A program made the position numbers and the translations under genes. Positions 1 through 64,000 of a stretch of 64,000 bases of DNA are shown one piece after another (position 1 is the stretch's first letter; the number at the start of each line of letters is the position of its first letter). Below the pieces are notes generated by a model. It made no database searches and was not told the DNA's origin. It saw only the letters and a list, made by a program, of their open reading frames with translations. Source of the stretch: Pseudomonadota bacterium (GTDB taxonomy: Bacteria > Pseudomonadota > Gammaproteobacteria > Steroidobacterales > JBCBZW01); contig JBCCWS010000033.1 of assembly GCA_039193195.1 (NCBI GenBank), positions 1 to 64,000 of the forward strand, written 5' to 3'.

Positions 1-4
1 AAAA

Positions 5-80
<76 letters not shown>

Positions 81-127
81 AGTTTGGAAAACTGGTAGGT
101 AGCCGCCAGGACGGCGCTACCGAAATA

Positions 128-204
128 TGGGGTGGACGATGGGACTCGAACCCACGACGACCGGAATCACAATCCGGGGCTCTACCAACTGAGCTACGCC
201 CACC
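128..204 (-). tRNA. tRNA-His (anticodon GTG)
   Basis: Minus-strand 77-nt tRNA with the anticodon loop TTGTGAT, so anticodon GTG. The extra 5' G opposite C73 that marks tRNA-His is present, and CCA is encoded. The body closely resembles enterobacterial tRNA-His. Confidence 0.97.
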
Positions 205-278
205 ATTGACCTTAACTTACCTCGGACTCCCCCAAGAAGTCCGTCCGCGCCAGATCACTCGTCGCGGAAGTGCGCGGT

Positions 279-355
279 TGGCGCGCCCGGCAGGACTCGA
301 ACCTGCGACCGCCGGCTTAGAAGGCCGATGCTCTATCCAGCTGAGCTACGGGCGC
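279..355 (-). tRNA. tRNA-Arg (anticodon TCT)
   Basis: Minus-strand 77-nt tRNA. The acceptor GCGCCCG pairs with CGGGCGC, the anticodon loop CTTCTAA gives TCT (reads AGA/AGG), the T arm is CAGGTTCGAGTCCTG, and CCA is encoded. Confidence 0.96.
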
Positions 356-410
356 TTGAGTACTCGCTGGCGTCCTCGTTACCGTCCCCGCCGCTGGCTT
401 GCCGTCGTCG

Positions 411-487
411 TGGTCGGGGCAGAGGGATTCGAACCCCCGACCCTCTGCTCCCAAAGCAGATGCGCTACCAGGCTGCGCCATGCCCCG
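411..487 (-). tRNA. tRNA-Pro (anticodon TGG)
   Basis: Minus-strand 77-nt tRNA that starts CGGGGCATGGCGCAG, as proline tRNAs typically do. The anticodon loop TTTGGGA gives TGG, and CCA is encoded. It is the first tRNA of the cluster and begins 75 bp after the metallo-beta-lactamase stop codon, so it may be read from that operon or from its own promoter. I saw no clear promoter. Confidence 0.96.
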
Positions 488-562
488 CCGTATTTTTTTC
501 GAGCCTCGGCCCGAGCCAAACAGCTACGGGACTCGCAATGATAGGACGAGGGGCCGGGACCG

Positions 563-1312
563 TCAATCGCCCGCAACGGCGGCCTCCGCGAGGCGCGCGG
601 TGTGCGTGAGCAGCTCTCGGCCGCCGGGCTTGCCGTGGCTGGGCACGACGATGGTGGCCGCGGGGAAGCGCTCGGCCGCGGCCTGCACCGATGCGCCCCA
701 GGCCTGCACGTCGCCGTCTGCCGTATTGCCTAGGTTGAAGGCGCTGCCAGGTCGAATCAGACAGCCGCCGAACAGCACCTCGCCCTGGGGCGCGTGTACG
801 ACAAGGTTGGCCACCGTATGGCCAGCCCCAGGGAAGAGCACTTCGACCGGCGCAAGGCGGGGTTCGCGAGCCATGCCATCAGCACCAAACGCCAGATCGA
901 ACTCTGCGCGCATCAAACCGCGATCGGGCGCGAGCGCGTTGGCCACGGGGTGGGCGAAGGTGAGGATGTGTGCGTCGCGTAGCGTGGCCACGCCGCCCAT
1001 CTTGTCGTTGTGGGCGTGCGTGCTGACGGCGGCCACCACCTTCCGGCCAAGCTCATCGCGGACCAAACGCAACAGCGCGCTTGTCTGCTCATCGTTCCAG
1101 GCGGTGTCGATGAGCACCGCTTCCCCGTCCCCCCGCGCCACCACGAGGCCATTCGAGCGGATGCGCCCCCAACGCTGGGTCTGCTGGTAGCTCACGTGCA
1201 TCCACACCCCTTCAGCGAGGGGCTCCGAGAGGTGCACATCCGCTTCGACCTGCGCAAATGCTGCCGCCGCCATGAGCAGACTGAGCGCCACGGCCGCGAG
1301 CGATGCCCTCAT
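563..1312 (-). CDS. Putative subclass B1 metallo-beta-lactamase
   Basis: Predicted periplasmic zinc hydrolase of 249 residues with a signal peptide (about residues 1-20, ending AFA). The full B1 zinc-ligand set is visible: H99-A-H101-N-D103, H165, C184 in FGGCLI, and H226 in PSHG. The stretch GGCLI...NLGN, with an Asn in the B1 loop-10 position, and the C-terminal THTAR are typical of the VIM/NDM-like group. The position that is Lys in many B1 enzymes is Arg187, as in some VIM relatives. Its ATG overlaps the cysS stop codon as ATGA, so the genes are cotranscribed. The alternative is an MBL-fold hydrolase with another substrate. Family assignment is strong; beta-lactamase activity is inferred from motifs only. 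Confidence 0.82.
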
Positions 1313-2745
1313 CGGCGGCGCCAGGTGGTGCCGCCCGCGCCATCCTCCAAAACGATGCCGATCCCCGCGAGCTCATCGCGAATCTCGTCTGAGCGAGCAA
1401 AATTCTTCGCCTTGCGTGCCTCCGTGCGCTCAGCCACCAGCGCATCGACCTCCCCGTCGCTCAAGGCGCTCGCGGCAGCCTCCCTAGGCAAGGGTTGGGA
1501 CGGGCGCTTAAGCCACTCATCAGCTGAGGCGCGCAGCAGGCCGAGCACGCCCGCCAACTGCCTCATCAACGCCCCATGGGCGAGCGCACCGTCGCTTTCC
1601 CCCGCATCCTTCAGTCGGTTGATTTCACGGGCCAAGTCGAACAACACGGAAACGGCCCCGGCAGTGTTGAAGTCCTCCTGCATGGCGGCGTGGAAGCGCG
1701 CGCTGTATGGCTCATCTCCCAGGCTGGCGATCAGTTGCTTCGCCGCGCTCCCGTCCTCGGGAAGCACCAGACCGCGCAGCGCCGTGTACAGACGTGTGAG
1801 GCAGGCGCGTGCACCGTCGAGTTCCTGGTCCGAGTAGTTGATCGGGCTGCGGTAGTGGCTCGCCACCATCAGCCAGTGCACCTCGTCGGGCCAGTACACC
1901 TGCGTCACCTCGCGCACGGTGAAGAAGTTGCCGAGACTCTTCGACATCTTCTCCGAGTTCACCTCCACGAAACCGTTGTGCATCCACATCTGCACGAAGC
2001 GCTCGCCGTGGGCACCGCAGCTTTGGGCGATCTCGTTCTCGTGGTGGGGAAACTTCAGGTCCATGCCACCGCCGTGGATGTCGAAGGTGCGCCCGAGCAG
2101 ACGCGTCGACATCACTGAGCACTCGATATGCCAGCCGGGGCGGCCGGCGCCCCAGGGCGACTCCCACGAGGGCTCGCCGGGTTTGGCGGCCTTCCAGAGC
2201 ACGAAGTCGAGAGGGTCTTCCTTGGCTTCGTCCACCTCCACTCGAGCGCCAGCGCGCATATCGTCGAGCTTGCGACCAGAAAGGCAGCCGTAGTCGGCGA
2301 AGCCGCTCACGCGGTAGTACACGTCACCGTTGGGGGCGGCGTAGGCCAGATCCTTCGCTTCGAGCTGCTGGATCATCTGGATCATGCCGTCGATGTGGTC
2401 CGTGGCACGCGGCTCGTGTACGGGGCGCTCCAGGCCCAGCGCTTCGCAGTCCTGGTGCATCGCCTCGATCATGCGCGCCGTCAGATCCGTGAAGGCCTCG
2501 CCGTTCTCGTTGGCACGACGAATGATCTTGTCATCGATGTCGGTGATGTTGCGCACATAGTTCACCTCGTGGCCGAGGTGGCGCAGGTAGCGATACACCA
2601 TGTCGAAGGCGGCGAGCATGCGTGCATGGCCGATGTGTAGGTAGTCGTAAACGGTGATGCCGCACACGTACATGCCCACCTTGCCGGGGGTCATCGGCTC
2701 GAAGGGCTCGAGCTTGCGGGTGAGGCTGTTGTGGATTTTCAGCAC
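1309..2745 (-). CDS. cysS: Cysteinyl-tRNA synthetase
   Basis: Charges tRNA-Cys with cysteine in the cytoplasm. This class I enzyme has 478 residues, a normal length. The HIGH motif reads LHIGH (36-40) and the KMSKS loop is intact ([10 protein letters not shown]). C28 and a downstream C/H/H/E set match the zinc site that selects cysteine. The start is GTG at 2745 (VLKIHNSL), the usual N-terminus of the family. The gene lies first in a transcript with the metallo-beta-lactamase gene and possibly the four tRNAs. Confidence 0.97.
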
Positions 2746-3403
2746 AGTGACTTCCGGGGCGCTTTCTCTTCATCCTGTCGATGATCGCTCGCCACGCGCT
2801 GTGCGCTAAGGAGCGTTGAGCCGGGCGGCGACGGCATATTGTCGCCCACCCGCGAGGGAAAGGCCTGCTTTTCGTCCATCCTTCGATCGTCGGGGCGAGC
2901 ATCTGGCGCCGGGGCCGTGCTTAGGCGGTGGGCCAACTCACAAGCCCAAGTGCCCGCGGCGACCGCCGAGGGGCTATAAGGCGCAGGCGACAAGCCCAGC
3001 CAACTCTCGACGAGGAGCGCAATGCCTGGTCTGTGCGCAACGCACCCGGATCGCCGCTTCCTAGGTCGCAGGCTCGCCGGGAGTTCGCCCGCCCTCGCAT
3101 TGCCGATACGAATGTCCGCTCTGGCCTTGGAGGTGAACCCCGAGGCGGGCACGGGGAACCCGCAGTCGGCCGCAGATCTATGGGCCGCTATGTGAGCAGC
3201 ACGATGTCGGATATGGGTGAATCGCGGCGAATACCGAAATAGGAATGACGTGGATCACCCGTTCGGGCGATAGCCCGTCGGACCCCTGCCACTTCATCAT
3301 CAAAGGGGTTGTTGAAGATACAACCAGAAAGCTCGAACTCAGTTGTCCGGACATATACCTCAGGGACTTTAGCTGACGGTTTTTCACCCTCTGATGAGTC
3401 GCT
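2746..3403. other. Intergenic region between divergent cysS and ppiA
   Basis: About 730 bp lie between the two divergent starts. Apart from the ppiA promoter at its right end I see no coding sequence with supporting features. A small hairpin is present at 3307-3325 (GGTTGT, 7-base loop, ACAACC). No clear sigma-70 promoter for cysS was found. Confidence 0.5.
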
Positions 3404-3431
3404 TTGGCTAGCGCGAATCGAACGGTATGAT
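3404..3431 (+). promoter_or_regulatory. Candidate sigma-70 promoter for ppiA
   Basis: A -35 box TTGGCT (3404-3409), a 16-base spacer and a -10 box TATGAT (3426-3431) lie 43 bp upstream of the ppiA start. A good ribosome binding site, AAAGGAG, follows at about 3463. Confidence 0.6.
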
Positions 3432-3474
3432 CCAGCGCTGGCCTGTGTCCTAGACTCAAACCAAAGGAGCCCGC

Positions 3475-4056
3475 ATGCCCGGCTTGCGCACGACCCTCAC
3501 CGCCCTCGCCACCACCGTAGCGCTCTCCCTAAGCGCTGTTACAGCGACAGCCCAGATGGCCATCCCTCGGGTCAAGGTGGAGACCACCCACGGGGACTTC
3601 GTGCTGCAGCTCGATGGCCGACGGGCGCCTCTCACGGTGGCGAACTTCATGGAGTACGTTGAAGACGGTTTCTACGAGGGCACCGTATTCCACCGCGTCA
3701 TCCCCGGGTTCATGGCCCAGGGCGGTGGCTTCGACACGGAACTCAAACAGAAGGAAACGCGAGATCCAGTACCTAATGAATCTGGTAATGGGCTGAGCAA
3801 CGTTCGCGCCACCATCGCCATGGCCCGCACCAACGATCCACACTCTGGCACAGCTCAGTTCTACATCAATCTCGTCGACAATCCTGCGCTGAATCCCAGC
3901 TCCCGACGCTGGGGCTACACGGTGTTCGGCCAGGTGATCGAGGGCATGGAGACGCTGGATGCGATCGCCGAGGTGCCGACGGGGCCGCGCGGGCCGATGC
4001 CTCGCGACGTACCCCAAAGCAACATCATCATCGAGAAGATGACGGTTGTGCCCTAA
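3475..4056 (+). CDS. ppiA: Periplasmic cyclophilin-type peptidyl-prolyl isomerase
   Basis: Catalyses cis-trans isomerisation of proline peptide bonds during protein folding. The 193-residue product has a Sec signal peptide (about residues 1-26, ending TATAQ) and a full cyclophilin domain. The signature FHRVIPGFMAQGG carries the catalytic Arg, and GTAQFYINLVDN and GYTVFGQVIEGM are present. The signal peptide points to the periplasmic PpiA type rather than cytoplasmic PpiB. The start is set by AAAGGAG a few bases upstream of ATG. lpxH follows 37 bp downstream on the same strand. Confidence 0.92.
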   Translation: MPGLRTTLTALATTVALSLSAVTATAQMAIPRVKVETTHGDFVLQLDGRRAPLTVANFMEYVEDGFYEGTVFHRVIPGFMAQGGGFDTELKQKETRDPVPNESGNGLSNVRATIAMARTNDPHSGTAQFYINLVDNPALNPSSRRWGYTVFGQVIEGMETLDAIAEVPTGPRGPMPRDVPQSNIIIEKMTVVP

Positions 4057-4093
4057 CCGCGCCTGTCGGTTCGCCTTCGCTTAGACGATCCTC

Positions 4094-4825
4094 ATGCCCG
4101 GCACGACCCTGTTCATCAGCGACCTCCACCTGGAACCCGGCCAGGCCGAGGTGAGTGGGCAGTTCCTCGCCTTCATGGCTGAAGAGGCACGTGATGCGGA
4201 TGCTCTGTACATCCTTGGGGATCTGTTCGAAATGTGGATCGGCGATGACGATCCCACGCCCTTCTACGCGGAAATCAAGTCTGCCATCCGCGGCCTGGTC
4301 GATTCCGGCGTGCCCGTCCAGCTGATGCACGGCAATCGCGACTTCCTCCTGGGTGAACAGTTCTGTCAGGACACCGGTGCTACACTGCTGAAAGAGCCTA
4401 CGGTGATCGATCTCTACGGCTACCGCATCCTGCTCATGCACGGCGACCTCCTGTGCTCCGACGACATCGACTACCAAAAGTTTCGGACCATGGTGCGCAA
4501 TCCCGCCTGGCAGCGCATGATGCGCATGATGCCCTTTAGGTTCCGAGCGGCAGCAGCGCAGAAGATTCGCCAACAGACGCGGGCTGCCACCGCACGCAAG
4601 CCGTCGGAGATCATGGACGTAAACCAGCAGACCGTGCTAGCCACGATGCGCGAGTACGACGTGGAACTGCTGCTACACGGACATACGCATCGCCCGGCAA
4701 TCCACGAGTTTCCCCTTGAGGGCGGAACGATCGGCACCCGCGTAGTGCTCGGCGACTGGTTCGATCAGGGCAGCGTGGTGCGCTGGGACCCCGAGGGCTT
4801 GGCGTTGGTGGAGATGCGCCGCTAG
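4094..4825 (+). CDS. lpxH: UDP-2,3-diacylglucosamine diphosphatase LpxH
   Basis: Hydrolyses UDP-2,3-diacylglucosamine to lipid X and UMP in lipid A synthesis at the inner membrane. The 243-residue product is a calcineurin-like phosphoesterase with all metal motifs: SDLHLE, GDLFEMWIGDD, GNRDFLLG, HGDLLCSDD and HGHTHRP. The length is normal. A separate LpxH is typical of beta- and gammaproteobacteria. ppiB-lpxH pairs are common in these classes; here the partner is an exported cyclophilin. It ends 7 bp from the convergent miaE stop, with no obvious terminator. Confidence 0.95.
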   Translation: MPGTTLFISDLHLEPGQAEVSGQFLAFMAEEARDADALYILGDLFEMWIGDDDPTPFYAEIKSAIRGLVDSGVPVQLMHGNRDFLLGEQFCQDTGATLLKEPTVIDLYGYRILLMHGDLLCSDDIDYQKFRTMVRNPAWQRMMRMMPFRFRAAAAQKIRQQTRAATARKPSEIMDVNQQTVLATMREYDVELLLHGHTHRPAIHEFPLEGGTIGTRVVLGDWFDQGSVVRWDPEGLALVEMRR

Positions 4826-4832
4826 GACTAGC

Positions 4833-5522
4833 TCAGATCGCCTCGGCGGTCTGCGCGTCACTCGGCACCCCGGAGTGGAAAGCGAACCCCGCATCTGGCG
4901 CCAGCACGAGTGCCCGCTCAGCGTCTACGAGCACAGCGATACGCTCGCACAGCACGCCCTCGCCGATGGTGCGTGCTTCTCGGTCAGCCTCCTCGCGCAC
5001 CAGTCGCAGGTAACGCTGGAAGTGGCGGCGCTCGGCGGCGCACAGCCCCGTGTAGAAGGCGCGTAGCTCCTCGTCGAGGTGCGGCGCCAAGGCCTGAAAG
5101 CGCTCGCAGCTGCGCGCCTCGATCAGTGCACCCACGATCAGAATGTCGACCAAGCGGTGCGGATCCTGGCCCCGCACGTGGGCGCGTAAGCCTTCCGCGT
5201 AGCGAGACGCAGGCACCTGTTGCCAGGGAATGTTCCGCGCACCGATGAGCTTCGCGACCTGCTCGAAATGTCGCAGCTCCTCCCTGGCCAGACGAGACAT
5301 CCAGTAGCACAGCTGCGATTTTTCCGGGTAGCGAAAGAGCAGGGCCATCGCAGTAGACGCGGCCTTCTTCTCGCAGTTGGCGTGATCGATGAGCAGCACG
5401 GGCAGATTGCCCGCCGCTGCCTCCAGCCAACTCGCTGGCGTGGCGCAGGCGAGCAGATCGGTGACGTCGGCGTCGTTCGCCAGCAGAGCGCCAAGATCAG
5501 GTGTATTCACGGTTGCCAGCAT
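4833..5522 (-). CDS. miaE: tRNA-(ms2io6A)-hydroxylase MiaE
   Basis: Non-haem diiron monooxygenase that hydroxylates the isopentenyl group of ms2i6A at position 37 of tRNAs. It has 229 residues. The carboxylate/histidine ligands of the ferritin-like bundle are visible in IDHANCEKKAAS, REELRHFEQV, GALIEARSCERF and AERRHFQRY. The family is largely gammaproteobacterial. Its substrate needs MiaA and MiaB, which are not in this window. Confidence 0.93.
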   Translation of the reverse strand: MLATVNTPDLGALLANDADVTDLLACATPASWLEAAAGNLPVLLIDHANCEKKAASTAMALLFRYPEKSQLCYWMSRLAREELRHFEQVAKLIGARNIPWQQVPASRYAEGLRAHVRGQDPHRLVDILIVGALIEARSCERFQALAPHLDEELRAFYTGLCAAERRHFQRYLRLVREEADREARTIGEGVLCERIAVLVDAERALVLAPDAGFAFHSGVPSDAQTAEAI

Positions 5523-5557
5523 TGTAGCCCGCAGGACGGAAGATCTGGCACGGGGCG

Positions 5558-7141
5558 CTACGCGGCGGCCCGACGCCGCAGCACCTCGAACATCAAGGCC
5601 AGCAGATCCTCCGGCGGAATGGGCTTGACCAGGAACTCATCGCAGCCGGCTGCCAGGGCATCCTCGCGAACCGACACATCGGTGGCGCTCATGGCGATGA
5701 TGGCCCCCTCGTAGCCATCGGCTCGGACGCGACGCGCGGCGGCGAGACCGTCATCACCATCCTCAAGGTTCAGATCGACCAACACCAACTGCGGCGGCTG
5801 CGCAGCCACCGCCGATACGAGCGCGCTGGCCCGGCTCACGAAGGTCGCCTTGAAGCCGGCTCGGCTCAGGAAGATCTTGAAGAGGGCGGCGAGGTCCGGG
5901 TCGTCCTCCCCTACCAACACTTCGCCAGGATTCAGATCCATCTCGCTGTCCAGGACCTGCGCCGGCGCACCCATGGCAATGGGGTCCGCAACGATGCGGA
6001 TGACGAAGCGGCTGCCCTCACCGGGCGCCGTGTCATCCAGGCTGATGCCACCGCCCATGCGCTGGGCGATCAGCCGGGAGATATGCAGACCAAGGCCCGT
6101 ACCGTCTTGGCCCTCGCGCCCGGCACGATCGAAGGGCTGAAACACGCGCTCGCGCAGCTCGGGGGGAATTCCCAGCCCCGTATCCGCCACCGCCAGCTCG
6201 AGCTGATGCCCCTCGTCCTCCCAATGAACGTCGAGGCGCACGCCGCCCTCTTCCGTGTACTTGATCGCGTTACCCAGTAGATTCAATAGCATTTGCCGAA
6301 GGCGCATACCATCCAGATGCAAGCGCTCGGGCAGGTCCGGACTTACGAAGGCGGCGAAACCTAGGGCCTTATCGGCAGCGAGGGGCGCGAGTAAGGCTGT
6401 AAGGTGACTGACCAAGGCGCGAACGTCGGTGGGTTGAGGGTGCACAGAGACCTCGGCGCTGTCACGCCGGTACTGCTCCAGCGTGGCCTCGATGAGGCCC
6501 GCGATGTGCGTAGCGCTGCGCGAGATCACCCGCGCATGATCGCGCTGCTCAGGGACCCCCTCGAGCGCTTGTTCCAGCAGGCGCGCGTAGCCGGCGATGG
6601 CGCTCAGCGGCGTACGCAGCTCGTGCGACAGCATCCCGGCGAGGCGCCAGGTAGCCGCGCGCGCCTGCTCTGCCTGGTCGCGCCAGAGTTGCCCCTGAGC
6701 GGTGGCTTCCACCAACCGCCCCTGTAGGCGCTGCGTGCGGGCGCGCGCCTCATTCTCGCGCTGCTGCACATCCCGCTCGCGCACGAGTTCGCCGTCCGCA
6801 TCCGCGAACAGGACATGCCAACCGTCGCTCGGCTTGCCCTCATCGGCACTGTCGGGCAACACGTGAAGGTGAACCGCACGATGCTCGCCGATATTCACAA
6901 ACGGCAGCGTTAGCCGGCCCGCATCTTCGAAGTGATCCAGGTACGGAGCCCCTGCACGCACGTCCATGCCTGTGACCAAATCCCCTAAGCCGAAGCGCGA
7001 AGGCTCACCGAGCCACCCGCGCACGGCGTAGCGACCGTCGAGCGAAAGGCACAGCACGCCCCGCTCCCCGCACTGCGTGAGAAGTTGCGCGTGTAGTAGC
7101 TGGGCCGCCGCCGGCAGCGCGCTCGCGTCCAGCGTACTCAC
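5558..7141 (-). CDS. Hybrid sensor histidine kinase with C-terminal receiver
   Basis: Cytoplasmic hybrid kinase of 527 residues with no transmembrane segment. Residues 1-130 look like a divergent PAS-type sensor, followed by a helical linker. The HisKA H-box has H173 (SHELRTPL). The HATPase domain has the N-box LLNLLGNAIKYT and the G-boxes ADTGLGIP and GTGLGLHISR. The C-terminal receiver (about 405-525) has the acidic pair EDD, phosphoacceptor D456 in LVDLNLE and K506. The GTG start overlaps the GTPase stop (GTGA). It is the last gene of a five-gene operon. The internal receiver implies a phosphorelay through an HPt protein, and an HPt gene lies just upstream of the operon. Confidence 0.9.
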   Translation of the reverse strand: MSTLDASALPAAAQLLHAQLLTQCGERGVLCLSLDGRYAVRGWLGEPSRFGLGDLVTGMDVRAGAPYLDHFEDAGRLTLPFVNIGEHRAVHLHVLPDSADEGKPSDGWHVLFADADGELVRERDVQQRENEARARTQRLQGRLVEATAQGQLWRDQAEQARAATWRLAGMLSHELRTPLSAIAGYARLLEQALEGVPEQRDHARVISRSATHIAGLIEATLEQYRRDSAEVSVHPQPTDVRALVSHLTALLAPLAADKALGFAAFVSPDLPERLHLDGMRLRQMLLNLLGNAIKYTEEGGVRLDVHWEDEGHQLELAVADTGLGIPPELRERVFQPFDRAGREGQDGTGLGLHISRLIAQRMGGGISLDDTAPGEGSRFVIRIVADPIAMGAPAQVLDSEMDLNPGEVLVGEDDPDLAALFKIFLSRAGFKATFVSRASALVSAVAAQPPQLVLVDLNLEDGDDGLAAARRVRADGYEGAIIAMSATDVSVREDALAAGCDEFLVKPIPPEDLLALMFEVLRRRAAA

Positions 7142-7641
7142 GACAGGGCGATCTGCATGGCTAGCTGGGCGAAGGCAAACTCGACGTTTTCGCCCGTGCG
7201 CGCGCTGGTGGTGATCGCCCCGAAGCCCGCCTGACGCCAGCGCGCCATAGACTCATCGGTGAGCTCGGCGGCGAGGTCGCGCTTGTTGATGATGGGGACG
7301 AAGGGCAAGGCCTTTAGTTCATCGTCGAGTTGGTCGTGCAGTCCTGCTGCCACCTCCAAGGAGGCGGGGCGCGTGCCGTCGGCCACCAGGAAGAACCCCG
7401 ACGCACCGCGCGTATACGTACGATCGATACTGGAGAGCGCCTCCGTGCCCGCAATATCCCAGATGACGAACTTCACGGTGCTGCCGCGCGGTGGCTCAAC
7501 CACCTTCGTGTCGATCTTGACCCCCACTGTCGTGAGGTAGTCTGCCGAGTATCCGCCGTGGACGAAACGGGTCACCAGGCTGGTCTTTCCCACGCCCACG
7601 TCGCCGAGCAAACAGATCTTGTGCTTCGTGGCCGCGTTCAT
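7138..7641 (-). CDS. Ras/Rab-like small GTPase
   Basis: Single-domain GTPase of 167 residues. G1 is GDVGVGKTS (K19, T20), G2 is the TTVGV region, G3 is WDIAGTE, G4 is NKRD (119-122) and G5 is near TSART. In G3 the catalytic Gln of Ras (DxxGQ) is Thr66, so intrinsic hydrolysis may be slow or depend on a partner. Start and stop codons overlap both neighbours (ATGA with the OmpA-domain gene, GTGA with the kinase gene), which suggests strict cotranslation. No roadblock/MglB-type partner is visible nearby. The role is probably a switch in this signalling locus (inference). Confidence 0.88.
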   Translation of the reverse strand: MNAATKHKICLLGDVGVGKTSLVTRFVHGGYSADYLTTVGVKIDTKVVEPPRGSTVKFVIWDIAGTEALSSIDRTYTRGASGFFLVADGTRPASLEVAAGLHDQLDDELKALPFVPIINKRDLAAELTDESMARWRQAGFGAITTSARTGENVEFAFAQLAMQIALS

Positions 7642-9644
7642 GGGGCCGGGGTTACCTGGTAGGGGCTAAGGTCCATCTCCACCCGAATCTCCGCCTTGCG
7701 TAAGTCCTCATCCTCGGTCGTCGCGTCACCGGCATCGCGCACAGCTACGGCAGCGGCAGGCACCCCTGCCGCGACCAAGTCCGTGCGCACGCGGGCAGCG
7801 CGCGCTTCGCGAAGGGTGCGATTCTCATCGCTGCTGCCAAGGCCATCCGTGTGGCCAACGCTGACGATGGCGATGGGGCGCGACAACTCCTCCGCCAGGC
7901 GAAGCAGGCGACGCAGATCCTGAGCGGCGGTCGCGACGGCCCCGGCGCCGCCCTCGCGGTAGTCGGCACTGCCGCGCGCGAAGTAGATCTGCGCATCGCC
8001 GATGCGCTCGACAAGGCTTGCCGCCTCGATCACCTCGGCCACCCTCACGGCACTGATATCGACCTCACGAAGACCGGCGATCTGCGGGCCACGCGTCACC
8101 GCCTCGCGCGCCCAGGCGAGCGGCGCGATACCCCCGACCTCGAGCACTGCGTCGCTCACGCCCAGAGTGACCTTGCTGGGCGGCGACAGGAGTCGGCGCA
8201 CGGTCTCGAGAAGGGTCTCGTCGGACACGCGCAACCGGGAGGTGTCGACCTCATCTATCGCCGGCGACACCAGCACCAGCTGATCCATCATGTCCACCCA
8301 CTCGCTGTCGGCGACGCCGGCGACGCGCAAGACGCTGCCATCCAAGCGCAGTTCGACAGAACTGGGCTGATCTAGGGCCCGGCTCAAACGCTGCAACACC
8401 AGCCCGGGCTCCAGGGATTGGTAAGGCTCAGTCTCATCGATCACCTCCAGCCCGCCCACCTCGGCCGCGGCGGCGAGCTCCGCCACCGTCGGCGCCAGAG
8501 GATCGCGCAACCCGTGCACGCTGAGCACCTTGCGATCACGCACCACATCAGTGGCAACCACGCCCGGCGTAGTGGCGAGCTGCTCCGTTAGGCGCTCCAT
8601 CGCCATGCGCTGATTGATGTCGCTCACTAGCCAACGCACGGTGAGTGCGGCCAGGACGATGAGCGCCACCCAAACGGGCCAGCCGATGCGCCGCTTCCCG
8701 TCGGCAGTATCCTCATCGGCGCGGCGCAGGTACAGGCAGGCATCAAGTTCCTCATCCACCGCCGGCGGCACCGTCTGGGTGCCGTCAAACCCCTCGAGTT
8801 CCCGCGCGAAACGCAGGTGGATGGAGTCGAGAGATGATGCCAGGCGCGTTCGCAGATCATTGCCGGGAACGCCGCGAATCGCACAGGCGAGCAGGGCGTG
8901 CGGACCGTGGATGGCCCACAGGGTGAAGTCACCGAGCTGGGCGGTTTCCAGCCGCCGATCATCGCCCAGCTCAAAGGAATCGAGCACGAAGCTCTGCAGC
9001 GCCGCCAGCATCCCGGAGATGGCATCGCCATCCATGGATGGCGACTCGTCGTGGTGCGCTTCAGCCACCAGCAAACCACTGCCCGCCTGGATGAGATAAA
9101 CATGCTCGACCCGATAGACGAAGGTCCGCTGCAGCACGTAGGCGCCGAAGCTAACGCCCGAGCGCCACGCCTTGAGGCGCCAGGCCAGCTGCCGGCGTGG
9201 CGAAAGACCGCGCTCGATAGTGCGACTCAGGGACTCGGCCAGAGAGCGGACGCTTGCCGTGATGTAGCGACGAATCGCCGGGCCGATGATGGGGAAGATC
9301 GCATCGGCGATCGGCCGCGGGTCGTTGCGCACGGCCTCGCGTAAGGTATGTTCAATGGGCTTTCGGACCGCTTCGGTGAGGCGTGCCGGCGAGCGATCGA
9401 ACTCGCGGACGAATGCCTCGGGCAAGACGTCGGCTACGTCGTCCGCGCGCAGCTGGCGCTCCTGGATGCGGCGCGCCAGCTCGTCGAGGCGGCGCTGGTC
9501 GGCGCCAGAGAGAATCTCACGCAGCGCCTCTAGGCGGCGCTCGGCTTCCTCTTCCTGCGACGCCGACGTCAGGTCGGGCGGCGGCGAGCGCGTCACCACC
9601 GGCTCAGTCCGAGTCGTTCTCTCGCCGCAGGCGGCGGGCCACAT
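7638..9644 (-). CDS. Membrane protein with large cytoplasmic N-terminus and OmpA-like C-terminal domain
   Basis: 668 residues. A long N-terminal region (about 1-345, helical then alpha/beta) precedes one transmembrane segment (about residue 350-370, WPVWVALIVLAAL). A periplasmic part follows, with repeated units resembling BON or OmpA-linker domains and a C-terminal OmpA-like peptidoglycan-binding domain (FARGSADYR, VGHTDGLGSSDENR). The topology would link the cell wall to cytoplasmic signalling. The start is uncertain: the ATG at 9644 overlaps the upstream gene by 41 bp, while a GTG at 9599 lies just after that gene's stop. It overlaps the GTPase gene as ATGA. Confidence 0.75.
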   Translation of the reverse strand: MWPAACGERTTRTEPVVTRSPPPDLTSASQEEEAERRLEALREILSGADQRRLDELARRIQERQLRADDVADVLPEAFVREFDRSPARLTEAVRKPIEHTLREAVRNDPRPIADAIFPIIGPAIRRYITASVRSLAESLSRTIERGLSPRRQLAWRLKAWRSGVSFGAYVLQRTFVYRVEHVYLIQAGSGLLVAEAHHDESPSMDGDAISGMLAALQSFVLDSFELGDDRRLETAQLGDFTLWAIHGPHALLACAIRGVPGNDLRTRLASSLDSIHLRFARELEGFDGTQTVPPAVDEELDACLYLRRADEDTADGKRRIGWPVWVALIVLAALTVRWLVSDINQRMAMERLTEQLATTPGVVATDVVRDRKVLSVHGLRDPLAPTVAELAAAAEVGGLEVIDETEPYQSLEPGLVLQRLSRALDQPSSVELRLDGSVLRVAGVADSEWVDMMDQLVLVSPAIDEVDTSRLRVSDETLLETVRRLLSPPSKVTLGVSDAVLEVGGIAPLAWAREAVTRGPQIAGLREVDISAVRVAEVIEAASLVERIGDAQIYFARGSADYREGGAGAVATAAQDLRRLLRLAEELSRPIAIVSVGHTDGLGSSDENRTLREARAARVRTDLVAAGVPAAAVAVRDAGDATTEDEDLRKAEIRVEMDLSPYQVTPAP

Positions 9645-10164
9645 CGCTCAGCAGGCCGGCCAGGTCATCGCGGGACACCTTCACGTCCTCGAGCGTATCC
9701 GCCGTCTGCGCCAACGCCCTATCCAGGCGTTCGCTGAGGTTCATCAAGGCGTCGTGAAAATCGGCGCTGTTGCGCTGAATGACATCTCGCACCTCGCCGA
9801 TGTCTTCGTTTCCGCCTTTGGCGACGGCCTCCAGGCGAGCCTTGATCGCCGTATCGGCGTCGCGCAAGGCAGCAGCTGCGGCGTCTCGCTCTTCGCCGCG
9901 TTGGCGGGCCTCGCTCGCCAGCTGCTCGCCGAGTCGACCCACGTCAGCCCGCATCTGTTGCTCGAGGGATTCGAGACGCTGAGCGAGCTGCTTACCCAAT
10001 TGCTCGGTGCGGTCTGTTAGCTGCCGTTCCAGCAACCGGAAGCGCTCTTCGTAGTCGCGCATCTGGACGCCGAAGATGATCTCGCGGATCTTGTCGATCT
10101 GCTGACCGGCCTCGGGACCGTCCTTTCCGGGCTGCTGTTCAACCTGCTGTTCTTGCGATGCCAC
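9604..10164 (-). CDS. Coiled-coil protein of the signalling operon
   Basis: About 186 residues, nearly all predicted alpha-helix or coiled coil, with no membrane segment. The N-terminal motif IDKIREIIFGVQMRDYEERF is the most distinctive part. The rest is heptad-like (LLERQLTDRTEQL, LGEQLASEARQR, LSERLDRALAQTADTL). I chose the GTG at 10164 because GGGAG lies 7 bases upstream; another GTG at 10188 has no such site. The gene sits between the response regulator and the OmpA-domain gene. It probably acts as an adaptor or oligomerisation partner (inference). Confidence 0.7.
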   Translation of the reverse strand: MASQEQQVEQQPGKDGPEAGQQIDKIREIIFGVQMRDYEERFRLLERQLTDRTEQLGKQLAQRLESLEQQMRADVGRLGEQLASEARQRGEERDAAAAALRDADTAIKARLEAVAKGGNEDIGEVRDVIQRNSADFHDALMNLSERLDRALAQTADTLEDVKVSRDDLAGLLSDVARRLRRENDSD

Positions 10165-10212
10165 GGCGCTACTCCCTGGGGGCAACACGAGCGATGAGTA
10201 AAGAAACCGCGA

Positions 10213-10944
10213 TCATGCGGTAGTCGGTGCGTCGTCCGATGACTCGTCAGCGGAGGATAGGCGCTCGAGCCGATAGCCATGTTGGTAGATCGCGGTGAGC
10301 TTCCAGCCGTTGTCCTCACCGATGGAGAGCTTTCGGCGCAGGCGGCTCATGTGCGTATCGACGGTGCGAGTGTTGAGATCTGCATTGGGCATACCCCAAA
10401 TGGACTCCAGAATATGCCCGCGCGAGAGGGCACGGCCCGCGTTCGTGAACAAAAACACGGCGAGGTCAAACTCGCGGTGGGTAAGCGTGACCTGCTCACC
10501 GTCGAGGCTGATGCGCTTACCCTCCCGATCGATCTCGTAGGGAACGGTATCGGGCAGCTCGTGACTGCTGCGGCCACCGCGTGCCAAGCGGACCAGGGCG
10601 CCAACGCGAGCGAGCAGCTCTGAACGACGCAGGGGCTTGATCATGTAGTCGTCGGCCCCAGCGCTTAGGGCGGCGACGATGTCCGATTCCTCGTCGCGAG
10701 CCGTGGTCATGAGCACGGGGGTGTAGTCCCGACCGCTCTCGCGGACTCGTTGCATGATCTCCAGTCCGCTCGCTTCGCCGGGCAGCATCCAGTCCATGAG
10801 CAGCAGATCGAAGCTCTCGTGTAAGACCATACGCAGGAAGGTTTCGCCCCGATCGCGCACGCTGCACGAATGGCCAGCGCCCTCGAGCCAGTGCCGGACG
10901 ATGGCGGACTGATCTTGGTCGTCTTCGAGTACGGCGATCCGCAT
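10213..10944 (-). CDS. OmpR-family DNA-binding response regulator
   Basis: 243 residues. The N-terminal receiver has E8-D9, phosphoacceptor D51 (MDWMLPG), T80/T81 and K103. The C-terminal winged-helix domain has the OmpR-type recognition pattern TVDTHMSRLRRKL and ends YQHGYRLE. A strong Shine-Dalgarno sequence, GGGGAGG, precedes the ATG. It is the first gene of the operon, so it probably controls its own operon as well as other targets. The likely phosphodonor is the HPt protein encoded about 145 bp upstream, fed by the hybrid kinase at the other end of the operon. Confidence 0.92.
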   Translation of the reverse strand: MRIAVLEDDQDQSAIVRHWLEGAGHSCSVRDRGETFLRMVLHESFDLLLMDWMLPGEASGLEIMQRVRESGRDYTPVLMTTARDEESDIVAALSAGADDYMIKPLRRSELLARVGALVRLARGGRSSHELPDTVPYEIDREGKRISLDGEQVTLTHREFDLAVFLFTNAGRALSRGHILESIWGMPNADLNTRTVDTHMSRLRRKLSIGEDNGWKLTAIYQHGYRLERLSSADESSDDAPTTA

Positions 10945-11023
10945 CGCGCCTCCCCTTGCGCTACGTGCTTTCCGTGACCGCGAACCGGCCAGACATCACC
11001 CAATCGGTATGTTTGGGGTTCCT

Positions 11024-11039
11024 ATTGTTAAATTGTATA
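11024..11039 (-). promoter_or_regulatory. AT-rich candidate promoter core upstream of the response-regulator operon
   Basis: On the minus strand this short AT-rich stretch reads TATACAATTTAACAAT inside GC-rich DNA, about 80 bp upstream of the regulator ATG. It contains TATACA, TACAAT and a TTAACA box. Which hexamers are used cannot be settled by eye. Confidence 0.35.
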
Positions 11040-11088
11040 CCAGGATGCGACGCGAATTGCGACGCGGCATCCGCCGAGCGCAGAGGCC

Positions 11089-11403
11089 TCAGGAGGCCTG
11101 GCCCTGGAGACGTTCCAGCAGATCGAGCAGTTCGGCGAGGGCCTCGCGGGCCGCATCGTGCTGTTCGCGGGCGGCGAACTGTTCCAGGCGCTCGGCAACC
11201 TCACTGAGCACATCGAAGCCGTAGGCGCCGCCAGACCCGCGCAGGCGATGCGCGGCATTGGCAAGCCCTTCCAGGTCGAGCCGTGGCCCGCGGCTGAGGG
11301 GGACGAACTCCTCTTGCTTTCGACGCAGGAAGCCCCGCGTCAGCTCAGCCAAGTCCTGAGCATCGCCCCTCGGTCGGCCATCCTGGCGCCCCGCATCGCT
11401 CAT
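11089..11403 (-). CDS. Stand-alone HPt (histidine phosphotransfer) protein
   Basis: 104-residue helical protein with the HPt signature around H52: [18 protein letters not shown]. This matches the HxLKGxGxxxG pattern in which His receives the phosphoryl group. Its ATG overlaps the purF stop (ATGA), so it is translated from the purF transcript. Function points the other way, towards the phosphorelay genes immediately downstream. It would shuttle phosphate from the receiver of the hybrid kinase to D51 of the OmpR-type regulator (inference). Confidence 0.82.
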
Positions 11404-12974
11404 CCGTTGCCCACTCCCCTCAAGGCCGGCGTGTCAGCAGCTGCCCCGGCACCATCCCCCGGCGCGGCGGCTGATGATCGCGTCGGCGTCGGCCCTAGTG
11501 CGCGGCGGATCTTGGCATCGTCGCTGCGCGACTCGTGTAGCCAGTGCAAATACTCCTCAGTGATGTCGCCGGTGACGTACTCACCGGAGAAACAGGAGGT
11601 ATCAAACTCCTGCACGGGCGAGGTCTTCCACTTCACCGCATCTACTAGGTCCTCGAGCTCTTGGTACACCAACCAATCGGCACCGAGCGCCTTGCAGATT
11701 TCCTCGTTGCTGCGACCATGCGCGATCAGCTCGTGGGGCGTCGGCATGTCGATGCCGTAGACGTTCGGATGGCGAACAGGCGGCGCCGCGGACGCGAAGT
11801 ACACACGCTTTGCGCCCGCTTCGCGCACCATCTCGATGATCTGACGTGAAGTGGTGCCGCGAACGATGGAGTCGTCCACCAACAGCACCGTCTTGTCGCG
11901 GAACTGGAGGTCGATCGTGTTCAGCTTTTGCCTAACAGATTTCTTGCGAATCTCTTGGCCCGGCATGATGAACGTGCGCCCGACGTAGCGGTTCTTGACT
12001 AGGCCTTCGCGGTATTTCACGCCGAGGGTCTGTGCCACCTCCAGCGCCGCCGTGCGGCTGGTGTCGGGCACGGGAATCACGCAGTCGATATCGTGATCGG
12101 GTCGTTCGCGGGCGATCTTGTCCGCCAGCTTCTCGCCCATGCGCATGCGCGCCCGGTAGACGGAGATGCCATCAATGATCGAATCGGGGCGTGCGAAATA
12201 GACATACTCGAAGATACACGGCGTGTGTTCGACCGCCTGCTCAGTGCAGTCCTCGGCGTGTAGGCGCCCGGCCATATCGATGAACACGGCCTCGCCGGGA
12301 CGCACGTCGCGCTCGAGCTCGAAGCCGCAGATGTCGAGGGCGACGCTCTCCGACGCCATCATGTACTCCGACCCCTCGCTGGTCTTGCGGCTGCCGAGCA
12401 CCAAGGGGCGCAGGCCGTGGGGATCGCGGAAACCGAGTACTCCGTGGCCAGTGATCAGCGCCACCGCTGCGTAGCTGCCCCGACAGCGTTTGTGCACGGA
12501 ACGGACGGCGGCAAAGGCGTCTTCCGGGGCAATCGTCGGCCGCGCGCGCGTGACCAGCTCCTGCGCCAAGACGTTCAGTAAGGCCTCGGAGTCCGAGCCC
12601 GTGCGCAGATGCCGCAGATCCTGGCGCATGAGGGCTTGGCTGAGTTCGGCGAGGTTGGTGAGATTGCCGTTGTGAGCAAGGCAGATGCCGTAGGGGCTGT
12701 TGACGTAAAACGGCTGAGCCTCATCGGCGCTGGAGCCGCCCGCCGTGGGGTAGCGGATGTGGCCGATGCCGACCTCGCCGGCCAGATCCACCATTTCGCG
12801 ATGCTGGAAGACGTCCTTCACCAGCCCGTTGCCACGGTGCGCCCTGAGGTAGCCCTCGTCGTCGATCGTGCAGATGCCGGCGGCATCTTGACCGCGGTGC
12901 TGGAGCACGGTCAGCGCGTCGTAAATGATCTGATTAACCGGCCGCCGGCCGACGATCCCCACTACACCGCACAT
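11400..12974 (-). CDS. purF: Amidophosphoribosyltransferase
   Basis: First committed step of purine synthesis: transfers ammonia from glutamine to PRPP. 524 residues. The N-terminal glutaminase domain begins MCGVVGIVG with catalytic C2, so there is no propeptide. HRGQDAAGI follows, then the phosphoribosyltransferase domain with the PRPP loop [21 protein letters not shown] precedes the ATG. cvpA lies 45 bp upstream, as in many gammaproteobacteria. The C-terminal tail is slightly longer than in E. coli and alanine-rich. Confidence 0.97.
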
Positions 12975-13019
12975 AACGCCCTTCCTGCCGTCCCGTTAGC
13001 TGATTGTACGCCCGCAGCG

Positions 13020-13622
13020 CTAGTTGGTCGCGTCCTCTATCGCCTCGAGCCGCTCTCGAGCCGCCTCTTCCAAGGCCTCGGCCGCATCGGTGGCGTTGCC
13101 GAGCACATCGGCCGCCTCCTCCATCTGTTGCACGGCTTCGGGGAGCCTGGCGCTGACGTCCTCGGGCAGCACGGTGAGCACCACCCCGGCAACCCGTTCG
13201 CCATAGGGGATCAGCACCGACTCGTCCCACCAGCTCTCCTGCTGCAATTCCAGCGCATTGGCGAAAATCACCAAAACGCCTACCACCAGCACGCCGCGGG
13301 CGAAGCCGAAGGCCATCCCGAGCACGCGATCCGTGCCGGACAGGCCGGTCTTCTCCACCAGGAGGGAGACCAGCGATGTGGTGACGCCGCCGGTGATGAG
13401 CACCCCCGCGAAGGTGATGGCCCGCGACAGCCAGGTCAGCAACGCCGGCGAGTCTATATGCTGTTCCAGGCGGACCGCGACGAGGTCAGCGTACTGCCAG
13501 GAGAGAAACACAGCCGCCACCCACACCACGATCGACATCACCTCGGGCACAAAGCCGCGGAATAAGCCGATGAGCACGGAAATCGCGATCACGGCGATGA
13601 TGATGTTATCCACAAAGATCAT
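13020..13622 (-). CDS. cvpA: CvpA family inner-membrane protein
   Basis: 200 residues with four hydrophobic segments in the first 150 (for example IIAVIAISVLIGLFRGF, MSIVVWVAAVFLSW, GVLVVGVLVIFANAL) and an acidic helical tail. The N-terminal part IIIAVIAISVLIGLFRGFVPEV is typical of CvpA. The family is linked to colicin V production, biofilm formation and envelope stress. GAGGAG lies just upstream of the ATG. The position before purF is conserved. Confidence 0.92.
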   Translation of the reverse strand: MIFVDNIIIAVIAISVLIGLFRGFVPEVMSIVVWVAAVFLSWQYADLVAVRLEQHIDSPALLTWLSRAITFAGVLITGGVTTSLVSLLVEKTGLSGTDRVLGMAFGFARGVLVVGVLVIFANALELQQESWWDESVLIPYGERVAGVVLTVLPEDVSARLPEAVQQMEEAADVLGNATDAAEALEEAARERLEAIEDATN

Positions 13623-13752
13623 CGAAGCTCTCCTCGCCTAACGGCGCTTGAGATGTGGTCGATCGGACGCGTTACAAGAGACTCCGACGCACCGCTGCAG
13701 GCGCCATTGTCATCGACCATCGCTGAACGCGACTTGAACAAAGGTAACGGCC

Positions 13753-14448
13753 TCACGGATGGCGTACCGGCGCGGCCACCTGACCGTCTCGACGCAGGCG
13801 CGCGGCGACATCCAAGGCGGCAGCACGGGTCTGCTCCGTACCAACACGCACCCGGTACCAGACAACGCCGTTGCGCGTGTGGCGCGACAGGAACGCACGA
13901 TACCCCTTGCGCGTAAGCGTATCGACCAGTCCCTGGGCATTTCCCTTGTCGCGAAAACTGCCCACTTGCACCGACCAGCCGGTATCAACCCCCGCCGGAG
14001 CGGGTGCGTCGGAAAGGGGTGCGTCGACCGCCGGCGACGGCGGCCCGGGGGTCGGGGCAGTTTGAGAGAGGGGCTGACTCACGCGGGAGGGCTCCGCCAC
14101 GGGTGGCTCCGGGCTGTCGCCATCAGCCTCCTTTCTGTCAGAGACGGTGTTCGCCGCTGTCGTCGCCGGCAGCTCTTCCACGGGCTCCGCGGTGGGCGTC
14201 GCTACCTGCGCTGGGGGCGCTTCGGCTTGCGCCTCTCGGATAGGCGTGGGCTGGGCGACCGCCGGCGCGGAGGCGGGCTTGCCGAGGTCGATCTGGTGCC
14301 GCTGCATGCGCGCCGGCTCCAAGGGCTGCTGGCGACCGGCCGCGGCCCAGCGCTCCGGCGAGCCGTCGAGCAACCACGGCACCACCACGGCGGCCGCTAC
14401 GGCCACCACCACGGCGCCTACCAAGCGTTCCTGCTGTCGGCGTTCCAT
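13753..14448 (-). CDS. SPOR-domain cell-division protein, DedD-like
   Basis: 231 residues: a short cytoplasmic N-terminus (MERRQQERLVG), one transmembrane helix (about 11-26), a Pro/Ala-rich periplasmic linker and a C-terminal SPOR domain (about 155-228; GWSVQVGSFRDKGNAQ, YRVRVGTEQTRAAA). SPOR domains bind denuded peptidoglycan at the septum. This is the DedD-type position between folC and cvpA. It starts 8 bp after the folC stop. Confidence 0.88.
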   Translation of the reverse strand: MERRQQERLVGAVVVAVAAAVVVPWLLDGSPERWAAAGRQQPLEPARMQRHQIDLGKPASAPAVAQPTPIREAQAEAPPAQVATPTAEPVEELPATTAANTVSDRKEADGDSPEPPVAEPSRVSQPLSQTAPTPGPPSPAVDAPLSDAPAPAGVDTGWSVQVGSFRDKGNAQGLVDTLTRKGYRAFLSRHTRNGVVWYRVRVGTEQTRAAALDVAARLRRDGQVAAPVRHP

Positions 14449-14456
14449 CGCATGCC

Positions 14457-15752
14457 TCAGCGCCCTGCCAGCGCCGCGTAAGCCGCCAACCCGGGGCCGA
14501 CGGTCAAGAAGGAACCGAACACCACCACCCGATCGCCCGGCTGCGCTCGCGCGTGGACCGCCTCACAGGCCCCTTCCACGGTAGTGCAAACATGCGTGCA
14601 GCCCCCGACGTTCGGTGCCACATCGAGCACAGCCGCTTCCAGGGTGTCGCCAGCCACGCCCCTCGGGGGTGGCAAGCTCGCCATCCACCACTCGTCCACT
14701 AGCTCCGTGAGCGCTTGAACCACGCCCTCGATATCCTTGTCCCGCATCATACCGAAGACCGCTAGGGTCCTCCCCGGCTCGTCGCTGGCTCCCTGCTCCA
14801 GCGCACTCGCCAGCACCTGCGCCGCCTGAACGTTGTGGGCGACATCGAAAATCCAGGTCACGGGGCCTTCACATCGCTGCAGACGTCCCCTCACCTCGGC
14901 CCGCGCCAGCCCATCGACGATCGCCTCTTCCGGGACCGGCAGCTCGCCCTGCAATGACTGCACGAGGCTCAGCGCCACAGAGGCGTTGTGCAACTGGAAG
15001 GCCCCGCTCGCAGCCGGCAGTGGAAGGCCGCACAGAGCGCCGCAAGCCCCGTAGAAGTCCCATGTCTCGCCCCGGTGCTTCCAGCGGTAGTCCCGTCCTG
15101 CCACCTGCACCGGCGCGCCGATACTCTTCGCATGGGCGAGCAAGCGCTGCGGCGGATCGGGGTCACCGCACACGGCGGGCGCGCCGGCGCGATAGACGTG
15201 TGCCTTCTCCCAACCGATATGCTCGCGCGTATCGCCCAGCCATTCGGTGTGATCGAGCGCTACGGTGACCACCGCCGACGCGGCGGCGTCAACGGCGTTC
15301 ACGGCGTCTAGGCGCCCTCCGAGGCCGACCTCGAGCACGATCACGTCGAGCTCTGCCCGAGAGAAAACAAGCAGGGCCGCGGCCGTGGCGAACTCGAAGT
15401 AGGTAAGCTCATTGGCGCCGCGCGCCGCCTCGACCGCAGCGAAGGCCTCGCACAGGATTGCGTCATCGACCTCCTCGCCAAGCACCCGAACGCGCTCATT
15501 GAAGCGCTGTAGATGGGGCGAGGTGTAGGCGCCCGTGCGCAGCCCTGCTTGGCCGTAGATGCGTTCGACAAAGGCCACCGTAGATCCCTTGCCGTTGGTG
15601 CCTGCCACGGTGATCACGGTGGCTCGGGGCTGTCTGAGCTCAAGGCGGTCGAGAACGCGACCGATCCGATCCAAGCCGAGCTGAATGGCCGTCGGATGGC
15701 GCTGTTCGATGGCCGAGAGCCATTGCGCCAGCGGCGTCGACCTGTTCAACAC
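14457..15752 (-). CDS. folC: Bifunctional folylpolyglutamate synthase / dihydrofolate synthase
   Basis: Adds glutamate to dihydropteroate and then to folates, using ATP. 431 residues, Mur-ligase fold. The P-loop is VAGTNGKGST; the folate loop (TSPHLQRFNERV), GLGGRLDAVN and DHTEWLG are present. The start is GTG (VLNRSTPLAQWL). The gene lies in the conserved accD-folC-SPOR-cvpA-purF order. Confidence 0.96.
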   Translation of the reverse strand: MLNRSTPLAQWLSAIEQRHPTAIQLGLDRIGRVLDRLELRQPRATVITVAGTNGKGSTVAFVERIYGQAGLRTGAYTSPHLQRFNERVRVLGEEVDDAILCEAFAAVEAARGANELTYFEFATAAALLVFSRAELDVIVLEVGLGGRLDAVNAVDAAASAVVTVALDHTEWLGDTREHIGWEKAHVYRAGAPAVCGDPDPPQRLLAHAKSIGAPVQVAGRDYRWKHRGETWDFYGACGALCGLPLPAASGAFQLHNASVALSLVQSLQGELPVPEEAIVDGLARAEVRGRLQRCEGPVTWIFDVAHNVQAAQVLASALEQGASDEPGRTLAVFGMMRDKDIEGVVQALTELVDEWWMASLPPPRGVAGDTLEAAVLDVAPNVGGCTHVCTTVEGACEAVHARAQPGDRVVVFGSFLTVGPGLAAYAALAGR

Positions 15753-15794
15753 TCGCCTACGCTCGCGTCAGCCGGTGGTTGTCGGGAACAAGCA

Positions 15795-16796
15795 CTAACC
15801 GTCAATGCGACCCTCAGCGCCACCGTCACGCTGCTCGCCGGCCGCCTGCGGGCTGCTTGGCGCCCCATCCTCGCCTTCGGCGGCGGTCGCCTCCGGAGTC
15901 GCCGTCGCTACGGCAGCATCCTCCGCATCCAAGATGGCAGGCCGCGCCGCTGCCCCCGTGAGCTTGGACAGCAGCGAAGCGAGCTCAGCGCGCATATGGC
16001 GACGATCCACGATCATGTCGACGGCGCCGTGCTCAAGGAGGAACTCGCTGCGCTGAAAACCCTCGGGCAGGGTCTCACGCACCGTTTGCTGAATGACGCG
16101 GGGCCCGGCGAAGCCGATCAGCGCCTTAGGCTCCGCCACGTTGACATCTCCGAGCATGGCCAAGCTCGCCGAGACGCCGCCCGTCGTGGGGTCAGTCAAG
16201 ACAGAGATGTACGGCACGCCGTTCTCCGCAAGCCGCGCCAACACGGCGCTGGTCTTCGCCATCTGCATGAGCGACAGGAGAGCCTCCTGCATGCGCGCAC
16301 CACCGCTCGCGGCGAAACAGATCAGCGGCGCGCGGTGCTCGAGCGCGACCTCGGCGGCGCGAAAGAACCGCTCGCCAACCACGGAGCCCATAGAACCGGC
16401 CATGAAGGAGAACTCGAAGGCGCACGCCACCACGGGAATACCGTCCAGGCTGCCGCGCATGGCGATCAAAGCGTCCTTCTCATCGGTCGCCCGCTGCGCG
16501 GCGGTGATCCGATCCTTGTAGCGCTTGCTGTCGCGAAACTTCAGAGGATCGCTAGGTTCGAGCTCGGCCCCAATCTCCTGGTGGCCCTCCGGATCGAGAA
16601 ACTGCATCAGGCGCGATCTTGCCCCCACTCGCATGTGGTGAGCGCACTTTGGGCAGACGTGAGAGTTACGCTCAACCTCGGCGCGGTACAGCGCGGCGCC
16701 GCAGCTAGGGCACTTGGTCCACAGGCCTTCGGGAACGGAGCGGGTGCGGCCGCGCGTCTTGATACGGGAGGGCATGAGCCGCTCAATCCAACTCAT
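15795..16796 (-). CDS. accD: Acetyl-CoA carboxylase carboxyltransferase subunit beta
   Basis: Transfers carboxyl from carboxybiotin to acetyl-CoA, giving malonyl-CoA for fatty acid synthesis. 333 residues from the ATG at 16796 ([10 protein letters not shown]), the standard start, with GAGGAAG upstream. The N-terminal zinc ribbon CPSC...CPKC and the crotonase-type core ([33 protein letters not shown]) are present. After residue 290 it has a low-complexity Ala/Glu-rich tail not needed for the fold. truA lies 93 bp upstream; trpF, usual between them in relatives, is absent. Confidence 0.96.
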
Positions 16797-16889
16797 TCTT
16801 GGGTCTTCCTCACTGGTGACACAGTGCCGTCCGCTACGCTGGGGATCGACTAGCGCGGGCGCAAAACGCCCGCGAAACAAAGCGTCAGA

Positions 16890-17774
16890 TCATACAAGCT
16901 TTGTGTGCGGGCCGACAGAATCTCCACTCGCCCACGGCCCCAAGCGAACAGGAACGCCGGGCGGCAATCGATGGGGGGGCGGGTAGTGGATATCGACCAA
17001 GTACAGACCCGCTGCCGGGGCAGTCATACCGCCGCGCGTGCGGTCTCGGGTGGCCAACACCTGCGCCGGCCAGTCGAGCTCCGCCTCCCCCGCCCCCACG
17101 GCCATTAGCACGCCCGCAAGGTTGCGCACCATGTGCTGGAGGAATGCGTTCGCCCGCACGTCAATGCGCAGCCACGGGCCACGCTGTTGCACCCGTAGCG
17201 AGTGCACCGTGCGAATCGGGGACTTGGCCTGGCAGCCCGCCGCTCGAAAGGCGCTGAAGTCGTGGGTCCCCACTAGGGCTTGGGCGGCGCGGTCCATCCG
17301 TTCGCCGTCCAGGGAACCCGGTCGCCAACAGACCCGCTCTCGATAGAGGGCCGTGCGCGCGCGATCGCAGAGGATCAAGTAGCTGTAGGCGCGCTCGACG
17401 GCGCTGAAGCGAGCGTGGAACTCACCGCTTACCTGCAGCGCCCAGGTGACTGCCGCGTCGCGCGGTAGGGCGCTGTTGATACCCAGGATCCAGTTGTGTT
17501 CCGGTCGGTGGGCACGAGTATCGAAGTGGGCGACCTGAGCGGTGGCGTGAACGCCCGTGTCGGTTCGACCGGCGCAGTGCACGCGCACCGACTCGTCAGC
17601 TACGAGACTCACCGCCTGCTCGAGGCAAGCCTGCACACTGCGACCGTCCTTTTGTACCTGCCAACCGTAGAAGTCGGCGCCGTCGTACTCGACGCCCACG
17701 GCGATCCTAGCCACAGCGCTACATCGAGGGAGGGAGCAAGTCAGCCGCGCCGGCGTACGCTCGGCGCGGCCCAT
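16890..17774 (-). CDS. truA: tRNA pseudouridine(38-40) synthase TruA
   Basis: Isomerises uridines 38-40 in tRNA anticodon stems. 294 residues. The catalytic Asp is in CAGRTDTGVHA, with VEYDGADFYGWQ at the N-terminus and NAFLQHMVRN later. I keep the ATG at 17774 because AAGGGG lies about 12 bases upstream. A GTG at 17714 (VARIAVGVEYDG) would give a more compact start. It follows fimV by 21 bp, as in Pseudomonas and Xanthomonas. Confidence 0.95.
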   Translation of the reverse strand: MGRAERTPARLTCSLPRCSAVARIAVGVEYDGADFYGWQVQKDGRSVQACLEQAVSLVADESVRVHCAGRTDTGVHATAQVAHFDTRAHRPEHNWILGINSALPRDAAVTWALQVSGEFHARFSAVERAYSYLILCDRARTALYRERVCWRPGSLDGERMDRAAQALVGTHDFSAFRAAGCQAKSPIRTVHSLRVQQRGPWLRIDVRANAFLQHMVRNLAGVLMAVGAGEAELDWPAQVLATRDRTRGGMTAPAAGLYLVDIHYPPPHRLPPGVPVRLGPWASGDSVGPHTKLV

Positions 17775-17795
17775 TCGGTGAGAGCCCCTTGCCGA

Positions 17796-20700
17796 TCAGC
17801 CGAGCGAACTCAGAAGAGTATTCGCGTCGTCGCGCTGCTCGGTGCTGCCTTCTTGCACCACCTCTTCGAGGATGCTGCGGGCAGACTCCGCATCGCCCAT
17901 GTCGATGTAGGCGCGGGCCAGGTCCAGCTTGGTGCCCACCTCATCGAGCGCGTTGTCGTCCGCCTCTGGGAACGCGATCTGGCTGGCCGGCACGCGCGTG
18001 GTCTCATCGCCATCGCCCCCCTCTCCTACGTGCGCTCGTAGATCGAGCACTTGGGCGCTCACGGTCTCGGCCGTGCTACTCACCTCGGGGGCGATCGGCA
18101 TCTGGATCGTCGGTGCCACGCTGGACTCGGAGAGTTCATCGTCACCGACTAGCGGCGTCTCCACGGTGCTCTCGCTGCCCGCAAGTCCATCTGGGCCGAT
18201 CATGGTAGCGGCGGAGATTAGCGCCGTGTTTTCCGCGGCATCCGGAGAGTCATCGTCAACTGGCTGCAGCATGAACCCCTCTTGGGTCTCATCCCCGAGG
18301 GAGAGGCCCCCAGGCAGCTCGAAGGCAGGCTGCTGCTCGGTATCGCCTTCACTGCCGCCATCGCCAAGGGTCAGGTTCTTGCCCGTGACGTCGCCCTGCG
18401 GCAGCTCCTCGGTCACTTCGAAGGGCGAGTTGTCCTCCTCTGGCAGTTCGATCTTGAACTCGCCCGTACTTGCGAGCCCCAGCAAGTCTCCGCTGGCATC
18501 GAGTACGTGCTCCTCCGGCGGGGCATCCTGCTCCTTGGAGAGGTCGCTCTCGTCTACGACGCCGGTGAACGCGAAGAAATCGCCGAAGCCATCGTCTTCC
18601 TCGTCCATGTCGAGGCGTACGCTCGTTTCTGGCGGCGCCTCGGGCGCGATCGTCTGCCCCAAGTCGAGGGACAGATCGAGATGGTCGGCCCCATCGGTAG
18701 CCGGCGCCATGCGCTCCTCCAGCTTGCGCGCGATTTCGGTGAGTTCTTCGTCGGGCTCGAGATCCCCATCCGCGCCGAGCGTCGTCTCATCGACGTTCAC
18801 CTCCGGCACCCCGATATCCTCGAGCTTGACCTCCGTGTCTTCCTCATCCGCGTCCGGCAGGGGGGGCGGCAAGTCGAGATCGATGTCCAGGGCGCCATCG
18901 GCGCTCGAGCCATCTGTGCCATCCGCGACGAGGGCCTGCAACTCATCCTCGGCGCCAAACTCGGGCACCTCGGGCAGTTCGTCCAGACCGATGTCCAGCA
19001 CGTCGTCATCGCCCGTCGAGGCGCTGTCGAGGCTCAGGTCCTGAGGCGTCGAGGCAGTCTGCAGACCGACGTCGAGATCCGCCACCGCGCCCGCGCTATC
19101 GCCGCCCTCGGTGGCAAAGAGATCGTCGTCGGGGCAGATCTGCCGGCCCATGATGGCGAATTTCTCCCAGCCGCCCTCAGCATCGGATAGGGACGGCTTA
19201 AGACGTTCGGCCGCCTCGCGGAAGGCGTCCTTGTTGCCCCAGACGAAGTAAATCTCCAGAAGCTTGGCCTGTAGGTCCTTCCGATCGGGCTCCGTCTCCA
19301 GCGCCTTGTTGATCAAGTCAGCCGCTTGATCGAACAAGCCGTAGGCCATGTGGAAATCAGCTTCCGACATCGGGTCGTTGCCGTCCTCGCCGCCGTCACC
19401 GATGTCGATCAGCTGGGTCGGCTCGTGCAGCGGCGTACTCGCCGAGGTGGTCGTGCTCGCACTCGTAGTCCCCACCGCCTCGAACTGGCCCGTATCACTG
19501 AATTCGCCGACTTCCATCGGCTGGGCGATGCTGACCTGCGCCGTATCCTCCACGGCAGGATCGACCAATGCGGTGCGGGCCAGCTCCTGGTCATCACCGG
19601 GCAGTTCCGTATCGATCGTAGTCGTGAAGCTGCGATCGCCGTCGACCCCCGGCAGGGGCGTAGCGCCGGTAGTGCCCATGGTGGTGGCGAGGGTGGCATC
19701 GAGGTCGACGTCGTCCTCGGGGAAGGCGCTCAATTCATCGAGCGCCTCATCGCCGCCGCTGACTCGGTTGCGAAGGAAGACCGCGACCGCACCTAACAGA
19801 GCTACAAGGCCGAAGGTGAGCCAAAGGAATCGATTACCTAGCAGCCCAAAGATGAAGTCCAAGGGCCCGCCAGAAGCCTCGGGCGGCGTCGTCACGACCT
19901 TGGTCGCCGCGTCGCGGCTCGAGGCCTGCGTTTCGGCCACAGTGGTGTCGGCCGCAGGTGGCGCTGCGGCTTGCTCTGCCACTGCGTCTTCACCGGCCGC
20001 GCCAGCTACCGTGTCGTCCGCGTCACCTACGACCCCATCGTTGGCAGCGTCGTCGACCAGCTCAGCCAGGGCGGCCTCCCCGCCCGGTGGCGCGGAGCCC
20101 TCGCCCTCACTCGCGCCGCCTGCGTCTGCATCGCCAAGACCGGCACCCGTATCGAGGGTGGCGCCCGGCGTCGTGCGCGCGCCATCATCCTGCTCACTCA
20201 TCTCGGGCACGGAGGCGAGGTTCGCGCCATCCGCGCCCGCCTCGCGCAGCTGGCGCTCTAGCTCGGCCAACTGTTCGTCGCGCACCCGTAGGCGCTCCTG
20301 GGCCTGTTCAAGCTGCTCGCGCTGCTCCTTCACCGTCTGCTGCAAGGCTTGGTTTTGCTCGCGGGCCGTGTCCAAATCGCGCGCTAAACCGGCGGTATCG
20401 CCATTGGGAGCCACCAGCTGGAGCTCCGGCGTGACAGATCCCGGCGCGGACGCGGTGGCTGTGCTGGCGTCCGAACTGCCGCTAGGCCCAGTGGGCGCGG
20501 CCAGCGGCGGCGGCGAGGCCGGTTGGCCGCGCCAGCGCGCTGTGTCCGCCACTAGGGTGGCGGCGGCCTCACCGGTGCTGACGCCACGAATTGTGTCGGC
20601 GGTCGGAATGCGCAGGGTGGAGCCCTGGCGCAGCAGATTCATGTTGCCGAGGAAGGCATCGGGGTTTTGGCGGTAGATCGCCATCATGGTCTGGTTGAGG

Positions 20701-21374
20701 CTGGCACCATTCGGCCGCGCTCGCGCCGCAATCTTCCAGAGTGACTCGCCGCGTCGCACGGGACCGTACTCGGTGCCGGCCTGGATGCCGTTGCTCCCGC
20801 GGCTGCTCGACGACGAGCTGCCACTCACGCGACCGGGCGGCGCGACGGGTGGAGGCGATGAGGTGGCTGGCGCGCGCGAGGAACGCGTCGGTCCGCCGAT
20901 GATGCCGCCGTTGCTCGCGCTGCTACTTCCGCCGCCACTGACCGCTGGCGCGACACCCGTATCGGCCTCACCTGGCAAGAAGGTGGGGGGATCCAGGAGC
21001 ACCGTGTACTCGCGCAAGAGGCGACCGCGCGGCCAATTGGCCTCCACCAGAAAAGTGACGAAGGGCTCGGTGATCGGCTGGTCAGAGCGGACCTGCAGCA
21101 CGTCTTCGCCATTCGCGGTGCGCGTGGCTTGGAAGGTGAGCGTGGTCAGAAACTGTGGGTAATCGATGCCGTACTGGTCGAACAGCTCGCGTGAGGCGAG
21201 CGTGGCTTCCAGTTCATTGAGGTCACCGGGAAGGGCAGCGACGATTTCGATCTGAGCATCGAGTCGTTGGTTGAGCCCTGAGTTGAGGGTGATGTCCCCC
21301 AGACCCAACGCTGCGGCGGTCCCCGACAGTGCAGTGAGCACCGTCCCTAACAAGAGCTTGCAAACACGCGCCAT
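17796..21374 (-). CDS. fimV: FimV-family polar hub protein
   Basis: Large inner-membrane hub that binds peptidoglycan and positions type IV pilus and other polar complexes. About 1192 residues from the ATG at 21374 (MARVCKLLLG, preceded by GGGAG). There is a signal peptide, then the conserved FimV N-terminal domain (LGDITLNSGLNQRLDAQIE). A LysM-type motif (VRRGESLWKIAARA), a coiled coil, one transmembrane segment (FLWLTFGLVALLGAVAVFL) and a very acidic cytoplasmic region follow. The C-terminal FimV/TPR motif is DLARAYIDMGDAESARSILEE. The place between asd and truA is conserved. Confidence 0.94.
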   Translation of the reverse strand: MARVCKLLLGTVLTALSGTAAALGLGDITLNSGLNQRLDAQIEIVAALPGDLNELEATLASRELFDQYGIDYPQFLTTLTFQATRTANGEDVLQVRSDQPITEPFVTFLVEANWPRGRLLREYTVLLDPPTFLPGEADTGVAPAVSGGGSSSASNGGIIGGPTRSSRAPATSSPPPVAPPGRVSGSSSSSSRGSNGIQAGTEYGPVRRGESLWKIAARARPNGASLNQTMMAIYRQNPDAFLGNMNLLRQGSTLRIPTADTIRGVSTGEAAATLVADTARWRGQPASPPPLAAPTGPSGSSDASTATASAPGSVTPELQLVAPNGDTAGLARDLDTAREQNQALQQTVKEQREQLEQAQERLRVRDEQLAELERQLREAGADGANLASVPEMSEQDDGARTTPGATLDTGAGLGDADAGGASEGEGSAPPGGEAALAELVDDAANDGVVGDADDTVAGAAGEDAVAEQAAAPPAADTTVAETQASSRDAATKVVTTPPEASGGPLDFIFGLLGNRFLWLTFGLVALLGAVAVFLRNRVSGGDEALDELSAFPEDDVDLDATLATTMGTTGATPLPGVDGDRSFTTTIDTELPGDDQELARTALVDPAVEDTAQVSIAQPMEVGEFSDTGQFEAVGTTSASTTTSASTPLHEPTQLIDIGDGGEDGNDPMSEADFHMAYGLFDQAADLINKALETEPDRKDLQAKLLEIYFVWGNKDAFREAAERLKPSLSDAEGGWEKFAIMGRQICPDDDLFATEGGDSAGAVADLDVGLQTASTPQDLSLDSASTGDDDVLDIGLDELPEVPEFGAEDELQALVADGTDGSSADGALDIDLDLPPPLPDADEEDTEVKLEDIGVPEVNVDETTLGADGDLEPDEELTEIARKLEERMAPATDGADHLDLSLDLGQTIAPEAPPETSVRLDMDEEDDGFGDFFAFTGVVDESDLSKEQDAPPEEHVLDASGDLLGLASTGEFKIELPEEDNSPFEVTEELPQGDVTGKNLTLGDGGSEGDTEQQPAFELPGGLSLGDETQEGFMLQPVDDDSPDAAENTALISAATMIGPDGLAGSESTVETPLVGDDELSESSVAPTIQMPIAPEVSSTAETVSAQVLDLRAHVGEGGDGDETTRVPASQIAFPEADDNALDEVGTKLDLARAYIDMGDAESARSILEEVVQEGSTEQRDDANTLLSSLG

Positions 21375-21499
21375 GGTTACTCCCGAACGCCCGGATCTGC
21401 TTGTGGCCCCGACGCGAGCGCCAGGGCCTAGGGGACGGCAGCGGTGACGTTCCCGCCGGGTCCGCAACTGTTCACAATCCCTGTGAAGAGAGTTATTTA

Positions 21500-21528
21500 A
21501 CTATAGTCTACCAGTAGGAATCGGCCAA
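21500..21528 (-). promoter_or_regulatory. Candidate sigma-70 promoter for fimV, embedded in the asd 3' end
   Basis: On the minus strand TTGGCC (21528-21523), a 17-base spacer and TATAGT (21505-21500) form a good promoter. The -35 box lies within the last codons of asd and the -10 box just past its stop. fimV starts about 125 bp downstream. Confidence 0.55.
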
Positions 21529-22518
21529 AACCTCAGCGATTTGAACGCTGTTGAGGGCGGCGCCCTTGCGCACGTTGTCCGATACCACCCACATGTCGAT
21601 GCCGCGCGGGTGCGTCAGATCGCGCCGCACACGCCCCACGTACACGGGATCGCGGCCCGCGGCGTGGCTCCAGGCGGTGGGGAAATCGCCGGCCCGGTCA
21701 TCGATCAGCTCGACGCCAGGGGCCACCCGCAGCCAGTCACGCACCTGCTCGATTTCCGCGGGCTCGAGCGTCTCCAAGTGGATCGCTTCGCTGTGGCCGT
21801 AGTGCACCGGCACCCGCACCGCCGTGGGGTTCACGGCGATGCGCTCGTCGCCGAGGATCTTCCGCGTCTCCCACACCATCTTCATCTCTTCCCGCGTGTA
21901 CCCGTTGTCCTGGAACACATCGATCTGTGGCACTGCATTGAACGCCAACGGCACCGATTCCTCGGGTCGTCGCCCCGCGACGACAGCCTCCGCCTGGTGC
22001 GCCAGCTGCGCCAGCGCCGACTGTCCTGCGCCCGAGACCGCCTGATAGGTGGCCACGTTGATGCGCGCTATGCCCACGTTCGCGTAGATCGGCTGCAGGG
22101 CCATGACCATCTGGATCGTCGAGCAATTCGGGTTAGCAATGATGTTGCGTTGCCGACACTCCGCTATCGCATGGCCGTTCACTTCAGGCACCACCAGGGG
22201 CACATCGTCGTCGTAGCGAAATCGGGAGGTGTTATCGATGACGATACAACCACTCGCTGCCGCCTTCGGCGCGTACTCCCCGGACACCGTACCGCCGGGC
22301 GAGAACAACGCAATATCGATGCCGGCGAAGTCGAACTCCTCGAGCACTTCCACCGTCACCTGCTCACCGCGAATCGTCAGCCGCCGGCCGCGCGAGCGTG
22401 CGCTGGCCACGGGCACAATGCGCCCGCTGGAGAAGGATCGCTCCTCCAGAATCGACAGCATCGTGCGCCCCACCAATCCGGTAGCGCCGACCACGGCGAC
22501 GTGCAATGCGCGGCTCAT
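21508..22518 (-). CDS. asd: Aspartate-semialdehyde dehydrogenase
   Basis: NADPH-dependent reduction of aspartyl phosphate, feeding lysine, threonine, methionine and diaminopimelate synthesis. 336 residues from the ATG at 22518 (MSRALHVAVVGATGLVG). The dinucleotide-binding loop is VGATGLVGRTM, the catalytic Cys is in NPNCST and the active-site His is in VPVHYGHSEAI. Of the two paralogous types, the intact catalytic residues favour true Asd over a Usg-like protein. Confidence 0.95.
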   Translation of the reverse strand: MSRALHVAVVGATGLVGRTMLSILEERSFSSGRIVPVASARSRGRRLTIRGEQVTVEVLEEFDFAGIDIALFSPGGTVSGEYAPKAAASGCIVIDNTSRFRYDDDVPLVVPEVNGHAIAECRQRNIIANPNCSTIQMVMALQPIYANVGIARINVATYQAVSGAGQSALAQLAHQAEAVVAGRRPEESVPLAFNAVPQIDVFQDNGYTREEMKMVWETRKILGDERIAVNPTAVRVPVHYGHSEAIHLETLEPAEIEQVRDWLRVAPGVELIDDRAGDFPTAWSHAAGRDPVYVGRVRRDLTHPRGIDMWVVSDNVRKGAALNSVQIAEVLADSYW

Positions 22519-22626
22519 AGGCAAGTCCCGGGCAAACGGGCGTTATGGTGTCGCACGGCGCACACCGAAACTAACAACTGGGTCACATCCATCGCGCCAG
22601 GATCCTCAGTAAGGGGTTGAGCGGCC

Positions 22627-23733
22627 TCAGGTATCCGGAGTCTGGCCCGGGATGGGCTTCATCGGGGGCTCGACCCCCGCGTTCTGACCCCGATGCCGGA
22701 GCAGATGGTCCATCAGCACCAGGGCCAGCATGGCCTCGGCGATGGGGACAGCCCGAATGCCCACGCAGGGATCGTGGCGCCCGTGGGTGCGGATCTCCGC
22801 ATCCTCTCCCTGGGTATCGACCGTACGCCCCGGCAAGCGGATGCTGGAGGTAGGCTTTATCGCCACGCTCACGCGCACGGGTTGGCCGGAGGAGATGCCA
22901 CCGAGCACGCCGCCCGCGTGATTACTGGTGAATCCGTTCGGTGTTAGCGCATCTCGATGCGCTGTGCCGCGCTGCTCGACGACCTCGAAGCCGTCCCCCA
23001 CCTCGACGCCCTTAGCGGCGTTGATGCCCATCATCGCCGAGGCGATGTCCGCGTCGAGCTTGGCGAACACGGGCTCGCCTAAGCCTGGCGGGACACCCTT
23101 GGCGATCACGTTCACCCGCGCACCGACAGAATCACCATCCTTGCGCAACGCATCCATAAACTGCTCGAGTTCGGCGACGCGCGATGGATCTCCACAGAAA
23201 AACGGGTTGTCGTTCACCGTCTCAGGTTGAGGACAATCGAGCGGCAGGGGACCGAGCTGACCCAACCAGCCGTAGATCTCCACGCCCGAGTGCTCGCGTA
23301 GGTACTTGCGGGCGATGCCACCGGCGGCGACCCGCATGGCGGTCTCGCGCGCCGAGGAACGACCGCCACCGCGGTAGTCACGACGGCCATATTTTTGCAG
23401 GTATGTGTAATCCGCGTGACCGGGGCGGAACAGCTCCTTGATCTTGCTGTAATCCTTGGATCTGGCGTCTTCGTTCTCGATCAGCAAGCCGATGGAAGTG
23501 CCGGTGGTCACCCCTTCGAACACGCCAGACAGGATACGCACGCGGTCTGGCTCGCGGCGCTGGGTGACGTGGCGCGAAGTGCCGGGGCGACGCCGGTCCA
23601 GATCGACCTGAAGGTCGGCCTCCCCTAGGGCCAGGCCCGGTGGACAACCATCGACCACCGCGCCGATAGCGGGACCGTGACTCTCGCCAAAAGTCGTGAC
23701 CGTGAAGGCCTGCCCGAAGCAGTTGCCGGCCAT
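22627..23733 (-). CDS. aroC: Chorismate synthase
   Basis: Converts EPSP to chorismate with reduced FMN, the last shikimate step. 368 residues from the ATG at 23733 ([20 protein letters not shown]). Signatures include [37 protein letters not shown] and the C-terminal [14 protein letters not shown]. The ATG overlaps the prmB stop by one base (TGATG), so translation is coupled. prmB-aroC is a conserved pair. Confidence 0.97.
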
Positions 23734-24674
23734 CAGCTCGCGCCCCCCGTCGCTGCCAGGGCGCGCAACTCCGGCTCGCGCAGTAGGCACACGCCGTGCC
23801 CGCCACGCTCGAACTCGAGCCAGGTGAAGGGCAGCTCAGGCCAGCGGGCCATCGCTTGAGGAGCGCTATTGCCCACCTCCAGCACGAGCACGCCGTCGGC
23901 AGTCAGGTGATCCGCTGCCCCGCGCAGGATCCGATCCACCAAGTCCATGCCATCTTCGCCACCGGCCAGGGACATGGTGGGTTCGCAGGCGTACTCCGCG
24001 GGCAGGCCCGACAGCTCCTGCGCCGCTACGTAGGGTGGATTGCAGACGATGAGCTGATAGCGCTGCTCGCCCAGGCAGTCCAACAGGTCCGAGTGCACAG
24101 CGTGAACGCGTGCCTCGAGGTCGTGGGCTGTGATGTTAGCGCGCGCAACGTCCAGCGCGTCCTCGCTTAGGTCTGCCGCGTGCACCTGAGCGTTGGGGAA
24201 GGCGTAGGCACACGCCACAGCGATGCAGCCGCTTCCCGTGCACAGGTCGAGCACAGCGCCTACGTGTTCAGGCTCGCCAATCCACGGCGAGAAGCCGCAC
24301 TCGATGAGCTCGGCCACCGGAGAGCGAGGCACGATCACCCGTTCGTCGACGAGAAATCGCAACCCGGCAAACCAGGCCTCGCCGGTGAGGTAGGGTGCCG
24401 GGCAACGGCGCTCCACACGCTCTTCGATCAGCGCAAGCGCGCGCAGCCTCTCATGCTCCAGCAGAGCGCCCTGGAGCAACAGATCGGGTGCCTCCCACGG
24501 CAGGTCGAGGGCGTGGCAGACGAGCAGCCGCGCCTCGTCGATCGCGTTATCCGTGCCATGGCCGAAATGCAGTTCAGCGGCGTGGAAGCGGCTCACCGCG
24601 TAGCGCAGTAAATCGAGCCCAGTGCGCAGCACTTGCGCTACCTGTTGCAGATCGTGGGCATGAGCGTCGTTCAT
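23733..24674 (-). CDS. prmB: 50S ribosomal protein L3 glutamine methyltransferase PrmB
   Basis: SAM-dependent N5-methylation of a glutamine in ribosomal protein L3. 313 residues from the ATG at 24674. The SAM loop is [14 protein letters not shown], the catalytic NPPY motif is [11 protein letters not shown], and an N-terminal helical domain precedes it. NPPY also occurs in PrmC and HemK; the position directly before aroC and the domain pattern favour PrmB. Confidence 0.93.
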
Positions 24675-24813
24675 CAATGCGGTCTCTCGTTGTCACGCGC
24701 CAAAAACGCCGAGCGATAGGCTCGCGTTTGCGGAGTATCATACCTGGCGACCGCCGGCGGTCTGCCCCGAGGCCCCCGCCGCCCCACCGCGAGCGACAAA
24801 GAACCCCCCCGAG

Positions 24814-25437
24814 ATGCAAAGAACCGGCCTGATCTTCCTCAGCGTCCTAGCCGTAGCCGCCGGCATTACGCTCTCCCGCTGGACCGCAACGCCCGCCGAC
24901 ACCCTCGCGATGGCCACCGCCTATCCACAACCCCGCCCCCTGCCCGCCTTCGCCTTGACCGACGATGAGGGAACACCCTTCACCGGCGACGATCTACTGG
25001 GTCGTTGGCGATTGCTTTTCTTCGGTTTCACCCACTGTCCCGACGTATGCCCCCTAACCCTGAGCCTGCTGTCGCGGGCGGTCGCGCCGGCATCACCAGA
25101 TGACACACCGGCGGCGCAAATCGTGTTGGTTAGCGTGGATCCAGAAAGAGATACGCCCGAGCGCATGGCAGCCTACGTAGCGCGCTTCGGGGAGGACGTG
25201 GTGGGCGTCACCGGCAGCGCGCAGGCGATCGCCGAATTCGCCGCCGCCGTCGCCATCGCCTACGGCAAGGTCCCCCTCGGGGATAGCGGCGCCTACACGG
25301 TGGACCACTCGGCGGCAGTGCTAGTGGTGGACCCGCTCGGGCGCATCGCCGCCGTGTTCAATCCCCCGCCTCCGCTCGTGGCCGACGTCGTGCGCGCGGA
25401 TCTCGTGGTGCTGAAGCGCCTAGCCGATCAGAGCTGA
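24814..25437 (+). CDS. SCO1/SenC-family copper chaperone
   Basis: 207 residues with an N-terminal membrane anchor (about 1-22) and a thioredoxin-fold SCO domain. The copper ligands are visible: FTHCPDVCPL (CxxxC) and a distal His in YTVDHSAAVLV. SCO proteins deliver copper to the CuA site of cytochrome c oxidase or handle thiols in the periplasm. No oxidase genes are nearby. Its 3' end overlaps the convergent msrC gene by 10 bp. Confidence 0.92.
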   Translation: MQRTGLIFLSVLAVAAGITLSRWTATPADTLAMATAYPQPRPLPAFALTDDEGTPFTGDDLLGRWRLLFFGFTHCPDVCPLTLSLLSRAVAPASPDDTPAAQIVLVSVDPERDTPERMAAYVARFGEDVVGVTGSAQAIAEFAAAVAIAYGKVPLGDSGAYTVDHSAAVLVVDPLGRIAAVFNPPPPLVADVVRADLVVLKRLADQS

Positions 25438-25928
25438 CCCGGCCAGCGCTTCATGAACACCGCCGCCAAGGCCTCCAGGCCTCGCTGGTCGCGGGTATCG
25501 AAGCGATCGACCTCGGCGCTATCGACGTCGAGCACCCCCACGACCTTGCCGTGCCCATCGATCAGCGGCACCACCACCTCCGAGCGGGAGTCCGGATCGC
25601 AGGCGATATGCCCCTCGAATGCGTGCACGTCGGCCACCCGCTGGGTGCTGCCGGTACGGGCCGCCGTACCACACACGCCGCGCCCCCAGTCGATGCGCAC
25701 ACAAGCGCTCTTTCCTTGAAAGGGTCCCAGCACGAGTTGAGGGGCCTCGCCCGCACCCCCCTCATGGGTGAAGTAAAAGCCCAACCAGTTCACCGCCGGC
25801 AGGGCGTGGAAAAGAAGCGAAGCGGTGTTGGCCGCGTTCGCGACCGAGTCGTTCTCCGTGCCGAGGAGGGCGTCCAAGGACGTGGCGAGGGTCTCGTAGT
25901 CAACGGCGGCTAGATCTGTCGAAGCCAT
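25428..25928 (-). CDS. msrC: Free methionine-(R)-sulfoxide reductase (GAF-domain fRMsr)
   Basis: Reduces free Met-R-sulfoxide. 166 residues, one GAF domain. The three conserved cysteines of the family are visible in GKSACVRI, GRGVCGTAA and GHIACDPDSRSE. The following VVVPLIDGHGKVVGVLDVDS is typical. It overlaps the convergent SCO1-like gene by 10 bp and lies 33 bp upstream of the epmA stop on the same strand. Confidence 0.9.
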   Translation of the reverse strand: MASTDLAAVDYETLATSLDALLGTENDSVANAANTASLLFHALPAVNWLGFYFTHEGGAGEAPQLVLGPFQGKSACVRIDWGRGVCGTAARTGSTQRVADVHAFEGHIACDPDSRSEVVVPLIDGHGKVVGVLDVDSAEVDRFDTRDQRGLEALAAVFMKRWPGQL

Positions 25929-25961
25929 GGGGCGGCATCCTCTCGATAGGGCGTGCGCAAC

Positions 25962-26948
25962 TCAGGCGCGACTCAGGGGAAACGCCAACACCTCATCGAG
26001 GTGAGCTACACCAAGCATCAGCATCAGCAAGCGATCCACGCCAAGGGCGACACCCGCGCACGCTGGCAAGCCGCGCTCGAGCGCGGCGAGCAACGCTTCG
26101 TCGATAGGCAAGGCGGCAAGGCCAGCGCGTTCCCGCGCGGCACTTTCCGCCACGAAGCGACGGCGTTGCTCTTCGCTGTCGGTCAGTTCATGAAAACCAT
26201 TAGCTAGCTCAATCCCTCTCAAGTAGACCTCGAAGCGCTCGGCACGCGCTGGCGTGCCCGGGCGCACCTTCGCGAGTGCGGCGCGACTGGCGGGATAGTC
26301 GTACACCATCACCGGGCCCCCCTCTCCTAGCGTCGGCCCCACCACATCGCCCAACACTAGATCCAGGAGCGCTTCGCGATCATCCAGACATGCCTCTGGC
26401 ACGGGCACCCCGGCCGATGCCAGGCAGTCGCGAAATTCGCGCGCGGTGGCCATGTCGCTATCGAGGCCTGTGGCATCGGCGACGGCAGCATGGAAAGTCG
26501 TGCGCACGGTGGGCTGTTGCAGGCGGGCGGGCGGGACTACGGCGTGCAGGAGCGCATCCACCTCGTCCATCAAGCGATGATGATCGTAGCCGAGGCGATA
26601 CCACTCGAGCATGGTGAACTCGGGGTTGTGGTGGCGTCCGCACTCATCGTCGCGGAACACGTGGCAGAGCTGGTAGATGTCGCCGATCCCGCTCGCGAGC
26701 AAGCGCTTCATGGCGAACTCGGGCGAGGTGTGCAGCCAGGCCGGGCGGCCGGCGCAGCGTTGTACCGCGAGCGGCGCTAAGGCGGGATCGGTGCCGCTCG
26801 CCCTCGAGAGGATAGGCGTGTCGACTTCCAGCACCTCGCGGGCAGCGAAAAACGCGCGCAGCGATCGGTAGAGGGACGCCCGAGCCCGTATCGCAGCGGC
26901 GCTAGCGCTCGGCGACCAGGGACGCAGCGGCGCCGCGCAGTCGGTCAC
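25962..26948 (-). CDS. epmA: EF-P lysine lysyltransferase EpmA (PoxA/GenX)
   Basis: Class II LysRS-like enzyme that attaches (R)-beta-lysine to Lys34 of EF-P. 328 residues without the anticodon-binding domain. Motifs include [40 protein letters not shown] and the C-terminal [14 protein letters not shown]. The GTG start overlaps the efp stop (GTGA), so modifier and substrate are translated from one message. epmB, which supplies beta-lysine, is not in the window. Confidence 0.94.
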
Positions 26949-27514
26949 TCCTTGACGCGTGAGACGTACTCGGCCGTCCGCGTGTCCACGCGGATCATCT
27001 CACCCTGCTCAACGAACAGCGGCACGCGGACCACGGCGCCGGTCTCCAGCGTGGCGGGTTTGGTACCGCCTTGAGCCGTATCACCCTTCACGCCCGGGTC
27101 GGTCTGCGTAATCGTCATCTCCACGAAGTTGGGAGCAGCGACGGCGAGCGGCTCGTTATTCCACAGCGTGATCTGGCAGACGGATTCTTCCTTCAGCCAC
27201 TGGGCGGCGTCTCCCACCGTCTTGGCGTCGGCGGCGTACTGCTCGTAGTTGTCTGGCACCATGAAGTGCCAAAATTCGCCGTCCGTGTAGAGGTACTGCA
27301 TATCCGTCTCCATGACGTCGGCAGCTTCCACGGAGTCCCCCGACTTCCAGGTGCGGTCCGTGACCCGCCCGGTCTTTAGGTTGCGCACCTTTACTCGATT
27401 GAAGGCCTGGCCCTTGCCCGGCTTGACGAATTCGTTCTCGACGATGGCGTAGGGGTCACCGTCGATGAGGATCTTCAAGCCGGAACGAAACTCGTTGGTG
27501 CTGTAGCTGGCCAT
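26945..27514 (-). CDS. efp: Translation elongation factor P
   Basis: Relieves ribosome stalling at polyproline motifs. 189 residues from the ATG at 27514 ([12 protein letters not shown]). KOW-like domain I carries the modified residue in the loop PGKGQAF, at exactly Lys34 as in E. coli, and two OB-like domains follow. Lys34 together with the overlapping epmA shows this lineage uses the beta-lysylation pathway rather than rhamnosylation. Confidence 0.96.
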
Positions 27515-27558
27515 TGCGGTACCTGTCGGCGCCCTGGGGAGCAGTTTGGAAGGGCGCA

Positions 27559-27587
27559 ATCATAGGCGATCGCCCATGGCATCTCCA
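27559..27587 (-). promoter_or_regulatory. Candidate sigma-70 promoter for efp-epmA
   Basis: On the minus strand TGGAGA (27587-27582), a 17-base spacer and TATGAT (27564-27559) lie 45 bp upstream of the efp ATG. The -10 box is strong and the -35 box matches 4 of 6 positions. Confidence 0.48.
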
Positions 27588-27868
27588 CGCTGAGCGTCGC
27601 TGGGAGGAGACGCACGCGCTTTCCATATTCCATCTGTCAATCTCGGAACGGGTTGGGGTAGGCTACTTAAAAAGGACGAGTGGCCGTCACCACAACGAGA
27701 ACCAGTAGACGGCTTTGCCAGGGTAGGCACTCCGTGTGAACAGCGTCGCGGCCGCGTCGGCGCGTTTCTCCGCAGAATTCAGCGTGCTGGGTGCAGCGCG
27801 CTCGGCCCCCCAGGGTACAAGGCATCTGGCTCGCCGCCCCATTGCCGTGTCTGCGTCGCGAGGACTCA
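27588..27868. other. Intergenic region between efp and the FimX-like gene
   Basis: Together with the efp promoter this is a 354-bp divergent gap. I see no convincing gene. Possible weak promoter elements for the rightward gene occur near 27650-27690 in an AT-richer stretch (CTACTTAAAAAGG), but no full promoter could be assigned. Confidence 0.4.
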
Positions 27869-30016
27869 GTGAATCAGCTCTCCAATGCCAACGTCTTCAT
27901 CATCACGCCGAACCAGGACGACCTGGAGCGAATTCAGTCGTTGATGATCTCCTCCGGCACGCAGGCGCATTGCCACTGGATCGCCGATGCGGAGTCCCTG
28001 CCCGAAGAGCGCCTCCCCGAGCCTCTCCCGGCGACCATACTCGTCCTAGAGGCCGACCAGCTGCGCGATACGCTGAGCTGGAGTGAGCAGTACGCACCCT
28101 CCGCCTCCACCTTGCTGGTCGCGGACATCGTGGATGAAGCGCTGATCGAAGCTGCGCTAGCGCAGGGCGCCAACGATGCCATTTCCCTGAGCGCGCAGGC
28201 GCGCGCCGTGAACGTGATCGCGCGCGAGGTCCGCCTGGCCACCGCTGCGGCGGAGCTCTCGCAGGCACAGACGGAGGTCGCCGGCTTCCGCGACCAGGTC
28301 GAGCGCCTCACCAGTGAGAGCACGCGTGCATTTCTCTGGGCCCAGGAGGGTGTGGTGGCGGACGCCAACCTCGCCTGCGTGACCTTGCTCGGTCTTGACG
28401 ACGTGGCGGATCTCGTCGCTATGCCGGTCATGGACGTGTTCGCCGCCGACAGTCGCGTCGCCCTCAAGGGCGCCCTAGTGGCTTGCCAAAAGGGAATGTG
28501 GCGAGACGACTCCCTACGCTGCCGGGTGCTCAGCAGCTACGAGGAAGCGGACGGCACGAAGGGCCAAGCCGTCGACGCGATGCTCGAGGCAGACCTCTTC
28601 GACGGTGACGATGCCGTGCGCATCGAACTCACGCCGGCTCGCCGCGACGCCGCCGAGGCAGACGCCGGTGACACGGCGGTCGAAGCGAACACTGCCACCA
28701 GCGTCGACACTCGCGGCGCGAACAGCGCCGCCCGAAACGGCGGTGATCCCTTCCTGCCTTTCCATCAGCGACGCAACTTCCTGCAGAAGGTCACGGACGG
28801 GCTAGAGCGCAATCATGCCGGTGGACTTCGCGTGCTCTACCACGTACGCATCGACAAGATGAACGCCCTGGTGGAACGCTGGGGCCCGCTCGGCTTCGAG
28901 GAAATCCTGCACGGCCTAGCGGATACGATCGCTGACTCCGTGCACCCGGGTGACATCTGGGGCCAGCTCGCCGGCGGCAATTTCTGCGTCCTGGCTGACC
29001 GCGGAGCAATCCGCGACATCGAAGCCTGGGGCGAGGCATTACTGAAGAAGATCACTAACCTCACGTTCCTGCTCTCGGGCGAGGACGTCAAGGTTCGGGC
29101 GTGCGTGGGCGCTGCCGTCAAGGGTCGCAGCGACGACCTCTCCTCCCTCGCCTCGAAGGCCGCCCGCGCCTCGCGTAAAGCCCAGGAGATAGGTGGGGAC
29201 GATGTGATTCTGCACGACGCCAACGGCGTCTCTCTGGAGCAGACGGCCGACGACAAGGCTGCGGTCAAGCGTATCAACCACGCCATGCGCAACGACGGCT
29301 TCCGCCTTGCCTATCAGCCCATCGCCGATCTAGAAGAGCGCGGCATCGAGATGTTCGACGTTCTGATCCGCATGATGGACGCTGGTGACGGCGAGGTGCT
29401 GCCCAACCAGTTCCTACCTGCCGCCGAGCGCAACGGAATGATGCGCGCCATCGACCGATGGGTGATGGCGCGGGCGATCGGCGCTGCTAACGATCAGGAA
29501 CTCACGAAGCTGTTCGTGCGCGTATCCAAAGACTCCCTACCCGACCGCTCCCTGGCAGACTGGCTGAGCCAGCAGCTGAGCAAGGCCAACATCAAGCCCG
29601 ACCGCCTGGTGCTGCAGGTCACCGAGATGCACGCGACGGACAACCTCGGCGCCGCGAGCGACATGGCGAAGGATGCCCGTCGCATCGGCTGTGGCTTCTG
29701 CCTGGAACACTTCGGCCTCGGCAGCGAGCCTCGCCTGCTGCTCGAGTCCATCCCCATCGACTTCATTAAGATCGACGGCTCGCTGATGCAGGGATTCCCC
29801 ACTAGCAGCGATCTGCAAGATCACGTGCGAAACTTGGTGAAGGAGGCGACCGACCGAGACATCGTCGCAATCGCCGAACGCGTCGAGGACGCCAATACCA
29901 TGGCCGCCCTTTGGTCGATCGGTGTGGAGTTCATTCAGGGCTACTACGTGCAAGGCCACTACGTGCAGGCTCCGGAACAGGTGGTCATGGACGGGACCGG
30001 CACCAACGGCCCCTAG
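27869..30016 (+). CDS. FimX-like protein with degenerate REC, PAS, GGDEF and EAL domains
   Basis: About 715 residues from the GTG at 27869 (VNQLSNANVF), preceded by GAGG. Order: a receiver-like domain (1-135) without a clear phospho-Asp, a PAS-like domain (about 155-250), a GGDEF domain whose signature is AGGNF, and a C-terminal EAL domain in which EAL reads DVL. The NxS Asn is replaced (VRVSKDS) and DDFG is EHFG. K in IKIDGSL, the Glu in AERVE and QGY are kept. Both enzymatic domains look inactive. The architecture matches FimX, a c-di-GMP receptor controlling type IV pili, and fimV is in the same window. c-di-GMP binding is inference. An upstream in-frame start at 27791 is less likely. Confidence 0.8.
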   Translation: MNQLSNANVFIITPNQDDLERIQSLMISSGTQAHCHWIADAESLPEERLPEPLPATILVLEADQLRDTLSWSEQYAPSASTLLVADIVDEALIEAALAQGANDAISLSAQARAVNVIAREVRLATAAAELSQAQTEVAGFRDQVERLTSESTRAFLWAQEGVVADANLACVTLLGLDDVADLVAMPVMDVFAADSRVALKGALVACQKGMWRDDSLRCRVLSSYEEADGTKGQAVDAMLEADLFDGDDAVRIELTPARRDAAEADAGDTAVEANTATSVDTRGANSAARNGGDPFLPFHQRRNFLQKVTDGLERNHAGGLRVLYHVRIDKMNALVERWGPLGFEEILHGLADTIADSVHPGDIWGQLAGGNFCVLADRGAIRDIEAWGEALLKKITNLTFLLSGEDVKVRACVGAAVKGRSDDLSSLASKAARASRKAQEIGGDDVILHDANGVSLEQTADDKAAVKRINHAMRNDGFRLAYQPIADLEERGIEMFDVLIRMMDAGDGEVLPNQFLPAAERNGMMRAIDRWVMARAIGAANDQELTKLFVRVSKDSLPDRSLADWLSQQLSKANIKPDRLVLQVTEMHATDNLGAASDMAKDARRIGCGFCLEHFGLGSEPRLLLESIPIDFIKIDGSLMQGFPTSSDLQDHVRNLVKEATDRDIVAIAERVEDANTMAALWSIGVEFIQGYYVQGHYVQAPEQVVMDGTGTNGP

Positions 30017-30134
30017 TGGGCCGCTTGCCCGCTGCTAGAATACCCTTGCGCCGCCCGGCAGGCGCAGGGCCCTACGCTGCTTGCCTCGCTCACCTGCCGA
30101 CTCCGCCCCTTCGAGCCGCGAGCCAGCCGTCTTC

Positions 30135-31055
30135 ATGTCTTCCGCAACCTCTGGGCCCCCTCAGCCCACCTTCGTTTGCATCGGCGCGCCGAAGTGCGGC
30201 ACGACATGGTTGTATCAGCAGCTCGCCTCACATCCGCAGATCTGGCTCCCTCCTGAAAAGGAGGTGCGCTATTTCAACAAGCGCTACCCCATCGAGAATA
30301 GCGAGGCGCCACCCGGCCGTCGCATGGGGTTGTTCGGCCTGTTTCGAGACCACCCCCGGCGGGTGATCACACGCGCCCTAAGGCGCTCCCTATCGCCGCG
30401 TGCGGGCTTTCCCATCCGCTGGATGATCAAGTTTCTTAGCGGCCCCGGGGACTTCCACTGGTACGCATCCCTATTCGACCCAGCGCGCGGTCGCGTCAGT
30501 GGCGACATCACCCCGTTCTACGCATCGCTTCCCGCCTACGCGGTGCAGGAGATTCGCGAGGGGTTTCCCGACCTCAAGGTGATCTTCCTCATGCGTGACC
30601 CGGTAGCGCGAGCCTGGTCCAACGCGCGCATGATGCTGCCCCTGATGCTGGAGCGCCCGCTAGCGCAGATCACGGAGGCGGACTTTGCGGACTACCTCGC
30701 GCGGCCAAGTGCGCATGTAGAGGGCCACTATTTGCACGCGCTCGACACCTGGGGTCGTGCGTACCCGCAAAAGCAGTTCCTGATCGAGTATCAGGACCAT
30801 ATCAGCACGGATCCCCAAAGGACCTTGGACCGCATCACGACTCATCTCGGGGTGGAGCCTCGCGCCATCCCCGCCGCCACCTTGGCCAAGCGCGTCAACG
30901 CCGGAAGCGCCCGCTCCCACACGCAGATGCCCCCGGCCATCCGCCAGTGGTTGTCGCAGTACTACCTGACTGAACTCGAGCAACTGGCCGAACGGTGCGG
31001 CCGGCCGGTCACCGATTGGCTCGAACGCGCGCAAGCGGAGGCTGTCAAGCGCTGA
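30135..31055 (+). CDS. PAPS-dependent sulfotransferase family protein
   Basis: 306 residues from the ATG at 30135; a TTG further upstream is less likely. The 5'-phosphosulfate-binding loop is GAPKCGTTWLYQQLASHP and the 3'-phosphate-binding element is LMRDPVARAWSNARMM. Bacterial members sulfate carbohydrates, lipids or small molecules; the acceptor cannot be told. No sulfate-activation genes (cysDN, cysC) are nearby. It seems to be a single-gene unit or the start of a short rightward run with the DsrE-like gene. Confidence 0.87.
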   Translation: MSSATSGPPQPTFVCIGAPKCGTTWLYQQLASHPQIWLPPEKEVRYFNKRYPIENSEAPPGRRMGLFGLFRDHPRRVITRALRRSLSPRAGFPIRWMIKFLSGPGDFHWYASLFDPARGRVSGDITPFYASLPAYAVQEIREGFPDLKVIFLMRDPVARAWSNARMMLPLMLERPLAQITEADFADYLARPSAHVEGHYLHALDTWGRAYPQKQFLIEYQDHISTDPQRTLDRITTHLGVEPRAIPAATLAKRVNAGSARSHTQMPPAIRQWLSQYYLTELEQLAERCGRPVTDWLERAQAEAVKR

Positions 31056-31116
31056 CGGACGCGCGCGTGCGAAGTACGCTAGCACGCTTCTCCACCGCCA
31101 CCCTCGAGAGTGCCAA

Positions 31117-31656
31117 ATGCGCATCGCCTTACCTTTCCGTCTCATGGGCCTGGTGCTTGCATGCGCCGGCCTGCCATGCGCCGCCCAGTCCACGGCCGTC
31201 TTCACGACCGGCCCCCTGCTCGATGACTTCGGCCCGGCAGCCACGGTCGAAGACGCCGCTCCCATCCCCGCGCACATGCATCTGCGCGTACGCTTCGACA
31301 TCTCGGAAGGTGCGAAGGACGACGAGCTCAACCGCAGCTTGGTCACGGCAGCCCGCTTTCTGAACATGCATGCGCGAGCGGGCGTGCCCGCCCGGAGAAT
31401 GCACATCGCGCTTGTGGTCCACGGCCGCGCCGTATTCGATGTCCTGCACAAACGTACGTCACAACGGGCGAAGGACAACGCCGCTCTCGTCGCCGCCCTT
31501 CAGCAACATGACGTTCGCCTGTACGTCTGCGGGCAGAGCGCCGCCTACTATGAGGTGACCTCGGATCAGCTGCTCCCCGGCGTGCAGATGTCCCTCTCGG
31601 CGATGACCGCCCATGCCGTGCTCGCCGCGGAGGGCTACGAACTAAATCCCTTCTAA
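31117..31656 (+). CDS. Exported DsrE/YchN-like protein
   Basis: 179 residues with a signal peptide (about 1-23, ending CAAQ). A DsrE-like alpha/beta fold follows: VRFDISEGAKDDELNRSL, MHIALVVHGRAVFDVL, and the conserved Cys in VRLYVCGQSAAYYEV. Cytoplasmic DsrE proteins carry sulfur on this Cys; exported single-Cys relatives have no settled role. It lies 61 bp after the sulfotransferase gene and 11 bp before a lipoprotein gene. Confidence 0.8.
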   Translation: MRIALPFRLMGLVLACAGLPCAAQSTAVFTTGPLLDDFGPAATVEDAAPIPAHMHLRVRFDISEGAKDDELNRSLVTAARFLNMHARAGVPARRMHIALVVHGRAVFDVLHKRTSQRAKDNAALVAALQQHDVRLYVCGQSAAYYEVTSDQLLPGVQMSLSAMTAHAVLAAEGYELNPF

Positions 31657-31667
31657 GGCAGTGCCCG

Positions 31668-32156
31668 ATGCCAAGCATTGAGGACACCGTGTGGACGAGG
31701 GCCTCTATAACGCTCTTGCTGAGCGCATCGCTATTCGTGGCCTGCACACCGAGGGGTGACTCGGATATCGAGCACCTCTCCCTCGCCGGCAATTGGCAGG
31801 CCACTGGCGTGCTGCTAATTCGGGGCGAGCTTACGGAGCGCTACGCGTTTACCGTACGGCTGGAGGATTCACTCACCGAGGGCACCCTAGACATTCGATA
31901 CCGTGCCGACGACACGCCTGCCGCCGAGCGCGTGATTCGCCAGGACCTCACGCCCAGGGTCGACCCCGAAGGCCGTACGGTGGTGCTCAGGGGCACTGCG
32001 CCGCGCCTCCTGTCCGGCCCCCAGATCGAGGGCGTCTACGCGCCAGATACCTTCACCTGTGCCCTGAACACGGCGGATCAAGATCAGCTACCGTGCCTAT
32101 GGGGTAGCGACGCTCAAGCCGACACTGTGCGCTTTATCCTACGACGGATGCCCTAG
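31668..32156 (+). CDS. Putative lipoprotein of unknown function
   Basis: 162 residues. A hydrophobic N-terminus leads to the lipobox-like LFVAC, so the mature protein would start at a lipidated Cys followed by TPRGDSD. The rest looks like a small beta-rich domain (LAGNWQATGVLLIRGELTERY) with two Cys near the end (FTCALNTADQDQLPCLWG) that could form a disulfide. A GTG at 31689 is an alternative start giving a more normal signal length. I do not recognise the family. Confidence 0.65.
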   Translation: MPSIEDTVWTRASITLLLSASLFVACTPRGDSDIEHLSLAGNWQATGVLLIRGELTERYAFTVRLEDSLTEGTLDIRYRADDTPAAERVIRQDLTPRVDPEGRTVVLRGTAPRLLSGPQIEGVYAPDTFTCALNTADQDQLPCLWGSDAQADTVRFILRRMP

Positions 32157-32185
32157 CTGACGGCGGGACCACTCGGCGGTACTCA

Positions 32186-34438
32186 CTACGTCAAGGTCAC
32201 TCCCTGCACCTTGCGCCAGCCTCTGGGCAACATGCTGCCGCGCCGACCGCGCGCGCCCTCGTAGTGCTCTAAATCACCCCGTTTGAGGGTCATACGCCGC
32301 TTGCCGGCATCCAGTGCCAAGCCATCGCGCGGGCCCACCACCACGAGGCCGATCATCGAGGGCCCCTTCCCGCCCTTTGCCGCCGGCAGGCCAATTATCT
32401 TGTTGCCCTTTCCCTTCGCGAGCGCCGGGAGCTCGCTCAGGGGGAAGACGAGCAAATGCCCGTCGGAGGACACGGCTGCCACCCGTAACTCCGTGAGGTC
32501 GGCGCCCGCGGGCAGGAGCGCAGGCGCCAACACGCTCGCCCCCTTGGGCACGGCGAGCACCGCCTTGCCCGACTTGTTCCGGGACATGAGGTCCGCAAGG
32601 CCAGCAACGAATCCGTAGCCTGCGTCCGTGCTAAGCACACAACGTGTCTCTTCGGGTCCGATCAGCACGCCGCGGAAAGTTGCACCGTCCGGGGCCGAAA
32701 CGCGGCCCGCAAGTGGCTCTCCCTGACCCCGAGCCGATGGCATTGTGTGTGCGGCAACGCAGTAGGTGCGTCCCGTGCTGTCCAGGAATACCGCCTGCTC
32801 GGAGCTGCGCCCGCGCGCGGCCTGTAGAAAGCCGTCGCCAGCCTTGTAGTTGAGGGTGGTGCCATCCACCTCATGGCCCTTGGCCGCACGGATCCAGCCA
32901 CGCTCGGAGAGCACCACGGTCACTGGCTCCGTCGGCACCAGGGACGCCGTGTCGATGGCCTTCGCCGGCGGACGTTCCACCAGGCGTGTGCGCCTATCAT
33001 CGCCGTACTCGTCCGCATCCGCCGCCAGCTCCTCACGGACCTGCCGCCGCAGGCGCGTATCGTTGGCGAGCACCGTCTCGATCTGCTGCCGGCGCGTGGT
33101 CAACTCCCCCTGCTCTGTCCGCAGGCGCATCTCTTCGAGCTTGGCCAAGCGACGCAGGCGCAGCTCCAGGATCGACTCGGCCTGGCGGTCGCTCAAGTTG
33201 AAGCGCACCATCAGGGCGGATTTCGGGTGGTCTTCGTTGCGAATGATCGCGATCACCTCGTCGATGTTGAGGAACGCGATGATCAAGCCGTCGAGCACGT
33301 GCAGGCGGTCGAGGATACGGTCGAGCTCGTGCTGTAAGCGTCGACGCACGGTCTCGATCCGGTAGGTCACCCACGCCTCTAGCAACGCGCGCAGGGAGAA
33401 CACACGGGGCCGGCCGTCGAGGCCGATCGCGTTTAAGTTGATGCGCACGGTGCGCTCGAGATCCGTGGTGGCGAAGAGGTGGCTCATCACCCCTTCCGCA
33501 TCCACCCGGTTGGACCGCGGCACGAGCACCAGACGGGTTGGGCTGCGGTGGTCGCTCTCGTCGCGCATGTCCTCGACCATGGGCAGCTTCTTCGCCCGCA
33601 TCTGCGCGGCGACCTGCTCCTGAACCTTTGCGCTGGACACCTGATAGGGAAGTTCGGTAATGACGATATCGCCATCTTCGCGCTCCCAGGCGGCGCGCAG
33701 ACGCAAGGTGCCGTTGCCGGTGCGATAGATCGCCTTCAAGTCTTCGCGCGGCGTCACAATCTCGCCACCGGTGGGGAAATCAGGCGCAGGCACCATCTCG
33801 AGGATCTCATCCATGCTTGGGCGACGGGAGCGCAGCATCGCGCCCGCCGCAGTCGCCACTTCGCGAAGGTTGTGCGGCGGGATGTCCGTGGACATGCCCA
33901 CGGCGATGCCCATGGCGCCGTTTAGGAGCACATTTGGCAGGCGCGCCGGCAGGGAGAGCGGCTCTTCCAGCGTGCCGTCGAAGTTCGGGCCCCACTCCAC
34001 CGTGCCCTGGCCCAGCTCGCCCAGAAGTGTCGCCGCGTAGGGCGAGAGGCGCGCCTCCGTGTAGCGCATGGCGGCGAAGGATTTCGGGTCGTCCTGGGCG
34101 CCAAAGTTGCCCTGCCCGTCGATCACCGGGTAGCGGTAGGAGAAGGGCTGTGCCATCAGCACAAGTGCTTCGTAGCACGCGGAGTCGCCGTGCGGATGGT
34201 ACTTGCCGATCACATCACCGATCGTGCGTGCAGACTTCTTCGGCTTCGAGCCCGCGGCAAGCCCTAGTTCGCTCATGGCGTAGATAATCCGCCGCTGCAC
34301 CGGCTTGAGGCCATCGCTGACTTGCGGCAGGGCGCGATCGAGGATCACGTACATGGAGTAATCGAGGTAGGCCTTCTCGGTGAAGACTTCGAGCGCCATC
34401 GGCTCGATACCCTCAAAATCAAGTGATTGATCTTGCAT
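32186..34438 (-). CDS. parC: DNA topoisomerase IV subunit A
   Basis: Breaks and rejoins DNA to unlink daughter chromosomes. 750 residues from the ATG at 34438 ([14 protein letters not shown]). Catalytic Tyr126 is in [12 protein letters not shown]. The quinolone-determining region reads [11 protein letters not shown], so the Ser80 and Glu84 equivalents of E. coli are wild type. The C-terminal beta-propeller is shorter and more diverged than in GyrA, with no GyrA box, which separates it from gyrase. parE lies 79 bp upstream on the same strand. Confidence 0.95.
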
Positions 34439-34516
34439 CAATCCATCAGCTCCTGGTGTATCTCATAGGTGCGCACCACCAAACCGGCGGAGCACCCCGG
34501 CAAGGGGCGGACAAGG

Positions 34517-36541
<2,025 letters not shown>

Positions 36542-37135
36542 TCAGTCGAGATCGGCGAGAAGTGACTCACGCAGGTGAGCCGGCACCGGCTCCAACGCTT
36601 CGGCGTAGTGCGGATGGTCAATGCCCATAGCCAGAGAGGCGCCGCCTTTCAATGCCTGGACGAAGTGAGCATCGAGTTGGAAGCGCAGGAAGTGCACGGC
36701 ACAGGTCTTTTTCCGCGCGGCGCGATCCAGGTCCTCGTCGGCGATTGCGTACACACGCTCGCCATCATCGCCCGCGCGCACCCAGACTCGATCCTCAATG
36801 CCGATGAGGCGCATCAGGCGCTTGGCGCGCTGCCGCGGATCATCGAACTCCAAATGGAAAGTCGCCTTCCAGTTGTCGCCGTCAGGGATGAGGGGGTTGT
36901 AGGCGCTGAGTTCGGCCTCGATGCCTGCAGCTTCGAAGATGCGCCCGATGCGCAGCATCTCTTGCACCTGGTACCGCATCGTGAGCTGGTCTTCGAAGAT
37001 GAAGGTGGCGTGCTCGCCGAGGTGAGCGCGACGCCTGGCTTTGTGAGCCATCACCTGACGGCGAAACTCGGTGCGCGCTTTGGCGTACTGCTCAAGGCCC
37101 ATAAGCACATCCCGTGTGAGCTTCTCAGCGGCCAT
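36542..37135 (-). CDS. DUF3501 family protein
   Basis: 197 residues from the ATG at 37135 (MAAEKLTRDVLMGLEQYAK). Family hallmarks are RRRAHLGEHATFIFEDQLTM, YQVQEMLRIGRIFE, AYNPLIPDGDNWKATF and RLIGIEDRVWV. The biochemical function is unknown. In many proteobacteria DUF3501 genes sit beside rubrerythrin and an iron-sulfur oxidoreductase of the heterodisulfide-reductase type. Here rubrerythrin is 218 bp upstream and the iron-sulfur gene is missing. A longer in-frame start at 37237 exists but lacks the family N-terminus. Confidence 0.85.
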   Translation of the reverse strand: MAAEKLTRDVLMGLEQYAKARTEFRRQVMAHKARRRAHLGEHATFIFEDQLTMRYQVQEMLRIGRIFEAAGIEAELSAYNPLIPDGDNWKATFHLEFDDPRQRAKRLMRLIGIEDRVWVRAGDDGERVYAIADEDLDRAARKKTCAVHFLRFQLDAHFVQALKGGASLAMGIDHPHYAEALEPVPAHLRESLLADLD

Positions 37136-37353
37136 AGATCGTTGATCCTCTGCTGGCAGGCCCTGGTCTAATGCATGGCGTAGGCCGCGCCGCCCGAGAG
37201 TGCAACTGGCGTACCCCTGAAGGCTCACTCGGAGCACGCTGCCGAGGTGCGTTCACCGTCTGCAACAGGTCGATTGGGGCAGCCGTTCGATTCGCGGTGG
37301 GCTCCGGGCAAAGGTGGTCACGCGGGTCGCATCGTGGGGCGAGTGCGGCCGCC

Positions 37354-37770
37354 TCACTCCATCGTGTCGAGCACCTTCTGGAAACGACTAGCGCGTGAGC
37401 GCGCAGCCTTGGCCAGCGTCTCGAACCAGTCTGCGATCTCGTCGAAGCCTTCCTCCCGGGCCTCCTTCGCCATGCCTGGATACATCTCGGTGCACTCGTG
37501 GGTTTCGCCGGCTACGGCGGACTCCAGATTGAGTGCCGTACCGCCAATGGGCTTGCCGGTGATCGGGTCGCCGACGGCCTCCAGGTACTCCAAATGCCCG
37601 TGAGCATGACCGGTCTCACCCTCAGCGGTGGAGCGAAAAATAGCTGCAATGTCGTTGTAACCTTCGACGTCGGCCTTGGATGCGAAATAAAGGTAGCGTC
37701 GATTCGCCTGAGACTCGCCAGCAAAAGCATCCTTCAGGTTTTGCTCAGTCTTGCTGCCCTTCAGATCCAT
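37354..37770 (-). CDS. Rubrerythrin, ferritin-like domain only
   Basis: 138 residues. A diiron four-helix bundle with Glu/His ligands in [37 protein letters not shown] and [11 protein letters not shown]. The C-terminal rubredoxin domain (two CxxC pairs) is absent, so electrons must come from another protein. The family acts as a peroxidase protecting against oxidative stress. It is probably cotranscribed with DUF3501. Confidence 0.9.
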
Positions 37771-37998
37771 ACATCGTCACTCCTGGCTGGCGGTGCGCAC
37801 TATCACGATACTAGAGTTGGTCTAATCGGGGGAGCAAGGCGATGAAAGCGCGCCCCTATTGCCGCGTTGCCGGATTCTGACATAGTCCCTATCATTCGCG
37901 GCAACGCCGCGGCGCTGGTTGTCGTGGGCGGCTCACGTGCCTGCCCTTCAGTGCCCCCATGCGCAGCGATTGGCCCAACCCGACCCCCCGGATCCACC

Positions 37999-38253
37999 GT
38001 GACCGAAGCTGACTCCAAAGCGAAAAGCGCCGCCCGACCAGACTTTGAACGCTCGCTCGAAGAACTGGAAACCCTGGTGGCCAGGATGGAGAAGGGTGAC
38101 CTCTCCCTGGAAGACTCCCTAGCGCAGTTCGAGCGCGGCATCGCCCTAACGCGCAGCTGCCAACAGGCGCTGCGCGAGGCAGAGCAGAAGATCGACGCCC
38201 TCGCGGGACCGGACGGAGAGAGCCTCGCCCCCTTCGGTGAACGAGAGGAGTAG
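37999..38253 (+). CDS. xseB: Exodeoxyribonuclease VII small subunit
   Basis: 84 residues from the GTG at 37999 ([17 protein letters not shown]), the normal size; an upstream in-frame ATG would add an unrelated 44-residue leader. The conserved core is [21 protein letters not shown] and [16 protein letters not shown]. It binds the large subunit XseA, which is not in the window. It lies 8 bp before ispA, a widely conserved pair. Confidence 0.93.
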
Positions 38254-38261
38254 GGAGCGCC

Positions 38262-39152
38262 ATGGACCCACATGAGCGGATGGCCGCCTATCAGGCGCGC
38301 ATAGAAGCCGCCCTCAGCGAGCGCTTACCGGCGCAAGAGCAGATCCCGCGGCGCTTGCATGAGGCCATGCGCTACGTCGCCCTGGGCGGCGGCAAGCGCG
38401 TGCGGCCCCTGCTCGTCTACTTTACGGGCGAAGTACTGGACCTGGACCCAGCGGTGCTCGATGCCCCAGCCTGCGCGATCGAGTTGATCCACGCTTATTC
38501 TCTAGTGCACGACGATCTGCCGGCGATGGACGACGATGAGATGCGAAGGGGGCGCCCCACCTGCCATATCGCCTACGACGAGGCCACCGCCATCCTCGTG
38601 GGCGATGCGCTACAGGTGCTCGCCTTTGAGATCCTGGGTACCGATCCCTCACTCCAACGCGATGCGCAGACCCGCCTGACGCTGATCAACCTCCTCTCGA
38701 CGGCGGCAGGCCCGTCCGGTATGGCCGGCGGCCAAGCGATCGACGTCGAGAACACTGGCAAGCCGATGTCGCGCGACGAGCTGGCCTTCATGCATCGGCT
38801 GAAAACGGGCGCGCTCATCCGCGCCTCGGTGCTGCTCAGCGCCCATTGTCGCACCGACCTCTCGACTGAACGCTGGGCCGCGCTTGAGCGCTTTTCGGAG
38901 CTTGCGGGCCACGCCTTCCAGGTGCAGGACGACATTTTGGACGTGGAGGGCGAAGCGGAGCGCCTGGGCAAGACTCCCGGCGCCGATGAAGCGCGCCACA
39001 AACCCACGTACCCGAGCATCGTGGGGCTGGACGAAGCCAAACGAATAGCACGCGATCTGTACCGAGCCTCTCTGGATGCCCTAGCCGACTTCGGTGAGAA
39101 GGCCGAACCCCTTCGCTGGCTAGCTGCCTACATCATTGAACGCGACTACTGA
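38262..39152 (+). CDS. ispA: (2E,6E)-farnesyl diphosphate synthase
   Basis: Condenses IPP with DMAPP/GPP to make FPP for undecaprenyl and quinone chains. 296 residues. First Asp-rich motif DDLPAMDDDEMRRGRPTCH; second motif DDILDVEGEAERLGK. GGGKRVRPLLVYF is the typical N-terminal element. The gene usually precedes dxs; here folE2 follows after 211 bp and dxs is absent. Confidence 0.95.
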   Translation: MDPHERMAAYQARIEAALSERLPAQEQIPRRLHEAMRYVALGGGKRVRPLLVYFTGEVLDLDPAVLDAPACAIELIHAYSLVHDDLPAMDDDEMRRGRPTCHIAYDEATAILVGDALQVLAFEILGTDPSLQRDAQTRLTLINLLSTAAGPSGMAGGQAIDVENTGKPMSRDELAFMHRLKTGALIRASVLLSAHCRTDLSTERWAALERFSELAGHAFQVQDDILDVEGEAERLGKTPGADEARHKPTYPSIVGLDEAKRIARDLYRASLDALADFGEKAEPLRWLAAYIIERDY

Positions 39153-39272
39153 CCCGGGCCCCTTGCAAATCGCCCCTGGCGACCATATTTCCCTCAAGTA
39201 ACCGCGGCTTAGCAAGCTCAGTGGGCGCGGCATCGGTTGCCAACCCGTCCTCGAAACGCCGCCTTCCGAGGC

Positions 39273-39278
39273 TATACT
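39273..39278 (+). promoter_or_regulatory. Candidate -10 box upstream of folE2
   Basis: TATACT stands out in the ispA-folE2 gap, 86 bp before the folE2 ATG. No good -35 box lies at the right spacing, so this may depend on an activator or be fortuitous. No Zur-type palindrome was recognised in the gap. Confidence 0.3.
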
Positions 39279-39363
39279 GAGCGAAATGTGCACCCTTCTC
39301 GGCCCTCGGTACGAATAACGGGGCGGCACGTGCGGTGCAGCTTGGCTTTTGAGGATTCGACAT

Positions 39364-40173
39364 ATGAGCGCGACCAACGTCACCCCCATCGATGACGTCC
39401 AGAATCACCCAGACACGCGACGCATGCCCATCGACAAGGTGGGTATCAAGGATATCTTCCACCCAGTACGGGTCATGGACCGATCGGGTGGCGAACAACA
39501 CACCGTAGCCAAGTTCAACATGTACGTGCGCCTGCCCCACAACTTCAAGGGCACGCACATGAGCCGCTTCGTCGAGATACTGAGCATGTACGAGAAGGAA
39601 ATCTCCGTACATAACTTCGGCGAAATGCTCGAGCGTATGGCAGACCGCCTAGAAGCGAAGACCGGCCATATCGAAATGAGCTTCCCCTACTTCGTAATGA
39701 AGAAGGCGCCCAAGTCTGGCGTCGAGAGCCTCATGGACTACGAGGCCAGCCTCATCGGCGAAATCCACGAGGGCAAGGTCAATACCAAAGTGAAGGTGGT
39801 TGTGCCGGTCACCAGCCTGTGCCCCTGCTCAAAGGGGATTTCGGACTACGGCGCCCACAACCAGCGCTCGCACATCACGATCACGGCGCGTATCGACGAC
39901 TTCGTGTGGATCGAAGAGCTGATCGACATGGCTGAGAAGGAAGCATCCTGCGAGCTCTTCGGCATCCTGAAGCGACCTGACGAGAAGTACGTGACGGAGC
40001 GTGCTTACGACAACCCGAAGTTCGTCGAGGACATCGTGCGTGACGTGGCCTTGCGCCTGAACGAGGACGATCGCATCCGTGGGTATGTCGTGGAGAGCGA
40101 GAACTTCGAGTCCATCCACAACCACTCGGCTTACGCACTGATCGAGTGCGACAAGGACGCCGAATCAGAATAG
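39364..40173 (+). CDS. folE2: GTP cyclohydrolase I, FolE2 (type IB)
   Basis: Makes 7,8-dihydroneopterin triphosphate from GTP, the first folate step, using metals other than zinc when zinc is scarce. 269 residues from the ATG at 39364 ([13 protein letters not shown]), with GAGGA upstream. Signatures are [23 protein letters not shown], carrying the catalytic Cys, and [14 protein letters not shown] canonical FolE is not in the window, so it cannot be told whether this is the only cyclohydrolase I. Confidence 0.95.
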
Positions 40174-40232
40174 GGCTAGGAAGGCCTCCCCGTCGCTAAC
40201 CGCCCATTCCCAAGAGGCGATGCCCCTGCGCC

Positions 40233-41603
40233 TTAACCCGCGCTGGCGAAGGATTCCGGTGGCGCCGTCGGATCGGCGCCATCGTTCAGGGCCTTGCCCG
40301 ACAGCTCCGCTTCGACGTTTTGCAGGCGTTCGACCAGTGAGCGCAAGAACACGCGCATGAAGCGCAGTTGGCAAGAGGAGCTCAGCTGCTCTAACAGGGT
40401 CGAGCTCACCTGCAGTAGGGTGACCTCGCCGTCGGCCTGAATCGTCGCCGTGCGGCGCGCGCGGCGCACGTAGCTCGACTCGCCAAAGCAGTCCCCACGC
40501 GATAGCTTGCCGAGCGCATGCCCCCCGCGACACACCTTGACCGTGCCCTTGATCAGCACGTAGAAGCGGTCATCGAGTTGCCCCTCGCGTACGATCTCCT
40601 CGTCAGGCTCGTACTCGCGCCACTCGCCCGCCTGCAGCACTTCCCAGATCTCAGAGGCCTGGAAGTCATGGAAGAAGCGCAGCTGACGCAGTAGCTCGAA
40701 GCGCCCCTGCTCGGTCACGCGCATCGCCACACTGTTGCGGCTCAGCTCCTGGTTCGCACGCGTCAGGTCGGCCGCCATCTCCAAGCCGTTTCGATAGCGC
40801 TGCTCCGGGTCCTTGTGTAGGGCCCGCATCACCACGTTCTCCAGTGACTCGGGAATGTCGTCACGGATCATGTGCAGCGGCTGCGCCGTGCGATACACGA
40901 TCAAGTGCAGCAGCTTCGCGAGGTTATCGGCTTTGAAAGGTCGCTGCCCTGTCAGCAGTTCGTACATAACGACGCCGAGGGAATACAGATCTGAACGTGG
41001 CGTAACCGGCTGGGAGCGAACCTGTTCGGGCGACATGTAGCTCGGGCTGCCGGCGATCCCTTCGATCTGCGACGCCTCGGATTGCTCGACGAGGGCGATA
41101 CCGAAGTCGATGATGCGCACATCTCGGTCAGGCGTGAGCATGATGTTGCTGGGCTTGATGTCGCGGTGGACTACGCCGCGGTTGTGGGCGTAGTGCAGGG
41201 CCTTCGCGCATTTGAAAGCGATCTCGATGACATCACCTTTGCGCAGCAGATTCTCTTCCTTGCAGAAGCGCGCGAGCGTGCGTGCACCTTGCACGTGTTC
41301 CATGACGACGTAGTAGCTGTTGTCGTGCTCGCCGGCATCGTACAGGGGCAGGATATTCGCGTGCTGCAGGCGGCCAACCATATTGGCCTCGTTGAAGAAC
41401 ATCTTGCGCGCCACGCGAGCGTCGCTGTCCGTGCTGTTGACACCGTGGTAGACCTTGATGGCCACATCACGACCGTAGAACATATCGTGCGATAGGTACA
41501 CGGTGCCGGTGCTGCCGCGGCCCACCTTCTTTATGATGGGATACTTGCCGATGCGCTCGGGCGCACTGTCTGAAGGCTTTTCGCTGTCGCTCATGGCTAT
41601 CAC
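40233..41603 (-). CDS. Ser/Thr protein kinase with C-terminal cyclic-nucleotide-binding domain
   Basis: 456 residues. Hanks-type kinase domain (18-285): glycine loop VGRGSTGTVY, K50 in VAIKV, catalytic HRDIKPSN (D148), DFG (D166) and SPSYMSPEQ. A helical linker is followed by a CRP-type cyclic-nucleotide-binding domain (about 315-425; EEIVREGQLDDRFYVLIKGTV, LSRGDCFGESSYV). No transmembrane segment. This architecture suggests kinase activity gated by cNMP. It overlaps the pgpA stop (GTGA; an ATG 9 bases further in is also possible), so it belongs to the thiL-pgpA unit. Confidence 0.87.
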   Translation of the reverse strand: MIAMSDSEKPSDSAPERIGKYPIIKKVGRGSTGTVYLSHDMFYGRDVAIKVYHGVNSTDSDARVARKMFFNEANMVGRLQHANILPLYDAGEHDNSYYVVMEHVQGARTLARFCKEENLLRKGDVIEIAFKCAKALHYAHNRGVVHRDIKPSNIMLTPDRDVRIIDFGIALVEQSEASQIEGIAGSPSYMSPEQVRSQPVTPRSDLYSLGVVMYELLTGQRPFKADNLAKLLHLIVYRTAQPLHMIRDDIPESLENVVMRALHKDPEQRYRNGLEMAADLTRANQELSRNSVAMRVTEQGRFELLRQLRFFHDFQASEIWEVLQAGEWREYEPDEEIVREGQLDDRFYVLIKGTVKVCRGGHALGKLSRGDCFGESSYVRRARRTATIQADGEVTLLQVSSTLLEQLSSSCQLRFMRVFLRSLVERLQNVEAELSGKALNDGADPTAPPESFASAG

Positions 41604-42112
41604 AGGAAGGCGCCGAGACGACCCACGGCGTACAGGCTGAGGGCGGCAAAGAGCGCCGCTACGATGTCGTCCAGCATAATTCCCAGCCCTCCACGCAGTC
41701 CGTGATCCATCGCTCGGATCGGCCAGGGCTTGATGATGTCAAAAGCGCGAAAAGCCCCAAACGCCGCACCCCACCACGCCGCGCTCTGGGGCACCAGCGA
41801 ACAGGCGAGATAGCAGCCAACGATCTCATCCCAGACGATGCCTGGATGATCGTGTACGCCCAGGTGTGCGGACGAACGTCGGCAAATCGCGACACCCGCC
41901 CCCAGGCCAACCACGCTTGCGAGCATATGGCCGGCGAATCCCACTCCCAAGCGATCGGCAAGCACGAAAGTCGCCAGCCCGAGCAGCGACCCCACGGTTC
42001 CGGGCGCCACGGGGGAGTAGCCAGTGCCAAAGCCGAAGGCGAGCACATGTACCGGATGGCGTTTCAGATCCCGCCAGCTCGGGCGCCGCAACCGTTGCTT
42101 CGCCGCGGTCAT
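41600..42112 (-). CDS. pgpA: Phosphatidylglycerophosphatase A
   Basis: Dephosphorylates phosphatidylglycerophosphate at the inner membrane. 170 residues with several hydrophobic segments. Family motifs are GFGTGYSPVAPGTVGSL, DHPGIVWDEIVG, RAFDIIKPWPI and GGLGIMLDDIVAAL, whose acidic residues bind the metal. The ATG overlaps the thiL stop (ATGA). thiL-pgpA is a conserved pair. Confidence 0.94.
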   Translation of the reverse strand: MTAAKQRLRRPSWRDLKRHPVHVLAFGFGTGYSPVAPGTVGSLLGLATFVLADRLGVGFAGHMLASVVGLGAGVAICRRSSAHLGVHDHPGIVWDEIVGCYLACSLVPQSAAWWGAAFGAFRAFDIIKPWPIRAMDHGLRGGLGIMLDDIVAALFAALSLYAVGRLGAFL

Positions 42113-43086
42113 CGATGGAAATGCCTATAGCCGGCCGTGGGCAGGGGCAGTGTGCGCCCGTCGCGCGTCACGCTCGCGCCCGGCGCGCGGCCGTCGCCCA
42201 CCGGCCGTACTTCTCCGATCACCGTCAAGGCGCAACCCACGTCCTGCGCGATCCTCTCCAGCACTAGTTCACACTCCCTCGGCGCTGTAAAGAGCAGTTC
42301 GTAGTCATCACCACCGGTCAGGGCGAACCGCTCGGCCGCTTCGCGATCATGGCACTGGGTCAGCTCCTCGCTCAGGGGCAGCCTATGCGCTTCGATAGCC
42401 AAATGCACACCGCTCGCCTCGGCGAGCTTCTGCGCGTCCGCCAGCAAGCCGTCGGAGACGTCTATCGCCGAGCTTGCCACGGGCAACAAGCACCGACCGC
42501 AGGCGACACGGGGCTGGGGGAACGCAAAGCGCTGACGGAGGTACCGATGTTGCTTGCCCTCTTGCCGCTGCGCCAATGCCGCAAGCCCCGCTGCAGCATC
42601 ACCTGGCGAACCAGTCACGGCCAGTAGGTCGCGTACGCGAGCCCCCGAACGGGTCAGCGCGACGGTGTCCGACGCCAACCATCCCACCGCGGTCACCGTG
42701 ACGGAGAGCACGTCGCTGCGCGTGGTATCGCCACCGATGACGGCTACCCCGTGGGCTTGGGCGAGCGTGCTGAACGCCTGGGCGAAGGGCGCCAACCAGG
42801 TGGCGTCAGCGCTTGGCAGGGAGAGGGCGATCAGGGCGTAGGCAGGCGTCGCCCCCATCGCGGCAAGGTCGCTCAGGTTGACGGCGAGTGCTCGGTGGCC
42901 GATGGCCGCTGGGTCGAGTGACGGGGGGAAGTGCACGCCGCTCACGATCGTGTCCGTGGCGATCGTGGCGAGGTGGTCCGCAGGAGGCGCCACGAGAGCT
43001 GCGTCATCGCCCACGCCCAAGCGGACCTCGGGGCGCTCGACGCCTGCCGAGGCGAAGTAGCGTTCGATGAGCGCGAACTCGTCCAT
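42109..43086 (-). CDS. thiL: Thiamine-monophosphate kinase
   Basis: Phosphorylates thiamine monophosphate to the active cofactor TPP. 325 residues, PurM-like ATP-grasping fold. Motifs are GVGDDAALV, VNLSDLAAMGATPAYAL, VIGGDTTRSD, AIDVSDGLLADA and LTGGDDYELLFTAP. It normally follows nusB; here a receiver-domain gene lies between them. Confidence 0.95.
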   Translation of the reverse strand: MDEFALIERYFASAGVERPEVRLGVGDDAALVAPPADHLATIATDTIVSGVHFPPSLDPAAIGHRALAVNLSDLAAMGATPAYALIALSLPSADATWLAPFAQAFSTLAQAHGVAVIGGDTTRSDVLSVTVTAVGWLASDTVALTRSGARVRDLLAVTGSPGDAAAGLAALAQRQEGKQHRYLRQRFAFPQPRVACGRCLLPVASSAIDVSDGLLADAQKLAEASGVHLAIEAHRLPLSEELTQCHDREAAERFALTGGDDYELLFTAPRECELVLERIAQDVGCALTVIGEVRPVGDGRAPGASVTRDGRTLPLPTAGYRHFHR

Positions 43087-43166
43087 GCCTGGCTACCGCT
43101 GTGCGCGCACTGGCGCGGAGCTGGCAGTGTAACGAGTTCCCGCTACGAGTCGGATGCCGCGGAGAC

Positions 43167-43970
43167 TTAGGCCTGTAGGGTCTGGTAGATGAGCTGCTTC
43201 ACCGTGTCAGCCTCGAAGGGCTTGTCGCACACCGCGGAGACGCCGGACTGCTGGATCGCCGACAGCCGTGAGGTGTTGCTCTCACTGGTCACCATGAGAA
43301 TCGGCGTGTCGCTATCGCCGATCTCATCTCGGATGCAATTCGTGAGTTCCAAGCCATCCATCTCGGGCATGTTGTAGTCCGTGACGATCAGATCGAACTC
43401 GCGATGGTAGAGCATCGTAGCCGCTTCCCTTCCGTCCTTCGCGAACTCCAAGTTGCCGATCCCAAGGGACTTCAGCACCTTGGCAATGTGCAGGCGCGCG
43501 TAGGCAACGTCGTCCACGACGAGCACGCGAAGACTGGCGGGATCACCGTACTCGAGATCCATCTCATCAGGGTTCAGAAAATGCAGGGTGTTGAGCAATG
43601 CTCGGCGAATGGCAGGCGCCGTGAACGGCTTGGGCAGGATGGCGATGACGCCGGCCTGGCGGATCGGATCGAGTCGCTTGAAGCGCTCCTCGCTAGAGAC
43701 CAGCATGAACGGGGTGTCGCACAAGTCATCGGAGTCGCGCAGGGTGACGATCAAGTCTGTGGCCGTCATATCCGGGAGGTACATCGAACTGATGACGAGG
43801 CGAAAGCTGCCAGAACGCAGCTTCTGCAGAGCCTCGGCACCGGAGTGGGCCTCTTGAATGTCATCAATATCGTTGGTTTCGAGGTGGCGGCGCATGGCCG
43901 CGCGCTGGGCGCCCGATGGCTCGACGACGAGTACGCTCAGATCCTCTAGGTGCAACTGAATGGTGGACAC
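43167..43970 (-). CDS. Tandem receiver-domain protein with one inactive receiver
   Basis: 267 residues, two CheY-like domains and no output domain. In the first (10-130) the acidic pocket reads VVEPSG and the phosphoacceptor position is Ser (ISSMYLPDM), so it cannot be phosphorylated normally; K114 remains. The second (147-267) is canonical: VVDD, D198 in VTDYNMPEMDG, T/S228-229 and K250. AGGAGA precedes the GTG start. It is inserted between nusB and thiL in an otherwise standard operon. Protein-protein output is the likely mode. Confidence 0.85.
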   Translation of the reverse strand: MSTIQLHLEDLSVLVVEPSGAQRAAMRRHLETNDIDDIQEAHSGAEALQKLRSGSFRLVISSMYLPDMTATDLIVTLRDSDDLCDTPFMLVSSEERFKRLDPIRQAGVIAILPKPFTAPAIRRALLNTLHFLNPDEMDLEYGDPASLRVLVVDDVAYARLHIAKVLKSLGIGNLEFAKDGREAATMLYHREFDLIVTDYNMPEMDGLELTNCIRDEIGDSDTPILMVTSESNTSRLSAIQQSGVSAVCDKPFEADTVKQLIYQTLQA

Positions 43971-44067
43971 GTGTTCTCCTTAGGTCGTCGGGCTCTCCTA
44001 AGGGGTTATCGTCCCTGCGCCGAAGGACTGAAGTGTCGCGCCGGAGGATCCGGAAACCGTGCGCCGG

Positions 44068-44571
44068 TTAACGGGCGCGCTCGACCTTGCGCAGCGTGAG
44101 CGATGCCTTGTCCAATACGGCGTTGACGAACTTGTGGCCGTCCTCTGCGCCGAATTCGTGGGCGAGTTCCAAGGCCTCGTTCAACACCACACGGTACGGC
44201 GTTTCAATCCGTTCACGCAGCTCGTAAAGGCCGATCAGCAGCACCGCGTGCTCGATCGGGTCGAGCTGATCGACCGGTCGGTCGGAGCGCTCTGCGATCA
44301 GTGCGTCGAGGGCCTCGCGGTGGGTCTCCACGCCCATGATCAGCTGGCGAAAGAGCTCTTGATCCACCCGCTCCAGCCCCGGGAAATCCGTGAACTGGGC
44401 GATCACGTTGCGCGCGTGGTCGCCGGTGAGGAACTGCTGGTAAAGCGCCTGGCATGCGGCGCGGCGCGCCAAAGAGCGGGCGCTGGCGCGGCGCTTTCGC
44501 GGGCGCCGGGCCGGGGATGCCGTCGCGCCGTCGGCAGCGGTGTCGACCGGTGATGAGGGGTCCTCGCCCAT
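44068..44571 (-). CDS. nusB: Transcription antitermination factor NusB
   Basis: Binds boxA RNA with NusE during rRNA antitermination. 167 residues from the ATG at 44571 (MGEDPSSPVDTAADG); another ATG at 44583 overlaps ribH by 8 bp. The core is RRAACQALYQQFLTG, IERSDRPVDQLDPIEHAVL-like helices and PYRVVLNEALELAHEFG. A basic, low-complexity N-terminal extension of about 30 residues precedes the fold. Confidence 0.93.
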   Translation of the reverse strand: MGEDPSSPVDTAADGATASPARRPRKRRASARSLARRAACQALYQQFLTGDHARNVIAQFTDFPGLERVDQELFRQLIMGVETHREALDALIAERSDRPVDQLDPIEHAVLLIGLYELRERIETPYRVVLNEALELAHEFGAEDGHKFVNAVLDKASLTLRKVERAR

Positions 44572-44575
44572 CCGC

Positions 44576-45058
44576 TCAAGCATCCAGCTGGCGCAGCAGC
44601 CCCAGCGTCTCCAAGGCTGCCAGGGACGCCTCCGCCCCCTTGTTGCCCGCCTTGGCGCCGGCACGTTCGATCGCCTGATCTAAGGTGTCGACCGTGAGCA
44701 CACCAAACCCCACCGGCACACCAGTGTCGAGGGCGACACGCGACAAGCCGCTCGCACATTCCCCTGCCACGTAGTCGAAGTGCGGGGTGGCGCCGCGAAT
44801 CACCGTGCCGAGGGCGACGAGCATATGGAAGCGACCGCTGCGCGCTGCCTTGCTGGCAGCGATCGGCAGCTCGTACGCACCCGGCACCATCAGCAGCTTG
44901 ATGTCGCCACTGGCCACGCCGGCTTGCGTGAGTGCTCCAACGGCCCCGCGAGTGAGCCGCTCGACGATAAAGTCGTTCCAACGGGTGGCGAGCACACCCA
45001 CGCGCACGCCAGTGCCACTAAGGGCGCCTTCCAAGGTCTCGATCGTCGGCCCGTTCAT
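44576..45058 (-). CDS. ribH: 6,7-dimethyl-8-ribityllumazine synthase
   Basis: Penultimate riboflavin step: joins the ribitylaminouracil with 3,4-dihydroxybutanone phosphate. 160 residues. Motifs are ATRWNDFIVERLTRGA, VPGAYELPIAA, ALGTVIRGATPHFDYVAGE and PVGFGVLTVDTLDQA. The ATG overlaps the ribBA stop (ATGA). Confidence 0.96.
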   Translation of the reverse strand: MNGPTIETLEGALSGTGVRVGVLATRWNDFIVERLTRGAVGALTQAGVASGDIKLLMVPGAYELPIAASKAARSGRFHMLVALGTVIRGATPHFDYVAGECASGLSRVALDTGVPVGFGVLTVDTLDQAIERAGAKAGNKGAEASLAALETLGLLRQLDA

Positions 45059-46200
45059 TCGTCCACGTACTCCACCACTTCCAGCCCGAAGCCAGACAGG
45101 CCATGCATGCGCTTGGGCGCGCTCAGCACACGCATGCGCGCGACGCCGAGATCACGCAACACCTGAGCGCCGACGCCGTACTTGCGCAGCTCCGAGCTCA
45201 CCTCGCCACTGCCTTGATGCGGCCGCTCGCTACCCTGCAGGCGCTCGATCAATACCCTTGGATCATCGCGCTCGCGCAGTATCAGGACCACTCCACTGCC
45301 TTCCTCGGCAATGCGCTTCATGGCCGATCGCAGGGGCCACCCCAAAGATGGCCAGGTAACGCCAACGACGTCACTCAGCGTCTCGTGCACGTGTACGCGA
45401 ACCAGCGTGGGGTCCGTCGCTCCCACTTTGCCCCTGACCAAAGCGAGGTGAACGTTGCGCGCCACATGATCTTCATAGCAATGCAGCGTGAAGTCACCAA
45501 ATTCTGTAGGTACGGTACGGGTGGCGATACACTCCACCGACTGCTCATTGCGCAGGCGGTAGGCGATAAGGTCGGCGATGGTGCCGATCTTCAGCTTGTG
45601 CTCGCGAGCAAAGGCCTCGAGATCCGGGCGCCGTGCCATGCTCCCATCCTCACGCAGCACCTCCACGATCACTGCCGCCGGTTCCGCACCGGCGAGGCGC
45701 GCCAGATCACAGCCGGCTTCCGTGTGGCCGGCTCGGGTCAGCACGCCGCCGGGCTGGGCCATGAGCGGAAAGATGTGGCCAGGTTGGGTGAGGTCCGCGG
45801 GGCCCGCATCGGGCGCCACCGCCGCGAGCACCGTGCGGGCTCGGTCGTGGGCGGAGATGCCGGTGGTCACCCCCTCGGCGGCCTCGATAGAGACGGTGAA
45901 GTTGGTGCGTTGCTCCGAATCGGTCTCGCTCACCATCAGGGGCAGGCGCAGCTGCTCGCAGCGCTCGCGGGTGAGGGTCAGGCAGATCAGGCCACGGCCG
46001 TATCGCGCCATGAAATTGATGTCTTCCGGGCGTACGTGGGAGGCGAGCATCACCAGGTCGCCCTCGTTTTCGCGATCCTCGTCGTCGAGCATCACCACCA
46101 TGCGGCCCGCGCGTAGCTCCGCCAGGATGGTCTCGATGTCCGCCAAGTCGTTGGAACTGCCCCGTTCTGGCAGGGGGGTGATGTTGCTGCTATCTGTCAT
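45055..46200 (-). CDS. ribBA: 3,4-dihydroxy-2-butanone 4-phosphate synthase with degenerate GTP cyclohydrolase II-like domain
   Basis: 381 residues. The N-terminal RibB domain (about 15-220) is intact: VVMLDDEDRENEGDLVM, MARYGRGLICL and the C-terminal GHTEAGCDLARLAG. The C-terminal RibA-like domain has lost the three zinc cysteines of cyclohydrolase II (in RibA, CxxGD...RCDC). The same place reads RVHVHETLSDVVGVTWPS and contains no Cys. It therefore supplies only the butanone phosphate; a separate RibA must exist elsewhere. This matches the proteobacterial RibB-plus-inactive-RibA arrangement (RibBX type). Confidence 0.92.
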   Translation of the reverse strand: MTDSSNITPLPERGSSNDLADIETILAELRAGRMVVMLDDEDRENEGDLVMLASHVRPEDINFMARYGRGLICLTLTRERCEQLRLPLMVSETDSEQRTNFTVSIEAAEGVTTGISAHDRARTVLAAVAPDAGPADLTQPGHIFPLMAQPGGVLTRAGHTEAGCDLARLAGAEPAAVIVEVLREDGSMARRPDLEAFAREHKLKIGTIADLIAYRLRNEQSVECIATRTVPTEFGDFTLHCYEDHVARNVHLALVRGKVGATDPTLVRVHVHETLSDVVGVTWPSLGWPLRSAMKRIAEEGSGVVLILRERDDPRVLIERLQGSERPHQGSGEVSSELRKYGVGAQVLRDLGVARMRVLSAPKRMHGLSGFGLEVVEYVDE

Positions 46201-46279
46201 GGCCGTGCCGTGCTCGTTTTATCCGTATCGCCCTATTCTACTGCGCTGCGGCCGGGGGTGCCGGCTGCGCCACGGCGAT

Positions 46280-46885
46280 TCAATCGCCGCTGCTGGCAGC
46301 CAGCTGGCGGGCGACGTAGCGGGCCAGCACGTCTGCTTCGAGATTGACGCGGCGCTCCGTAGCGTACTGGGCCATGGCCGTCACCTCCCACGTGTGGGGG
46401 ATGATGTTCACGCCGAAGGCCTCTGCCTCTACCTCGTTGACTGTCAAGCTGATCCCATCCACGCAGACCGACCCCTTTGGCGCCACCAGCGGCGCGAGAC
46501 TAGGCGGCAGGGAGATGCGCAGGCGCTGGGAGCGGGCCTCAGGGGTGATCGACAGCACCACGGCAATAGCATCCACGTGACCAGTGACTAGATGGCCGCC
46601 GAGCACATCGCCAGCCCGCAGCGAAGGCTCCAAATTGACCAGAGCCCCAGCAGTCAGGTCGCCCAAGGTGGTTTTTTCGAGGGTCTCGCGGGAGACGTCG
46701 AAGGCGAGGCGCAGGCCGTCCATCTGCACGACCGTCAGGCAAGCCCCGCTAATCGAGATGCTGTCGCCGAGGCCGATGGGCGTCGGGGGCGCCCAGCCGT
46801 CCGCATCGATCGTGAGCCGCGCATCGCCGCCCACTCCCTCCAGGGCCACCACGCGGGCGGTCGCTTGAACCAGTCCAGTAAACAT
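46280..46885 (-). CDS. ribE: Riboflavin synthase alpha subunit
   Basis: Dismutates two lumazines to riboflavin. 201 residues, two homologous beta-barrels. Each half has its motif: MFTGLVQATARV with SGACLTVV and VNLEPSLRAGDVLGGHLVTGHVD in the first, and KGSVCVDGISLTVNEVE with NIIPHTWEVTAM in the second. Named ribC in some genera. It lies between ribD and ribBA on the same strand. Confidence 0.96.
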   Translation of the reverse strand: MFTGLVQATARVVALEGVGGDARLTIDADGWAPPTPIGLGDSISISGACLTVVQMDGLRLAFDVSRETLEKTTLGDLTAGALVNLEPSLRAGDVLGGHLVTGHVDAIAVVLSITPEARSQRLRISLPPSLAPLVAPKGSVCVDGISLTVNEVEAEAFGVNIIPHTWEVTAMAQYATERRVNLEADVLARYVARQLAASSGD

Positions 46886-46913
46886 CGCGTTGCCTTTTCA
46901 GCCTTCTTTAACC

Positions 46914-48041
46914 CTACGCTAGAGGCGTGGCCACAACCCGCAGGTCTTCGCCAATACGATCGACCTGGCGCCACTGCAGGCGGATGCGCTCATCCATGCG
47001 CGAGAGCCCTGGCACGTTCCAAGCGCCCAGCGTCTGCGTGCCCATGAGGTGAGGCGCCAAGTAGCAGATGACCTCGTCCACCAGACCAGCCCCCAGCAGG
47101 GACCCGTTCAGGCGCGCGCCGGCCTCCACCATGACCTCGTTGATGCCGCGCCTTCCAAGTTCGTCCAGCACGGCGGACAGATTCAGTCCCACGCCATCTG
47201 CGTGCGTCGGCGCGGGCACCAGCTCCACCCCTTCGCGCTCCGCAAGTGCCGCCGGCAGCTCCTGCGCGAGGCCTGCCTGGTGGATGAGCAGGGTGCGGCC
47301 CTGGTCGTTGAGCAGGGCCGCCCGGGGCGGGGTGCGAAGCTGCGGATCGATCACCACGCGCAGGGGGTGGTGCCAAGGCGCGACGGGCGAGGCGTCGCGA
47401 ACGGTGAAGGAAGGATCGTCCGCGACCACGGTGCCAACCCCGGTGAGGATCGCGCCGACGTTCGCCCGACGTCGGTGCACGTCGCGGCGCGACGGCACAC
47501 TGGAGATCCATCGGCTCTCTCCATCGCGCATGGCCGTTGCGCCATCCAGGCTCGTCGCCACCTTGACGGTAACGAAGGGCCGACCTCGCTCGAGGCGACT
47601 TAGAAAGCCGCGTGCCACGCGCCTGGCCTCTTCCGCCATCAAGCCAACGCTCACCTCGATACCGGCCGCACGCAGTTGCTCGATCCCAGCACCATCGACG
47701 CGAGGGTTCGGATCTTCGACCGCGACGACCACCCTAGCGATCCCTGCCTCAAGCAGCGCCTGACTGCAGGGGGGCGTGCGGCCATGGTGCGCGCAAGGTT
47801 CTAAGGTGACGTAGGCGGTGGCGCCGGTCAGCGCTTCGCCTAGGCCAGCCTCGCGCGCTGCGGCGATCGCCCTCACCTCCGCATGGCCCTCTCCCGCTTG
47901 AGCATGCCATCCCTCGCCGAGCACATCGCCCCCTGCATTCGCGATCACACAGCCCACGCGAGGGTTCGGCTCACAGGCATTGGTGCCACGTCTCGCCAGG
48001 CGTACGGCGGCGGCCATATGTTTCCTATCGGATACGTTCAC
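46914..48041 (-). CDS. ribD: Bifunctional riboflavin biosynthesis deaminase/reductase RibD
   Basis: Deaminates and then reduces the pyrimidine intermediate of riboflavin synthesis. 375 residues. The deaminase zinc site is GHAEVRAI with [11 protein letters not shown]; the reductase domain has [36 protein letters not shown] and [14 protein letters not shown]. The GTG start overlaps the nrdR stop (GTGA). Confidence 0.96.
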
Positions 48042-48601
48042 TGACGCGAGCGGCGCGTTCGGCGGCGGGTACCCGTAGCGGGCGTCACGGTGGCGCGAGA
48101 CGCATCTGGCAGCAGGGACATCTGCTCCTCGGCCTCGCCGGTCGGCTCATCTAAGGCTTCGAGCTTCTCGAGTTCCTCCCGGAACGCGGAGATGTCCTCG
48201 AAACTGCGGTACACGGAGGCGAAGCGCACGTAGGCCACCTGATCCATACGACGCAGTTCGTTCATCACCAGTTCGCCCACTAGGCGGGAGGGCACCTCGC
48301 GCTCTCCCGTGGCGAGCAGCGCGTGCTTGATGCGTTGGAGCGCATCCTCCACAGCGTCTTCACCGACGGGCCGCTTTTGCAGGGACATGCTGATGCCCCG
48401 ACGGAGCTTGGCCTCGTCGAAGGGCTGGCGCTTGCCATCGCTCTTGATGAGGTGGGGCATCACCAGCTGCGGCGCCTCGAAGGTGGTAAAGCGCTCCCCG
48501 CAGCGTGAGCAGACGCGGCGGCGGCGCACCTGGGAGCCTTCGCCCGCCAGGCGCGAATCGGTGACGCGGGTCTCCTCGTGACCGCAGAATGGACAGTGCA
48601 T
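48038..48601 (-). CDS. nrdR: Transcriptional repressor NrdR
   Basis: ATP/dATP-sensing repressor of ribonucleotide reductase genes. 187 residues from the ATG at 48601 ([17 protein letters not shown]). Zinc ribbon C3/C6 and C31/C34 ([12 protein letters not shown]), then an ATP-cone ([22 protein letters not shown]). It is about 35 residues longer than the E. coli protein owing to an Arg/Thr-rich tail. The nrdR-ribD link is conserved; glyA, often upstream, is absent and the TIR/SPFH operon lies there instead. Confidence 0.95.
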
Positions 48602-48890
48602 AGCTCGCCTCTTCGGGCGCAGAGCGCTCGGACGAGGCGTATTGTAACGCGTCGTTCGTAGGACCCGAACGTACCGACGGATGCGCGGCGGTTCCATGGG
48701 GCTCCACCTCCGCACAAACCGCGCCACGGCGGGCCACAATCTGATTCCGACGACTACGCCACGGAGGGCGCGACACAGGAAAGCGCGGACCCGTCCGCTG
48801 CCCCGCGCGAGCGATAGGAATAGCCAGGAGAGACCGCTTCTTCCACCTAGGGCGACCTCCCTGCACGTTGGGAACGAGTGTACATCCTGA
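48602..48890. other. Intergenic region upstream of nrdR
   Basis: 289 bp separate nrdR from the SPFH-like gene, both leftward. On the minus strand TACAAT at 48646-48641 could be a -10 box for the nrdR-rib operon, but the -35 is weak. No FMN riboswitch (RFN element) or intrinsic terminator was recognised. The boundary marks a change to DNA that looks less GC-rich by eye. Confidence 0.4.
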
Positions 48891-51239
48891 CTACGGCTTC
48901 CAATCAGGGTCTGCCCTGCCCTTGGTTCGCCTCGAGGGCAACGCAGGCAGCGCTGTGTCACCTCGCAAGCTACGAAGCGCCTGGGCCGCGGCCTCGTTGC
49001 TCCGATCGTGGTCATCATCGAACATGGATTCGAGATGATCGGTCCAGCGTTCAATTTGCTCGCTCAGCTTCTCAACCTCCGGATCGTCGATACCAAAGTC
49101 AGAGACACGCTGCCTTAGCCGGTCACGAGCGCCCTGCAGTGAGCTCATCGCATCCTGTATCTTCTGCTGATGCATCAAGGCCTGAACCTGCTGAATCGGT
49201 GATCGGGGACGATCGAAGGTGTAGCCCGACAAGGCCAGGCCTAGCTCCCTGGCGACCATTCCACTCGCCGCAACCCACAGCTCATCTTTCAACCCGTCCA
49301 CGATCTCGCGCGACGAGGCTGTAAGTACGGCCTGCGGATACTGCTTCAGCACTTCTCTCGCAGACGCCTCGACCATGGTGTCCACGGACCCCAAGATCCG
49401 CTCGGCGGCCTGTTGCAAATCCGAAGTGACCGGTGCGTCGTCCGTCGCTGCCGATTGATGTTCACCACCGACGCGAGCATTGCGGCAGGTTTCCTCAAAG
49501 CGCGACCATTCGTCAAAGGCAACACCTACAACACGGAAGGATACGGTGAACTTCAGATCCTCCCCCTTGCTGCCCGCCACATCCACCCCGATGCTCACCG
49601 AGCGAGGCTCGGGAGGGCAGAGCAGCGAATTGACTCGGCTCAAATCAGTCTCTTCCGGGCTCAGTTCGATGCTTCGAAGCGTCACCCCGAAGCGTGCTCC
49701 AAGAGCCGCCTCCACACGCTTGGAGATCACATCCACGGGCGAGGGCTGACCTTCCACCTCCTGCATCGGTTCATCGAAATGCAGGTGCAGGGGTTCAGGG
49801 TTCAGCTGGCGAATCGCACTCGCTAGCTCTTCCTTGGTGGTCTGCTCCATCTGCTTGGCCAAGTATCCACCCGGGCGCAGGAATCTGGCGACATCGCCAA
49901 GGTCATCACCGAGCTCCACCCGAACGATCGCGCTAACACCAAAATCGACCCGCCCATCGCGAGTCTTGAATCTATTCGCTTCCACGGAGAACGTCAGTTC
50001 CCCGCTGAGAACCTCCTCCATGTCCTTATCGTTCGGCCGCGTAACAAAGTGCGCTACGCCAAATCCGATGCGTTCCAACTCCGTCGACACACGCTCCTTG
50101 ATTCGACCCTTGAGACTGTCGAAGTCTACGAGCACCTCTGCGTACATTCTCTCGAGCAGCACCGACTTCGTCTTGCGGCGCAGGATGTCCTCGACCTGCT
50201 CTCGGAGATCCTCGACGCGAGAGGCGCGGTACTTAGCCACATCTTGGCGCTCGAGGATCACCGTGTGGTGTATCTCCAGCCGCGTCGGTCCTGGCTGCAC
50301 CTCGCATGGAATCGCGAACTCGTGCTCCAACTTGAACTCCGTGTCAAAGGGAACGCGAAGCTCGAGGCGGAAGCGGCGAACTTCTAGACCTAGCGTTTTG
50401 GATAGGCGCTCTGACACTGACGCCTCTAAGAGACGTCGCACTCGGACGCGTTCGTAGCAGTACATCTCGAGTGAGCAAGAGCCTTTGAACCAACTGACAA
50501 CGAAGTCAGCAACCAGCTGTTTCAGGCGCGACGGTGACGTCGCCAACTGAGGGCCCTCCGCGCTGGATGGATCCGAGCCGAGCGCCATACTGAGTCCGAC
50601 ACTCAGATCATCCTCCGCGTCAGAGACGATCACGGACAGCTCGTCGATAACGATTTCCGGTACCACGAAGTCTGCGGAAGGCACCGACATGCTGACGTCC
50701 ACCAGCAGCCCGAACTCCCCTTCTAGGTGACTCGCTATCGCCTCCGTACACTGCTCTCGAGCCGCCTTGACCTCACTCGCATCGCCCACGGCGAACTGAG
50801 CGACCACGTCCTGCTTCTGCATCAGATTGTCGCGCACAAAGTCCCAAAACGCGTTCCCGACCGCTTCGACGATCACGTCAAAGGGATGGCGCGCGCGCGC
50901 CATCTTCTCCACGAAGCCCAGCTCGTGCCCGCTTCGCAAATCTGTGATTCTAAGGAAGACCTCGATGTTGTAGGTGGTTCCAGCGGCATCTCGAACTTCC
51001 CGAAGCAGGATCGGGTCGCACACTACGGCGCCGTGCGTACGCAGCTCGAAATAGCTCAGGTTCGTCGGCCACCCGATAAACCTGCGAGCAGGTTTCGCTA
51101 CTCCGGAGTCCGTCAAAGCAAAGTACTGAGCATCGGTTCGCGCACGGTAGTCCGCCGGTGGCTCACCGATTCGTTTGAAGAACCTCTCGAAGCGCCTACC
51201 GTACGCACCGCCGCCGTTTGGTTTCCCACTTCCGTCCAT
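48891..51239 (-). CDS. Soluble protein with about five tandem SPFH/band-7-like repeats
   Basis: 782 residues, no signal peptide and no transmembrane helix. I read about five repeats (60-189, 198-297, 303-402, 414-527, 545-678). Each has beta strands, a helical stretch of charged Arg/Glu residues, and a closing G-(L/F)-x-V strand: [67 protein letters not shown]. This is the pattern of SPFH domains, which scaffold membranes as stomatin or flotillin do. The C-terminus (685-760) is a helical coiled coil. It is the last gene of a four-gene operon, 16 bp after the previous stop. Assignment rests on pattern, not on a search. Confidence 0.6.
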
Positions 51240-51255
51240 GTCGCACCTACCTAGT

Positions 51256-53511
51256 TCAACGATTGTCGTGCAAGATTCGCTTCAACTTTTCCCTGGACCG
51301 CAGGCGCTGGCGCACGCGTTCCAGCTCGTCCGGAGGGAGCTCGCTTGCGATCGGTCCCCTGGACATCCATGACGCCAGCGCGGCGAGATCATCCCGCTCG
51401 CTCTTACCAAGCCGTTTGGCCAGCTTGGCCACAAGCTCGACGGCCAGGTCAGGGAAGTCTTCCAACCAGGTCGCCAGCAGATCGACCAAGGCAAAGTGGC
51501 ACATCGAGCCTTGAGGAAGTCCAGCGTTGAACCGACTGACGAACGCGCGGTTGCCGTGCTCCAGGACCCACGTCACCGCCTCGAGGAATCGCTTGTGCGA
51601 AAGCCAGTTGACCAGCAGCGACAAGTGCTCTTCAGTCACAGGGGCAACCGCCCAGCGCTGACGGTCATAGCGTCGCGTGTCATCCCCTTGTGCGACGTTG
51701 GTGAGCAGTTCTCGCGCCGCGCTTGCCACTAGCGGAAGCGCAAGCCCCCAACGCTGCGAGCCCGATAGGGGCGCGTCCTGATCCTCGGGGGGGAACCAAC
51801 TCGAGATAGTCTCGAGCACGGAGAGCGCCTCGGGATTGTCTGCAATAAAATGGCTGCACATCGACAGGGCCGCCCCTTCGCACAAACCACGGCTTGCCAC
51901 GTCGAACACATGCCGGTAGTGCTGTAGGGCATCGAATTGCTGAGCAAAACCGAGACGCGACAGGAGATTGACGCTCAAATGCGCGTGGGTTTTGTGGGTC
52001 GCAAGCCGTTTCAGTACCGCGTCCACCACCTGGGCAGTCTCTTGGTGGCGGAGCATCGCCCGAAACCAGGAGCTCAGCCGGTCGATCTGCAGCGACTGAC
52101 CGAGATCTAGGCTCGCAACCTGCGCAAATGCCCAGCCGGAATCGAGCCGCTGCGGAAAGCGAACCATCAGCTGGGCACACATCGACGACAGTGAGTGGAC
52201 GCTGCTTGAGCGCATGCTCGGGCTTAGGAGTGTCGGGAGGTCGAAGAGCGTCTCGAACGCCCGTAGCGTGTACCGGACGCCCAGGCTCTCTCGAACAGCC
52301 ACCTCCATCTCGGGTTCCACGAACTGCAGCCGGGGCGGGCGCCCAACGTAGGCCAACCCGAGTGAGTTTAGGATGTGCTCTTCTTTGTCTTGCCAATGCT
52401 CGAGCGCGGGGACACGGTTTACGCGCACACCGATCGGGCCTTGCTGAACGGAACTCCCGTCTACGAGCGCGTCGATGAGCTCCGTCGCATCCTCGGCGGC
52501 GAAGTCTGGCAGGTAGGCCGCGACGAAGAGCACGGCTCTATCCACTGCGTTCGCGTCCCTAAGCAAGGCGATTGCCTGCGACGCCGATCCTGCATCGGCT
52601 CGGGCGCCCAGATCGAGCTCGCCAGGGTATCGGCCGTTGGTTCGAATGAACCTCTCGAGCCTTCTGCAGACCTCGTGGTCAGCGGCGCCGCCGCCCCATG
52701 CATTTCGAAGCAAGCTCTGGGTCTCATCAAGCTCTGTGCTGTCACAGCCTGCCTCTGCCAAAAGGCCGGATACGCAATCGATGATCCAACAACATCCATG
52801 GAATCGTTCGACTAGCGGTCGCGCATAGGTAGTGGCCGATCCTGCGACTAGGAAGATCACGCCAACGTTGTGTTCGACCCACCAACCCTCGGGCGCCACG
52901 CGGAACAGCTCATCGATGCAGGCATCGTCGCGGATCCGCACCACGAGCAGCATGTCGTGCCCACCGCCGACGCCCGTGGTCGTCGCACTGCCAAGGAGGC
53001 CGAACTTGGCCTGTTGATTTAGGTATGCGGACAGGTTGCCTACGTTGCTGGTATCGATATCCCAACAACGCGCCTGGCGTCCTCTCTGCTCCTCTGCATT
53101 GGCTGCGGCGATTGCGGCGGCGGAGCCGATCGGCTCATGGCTTGCCACAATCAGCAGCACGCCCTTGTCCCTAAGCGTTCGCTGATAGTCTCTTGCTAAG
53201 CCGGTGACGAAGCTGAAATCCCGCTCGTCCACAGCGACCCTCTCCAACGGGCGCGTGGGATCACCATCTATCCGATGTGCCGAAGCATCCAGCGACGGTT
53301 CGTTAGAGGGCCTCTCGCCGAGAAGCTCGTACCAGGGCGTGGCACCGTGTAACTCGGTGGTATCGGGCACAGCAGCATCGTTTGCGCCATGCTCGCCAGT
53401 CGAGGCCTGGGTTGGGGTCTCCTCCGACGGCGCCGCTTCTGGGGACTGCTCGAGCGTCGGCGACTCGGACAAGGCCTCGCTGGCGGTATCTTGCTCGACT
53501 TCAGATGTCAT
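51256..53511 (-). CDS. Large protein with a degenerate P-loop-like domain and helical-repeat C-terminus
   Basis: 751 residues, no membrane segment. Residues 1-95 are acidic and disordered. At 117-135 the strand-loop-helix VLLIVASHEPIGSAAAIA sits where a P-loop NTPase has GxxGxGKT, but the Lys and Thr are replaced by Ala. Later strands HDMLLVVRIRDD and NVGVIFLVAGSAT resemble Walker B and sensor strands. Residues 400-750 look like all-helical repeats (LSRLGFAQQFDALQHYRHVFD). This suggests a pseudo-ATPase of the STAND/AAA type acting as an adaptor. Its ATG overlaps the TIR gene stop (ATGA). Family not recognised. Confidence 0.6.
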   Translation of the reverse strand: MTSEVEQDTASEALSESPTLEQSPEAAPSEETPTQASTGEHGANDAAVPDTTELHGATPWYELLGERPSNEPSLDASAHRIDGDPTRPLERVAVDERDFSFVTGLARDYQRTLRDKGVLLIVASHEPIGSAAAIAAANAEEQRGRQARCWDIDTSNVGNLSAYLNQQAKFGLLGSATTTGVGGGHDMLLVVRIRDDACIDELFRVAPEGWWVEHNVGVIFLVAGSATTYARPLVERFHGCCWIIDCVSGLLAEAGCDSTELDETQSLLRNAWGGGAADHEVCRRLERFIRTNGRYPGELDLGARADAGSASQAIALLRDANAVDRAVLFVAAYLPDFAAEDATELIDALVDGSSVQQGPIGVRVNRVPALEHWQDKEEHILNSLGLAYVGRPPRLQFVEPEMEVAVRESLGVRYTLRAFETLFDLPTLLSPSMRSSSVHSLSSMCAQLMVRFPQRLDSGWAFAQVASLDLGQSLQIDRLSSWFRAMLRHQETAQVVDAVLKRLATHKTHAHLSVNLLSRLGFAQQFDALQHYRHVFDVASRGLCEGAALSMCSHFIADNPEALSVLETISSWFPPEDQDAPLSGSQRWGLALPLVASAARELLTNVAQGDDTRRYDRQRWAVAPVTEEHLSLLVNWLSHKRFLEAVTWVLEHGNRAFVSRFNAGLPQGSMCHFALVDLLATWLEDFPDLAVELVAKLAKRLGKSERDDLAALASWMSRGPIASELPPDELERVRQRLRSREKLKRILHDNR

Positions 53512-54509
53512 CTTGTGTCCATCGGTGTTGGCAGAAATTCCTGGCGGGTGCTTCCCTGATCGGCAGTACCCACGATGTAACCGGCGGGGTCGAAGATGGG
53601 AGCTCCCTCGACGTACAGCGTGCTACCGCCGTCCAGATCTACAGGGCTTGCCCAGCGCTCGAGCGTAAAGCTGGCGAATGACACTGGATGCCCCTTTTCG
53701 GTTCCCCACCCCACCGTGCCCAGCGGACTACCCAGGCAAGCAAGCTCGGCGTCCATTCGGTATGCCAACACGCGGGGAAAGCGCCACGGTTGTCGAATTC
53801 TGAGCCGTGCGAGCCTCTGCGATTCATCTGCCTCGACAACCCGCACGTAGGTCTCGCCGGCATCGGGTGGAATCCTAGAGACCCTCACCTCGCCCCCCTT
53901 GGAGAGTTCACCTTGGATCTCTGCGGCGGTGCGCTGACTACACGCGAGGGCGTCACCTCCGTCGTGCCAGGCGAGGCCGAGGTGGCCGGAGAGGTCTCCT
54001 TCCACGAGGACCGTGCCAGCACACACTGCGTCGTAGGCGGCGCGAAGATCTCCCGCCGACGCACTCGCCAGGGGACGGAGGATCTCCTTCTTCGTTGCCT
54101 TGAACGCCCGCGCGAAGGCGTCGTCCTCGTTCAAGTGCCTGCAGTCTACGAAGTTCAAGGAGCGGTAGAAGTGGGGCAGCCGCTCTTCGTTGGCGGTATC
54201 GAACACCGTTCGAGCGTAGAGCAGTATCTTCCGCTTGCCCCAGTTGTAGGCATTGGCGACCTCACGAGATGTATCGTCGGACAGGAAGAAGTCCGGAGTG
54301 ATCACGAAAACGACACAGGCCGCTTGACGCAGCGCTGCGGAGTATCCAGTCACCACTTCCGCTCCGGACTCGATGCCATCGGTACTCTCAGAGAAGTTGT
54401 TATACACACTCAGACCATTGGCGATCAGGTACGTCGCCAAGCCGCGAACCCAAGCACGGTCCGCGCTGCGATAGCTGATGAATACATCTACGCTGCCCAT
54501 CGGTGCCAC
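53508..54509 (-). CDS. TIR domain fused to a catalytically dead trypsin-like domain
   Basis: 333 residues. TIR domain (5-145): VDVFISYRSADRAWVRGLA, a central strand CVVFVITPDFF, and SREVANAY with E83 at the place of the catalytic Glu of NAD-cleaving TIRs. Residues 155-320 follow the layout of a trypsin-like protease: GLAWHDGGDALACSQ, RLARLRIRQPW, LACLGSPLG, VEGAPIFDPAGYIVG. The catalytic His, Asp and Ser positions read Gln/Arg, Arg and Glu, so it should not cleave peptides and may be a sensor. The start is GTG next to the upstream stop, or ATG at 54500. It is coupled to the 751-residue gene by ATGA. Confidence 0.78.
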   Translation of the reverse strand: MAPMGSVDVFISYRSADRAWVRGLATYLIANGLSVYNNFSESTDGIESGAEVVTGYSAALRQAACVVFVITPDFFLSDDTSREVANAYNWGKRKILLYARTVFDTANEERLPHFYRSLNFVDCRHLNEDDAFARAFKATKKEILRPLASASAGDLRAAYDAVCAGTVLVEGDLSGHLGLAWHDGGDALACSQRTAAEIQGELSKGGEVRVSRIPPDAGETYVRVVEADESQRLARLRIRQPWRFPRVLAYRMDAELACLGSPLGTVGWGTEKGHPVSFASFTLERWASPVDLDGGSTLYVEGAPIFDPAGYIVGTADQGSTRQEFLPTPMDTR

Positions 54510-56168
54510 TCAGTCCTGATCGGCAAACATGCGCTCGAGCTCTTCGTCAGATCGCTGATAGCGCGCGTCCGGTGGCGCCGTCACTGCGCCTGGAAAGCCG
54601 AGTTGCTGCGCGGGCAAGGTGACGTCGTGCACGCCGCTGATCATGCGCAGCAAGGACGCCTCATCGCGAAGATCCAGGGTGCCGGCGGTCCGGGGATCGG
54701 GCACTCCCTTGGAGCGAGCGCTGACCCACGCTGCGGCCGCGGCAGGATAGTCGCGAGCCATTGCCAAGGCGTTCTCTCTGGCCACAGACTCTTGCACGTG
54801 GACAACGGCATCGTGCAATCCTCCCTTCATCATCACCTTGGCAATGAGGGGAATCAGATCGAGAGTGAAGATCACACCGAACACCAACACGCACTGCATC
54901 AACACGGCACCACGAGTCGCCGCCGACTCGCTTGAGAATGCCAAGTGGTACATCGCGACCACTTGCTGCAAGAAACCCGGTTTACCCTCGGGGCCAGCGG
55001 AGGACGCGGCGCGCAGGGGAAAGGCGCGCTCGAGATCCGCACGATCAGCCTCGTAGCGCTGATCAAGCTCCTCCAGGGCCTGCTCTACGGCCGCGAGACT
55101 GCTCTGATCGGCCGCAGTCTTGGTGTCGATTTGCTGTGATAGCTGCGCAAGATACTCTTGACGCCGGGTGGATTTCGCGGCGGCACTGGCGCGCTGACGT
55201 TCAGCACTGACGGAGTTCCACTGCGCAGTTGTCGCTTCCAGCTGCTGGCGAGCTTCGGACTCGAGCTGTTGAGTCTGCGCAGCGCGGCCGCGTAGCTGCG
55301 CCGTTCTGACGCCCGGACCTCTCCCCAACGTGCGGTCCTGGAACTCGTTGATGAACTCATGCGACTCCCCGTCCTCATCGGCTTGAGCTGCCTTCTCGTA
55401 GCGCTCGCGCAGCGCTTCCAGCTCGAGCACACGTCTCTGCTGTTGATCCGCCTGCGATGCAAGCTGGACCTCCTCTGTGGCCAACGCTTGAAGTGCCGAG
55501 TCCGCCAACAGCAAGCGCGGCAGGATCTCAGACTCCCATGTTTTCGCCTGCTGAGAGACTTGCAGCTCACGCGGCACATAGGCGCTGGCTCGAAGCTCAT
55601 CCCGTCGTGTCTCCAGCACCTCGCGACGTTCCCTCGCGCGCGACTCGATCTGCGATCGGCGCTGATCGTAGGCGCCTCTAGTGGGCGCTAGGAGCTCTTG
55701 CTGCGAGGCGAGATGCTGGGTCGTGATGGCGGCGGAGAACAGATCCAAGCAAAACGGAAGCGCTATGGCGCTGCTCAAGAAGGTCGCCAGGAGTACGCGT
55801 AGGGCGATTTGTGGGAGTCTCCCGCGCAGAGGCTCCAAGGGGCGGTACGTGGCGATTAGGATTCGATTCACGCTCATGATGACGAGCCCCCAAGCTAAGG
55901 CCCATCCGAGCACACTCCAACGCGGCACCCCACTCCACTGATGCGTCACGTAGAAGAACATCGAGGCCACGGCCAAGAAGCTCGGCACCAAGATCGCAAA
56001 ACCCAGCACCTTTATGCGATCTTGCTCCGATTTTGGATAGCCCCGAACGCCGGTCTGGCTGGTGCCGCAAAGCCAGCACAGCAAGCCGCTCCACCAGGAT
56101 CGCTCAGTCGGGGCTGGGTCCGGCGACGCACCATGGAAGTCGTTCTCTTTCAATGAGGAGGAGTCCAT
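54510..56168 (-). CDS. DUF4407-like multi-pass membrane protein with long coiled coil
   Basis: 552 residues. Three transmembrane helices at about 53-78, 86-107 and 121-144, with the DUF4407-like pattern MSVNRILIATYRPL. A coiled coil rich in Gln/Glu/Arg spans about 150-395 (LETRRDELRASAY, LEQALEELDQRYEADR). A fourth membrane helix at about 425-450 (LMQCVLVFGVIFTLDLIPLI) and a cytoplasmic tail follow. It is the first gene of the operon, and the TIR gene follows with no gap. DUF4407 function is not established. It may anchor the TIR/SPFH complex to the membrane (inference). Confidence 0.72.
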   Translation of the reverse strand: MDSSSLKENDFHGASPDPAPTERSWWSGLLCWLCGTSQTGVRGYPKSEQDRIKVLGFAILVPSFLAVASMFFYVTHQWSGVPRWSVLGWALAWGLVIMSVNRILIATYRPLEPLRGRLPQIALRVLLATFLSSAIALPFCLDLFSAAITTQHLASQQELLAPTRGAYDQRRSQIESRARERREVLETRRDELRASAYVPRELQVSQQAKTWESEILPRLLLADSALQALATEEVQLASQADQQQRRVLELEALRERYEKAAQADEDGESHEFINEFQDRTLGRGPGVRTAQLRGRAAQTQQLESEARQQLEATTAQWNSVSAERQRASAAAKSTRRQEYLAQLSQQIDTKTAADQSSLAAVEQALEELDQRYEADRADLERAFPLRAASSAGPEGKPGFLQQVVAMYHLAFSSESAATRGAVLMQCVLVFGVIFTLDLIPLIAKVMMKGGLHDAVVHVQESVARENALAMARDYPAAAAAWVSARSKGVPDPRTAGTLDLRDEASLLRMISGVHDVTLPAQQLGFPGAVTAPPDARYQRSDEELERMFADQD

Positions 56169-56444
56169 CCCACCGCCTTGCTTTTCAGCGTTCCTGAGCC
56201 ATTGGGCTGATCGGGTCGCGGAGGGCCCTCGAGAGCTCAGAAGACTCAGGCTTGCCCACCGACACGTCTCCTACGTGCAGCGAGCGTCTGATTAGTCGCA
56301 CACCGCCCGGGGAAGGCCCGAAGACAGGCTCAGCTGAGCTCAGGGGTCATTCGCGCACACTTGCGAGCGCAGTCGCGCCGCGCCGAGCCCTCCTCGACGA
56401 GGGCCGCACTGAGGCTGCGCGATGATGCGTGGGGATGATGAAGC
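56169..56444. other. Intergenic region upstream of the TIR operon
   Basis: 276 bp between the tetR stop and the DUF4407 start, both leftward. It holds an inverted repeat CACGT-5-ACGTG (56263-56277) and overlapping palindromes GCTCAGCTGAGC (56328-56339) and CTGAGCTCAG (56334-56343). No good -10/-35 pair was seen. GGCGGTGGG acts as the ribosome binding site just before the DUF4407 ATG. The palindromes could be operators. Confidence 0.4.
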
Positions 56445-57062
56445 CTAGACAGCGGTCCGGACGATGCCGGCAAAGGCCAGCCGTGTTTGTTCCCGAATGG
56501 ACGCTGGAAGCTCCGCGTCGGCGACCAGCATCAGCAACGTGGTGAGCTGTGTGTCGACGTAGCGCCCGCCGATTTCAGGATCGATACCCTCGGCGAGGTC
56601 CCCGCGGCGCTGCGCCTCCTCCATCCACGCCGTCAACGCCGCGAGCTGCATCTCCCTCATGGAAGCGATCTGCGCACGTGACTGCGGGCCTAAGGGTTGC
56701 AAGGCCGTACGAGCCTTAGCGAACAGGCATCCCGCTGGAAGCGGGGTGTTCGGCGTGGCCAACCAATCGGCGAGCTTGCTCACGGCCTGCGCCAGAGACT
56801 GATCCTGGCAGAGCCTGGTGAGCAAAGGCTCGATCCGCACCTCGTAGTAGCGCGCGAGGACCACAGACAGCAGGCCATCTTCGCCTCCAAACTCGCGATA
56901 GAGGCTTGGTTTCGAGACACCGATCAGCTCGCACAGCTCATTCACCGAGAGCAGCCCCGGTCCGCTCTCCCACAAAAGCGTCATCGCACTGTCGACAACG
57001 CGCGCGCGGTCCAGGGTTTTTGGCCTGCCTCGGCCGCGTTTGCCACCCGTACTTGCCGTCAC
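56445..57062 (-). CDS. TetR/AcrR-family transcriptional regulator
   Basis: 205 residues. N-terminal HTH (8-62): GRGRPKTLDRARVVDSAM, LSVNELCELIGVSKPSLYREF. The C-terminal ligand domain is typical of the TetR_C_16/YxaF-like groups and is Ala/Leu-rich. The start is GTG with GAGGGA upstream. Divergent from doxX; the shared 124-bp gap contains two inverted repeats, so it probably represses itself and doxX. The inducer is unknown. Confidence 0.9.
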   Translation of the reverse strand: MTASTGGKRGRGRPKTLDRARVVDSAMTLLWESGPGLLSVNELCELIGVSKPSLYREFGGEDGLLSVVLARYYEVRIEPLLTRLCQDQSLAQAVSKLADWLATPNTPLPAGCLFAKARTALQPLGPQSRAQIASMREMQLAALTAWMEEAQRRGDLAEGIDPEIGGRYVDTQLTTLLMLVADAELPASIREQTRLAFAGIVRTAV

Positions 57063-57086
57063 CGAGGTCCCTCAGATCTGATCTAC

Positions 57087-57114
57087 GAATATCGTACCTC
57101 ATGGTTCAATATTC
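57087..57114. promoter_or_regulatory. Candidate TetR operator 1 (imperfect inverted repeat)
   Basis: Arms GAATATCGTACC and GGTTCAATATTC around a 4-base centre; 10 of 12 positions are complementary. It lies 25 bp upstream of the tetR start and covers the -35 region of the doxX promoter. Confidence 0.5.
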
Positions 57115-57133
57115 GAGCTAAACTGTTTATATT
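57105..57133 (+). promoter_or_regulatory. Candidate sigma-70 promoter for doxX
   Basis: TTCAAT (57105-57110), a 17-base spacer and TATATT (57128-57133), 54 bp upstream of the doxX ATG and flanked by both inverted repeats. Confidence 0.5.
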
Positions 57134-57135
57134 AA

Positions 57136-57149
57136 GTACCGTTCGGTAC
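57136..57149. promoter_or_regulatory. Candidate TetR operator 2 (perfect palindrome arms)
   Basis: GTACCG-TT-CGGTAC, with perfectly complementary 6-base arms, directly after the doxX -10 box, at or near the transcription start. Binding here would block doxX transcription. The ACC/GGT core is shared with operator 1. Confidence 0.6.
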
Positions 57150-57186
57150 GAAAATTTCCCGGCGATGACTTGGATGACCCAATCCC

Positions 57187-57612
57187 ATGCTTGCAGAACA
57201 TCAGCTCCCCAATCATGAAGCTCTCACGCTTCTCGCCCGCATTTTGTTCACACTGCTGTTCATCCTGTCGGGCGTTACCCACTTTTCCAACGTGCCCAGC
57301 TACGTCGGCCTCATGCACGAGTCGATCCCATACCGAGAGTTTTGGGTACTTGTCTCCGGCGCCGTCGAGCTCGCCGGGGCGGGGATGATCCTCTTCAATT
57401 GGCGGCCGCGCCTTGGCGCCTGGCTGATCATCATCTTCCTGATACCGGTGACCATCGTCGTTCACGGCTACGAGATGCTCCACGCCGAAGGGGAGGCAAT
57501 GCGCATCGTGCAGCGGGCATCCTTCTACAAGGGAATCGCTCTTATGGGCGCGGCCCTGATGGTCACACAGCTCGGGGTCACCCATCGCGCTGCCAAGCCG
57601 TCGACGGGCTGA
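57187..57612 (+). CDS. DoxX-family membrane protein
   Basis: 141 residues, four membrane helices. Typical DoxX elements are LLARILFTLLFILSGVTHFSN, the second helix VSGAVELAGAGMILFNW and a third, LGAWLIIIFLIPVTIVVHGY. DoxX-like proteins are linked to thiosulfate or quinone oxidation and to oxidative or electrophile stress, often under TetR control as here. The substrate is unknown. Confidence 0.87.
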   Translation: MLAEHQLPNHEALTLLARILFTLLFILSGVTHFSNVPSYVGLMHESIPYREFWVLVSGAVELAGAGMILFNWRPRLGAWLIIIFLIPVTIVVHGYEMLHAEGEAMRIVQRASFYKGIALMGAALMVTQLGVTHRAAKPSTG

Positions 57613-57695
57613 GTCCAAGGCACCTTGCCAACCCTCGCGACGGGCGTGACACTTGAGCACCGAGCTTGCCGGACAGCCCAAGAGGTACGTCTTAC

Positions 57696-59183
57696 GTGTT
57701 GCGCACCGTCCTATTTTTCCTGCCCTTAGTCGCCGCCACGGCGCGAGCGGACTACGACTACTTCGCCGCCAATCGCACGCTAATTCGCAACGGCGTGCAG
57801 GCCGTGCTCACGTGCAACGGGCTGTTCACCTCGCAACGCAGTCTGCAGCAAGTGTTCGCCCAGGAGCTCGCCTACCTCGGCGATAGGCGTCTTGGCGACG
57901 CGCAGGGCGGCCCCTACGACATTCACCTTCAAGAGCGAGCCGTCACGGTGGGCGGGCAGGCGCACGGCCCGGCCATCACCGCCGCCTTCCGCGAGGGCGT
58001 CGGCTGTGTGGTCATGGCACCTGGGATGGGCTTGGACGACATCCACGAACTCCCTGAACTGCCCCTGCCCTACCCCAGCGATGACCCAGGCACCACGCCG
58101 TGGCCGCAGGGCGATCTGATCAGCGAACCCCTGTCATCTGATGCCGATGTGGATGCGCAAGCCCTAGCGGCATCGGCGACGTGGGCCTTCGATCGCGACA
58201 GCGACGAGCAAGACACGATCAGCCTGCTGGTCGTGCACCGAGGTCGGCTCATCCTAGAGCGCTACGCAGAGGGCTTCGACCGCACCACGCGAACACGCAC
58301 CTGGTCGACGGCGAAGAGCATCGCCGTGACCCTAATCGGCATGCAGGTAGACGCCGGTGCCATGTCGCTCGATGGGAGCTTGGGCCTTGAGTGGCTGCCT
58401 CGTATTCCCGAGCCAAAGACGCTAGTCACGGCGCCGGCACCGGATCCCCGCCAAGCGATCACCCTGCGTCACGTATTGAATATGTCGAGTGGCCTGGACC
58501 CGGTAGACAGCTACGGCAGGGAGTACGCCACCGGCTCGGGCCTTGCGTACTGGGCGGGGGCTAGCTCTGTCGAGGGCATGCGCGAGCGCGGCCTGATACG
58601 TGCGCCAGGCACCCATTGGGACTACGAAAACTACGATACGCTCCTCGCCGTCTACAGCTTCAAGCGCAGCCTGCCGGACGAGCAAAGCTACCACGATTTT
58701 CCGCGCCTTCGCCTACTGGATAAGCTAGGTATGCGCAATACGTTGCTCTCAGTCGATCGCTTTGGCGACTTTATCCTCAGCAGCCAGGTGTACACCAACG
58801 CCCGAGATCTCGCCCGCTTTGGCTTGCTCTATCTGCAGGGCGGTGTTTGGGAGGGGGAGCGCCTGCTCTCCTCCGCGTGGATCGACTTCGTACGTACACC
58901 AGCCCCAGCCGCTGCAGTACGCGGCAACGACTACGGCGGGCAGTGGTGGTTGGTCCCCGACAATCGCAAGGGTGAGGTGCCGGCCGATGCCTACAGCACG
59001 GCAGGCAACCGCGGCCAGTACGTGATCGTGGTGCCAAGCCACGACCTGGTGATCGTCCGCCGCGGACTGGACTTCGGGCGCCAGGGCTTTGATCGCTGGA
59101 GCCTCACCCGCGAGGTGCTGAAGGCGATTCCGGCGGCAACCGTCCAGCGAGCAACCGCCGCCCCAACGCTCGGAGAACCGTGA
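57696..59183 (+). CDS. Exported serine hydrolase, beta-lactamase class C-like fold
   Basis: About 495 residues from the GTG at 57696 (VLRTVLFFLPLVAATARAD, a signal peptide), with AGAGG upstream; an earlier TTG at 57666 is also in frame. Residues 20-150 form an N-terminal extension of unknown fold. The hydrolase domain has the SxxK nucleophile STAK (in TWSTAKSIAVTL), YEN as the Tyr motif and GNRGQYVIVVP near the end in place of KTG. It is closest in pattern to 6-aminohexanoate-dimer hydrolases and esterases of the AmpC superfamily rather than true AmpC. Confidence 0.83.
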   Translation: MLRTVLFFLPLVAATARADYDYFAANRTLIRNGVQAVLTCNGLFTSQRSLQQVFAQELAYLGDRRLGDAQGGPYDIHLQERAVTVGGQAHGPAITAAFREGVGCVVMAPGMGLDDIHELPELPLPYPSDDPGTTPWPQGDLISEPLSSDADVDAQALAASATWAFDRDSDEQDTISLLVVHRGRLILERYAEGFDRTTRTRTWSTAKSIAVTLIGMQVDAGAMSLDGSLGLEWLPRIPEPKTLVTAPAPDPRQAITLRHVLNMSSGLDPVDSYGREYATGSGLAYWAGASSVEGMRERGLIRAPGTHWDYENYDTLLAVYSFKRSLPDEQSYHDFPRLRLLDKLGMRNTLLSVDRFGDFILSSQVYTNARDLARFGLLYLQGGVWEGERLLSSAWIDFVRTPAPAAAVRGNDYGGQWWLVPDNRKGEVPADAYSTAGNRGQYVIVVPSHDLVIVRRGLDFGRQGFDRWSLTREVLKAIPAATVQRATAAPTLGEP

Positions 59184-59353
59184 TCGACACCTGATCGACA
59201 ACCCCGTATCGGTACGATGTAGCTGCGGCTCCCGCGATAAGTGCCGGACCTGTGGGTGCGGTTCGCTAGCGGGGGCAAGGACCTTACCCTGGCGCTGACT
59301 CGGGTCGGGCATGACACAATTTCAGCGTTGGCAACGCCAAGTGCTAGGGAAGC

Positions 59354-60220
59354 ATGAGGACCCTTGCCATGAGCGGCCACCGCAAACCCCAATCCCGTCC
59401 CCCACAGACTGGCGGGCCAGTGTGCGCTCGCCCGGCGCCAGCACACCGTGCCGGGACTGGGCGAGGCGCCAGGCTGTCCGTGGCGAGTAGCGAACGCCTG
59501 CGCTGGCAGGCTCTCGACACGCAGCGGCGCGATCGCCTGCGATCACTGATGTTCCAGATCTTCGATCGGTACCACGTTGGCTTCGATCAAGTGACCTTCG
59601 AATCCTCGCTTCTGGGCTCACGCAACTGTATCGTCCATCTGCTATACGCAACGGACCGAGCGTTGGTTGGGTTTGTCGCCTGCCAGTTCAGCATCGTCAG
59701 TGAGGCCACCAGTCGACACGGCGTGTTCTCTGCCGCGGTGTACATCGACACCGCGTTCAAGGGAGGCAGCACTGCGGCACTGTGTGGCCTGCGGGAGGCG
59801 CTGCGAGTGCGCTGCCGCTACCCTAGTCTGCCGCTGGCGTATCTGGCGATCGCCCTCTCGCCCGCTCCCTACCACCTCTACGCGACCACGATGCCGCGTG
59901 TCTACCCTAGCCGCCGGGGACACTCCGGCGAGCCGCCACAGCGCGTTGCTCGAGTGATGCGCACGGCGCTGGCAGCGCGAGGTTGGGCACATGTGGGCGA
60001 CGACCCGTGGTGCATATCGACTCCATTGCGATGTCGCGACGCGAGCTGGGTGCGTCGCTCTCGTACGTTGAGCGAGAGTGAAGAAGCGCAATACTACGCC
60101 GCCCGTGTGCCCGGCTGGGCAAGCGCAGGACATGCCCTAGCCGTGTGGATACCCCTTGACCTATCAAATATATTAGGTGCAATTTGGCGCCTGGCGGCGA
60201 CAAGACTGCGAAGGCAGTAG
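59354..60220 (+). CDS. Unknown protein, possibly GNAT-fold
   Basis: 288 residues. The first 45 are basic, low-complexity and probably disordered. The core (about 60-200) has an acetyltransferase-like run: LVGFVACQFSIVSE, then VYIDTAFKGGSTAALCGLRE resembling the CoA-loop strand and helix, then LPLAYLAIALSPAPYHLYATTMPRVYPS. The CoA-binding R/Q-x-x-G-x-G/A loop is not clear. TAGGGAAGC precedes the ATG. It ends about 85 bp from the convergent kinase gene. Function unknown. Confidence 0.55.
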   Translation: MRTLAMSGHRKPQSRPPQTGGPVCARPAPAHRAGTGRGARLSVASSERLRWQALDTQRRDRLRSLMFQIFDRYHVGFDQVTFESSLLGSRNCIVHLLYATDRALVGFVACQFSIVSEATSRHGVFSAAVYIDTAFKGGSTAALCGLREALRVRCRYPSLPLAYLAIALSPAPYHLYATTMPRVYPSRRGHSGEPPQRVARVMRTALAARGWAHVGDDPWCISTPLRCRDASWVRRSRTLSESEEAQYYAARVPGWASAGHALAVWIPLDLSNILGAIWRLAATRLRRQ

Positions 60221-60241
60221 TCGGCGCCGGAGGCATGTCGA

Positions 60242-60257
60242 TGGGCGCTAGCGCCCA
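60242..60257. repeat. 16-bp perfect palindrome between convergent genes
   Basis: TGGGCGCT followed by its exact complement AGCGCCCA, in the gap between the GNAT-like gene and the kinase stop. There is no T-tract on either side, so it is not a standard intrinsic terminator, but its place fits a bidirectional stop. Confidence 0.45.
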
Positions 60258-60305
60258 AGGGTGCAACGCCACATCTATCATCGCTGATCCGATGGGTCAC
60301 CGGGG

Positions 60306-63209
60306 TCAACGGCTCGCGAGGCACGACGCAACGGCAAGCCTCGAATCCCACCGTCCATCCTCCAGCGCGGCAACAGCCGATTGCACGCCCATCTCTTGCA
60401 TCTGCGCCGAGTACCTTGCGCGCACCGCCTCGCGCACGCGCACCCTCTGCCCGTGCAGCTCCTCGATCTCCTGCGCTAACACCTCATGCTCCCCCTGGAA
60501 GGCCTCCAGAGGAGCGGTCAAACGAACACGTTCGAGGTAACTCAGGTGAGGCGCATGGGTCGAATACACATCCAGCGCACGGCGCCAAAGTACACCGTCG
60601 TCATCGTCGCCCCGAGCTAACGCCGCCGCAACGATTGCTGCCCGGGTCGCGACTCGCCGCTCTGTCCCGCGAGTGGGTGTTGTGGGGCTTAGGGTCGCCA
60701 GCCCAGCGCGGACCGAAGCCTCATCGCCGACCGCACAATCCAACTGCAGGCGCACTTCCTTCGCTGCCAGGGAGTTCTCCCTTGCCCGCTGGGAGTAGGC
60801 GCGCTCGGCGTCCTCGAAACGCCCGAGATCAATGAAGATCTTCGCTATCTCTAGCCACATGTCGACGCCAGCGAACTCCGGGTGCGTATCCACCACGCGA
60901 TCGTGCAGCGCTAACGCAAAGCGATGCTCTCCGGCCAACAGGGCGAAGCGCCCGAGCAAGATGTTCGCGTGCACCTCGGCCGAGCTGCCGGCGCCGAAGA
61001 TCTCGCGAGCGATCGCGTGCTGCGCAGCGTTGGGTTCCACGCCCGCCTGGGCGTCGCCGGCGGAAAGGGAGTAGTACGCAAAGTCCCGATGCGCGGCGTA
61101 GCGCCAATAGCGATTGGATCCGTAGCGAATCGTCTCCAGAGCAGCACCCACCATCGCGACAGCCTCCTCACGGCGTCCGTCGCGAAACAGCAGGCCTGCG
61201 TAGTTGTTGCGATGAAAGGCCAAACGCGGATGGTTAGGCGAGACGCGCTCGATGATGTCGATGGACTCCTGAAACAAGGGCTCGGCCTCGCCGTAGCGCC
61301 GCTGGCGCGCGAGATCCAGCGCGAGGTTATTGAGCTGGATCGCTAGCGACTGGGTACGCTCTAGGCCGCGCGCTATCTCCAGGGCCGTGCGTCGTTCCGC
61401 CTCCGCGGCCTCGGCGTCCTTTTGATAACGCGCGAGTGCACCACGCAGGTTGTGGAACTGCAGTCGCGCCACCGGGTCTGGTAGATCGTGCTCGCCAAGC
61501 GCCTGCTCCACGCGCGCCAGGCTTTCGGCCAAGGGGATCTTCTGGCGCAGGGCCTGAAACGCGCGGCTGCGCTCGAGTTCAGCCAACACCCAGGCCGATG
61601 ACAACGCTCGCGAGGCGGGCGCAGTGGGGAGTTCCTTCTCGAGCAACGACACAGCGGCGCGCGGAGCACCAGTCAGCACTAGCGTCTCACCCAGTAGATC
61701 TAACGCACGCAAGCGTTCGGGGCCGCTCGGATCGAGCCCGGAGGCAGCCTCATGAGCGGCGCGTGCCGTCTCCAGGGCCTGGTCGTAAAGGCCAAGGCTG
61801 TTCTGCAGGCGGGTCAGTTCAGCGTACACGGCGAAGGCTAGCGGCGGGTCACCATTCACTTGAGCAGCCACCCGATCGCGCCCCGCCACCACCGCATCGG
61901 CGAGTGAGGTATCTGCATCTGGCCCCTCGAAGGGATCTACCTGCCTGATGAAATCACTGAGTACCGTCTGCACAGCGACGCTTCGCTCGGCTCCCTCCCG
62001 CGCCTGACGGGCTAGGCCGAGGGAGATCACTGTTGCTGTGAGCAGCAGCACTAGCGATGCGGCAGCGACCGTCGATAGGGCACGGTTGCGGTCGATGAAG
62101 CGCTGAAGAACGTACCAGGGAGACTGACCTCTAGCCACCACCGGCCGGCCGGCGAGGAAACGCTGCACGTCCTGGCGCAGGGCGCTGACCGCTCTGTACC
62201 GCTGCGCAGGCGCCTTGCGTAGGGCCATCTGGACAATCGCATCCAAATCGCGGGCGAGACCGGCGCTATGGTGACTCGGTGGCGCCACCGGTTTCTCGCA
62301 GATCGTCTCTACGACGTCGCCCAAGCCCATCTGACCGACGTCGAAGGGCAGCCGCTCAGCGAGCAGCTCGTACAGCAGCAAACCTAGTTGGTACACGTCG
62401 CTCGCCACGCCGACGGGCGCCCCATTCACCTGCTCCGGGCTGGCGTACTGGAGCGTCATCAGATTCATGCCTGTGCGGGTCACCTGCTCGCGCTGGCCCT
62501 CGTCCAGGAGTTTCGCGATGCCGAAGTCGAGCAGGCGTGGATGGCCCTCAGCGTCGACGAGCACGTTCGACGGTTTGATGTCGCGATGGATGATCAGATG
62601 ATCATGCGCGTACTGCACGGCGTCGCACACCTCGAGAAACAGCGCCAGCCGTTCTCCTACCGTGAGGCCCTGGGCGGCGCAGTGCGCGATGAGTGTGCGC
62701 CCCTGTACGTACTCCATCGCAAAGTAGGGGCGCCCATCCTCCGTGAGGCCCCCGTCAACCACGCGGGCGATGGCGGGGTGTTCGAGACGAGCAAGCACCT
62801 GCCGCTCGATGAGAAAGCGCCGATGCACCTCGGCACTCTCCACGCCGCGCCGCACGACCTTGAGGGCCACCCGCTGCTCAAACTGCCCGTCGTCGCGTTG
62901 GGCGAGGTAGACCATGCCCATACCGCCGCGACCGAGCTCCCGCTCGACGCGGAAGACGCCGACCCGTTGCGGCAGCTGGGGCGCATCGACAGCCTCTGCA
63001 GCTTGCGTGGCGAGAGCGGCGATGTCGACGTCGAAAAGCGGCACGGCGGTGGCATCATCTTCGTGCGCAGACAGGAGCGAGCGCAGCTCCTCCAGGAACC
63101 AGGCGGGCTCCTCGGTCAGAGAGCGCAGATACCCTTCGCGATCCGCACTCGGCAACGCCGTGGCTGCTTCAAACAGGCCGCAGAGATGCTCCCATTCCTT
63201 CGGGGTCAT
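60306..63209 (-). CDS. Transmembrane Ser/Thr protein kinase with TPR-like sensor domain
   Basis: 967 residues. The N-terminal 80 residues are a helical module (MTPKEWEHLCGLFEAA) common in this kinase group. Kinase domain 84-350: glycine loop LGRGGMGMVY, K117, HRDIKPSN (D210), DFG (D228), YASPEQ. One transmembrane helix at about 379-402 (STVAAASLVLLLTATVISLGLA). The C-terminal 550 residues are helical TPR-like repeats (LNNLALDLARQRRYGEAEPLFQ). Genes of this type often pair with an ECF sigma factor; none is seen here. Confidence 0.9.
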   Translation of the reverse strand: MTPKEWEHLCGLFEAATALPSADREGYLRSLTEEPAWFLEELRSLLSAHEDDATAVPLFDVDIAALATQAAEAVDAPQLPQRVGVFRVERELGRGGMGMVYLAQRDDGQFEQRVALKVVRRGVESAEVHRRFLIERQVLARLEHPAIARVVDGGLTEDGRPYFAMEYVQGRTLIAHCAAQGLTVGERLALFLEVCDAVQYAHDHLIIHRDIKPSNVLVDAEGHPRLLDFGIAKLLDEGQREQVTRTGMNLMTLQYASPEQVNGAPVGVASDVYQLGLLLYELLAERLPFDVGQMGLGDVVETICEKPVAPPSHHSAGLARDLDAIVQMALRKAPAQRYRAVSALRQDVQRFLAGRPVVARGQSPWYVLQRFIDRNRALSTVAAASLVLLLTATVISLGLARQAREGAERSVAVQTVLSDFIRQVDPFEGPDADTSLADAVVAGRDRVAAQVNGDPPLAFAVYAELTRLQNSLGLYDQALETARAAHEAASGLDPSGPERLRALDLLGETLVLTGAPRAAVSLLEKELPTAPASRALSSAWVLAELERSRAFQALRQKIPLAESLARVEQALGEHDLPDPVARLQFHNLRGALARYQKDAEAAEAERRTALEIARGLERTQSLAIQLNNLALDLARQRRYGEAEPLFQESIDIIERVSPNHPRLAFHRNNYAGLLFRDGRREEAVAMVGAALETIRYGSNRYWRYAAHRDFAYYSLSAGDAQAGVEPNAAQHAIAREIFGAGSSAEVHANILLGRFALLAGEHRFALALHDRVVDTHPEFAGVDMWLEIAKIFIDLGRFEDAERAYSQRARENSLAAKEVRLQLDCAVGDEASVRAGLATLSPTTPTRGTERRVATRAAIVAAALARGDDDDGVLWRRALDVYSTHAPHLSYLERVRLTAPLEAFQGEHEVLAQEIEELHGQRVRVREAVRARYSAQMQEMGVQSAVAALEDGRWDSRLAVASCLASR

Positions 63210-63501
63210 GGCGCGCGAGCGGATTCCGAGGTGGCATGGATGATCTCCACCTTATCATCCCGCCTTCCAAAGTCGCTCGGACACGGCTGACTAGGCCTGC
63301 GCAGCCGCCGGCCACAAGCTCAAGCGAACTTCGGCAGGTCGTCGCAAGCTGCCAGCGTCCGGCATGGCTGCTCCGTCTTCGCGCGCTAGGAGCCCTAACG
63401 CGCCAATAAACTCTGGCTCCCAATAGACCGAGGCTCATCGAGCCATAGGACTGCACGTGATGACTTTGCGTCTTTCCGTCGAAGCCATCCTAAGGATGAG
63501 G
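63210..63501. other. Intergenic region upstream of the Ser/Thr kinase
   Basis: About 290 bp between the kinase start and the tRNA-like sequences. Short open frames here show no recognisable domain. No clear promoter was found. Confidence 0.4.
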
Positions 63502-63573
63502 GTGCCTTCGATGGGATCGAACCGCCAACGTCCGCTCTGGAACCGCGGCGCTCTACCGGCTGCGCTATCGGAC
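63502..63573 (-). pseudogene. Degenerate tRNA-Gly(TCC)-like sequence
   Basis: The minus strand has a good D arm (AGCGCAGCCGGTAGAGCGC), an anticodon arm CCGCG-GTTCCAG-AGCGG with TCC at 34-36, and TTCGATC like a T loop. The acceptor strands (TCCGAT...ATCGAA) pair only in part, the T stem keeps about two pairs, and there is no CCA. It is probably a decayed tRNA gene rather than a functional one. Confidence 0.5.
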
Positions 63574-63575
63574 AA

Positions 63576-63645
63576 TGGTCGAGAGGGTCGGACTCGAACC
63601 GGCGATAGCGGGGTTACGAGCCCAGCCTGAGCACCGCCATCTCAA
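63576..63645 (-). pseudogene. Degenerate tRNA-Thr(CGT)-like sequence
   Basis: The minus strand has the anticodon arm CTGGG-CTCGTAA-CCCCG (CGT, one mismatch) and a T arm GCCGG-TTCGAGT-CCGAC with one mismatch. The 3' end CTCTCGACCA pairs partly with TGAGAT at the 5' side. The D arm is about 6 bases short. It lies 2 bp before the Gly-like element. The loop is one base from initiator-Met (CTCATAA), so origin from tRNA-fMet is also possible. Confidence 0.5.
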
Positions 63646-63827
63646 ATGAACTTGGTCCGCGATCATGGAGACGTCTCTAGCAGACTCTTGGGCTGATCAC
63701 GCTAATGCCAGCGAGCTTCGAGCTGACGTCAGAGGGCAGTTTGCACAATCGCTTCCGATCCCTGCAGCGAATTCGGGCGAGACTGCCCATGATGGGCGAC
63801 GTCGCGAGGGCCACGGGCAACGCGCCA
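63646..63827. other. Non-coding stretch near the window end
   Basis: No gene was recognised. A short inverted repeat GCCCAT-G-ATGGGC occurs at about 63785-63797. Confidence 0.35.
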
Positions 63828-63853
63828 GTCCTCGCGCGTCGACGCGCGAGGAC
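63828..63853. repeat. 26-bp perfect palindrome after the histidine-rich gene
   Basis: GTCCTCGCGCGTC is followed directly by its exact reverse complement, with no spacer. It begins one base after the stop codon of the leftward histidine-rich gene. It would form a very stable hairpin in RNA, but no U-tract follows. Confidence 0.75.
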
Positions 63854-63854
63854 G

Positions 63855-64000
63855 CTAGAGCAGCGTCACGGGTCCGTGATCGTCACAGTGGTCGCCGTGG
63901 GGATGGTGCAGATGCCCATCCACAAGGTAGTCGACGTGATCACCGTGGGGCACCGCTGGATGCCCGCAGTCGGGGCCATGAACGTGGTCAGCGTCGTGAC
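63855..64000 (-). CDS. Histidine-rich metal-binding protein, C-terminal fragment (partial)
   Basis: The last 47 codons of a gene that continues beyond the window, ending TAG at 63857-63855. The peptide is packed with His, Asp and Cys: HDADHVHGPDCGHPAV, PHGDHVDYL, HLHHPHGDHCDDHGP. Such tails occur in small proteins and transporters linked to zinc or nickel handling. The N-terminus is not visible, so it may be a whole small metal-binding protein or the tail of a transporter. Confidence 0.7.
   Translation of the reverse strand, partial: HDADHVHGPDCGHPAVPHGDHVDYLVDGHLHHPHGDHCDDHGPVTLL

What the first reader, a model, noticed from the sequence alone, without database searches (positions are those of the whole stretch)
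48891..56168. Four-gene operon: DUF4407 membrane protein, TIR-pseudoprotease, pseudo-P-loop protein and multi-SPFH protein
Seen: four leftward genes with gaps of 0, -4 and 16 bp between two housekeeping or regulatory neighbours, in DNA that looks less GC-rich by eye than the flanking rib genes. Known: TIR domains with a conserved Glu often cleave NAD or make signalling nucleotides in bacterial immunity; SPFH proteins scaffold membranes. Inference: a membrane-anchored TIR immune or stress system with a scaffold (SPFH), an anchor (DUF4407-like), an adaptor (pseudo-NTPase) and a sensor (dead protease). I know no named system with this set.
Basis: partly seen in the sequence, partly recalled or inferred. 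Interest (0 to 1): 0.92.

Follow-up and report, generated by a model that had tools for sequence, protein, structure and literature searches.

The report
Variable TIR–STAND–SPFH gene cassette
This bacterium carries a rare four-gene cassette, missing from its nearest available relative, that seems to join a probable NAD-cutting immune enzyme, a worn-down relative of immune switch proteins, a large scaffold protein and a membrane protein; it looks like an undescribed bacterial immune or stress device, but no function has been tested.

Summary
A is a DUF4407 membrane protein and B a TIR protein with the expected glutamate E83. C has no Pfam family; its weak model resembles STAND/AAA+ NTPases plus a helical solenoid, and Walker A is missing. 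D scores below the Band_7 cut-off, but its model holds about three successive SPFH-like folds and a coiled coil, without a TM segment. The 7.8-kb cassette is absent from the same site in the only same-genus genome held. C and D are a conserved pair: full-length relatives (~20% identity) lie side by side in four Magnetococcales MAGs, the same 4 of 48 genomes for each. Three of these four have a TIR gene beside the pair; three have a kinase-like TM protein instead of DUF4407. In two, C and its TIR partner share a short N-terminal motif, a third is inconclusive. The 'pseudoprotease' was not confirmed. My searches found no paper on this set. Best reading: an accessory TIR–inactive-STAND–SPFH system, probably immune, possibly envelope stress; a new variant of a known kind.

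The parts
48653..56462 (.). Whole variable stretch: about 7.8 kb here against 83 bp in the same-genus genome G274
   Evidence: window 43001-48652 aligns to L047 4249-9922 (82%) and window 56463-59161 to L047 10006-12736 (76%); only chance-length repeats at the edges
54510..56168 (-). Gene A: DUF4407 membrane protein, four hydrophobic segments with a long helical stretch before the last
   Evidence: PF14362 95.4 bits, cut-off 31.3; hydrophobicity scan
53508..54509 (-). Gene B: TIR protein
   Evidence: PF13676 59.5 bits, cut-off 28
54108..54485 (-). TIR domain of B, with Glu83
53511..54062 (-).
   Evidence: no Pfam match, no convincing PDB or genome match
51256..53511 (-). Gene C: inactive STAND-like protein
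   Evidence: relatives beside D in four loci; fold matches; no Walker A
52597..53223 (-). C residues 97-305: AAA+/STAND-like region in a low-confidence model
51262..52281 (-). C residues 411-750: helical solenoid-like region in a low-confidence model
48891..51239 (-). Gene D: multi-SPFH-like scaffold protein
49641..50672 (-). D residues 190-533: three successive SPFH-like folds (190-297, 303-402, 405-533)
   Evidence: VIA-align Z 10.4 (FliL), 11.9 (prohibitin), 10.4 (archaeal stomatin)
48963..49199 (-). D residues 681-759: predicted coiled coil
   Evidence: model helices 681-715 and 720-759

Best explanation
The cassette is an accessory conflict (immune) system of the TIR-plus-STAND kind with an added SPFH scaffold. 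Protein C, STAND-like but without the nucleotide-binding lysine, is the hub or sensor. Protein D, a soluble string of SPFH-like domains ending in a coiled coil, forms a large ring or dome. Protein A couples the assembly to the inner membrane. Protein B is the effector. On a trigger (a phage component or membrane disturbance) the C-D assembly clusters TIR domains, which cleave NAD+ or make a signalling nucleotide and stop the infected cell. Shown here: the genes, the conserved C-D pairing, the frequent TIR neighbour, the empty site, the conserved TIR glutamate and the missing Walker A. Inferred: the complex, its oligomer, the trigger, the NAD chemistry and the cell arrest.
For: C-D adjacent in 5 of 5 loci known here, window included; same 4 of 48 class genomes. 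TIR neighbour in 4 of 5 loci, glutamate invariant. Shared N-terminal motif between C and its own TIR in L030 (12 of 2000 shuffles as good) and L031 (0 of 2000). Patchy: 4 of 48 in the Magnetococcales class, none in 320 other genomes of the own class, empty site in a sister genome. C model nearest to SAMD9 and EfAvs5 among others. Matched motifs in hub and TIR effector, inactive STAND hubs and inactive trypsin effectors are described for bacterial conflict systems (passages).
Against: No functional data. No defence island seen. G301 has C-D without a TIR neighbour. TIR is convergent, not in the operon, in L031 and L033. The motif match is weak in L033 (161 of 2000, no better than a non-cognate window/L031 pair at 133 of 2000) and absent in the window; in L030 one of 20 shuffled motifs scored higher somewhere in the locus. 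Both models have low confidence (pLDDT 51 and 42). Gain versus loss of the cassette is not resolved.
Confidence: 0.5

Rival explanations
1. An envelope-stress or membrane-organising system: D is a flotillin-like scaffold, C an assembly hub, A or the kinase-like protein a membrane sensor, and the TIR adjusts NAD or serves only as an interaction module. No viral trigger is needed.
For: Three relatives sit beside a kinase-like TM gene and two lipoprotein-like genes, two also beside an S41-type peptidase (by eye); the kinase-like gene is in 3 of 48 genomes, all three with C-D beside it. PSP-related operons join band-7 proteins, AAA+ ATPases, TM proteins and lipoproteins (passages of PMC11237479).
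Against: TIR beside 4 of 5 loci with its catalytic glutamate kept; rare and patchy, absent from the sister genome; the L030 locus lacks the kinase-like gene.
Confidence: 0.25
2. C-D is a functional pair, but A and B are loosely linked neighbours, so there is no four-part system.
For: The own genome has 38 TIR_2 matches, which raises the odds of a chance TIR; TIR is convergent in L031 and L033 and not beside C-D in G301; DUF4407 relative only here (where only up to 3 candidates a genome were scored).
Against: Gaps of 0 and -4 bp in the window; TIR beside the pair in 4 of 5 loci; shared motif in two loci.
Confidence: 0.13

Closest known systems
iSTAND and related ternary conflict systems (Kaur et al. 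2020, PMC7159879; 2021, PMC8195603; passages seen)
   Same: Inactive STAND hub; TIR or (often inactive) protease partners; shared N-terminal adaptor domains in hub and effector
   Different: No MoxR or vWA among the four genes; an SPFH-type scaffold and a TM protein instead; SPFH occurs in the 2020 paper only in its reference list
BASS-type bacterial NLR/effector amyloid signalling pairs (PMC7889193, PMC8086366; passages seen)
   Same: Short matched motif at the N-terminus of the NLR-like protein and in the effector, which can be TIR
   Different: Motif is at the N-terminus of the TIR protein; clear in two loci only, not in the window; no BASS profile was run
AVAST type 5 (SIR2-STAND) and SAMD9
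   Same: C model ranks EfAvs5 (E 2e-3) and SAMD9 (E 3.4e-4) among its best fold matches
   Different: Effector on a separate gene, no Walker A in C, SPFH partner
SPFH complexes (stomatin, prohibitin, flotillin, HflK/C)
   Same: SPFH-like folds followed by a coiled coil
   Different: More than two SPFH-like units likely, no TM segment, sequence under the Band_7 cut-off
RNA vault with TEP1 (PMC13174449, abstract and outline seen; PMC12624060, passages)
   Same: Membrane-free SPFH-family assembly associated with a TIR-like NADase; that TEP1 also has a NACHT domain is recalled
   Different: B matches TIR_2, not DUF4062; no cage shown; the row for the vault protein has rmsd 51.8 over 123 residues, so it is no true superposition
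Band-7/AAA+ operons of the PSP group (PMC11237479, passages)
   Same: Band-7 protein, AAA+-type protein, TM protein, lipoproteins
   Different: No PspA or CesT-type gene among A-D (PspA_IM30 only 10.2 bits on the coiled coil of D), TIR added

Membership tests
DUF4407 (PF14362), gene A | Score over the curated cut-off | tested here: met
   95.4 bits, cut-off 31.3
TIR (PF13676), gene B | Score over the curated cut-off and aligned catalytic glutamate | tested here: met
   59.5 bits, cut-off 28; E83 invariant in 4 of 4
TIR (PF13676), gene B | NADase or signalling-nucleotide activity | not testable with these tools
   needs an assay
SPFH / Band_7 (PF01145), gene D | Score over the curated cut-off | tested here: not met
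   15.6 bits for D, 20.1, 15.2 and 12.0 for three relatives, cut-off 23.6; the 12.0-bit stretch lies elsewhere in the protein
SPFH fold, gene D | SPFH-like fold in a model | tested here: inconclusive
   Z 11.9, 10.4 and 10.4 for three adjacent stretches, above unrelated rows at Z 8-9; Foldseek probability 1.00 but E 4e-3, uricase ranked first; pLDDT 51
Tandem array of five SPFH-like units, gene D | Internal repeats by sequence | tested here: inconclusive
   profile comparison supports one pair only, U1-U3, E 3e-4 at probability 40%; five units by pattern of the model
STAND / AAA+ NTPase, gene C | Walker A GxxxxGK[ST] | tested here: not met
   absent in 5 of 5 C proteins
STAND / AAA+ NTPase, gene C | AAA+/STAND fold in a model | tested here: inconclusive
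   Z 7.3-8.5, Foldseek SAMD9 E 3.4e-4 but also a nuclear pore protein E 5.1e-4; pLDDT 42
Trypsin-like pseudoprotease, B residues 150-333 | Detectable trypsin family or fold | tested here: inconclusive
   no Pfam match, no PDB sequence match of weight; fold not predicted
MoxR-vWA-iSTAND ternary system | MoxR and vWA genes in the operon | tested here: not met
   no such domain in A-D
Thoeris | ThsA partner and ThsB-type TIR | tested here: not met
   PADLOC shows only weak ThsB-like matches for B (best E 0.0041) and no ThsA match for A, C or D
BASS-type NLR/effector pair | Matched short motif in hub and effector | tested here: inconclusive
   cognate pairs L030 12/2000, L031 0/2000, L033 161/2000; L031 and L033 are close relatives; none in the window; second scan
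Vault-like cage | Closed or domed oligomer of D | not testable with these tools
   needs microscopy

The most novel reading that the evidence does not exclude
A bacterial counterpart of the vault-TEP1 particle: D, which has no TM segment, assembles into a closed or domed SPFH cage that holds an inactive-STAND hub and TIR NADases and reorganises on infection to activate them, with A tethering it to the membrane.
Probability: 0.1. Interest if true: 0.95.

Novelty: new variant of a known kind. Interest (0 to 1): 0.7.

Why it matters
SPFH proteins build large rings and domes whose roles in bacteria are poorly known, and TIR enzymes are thought to fire when clustered. A conserved pairing of a multi-SPFH-like protein with an inactive STAND-like hub, usually beside a TIR gene, would tie membrane scaffolds to bacterial cell-suicide immunity and offer a tractable way to ask how a scaffold controls a TIR enzyme. 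A recent report of a TIR-like NADase inside the SPFH-family vault (PMC13174449, abstract) makes that question timely.

Tried and rejected
Searches without a relative: C, B, D, A and two Magnetococcales D proteins by tblastn in plasmids; D in phages; C and the D alignment in viral contigs; C in 273 other genomes of the class; the D alignment in 320 others; D in the one same-genus genome. PDB sequence profiles of C and D: best E 0.5-0.6, chance. PHROGs and NCBIfam: nothing useful. The promoter and terminator scan was at chance level (0 and 7 found, 1.1 and 5.0 expected).

Limits: the genome searches score only a few candidates a genome (2, 3), so weak relatives can be missed. The genome-contig scan used one pattern, and the profile searches stayed within the phylum, so absence from other phyla is not shown.

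Set aside: 27 of 398 genomes matched D at E<=0.01. Five (own plus four) have frames of 796-838 aa; the other 22 were dropped as short local matches (20 on the coiled-coil end, residues 643-764, in frames of 148-231 aa; 2 of 67 and 76 residues in frames of 520 and 688). Only for those last two were neighbours listed. Insertion by an integrase: none among the four genes, and repeats at the edges only of chance length (up to 9 bp). The TIR of G301 as missing partner: it is on another contig, is a different TIR protein and showed no clear motif match to C (20 of 300 shuffles as good, in another region).

Papers: DUF4407 with TIR 0 papers; SPFH with TIR domain and antiphage 0; DUF4407 alone 3, unrelated by title; broader sets listed 20 of 43, 10 of 11, 10 of 86 and 1 of 1 papers, none on such a set by title and abstract start. 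The library holds open-licence papers only.

Correction: an earlier count said 33 TIR matches over the cut-off in the own genome; a recount gives 34 of 38.
Full report
What is there. Four minus-strand genes stand at 54510-56168 (A), 53508-54509 (B), 51256-53511 (C) and 48891-51239 (D), with gaps of 0, -4 and 16 bp, between a TetR-type regulator upstream and genes that I read by eye as nrdR and ribD downstream. A is a clear DUF4407 protein (95.4 bits, cut-off 31.3) and B a clear TIR_2 protein (59.5 bits, cut-off 28); C has no Pfam family; D shows Band_7 at 15.6 bits, under its cut-off of 23.6. PADLOC gives weak generic TIR matches for B, one chance-level match for A and none for C or D.

A variable cassette. 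In the only other genome of the genus (and family) held, G274, both sides of the cassette align to one place: window 43001-48652 to L047 4249-9922 (82%) and window 56463-59161 to L047 10006-12736 (76%). So 48653-56462, 7.8 kb, stands against 83 bp there, and D is absent from that genome. The four genes have GC3 of 0.695-0.72; nrdR, ribD and TetR have 0.762-0.81; three other ORFs of the window reach 0.67-0.69, so composition is only a hint. The edges share repeats only of chance length. With two genomes, gain here and loss in the sister cannot be told apart.

Relatives. D searched in 398 genomes of the phylum (own included) gave four other long relatives; 22 further short matches were set aside. 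All four are Magnetococcales MAGs, PEAO01000015, JADFZF010000001, JADGCQ010000054 and JAANAU010000001. Identity to D is 20-21% along the protein. In all four a gene with 18-20% identity to C lies directly upstream of D. Among the 48 genomes held of that class, D and C occur in the same four. This is the firmest part of the finding: C-D is a conserved pair. It was not found in 320 other genomes of the window's own class (D) or in 273 (C).

TIR partner. A TIR gene lies just upstream of C on the same strand in G411 (L030 11078-11800), and convergent just downstream of D in G395 and G295 (L031 15317-15847, L033 8304-8837). Pfam scores the L031 TIR at 111 bits and the L030 TIR at 26.8 bits, slightly under the cut-off of 28; the L033 TIR was not scanned but aligns with them. 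With the window, 4 of 5 C-D loci have a TIR neighbour. G301 has one TIR_2 match, on another contig. The glutamate E83 of B is invariant in the four partners.

Shared N-terminal motif. In the relatives C begins with a long low-complexity stretch and then a Gly/Asn/Gln-rich segment. In L030 it resembles the start of its own TIR protein (score 45, reached by 12 of 2000 shuffles), and in L031 likewise (score 51, 0 of 2000). In L033 the cognate score is weak (161 of 2000), no better than the non-cognate pair of window C with the L031 TIR (133 of 2000); the cross pair L031 C with L033 TIR reaches 7 of 2000, as expected for close relatives. Scanning whole loci, the TIR start is the second-best place of the motif in L030 and L031, though one of 20 shuffled motifs scored higher in L030; it is not detected in L033, and L032 has no second copy above shuffles. 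The window shows no such motif. Matched motifs in NLR-like hubs and TIR effectors are described for bacterial amyloid signalling (passages of PMC7889193) and for effector-associated domains (passages of PMC8195603). I treat it as suggestive.

Membrane partner. Three Magnetococcales loci have a divergent gene for a protein with one hydrophobic segment and, in L031, weak kinase similarity (Pkinase E 0.0085, under the cut-off; none in L032), followed by two genes that look like lipoproteins by eye. It occurs in 3 of 48 genomes of the class, all with C-D beside it. A has no relative at E<=1e-5 in 397 other genomes, with at most 3 candidates scored in each. A membrane partner may be an exchangeable part, or these may be separate genes.

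Folds. The model of D (five sequences, mean pLDDT 51) shows a recurrent hairpin-helices-strand pattern from about residue 62 to 675 and then a coiled coil. VIA-align sets residues 303-402 on prohibitin (Z 11.9, rmsd 2.3, 100 aligned), 405-533 on archaeal stomatin (Z 10.4, rmsd 3.4, 105) and 190-297 on FliL (Z 10.4, rmsd 3.0, 97); ribosomal and other unrelated chains reach 8-9 and the coiled coil 9-10.6. That FliL is SPFH-like is recalled. Foldseek gives stomatin SPFH chains probability 1.00 but E 4e-3, and ranks a uricase first. Three successive SPFH-like folds are likely, five possible; profile comparison supports only one pair of units. D and the two relatives scanned have no TM segment. The model of C is poorer (pLDDT 42): residues 97-305 match AAA+ chains, clamp-loader delta and NB-ARC domains, and 411-751 match HEAT-like solenoids, with Z up to 8.5, near the level of common arrangements. 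Foldseek's best are SAMD9 (E 3.4e-4), a nuclear pore protein (5.1e-4) and EfAvs5 (2e-3), with CED-4 and Dark at about 2e-2. No C protein has a Walker A motif (0 of 5). I call C inactive STAND-like with moderate confidence.

The pseudoprotease. Residues 150-333 of B match no Pfam family and no solved chain better than E 0.09; six partial matches in 397 other genomes at E 0.001-0.008, two of them with stops inside, are probably noise.

How it probably works. C has the layout of an NLR-type hub, and in two relatives its N-terminus appears matched to the TIR partner. D should oligomerise as SPFH proteins do (established for the family). TIR enzymes are generally switched on by clustering (established). 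The simplest model is a membrane-linked assembly of D and C that gathers TIR proteins after a trigger and stops the cell by NAD consumption or signalling. The missing Walker A suggests that C does not switch by nucleotide, so the trigger may act through D, A or the solenoid. Envelope stress is the main rival, because three relatives sit beside lipoprotein-like and TM genes and because band-7 operons of the PSP group combine similar parts (passages of PMC11237479).

What is known. My searches found no paper on this set (open-licence library only). The nearest kinds are iSTAND ternary systems, which need MoxR and vWA, absent here, and BASS-type NLR/effector pairs. The boldest reading is a bacterial vault-like cage with a TIR NADase, prompted by the report of a TIR-like NADase in the vault (abstract) and the description of the vault as an SPFH complex without membrane association (passage of PMC12624060).

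Verdict. The immune role is plausible and untested. Interest 0.7, best explanation 0.5.

Noticed in passing
own genome G000, whole assembly: 38 TIR_2 matches, 34 over the curated cut-off, in 6.7 Mb; two of them seem to lie in one protein. In the control only 4 of 14 well-known genomes have any match. A strikingly TIR-rich genome.
   Followed up: partly
L031 8549-10066, L032 12627-14162, L033 1532-3169: Kinase-like protein with one TM segment, found in 3 of 48 genomes of the class and each time beside C-D; by eye its kinase motifs look degraded, so perhaps a pseudokinase.
   Followed up: partly
window 40233-41603 and 60306-63209: Two Ser/Thr kinase genes, one with a cyclic-nucleotide-binding domain and one with TPR repeats; an unusual kinase load for 64 kb.
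   Followed up: no
L047 9923-10005 against window 48653-56462: Clean empty site in the sister genome without integrase or clear repeats; how the cassette came or went is unexplained.
   Followed up: partly
G301, L068 1486-2539: The only TIR_2 protein of this C-D-bearing genome is a different, longer TIR protein on another contig.
   Followed up: partly
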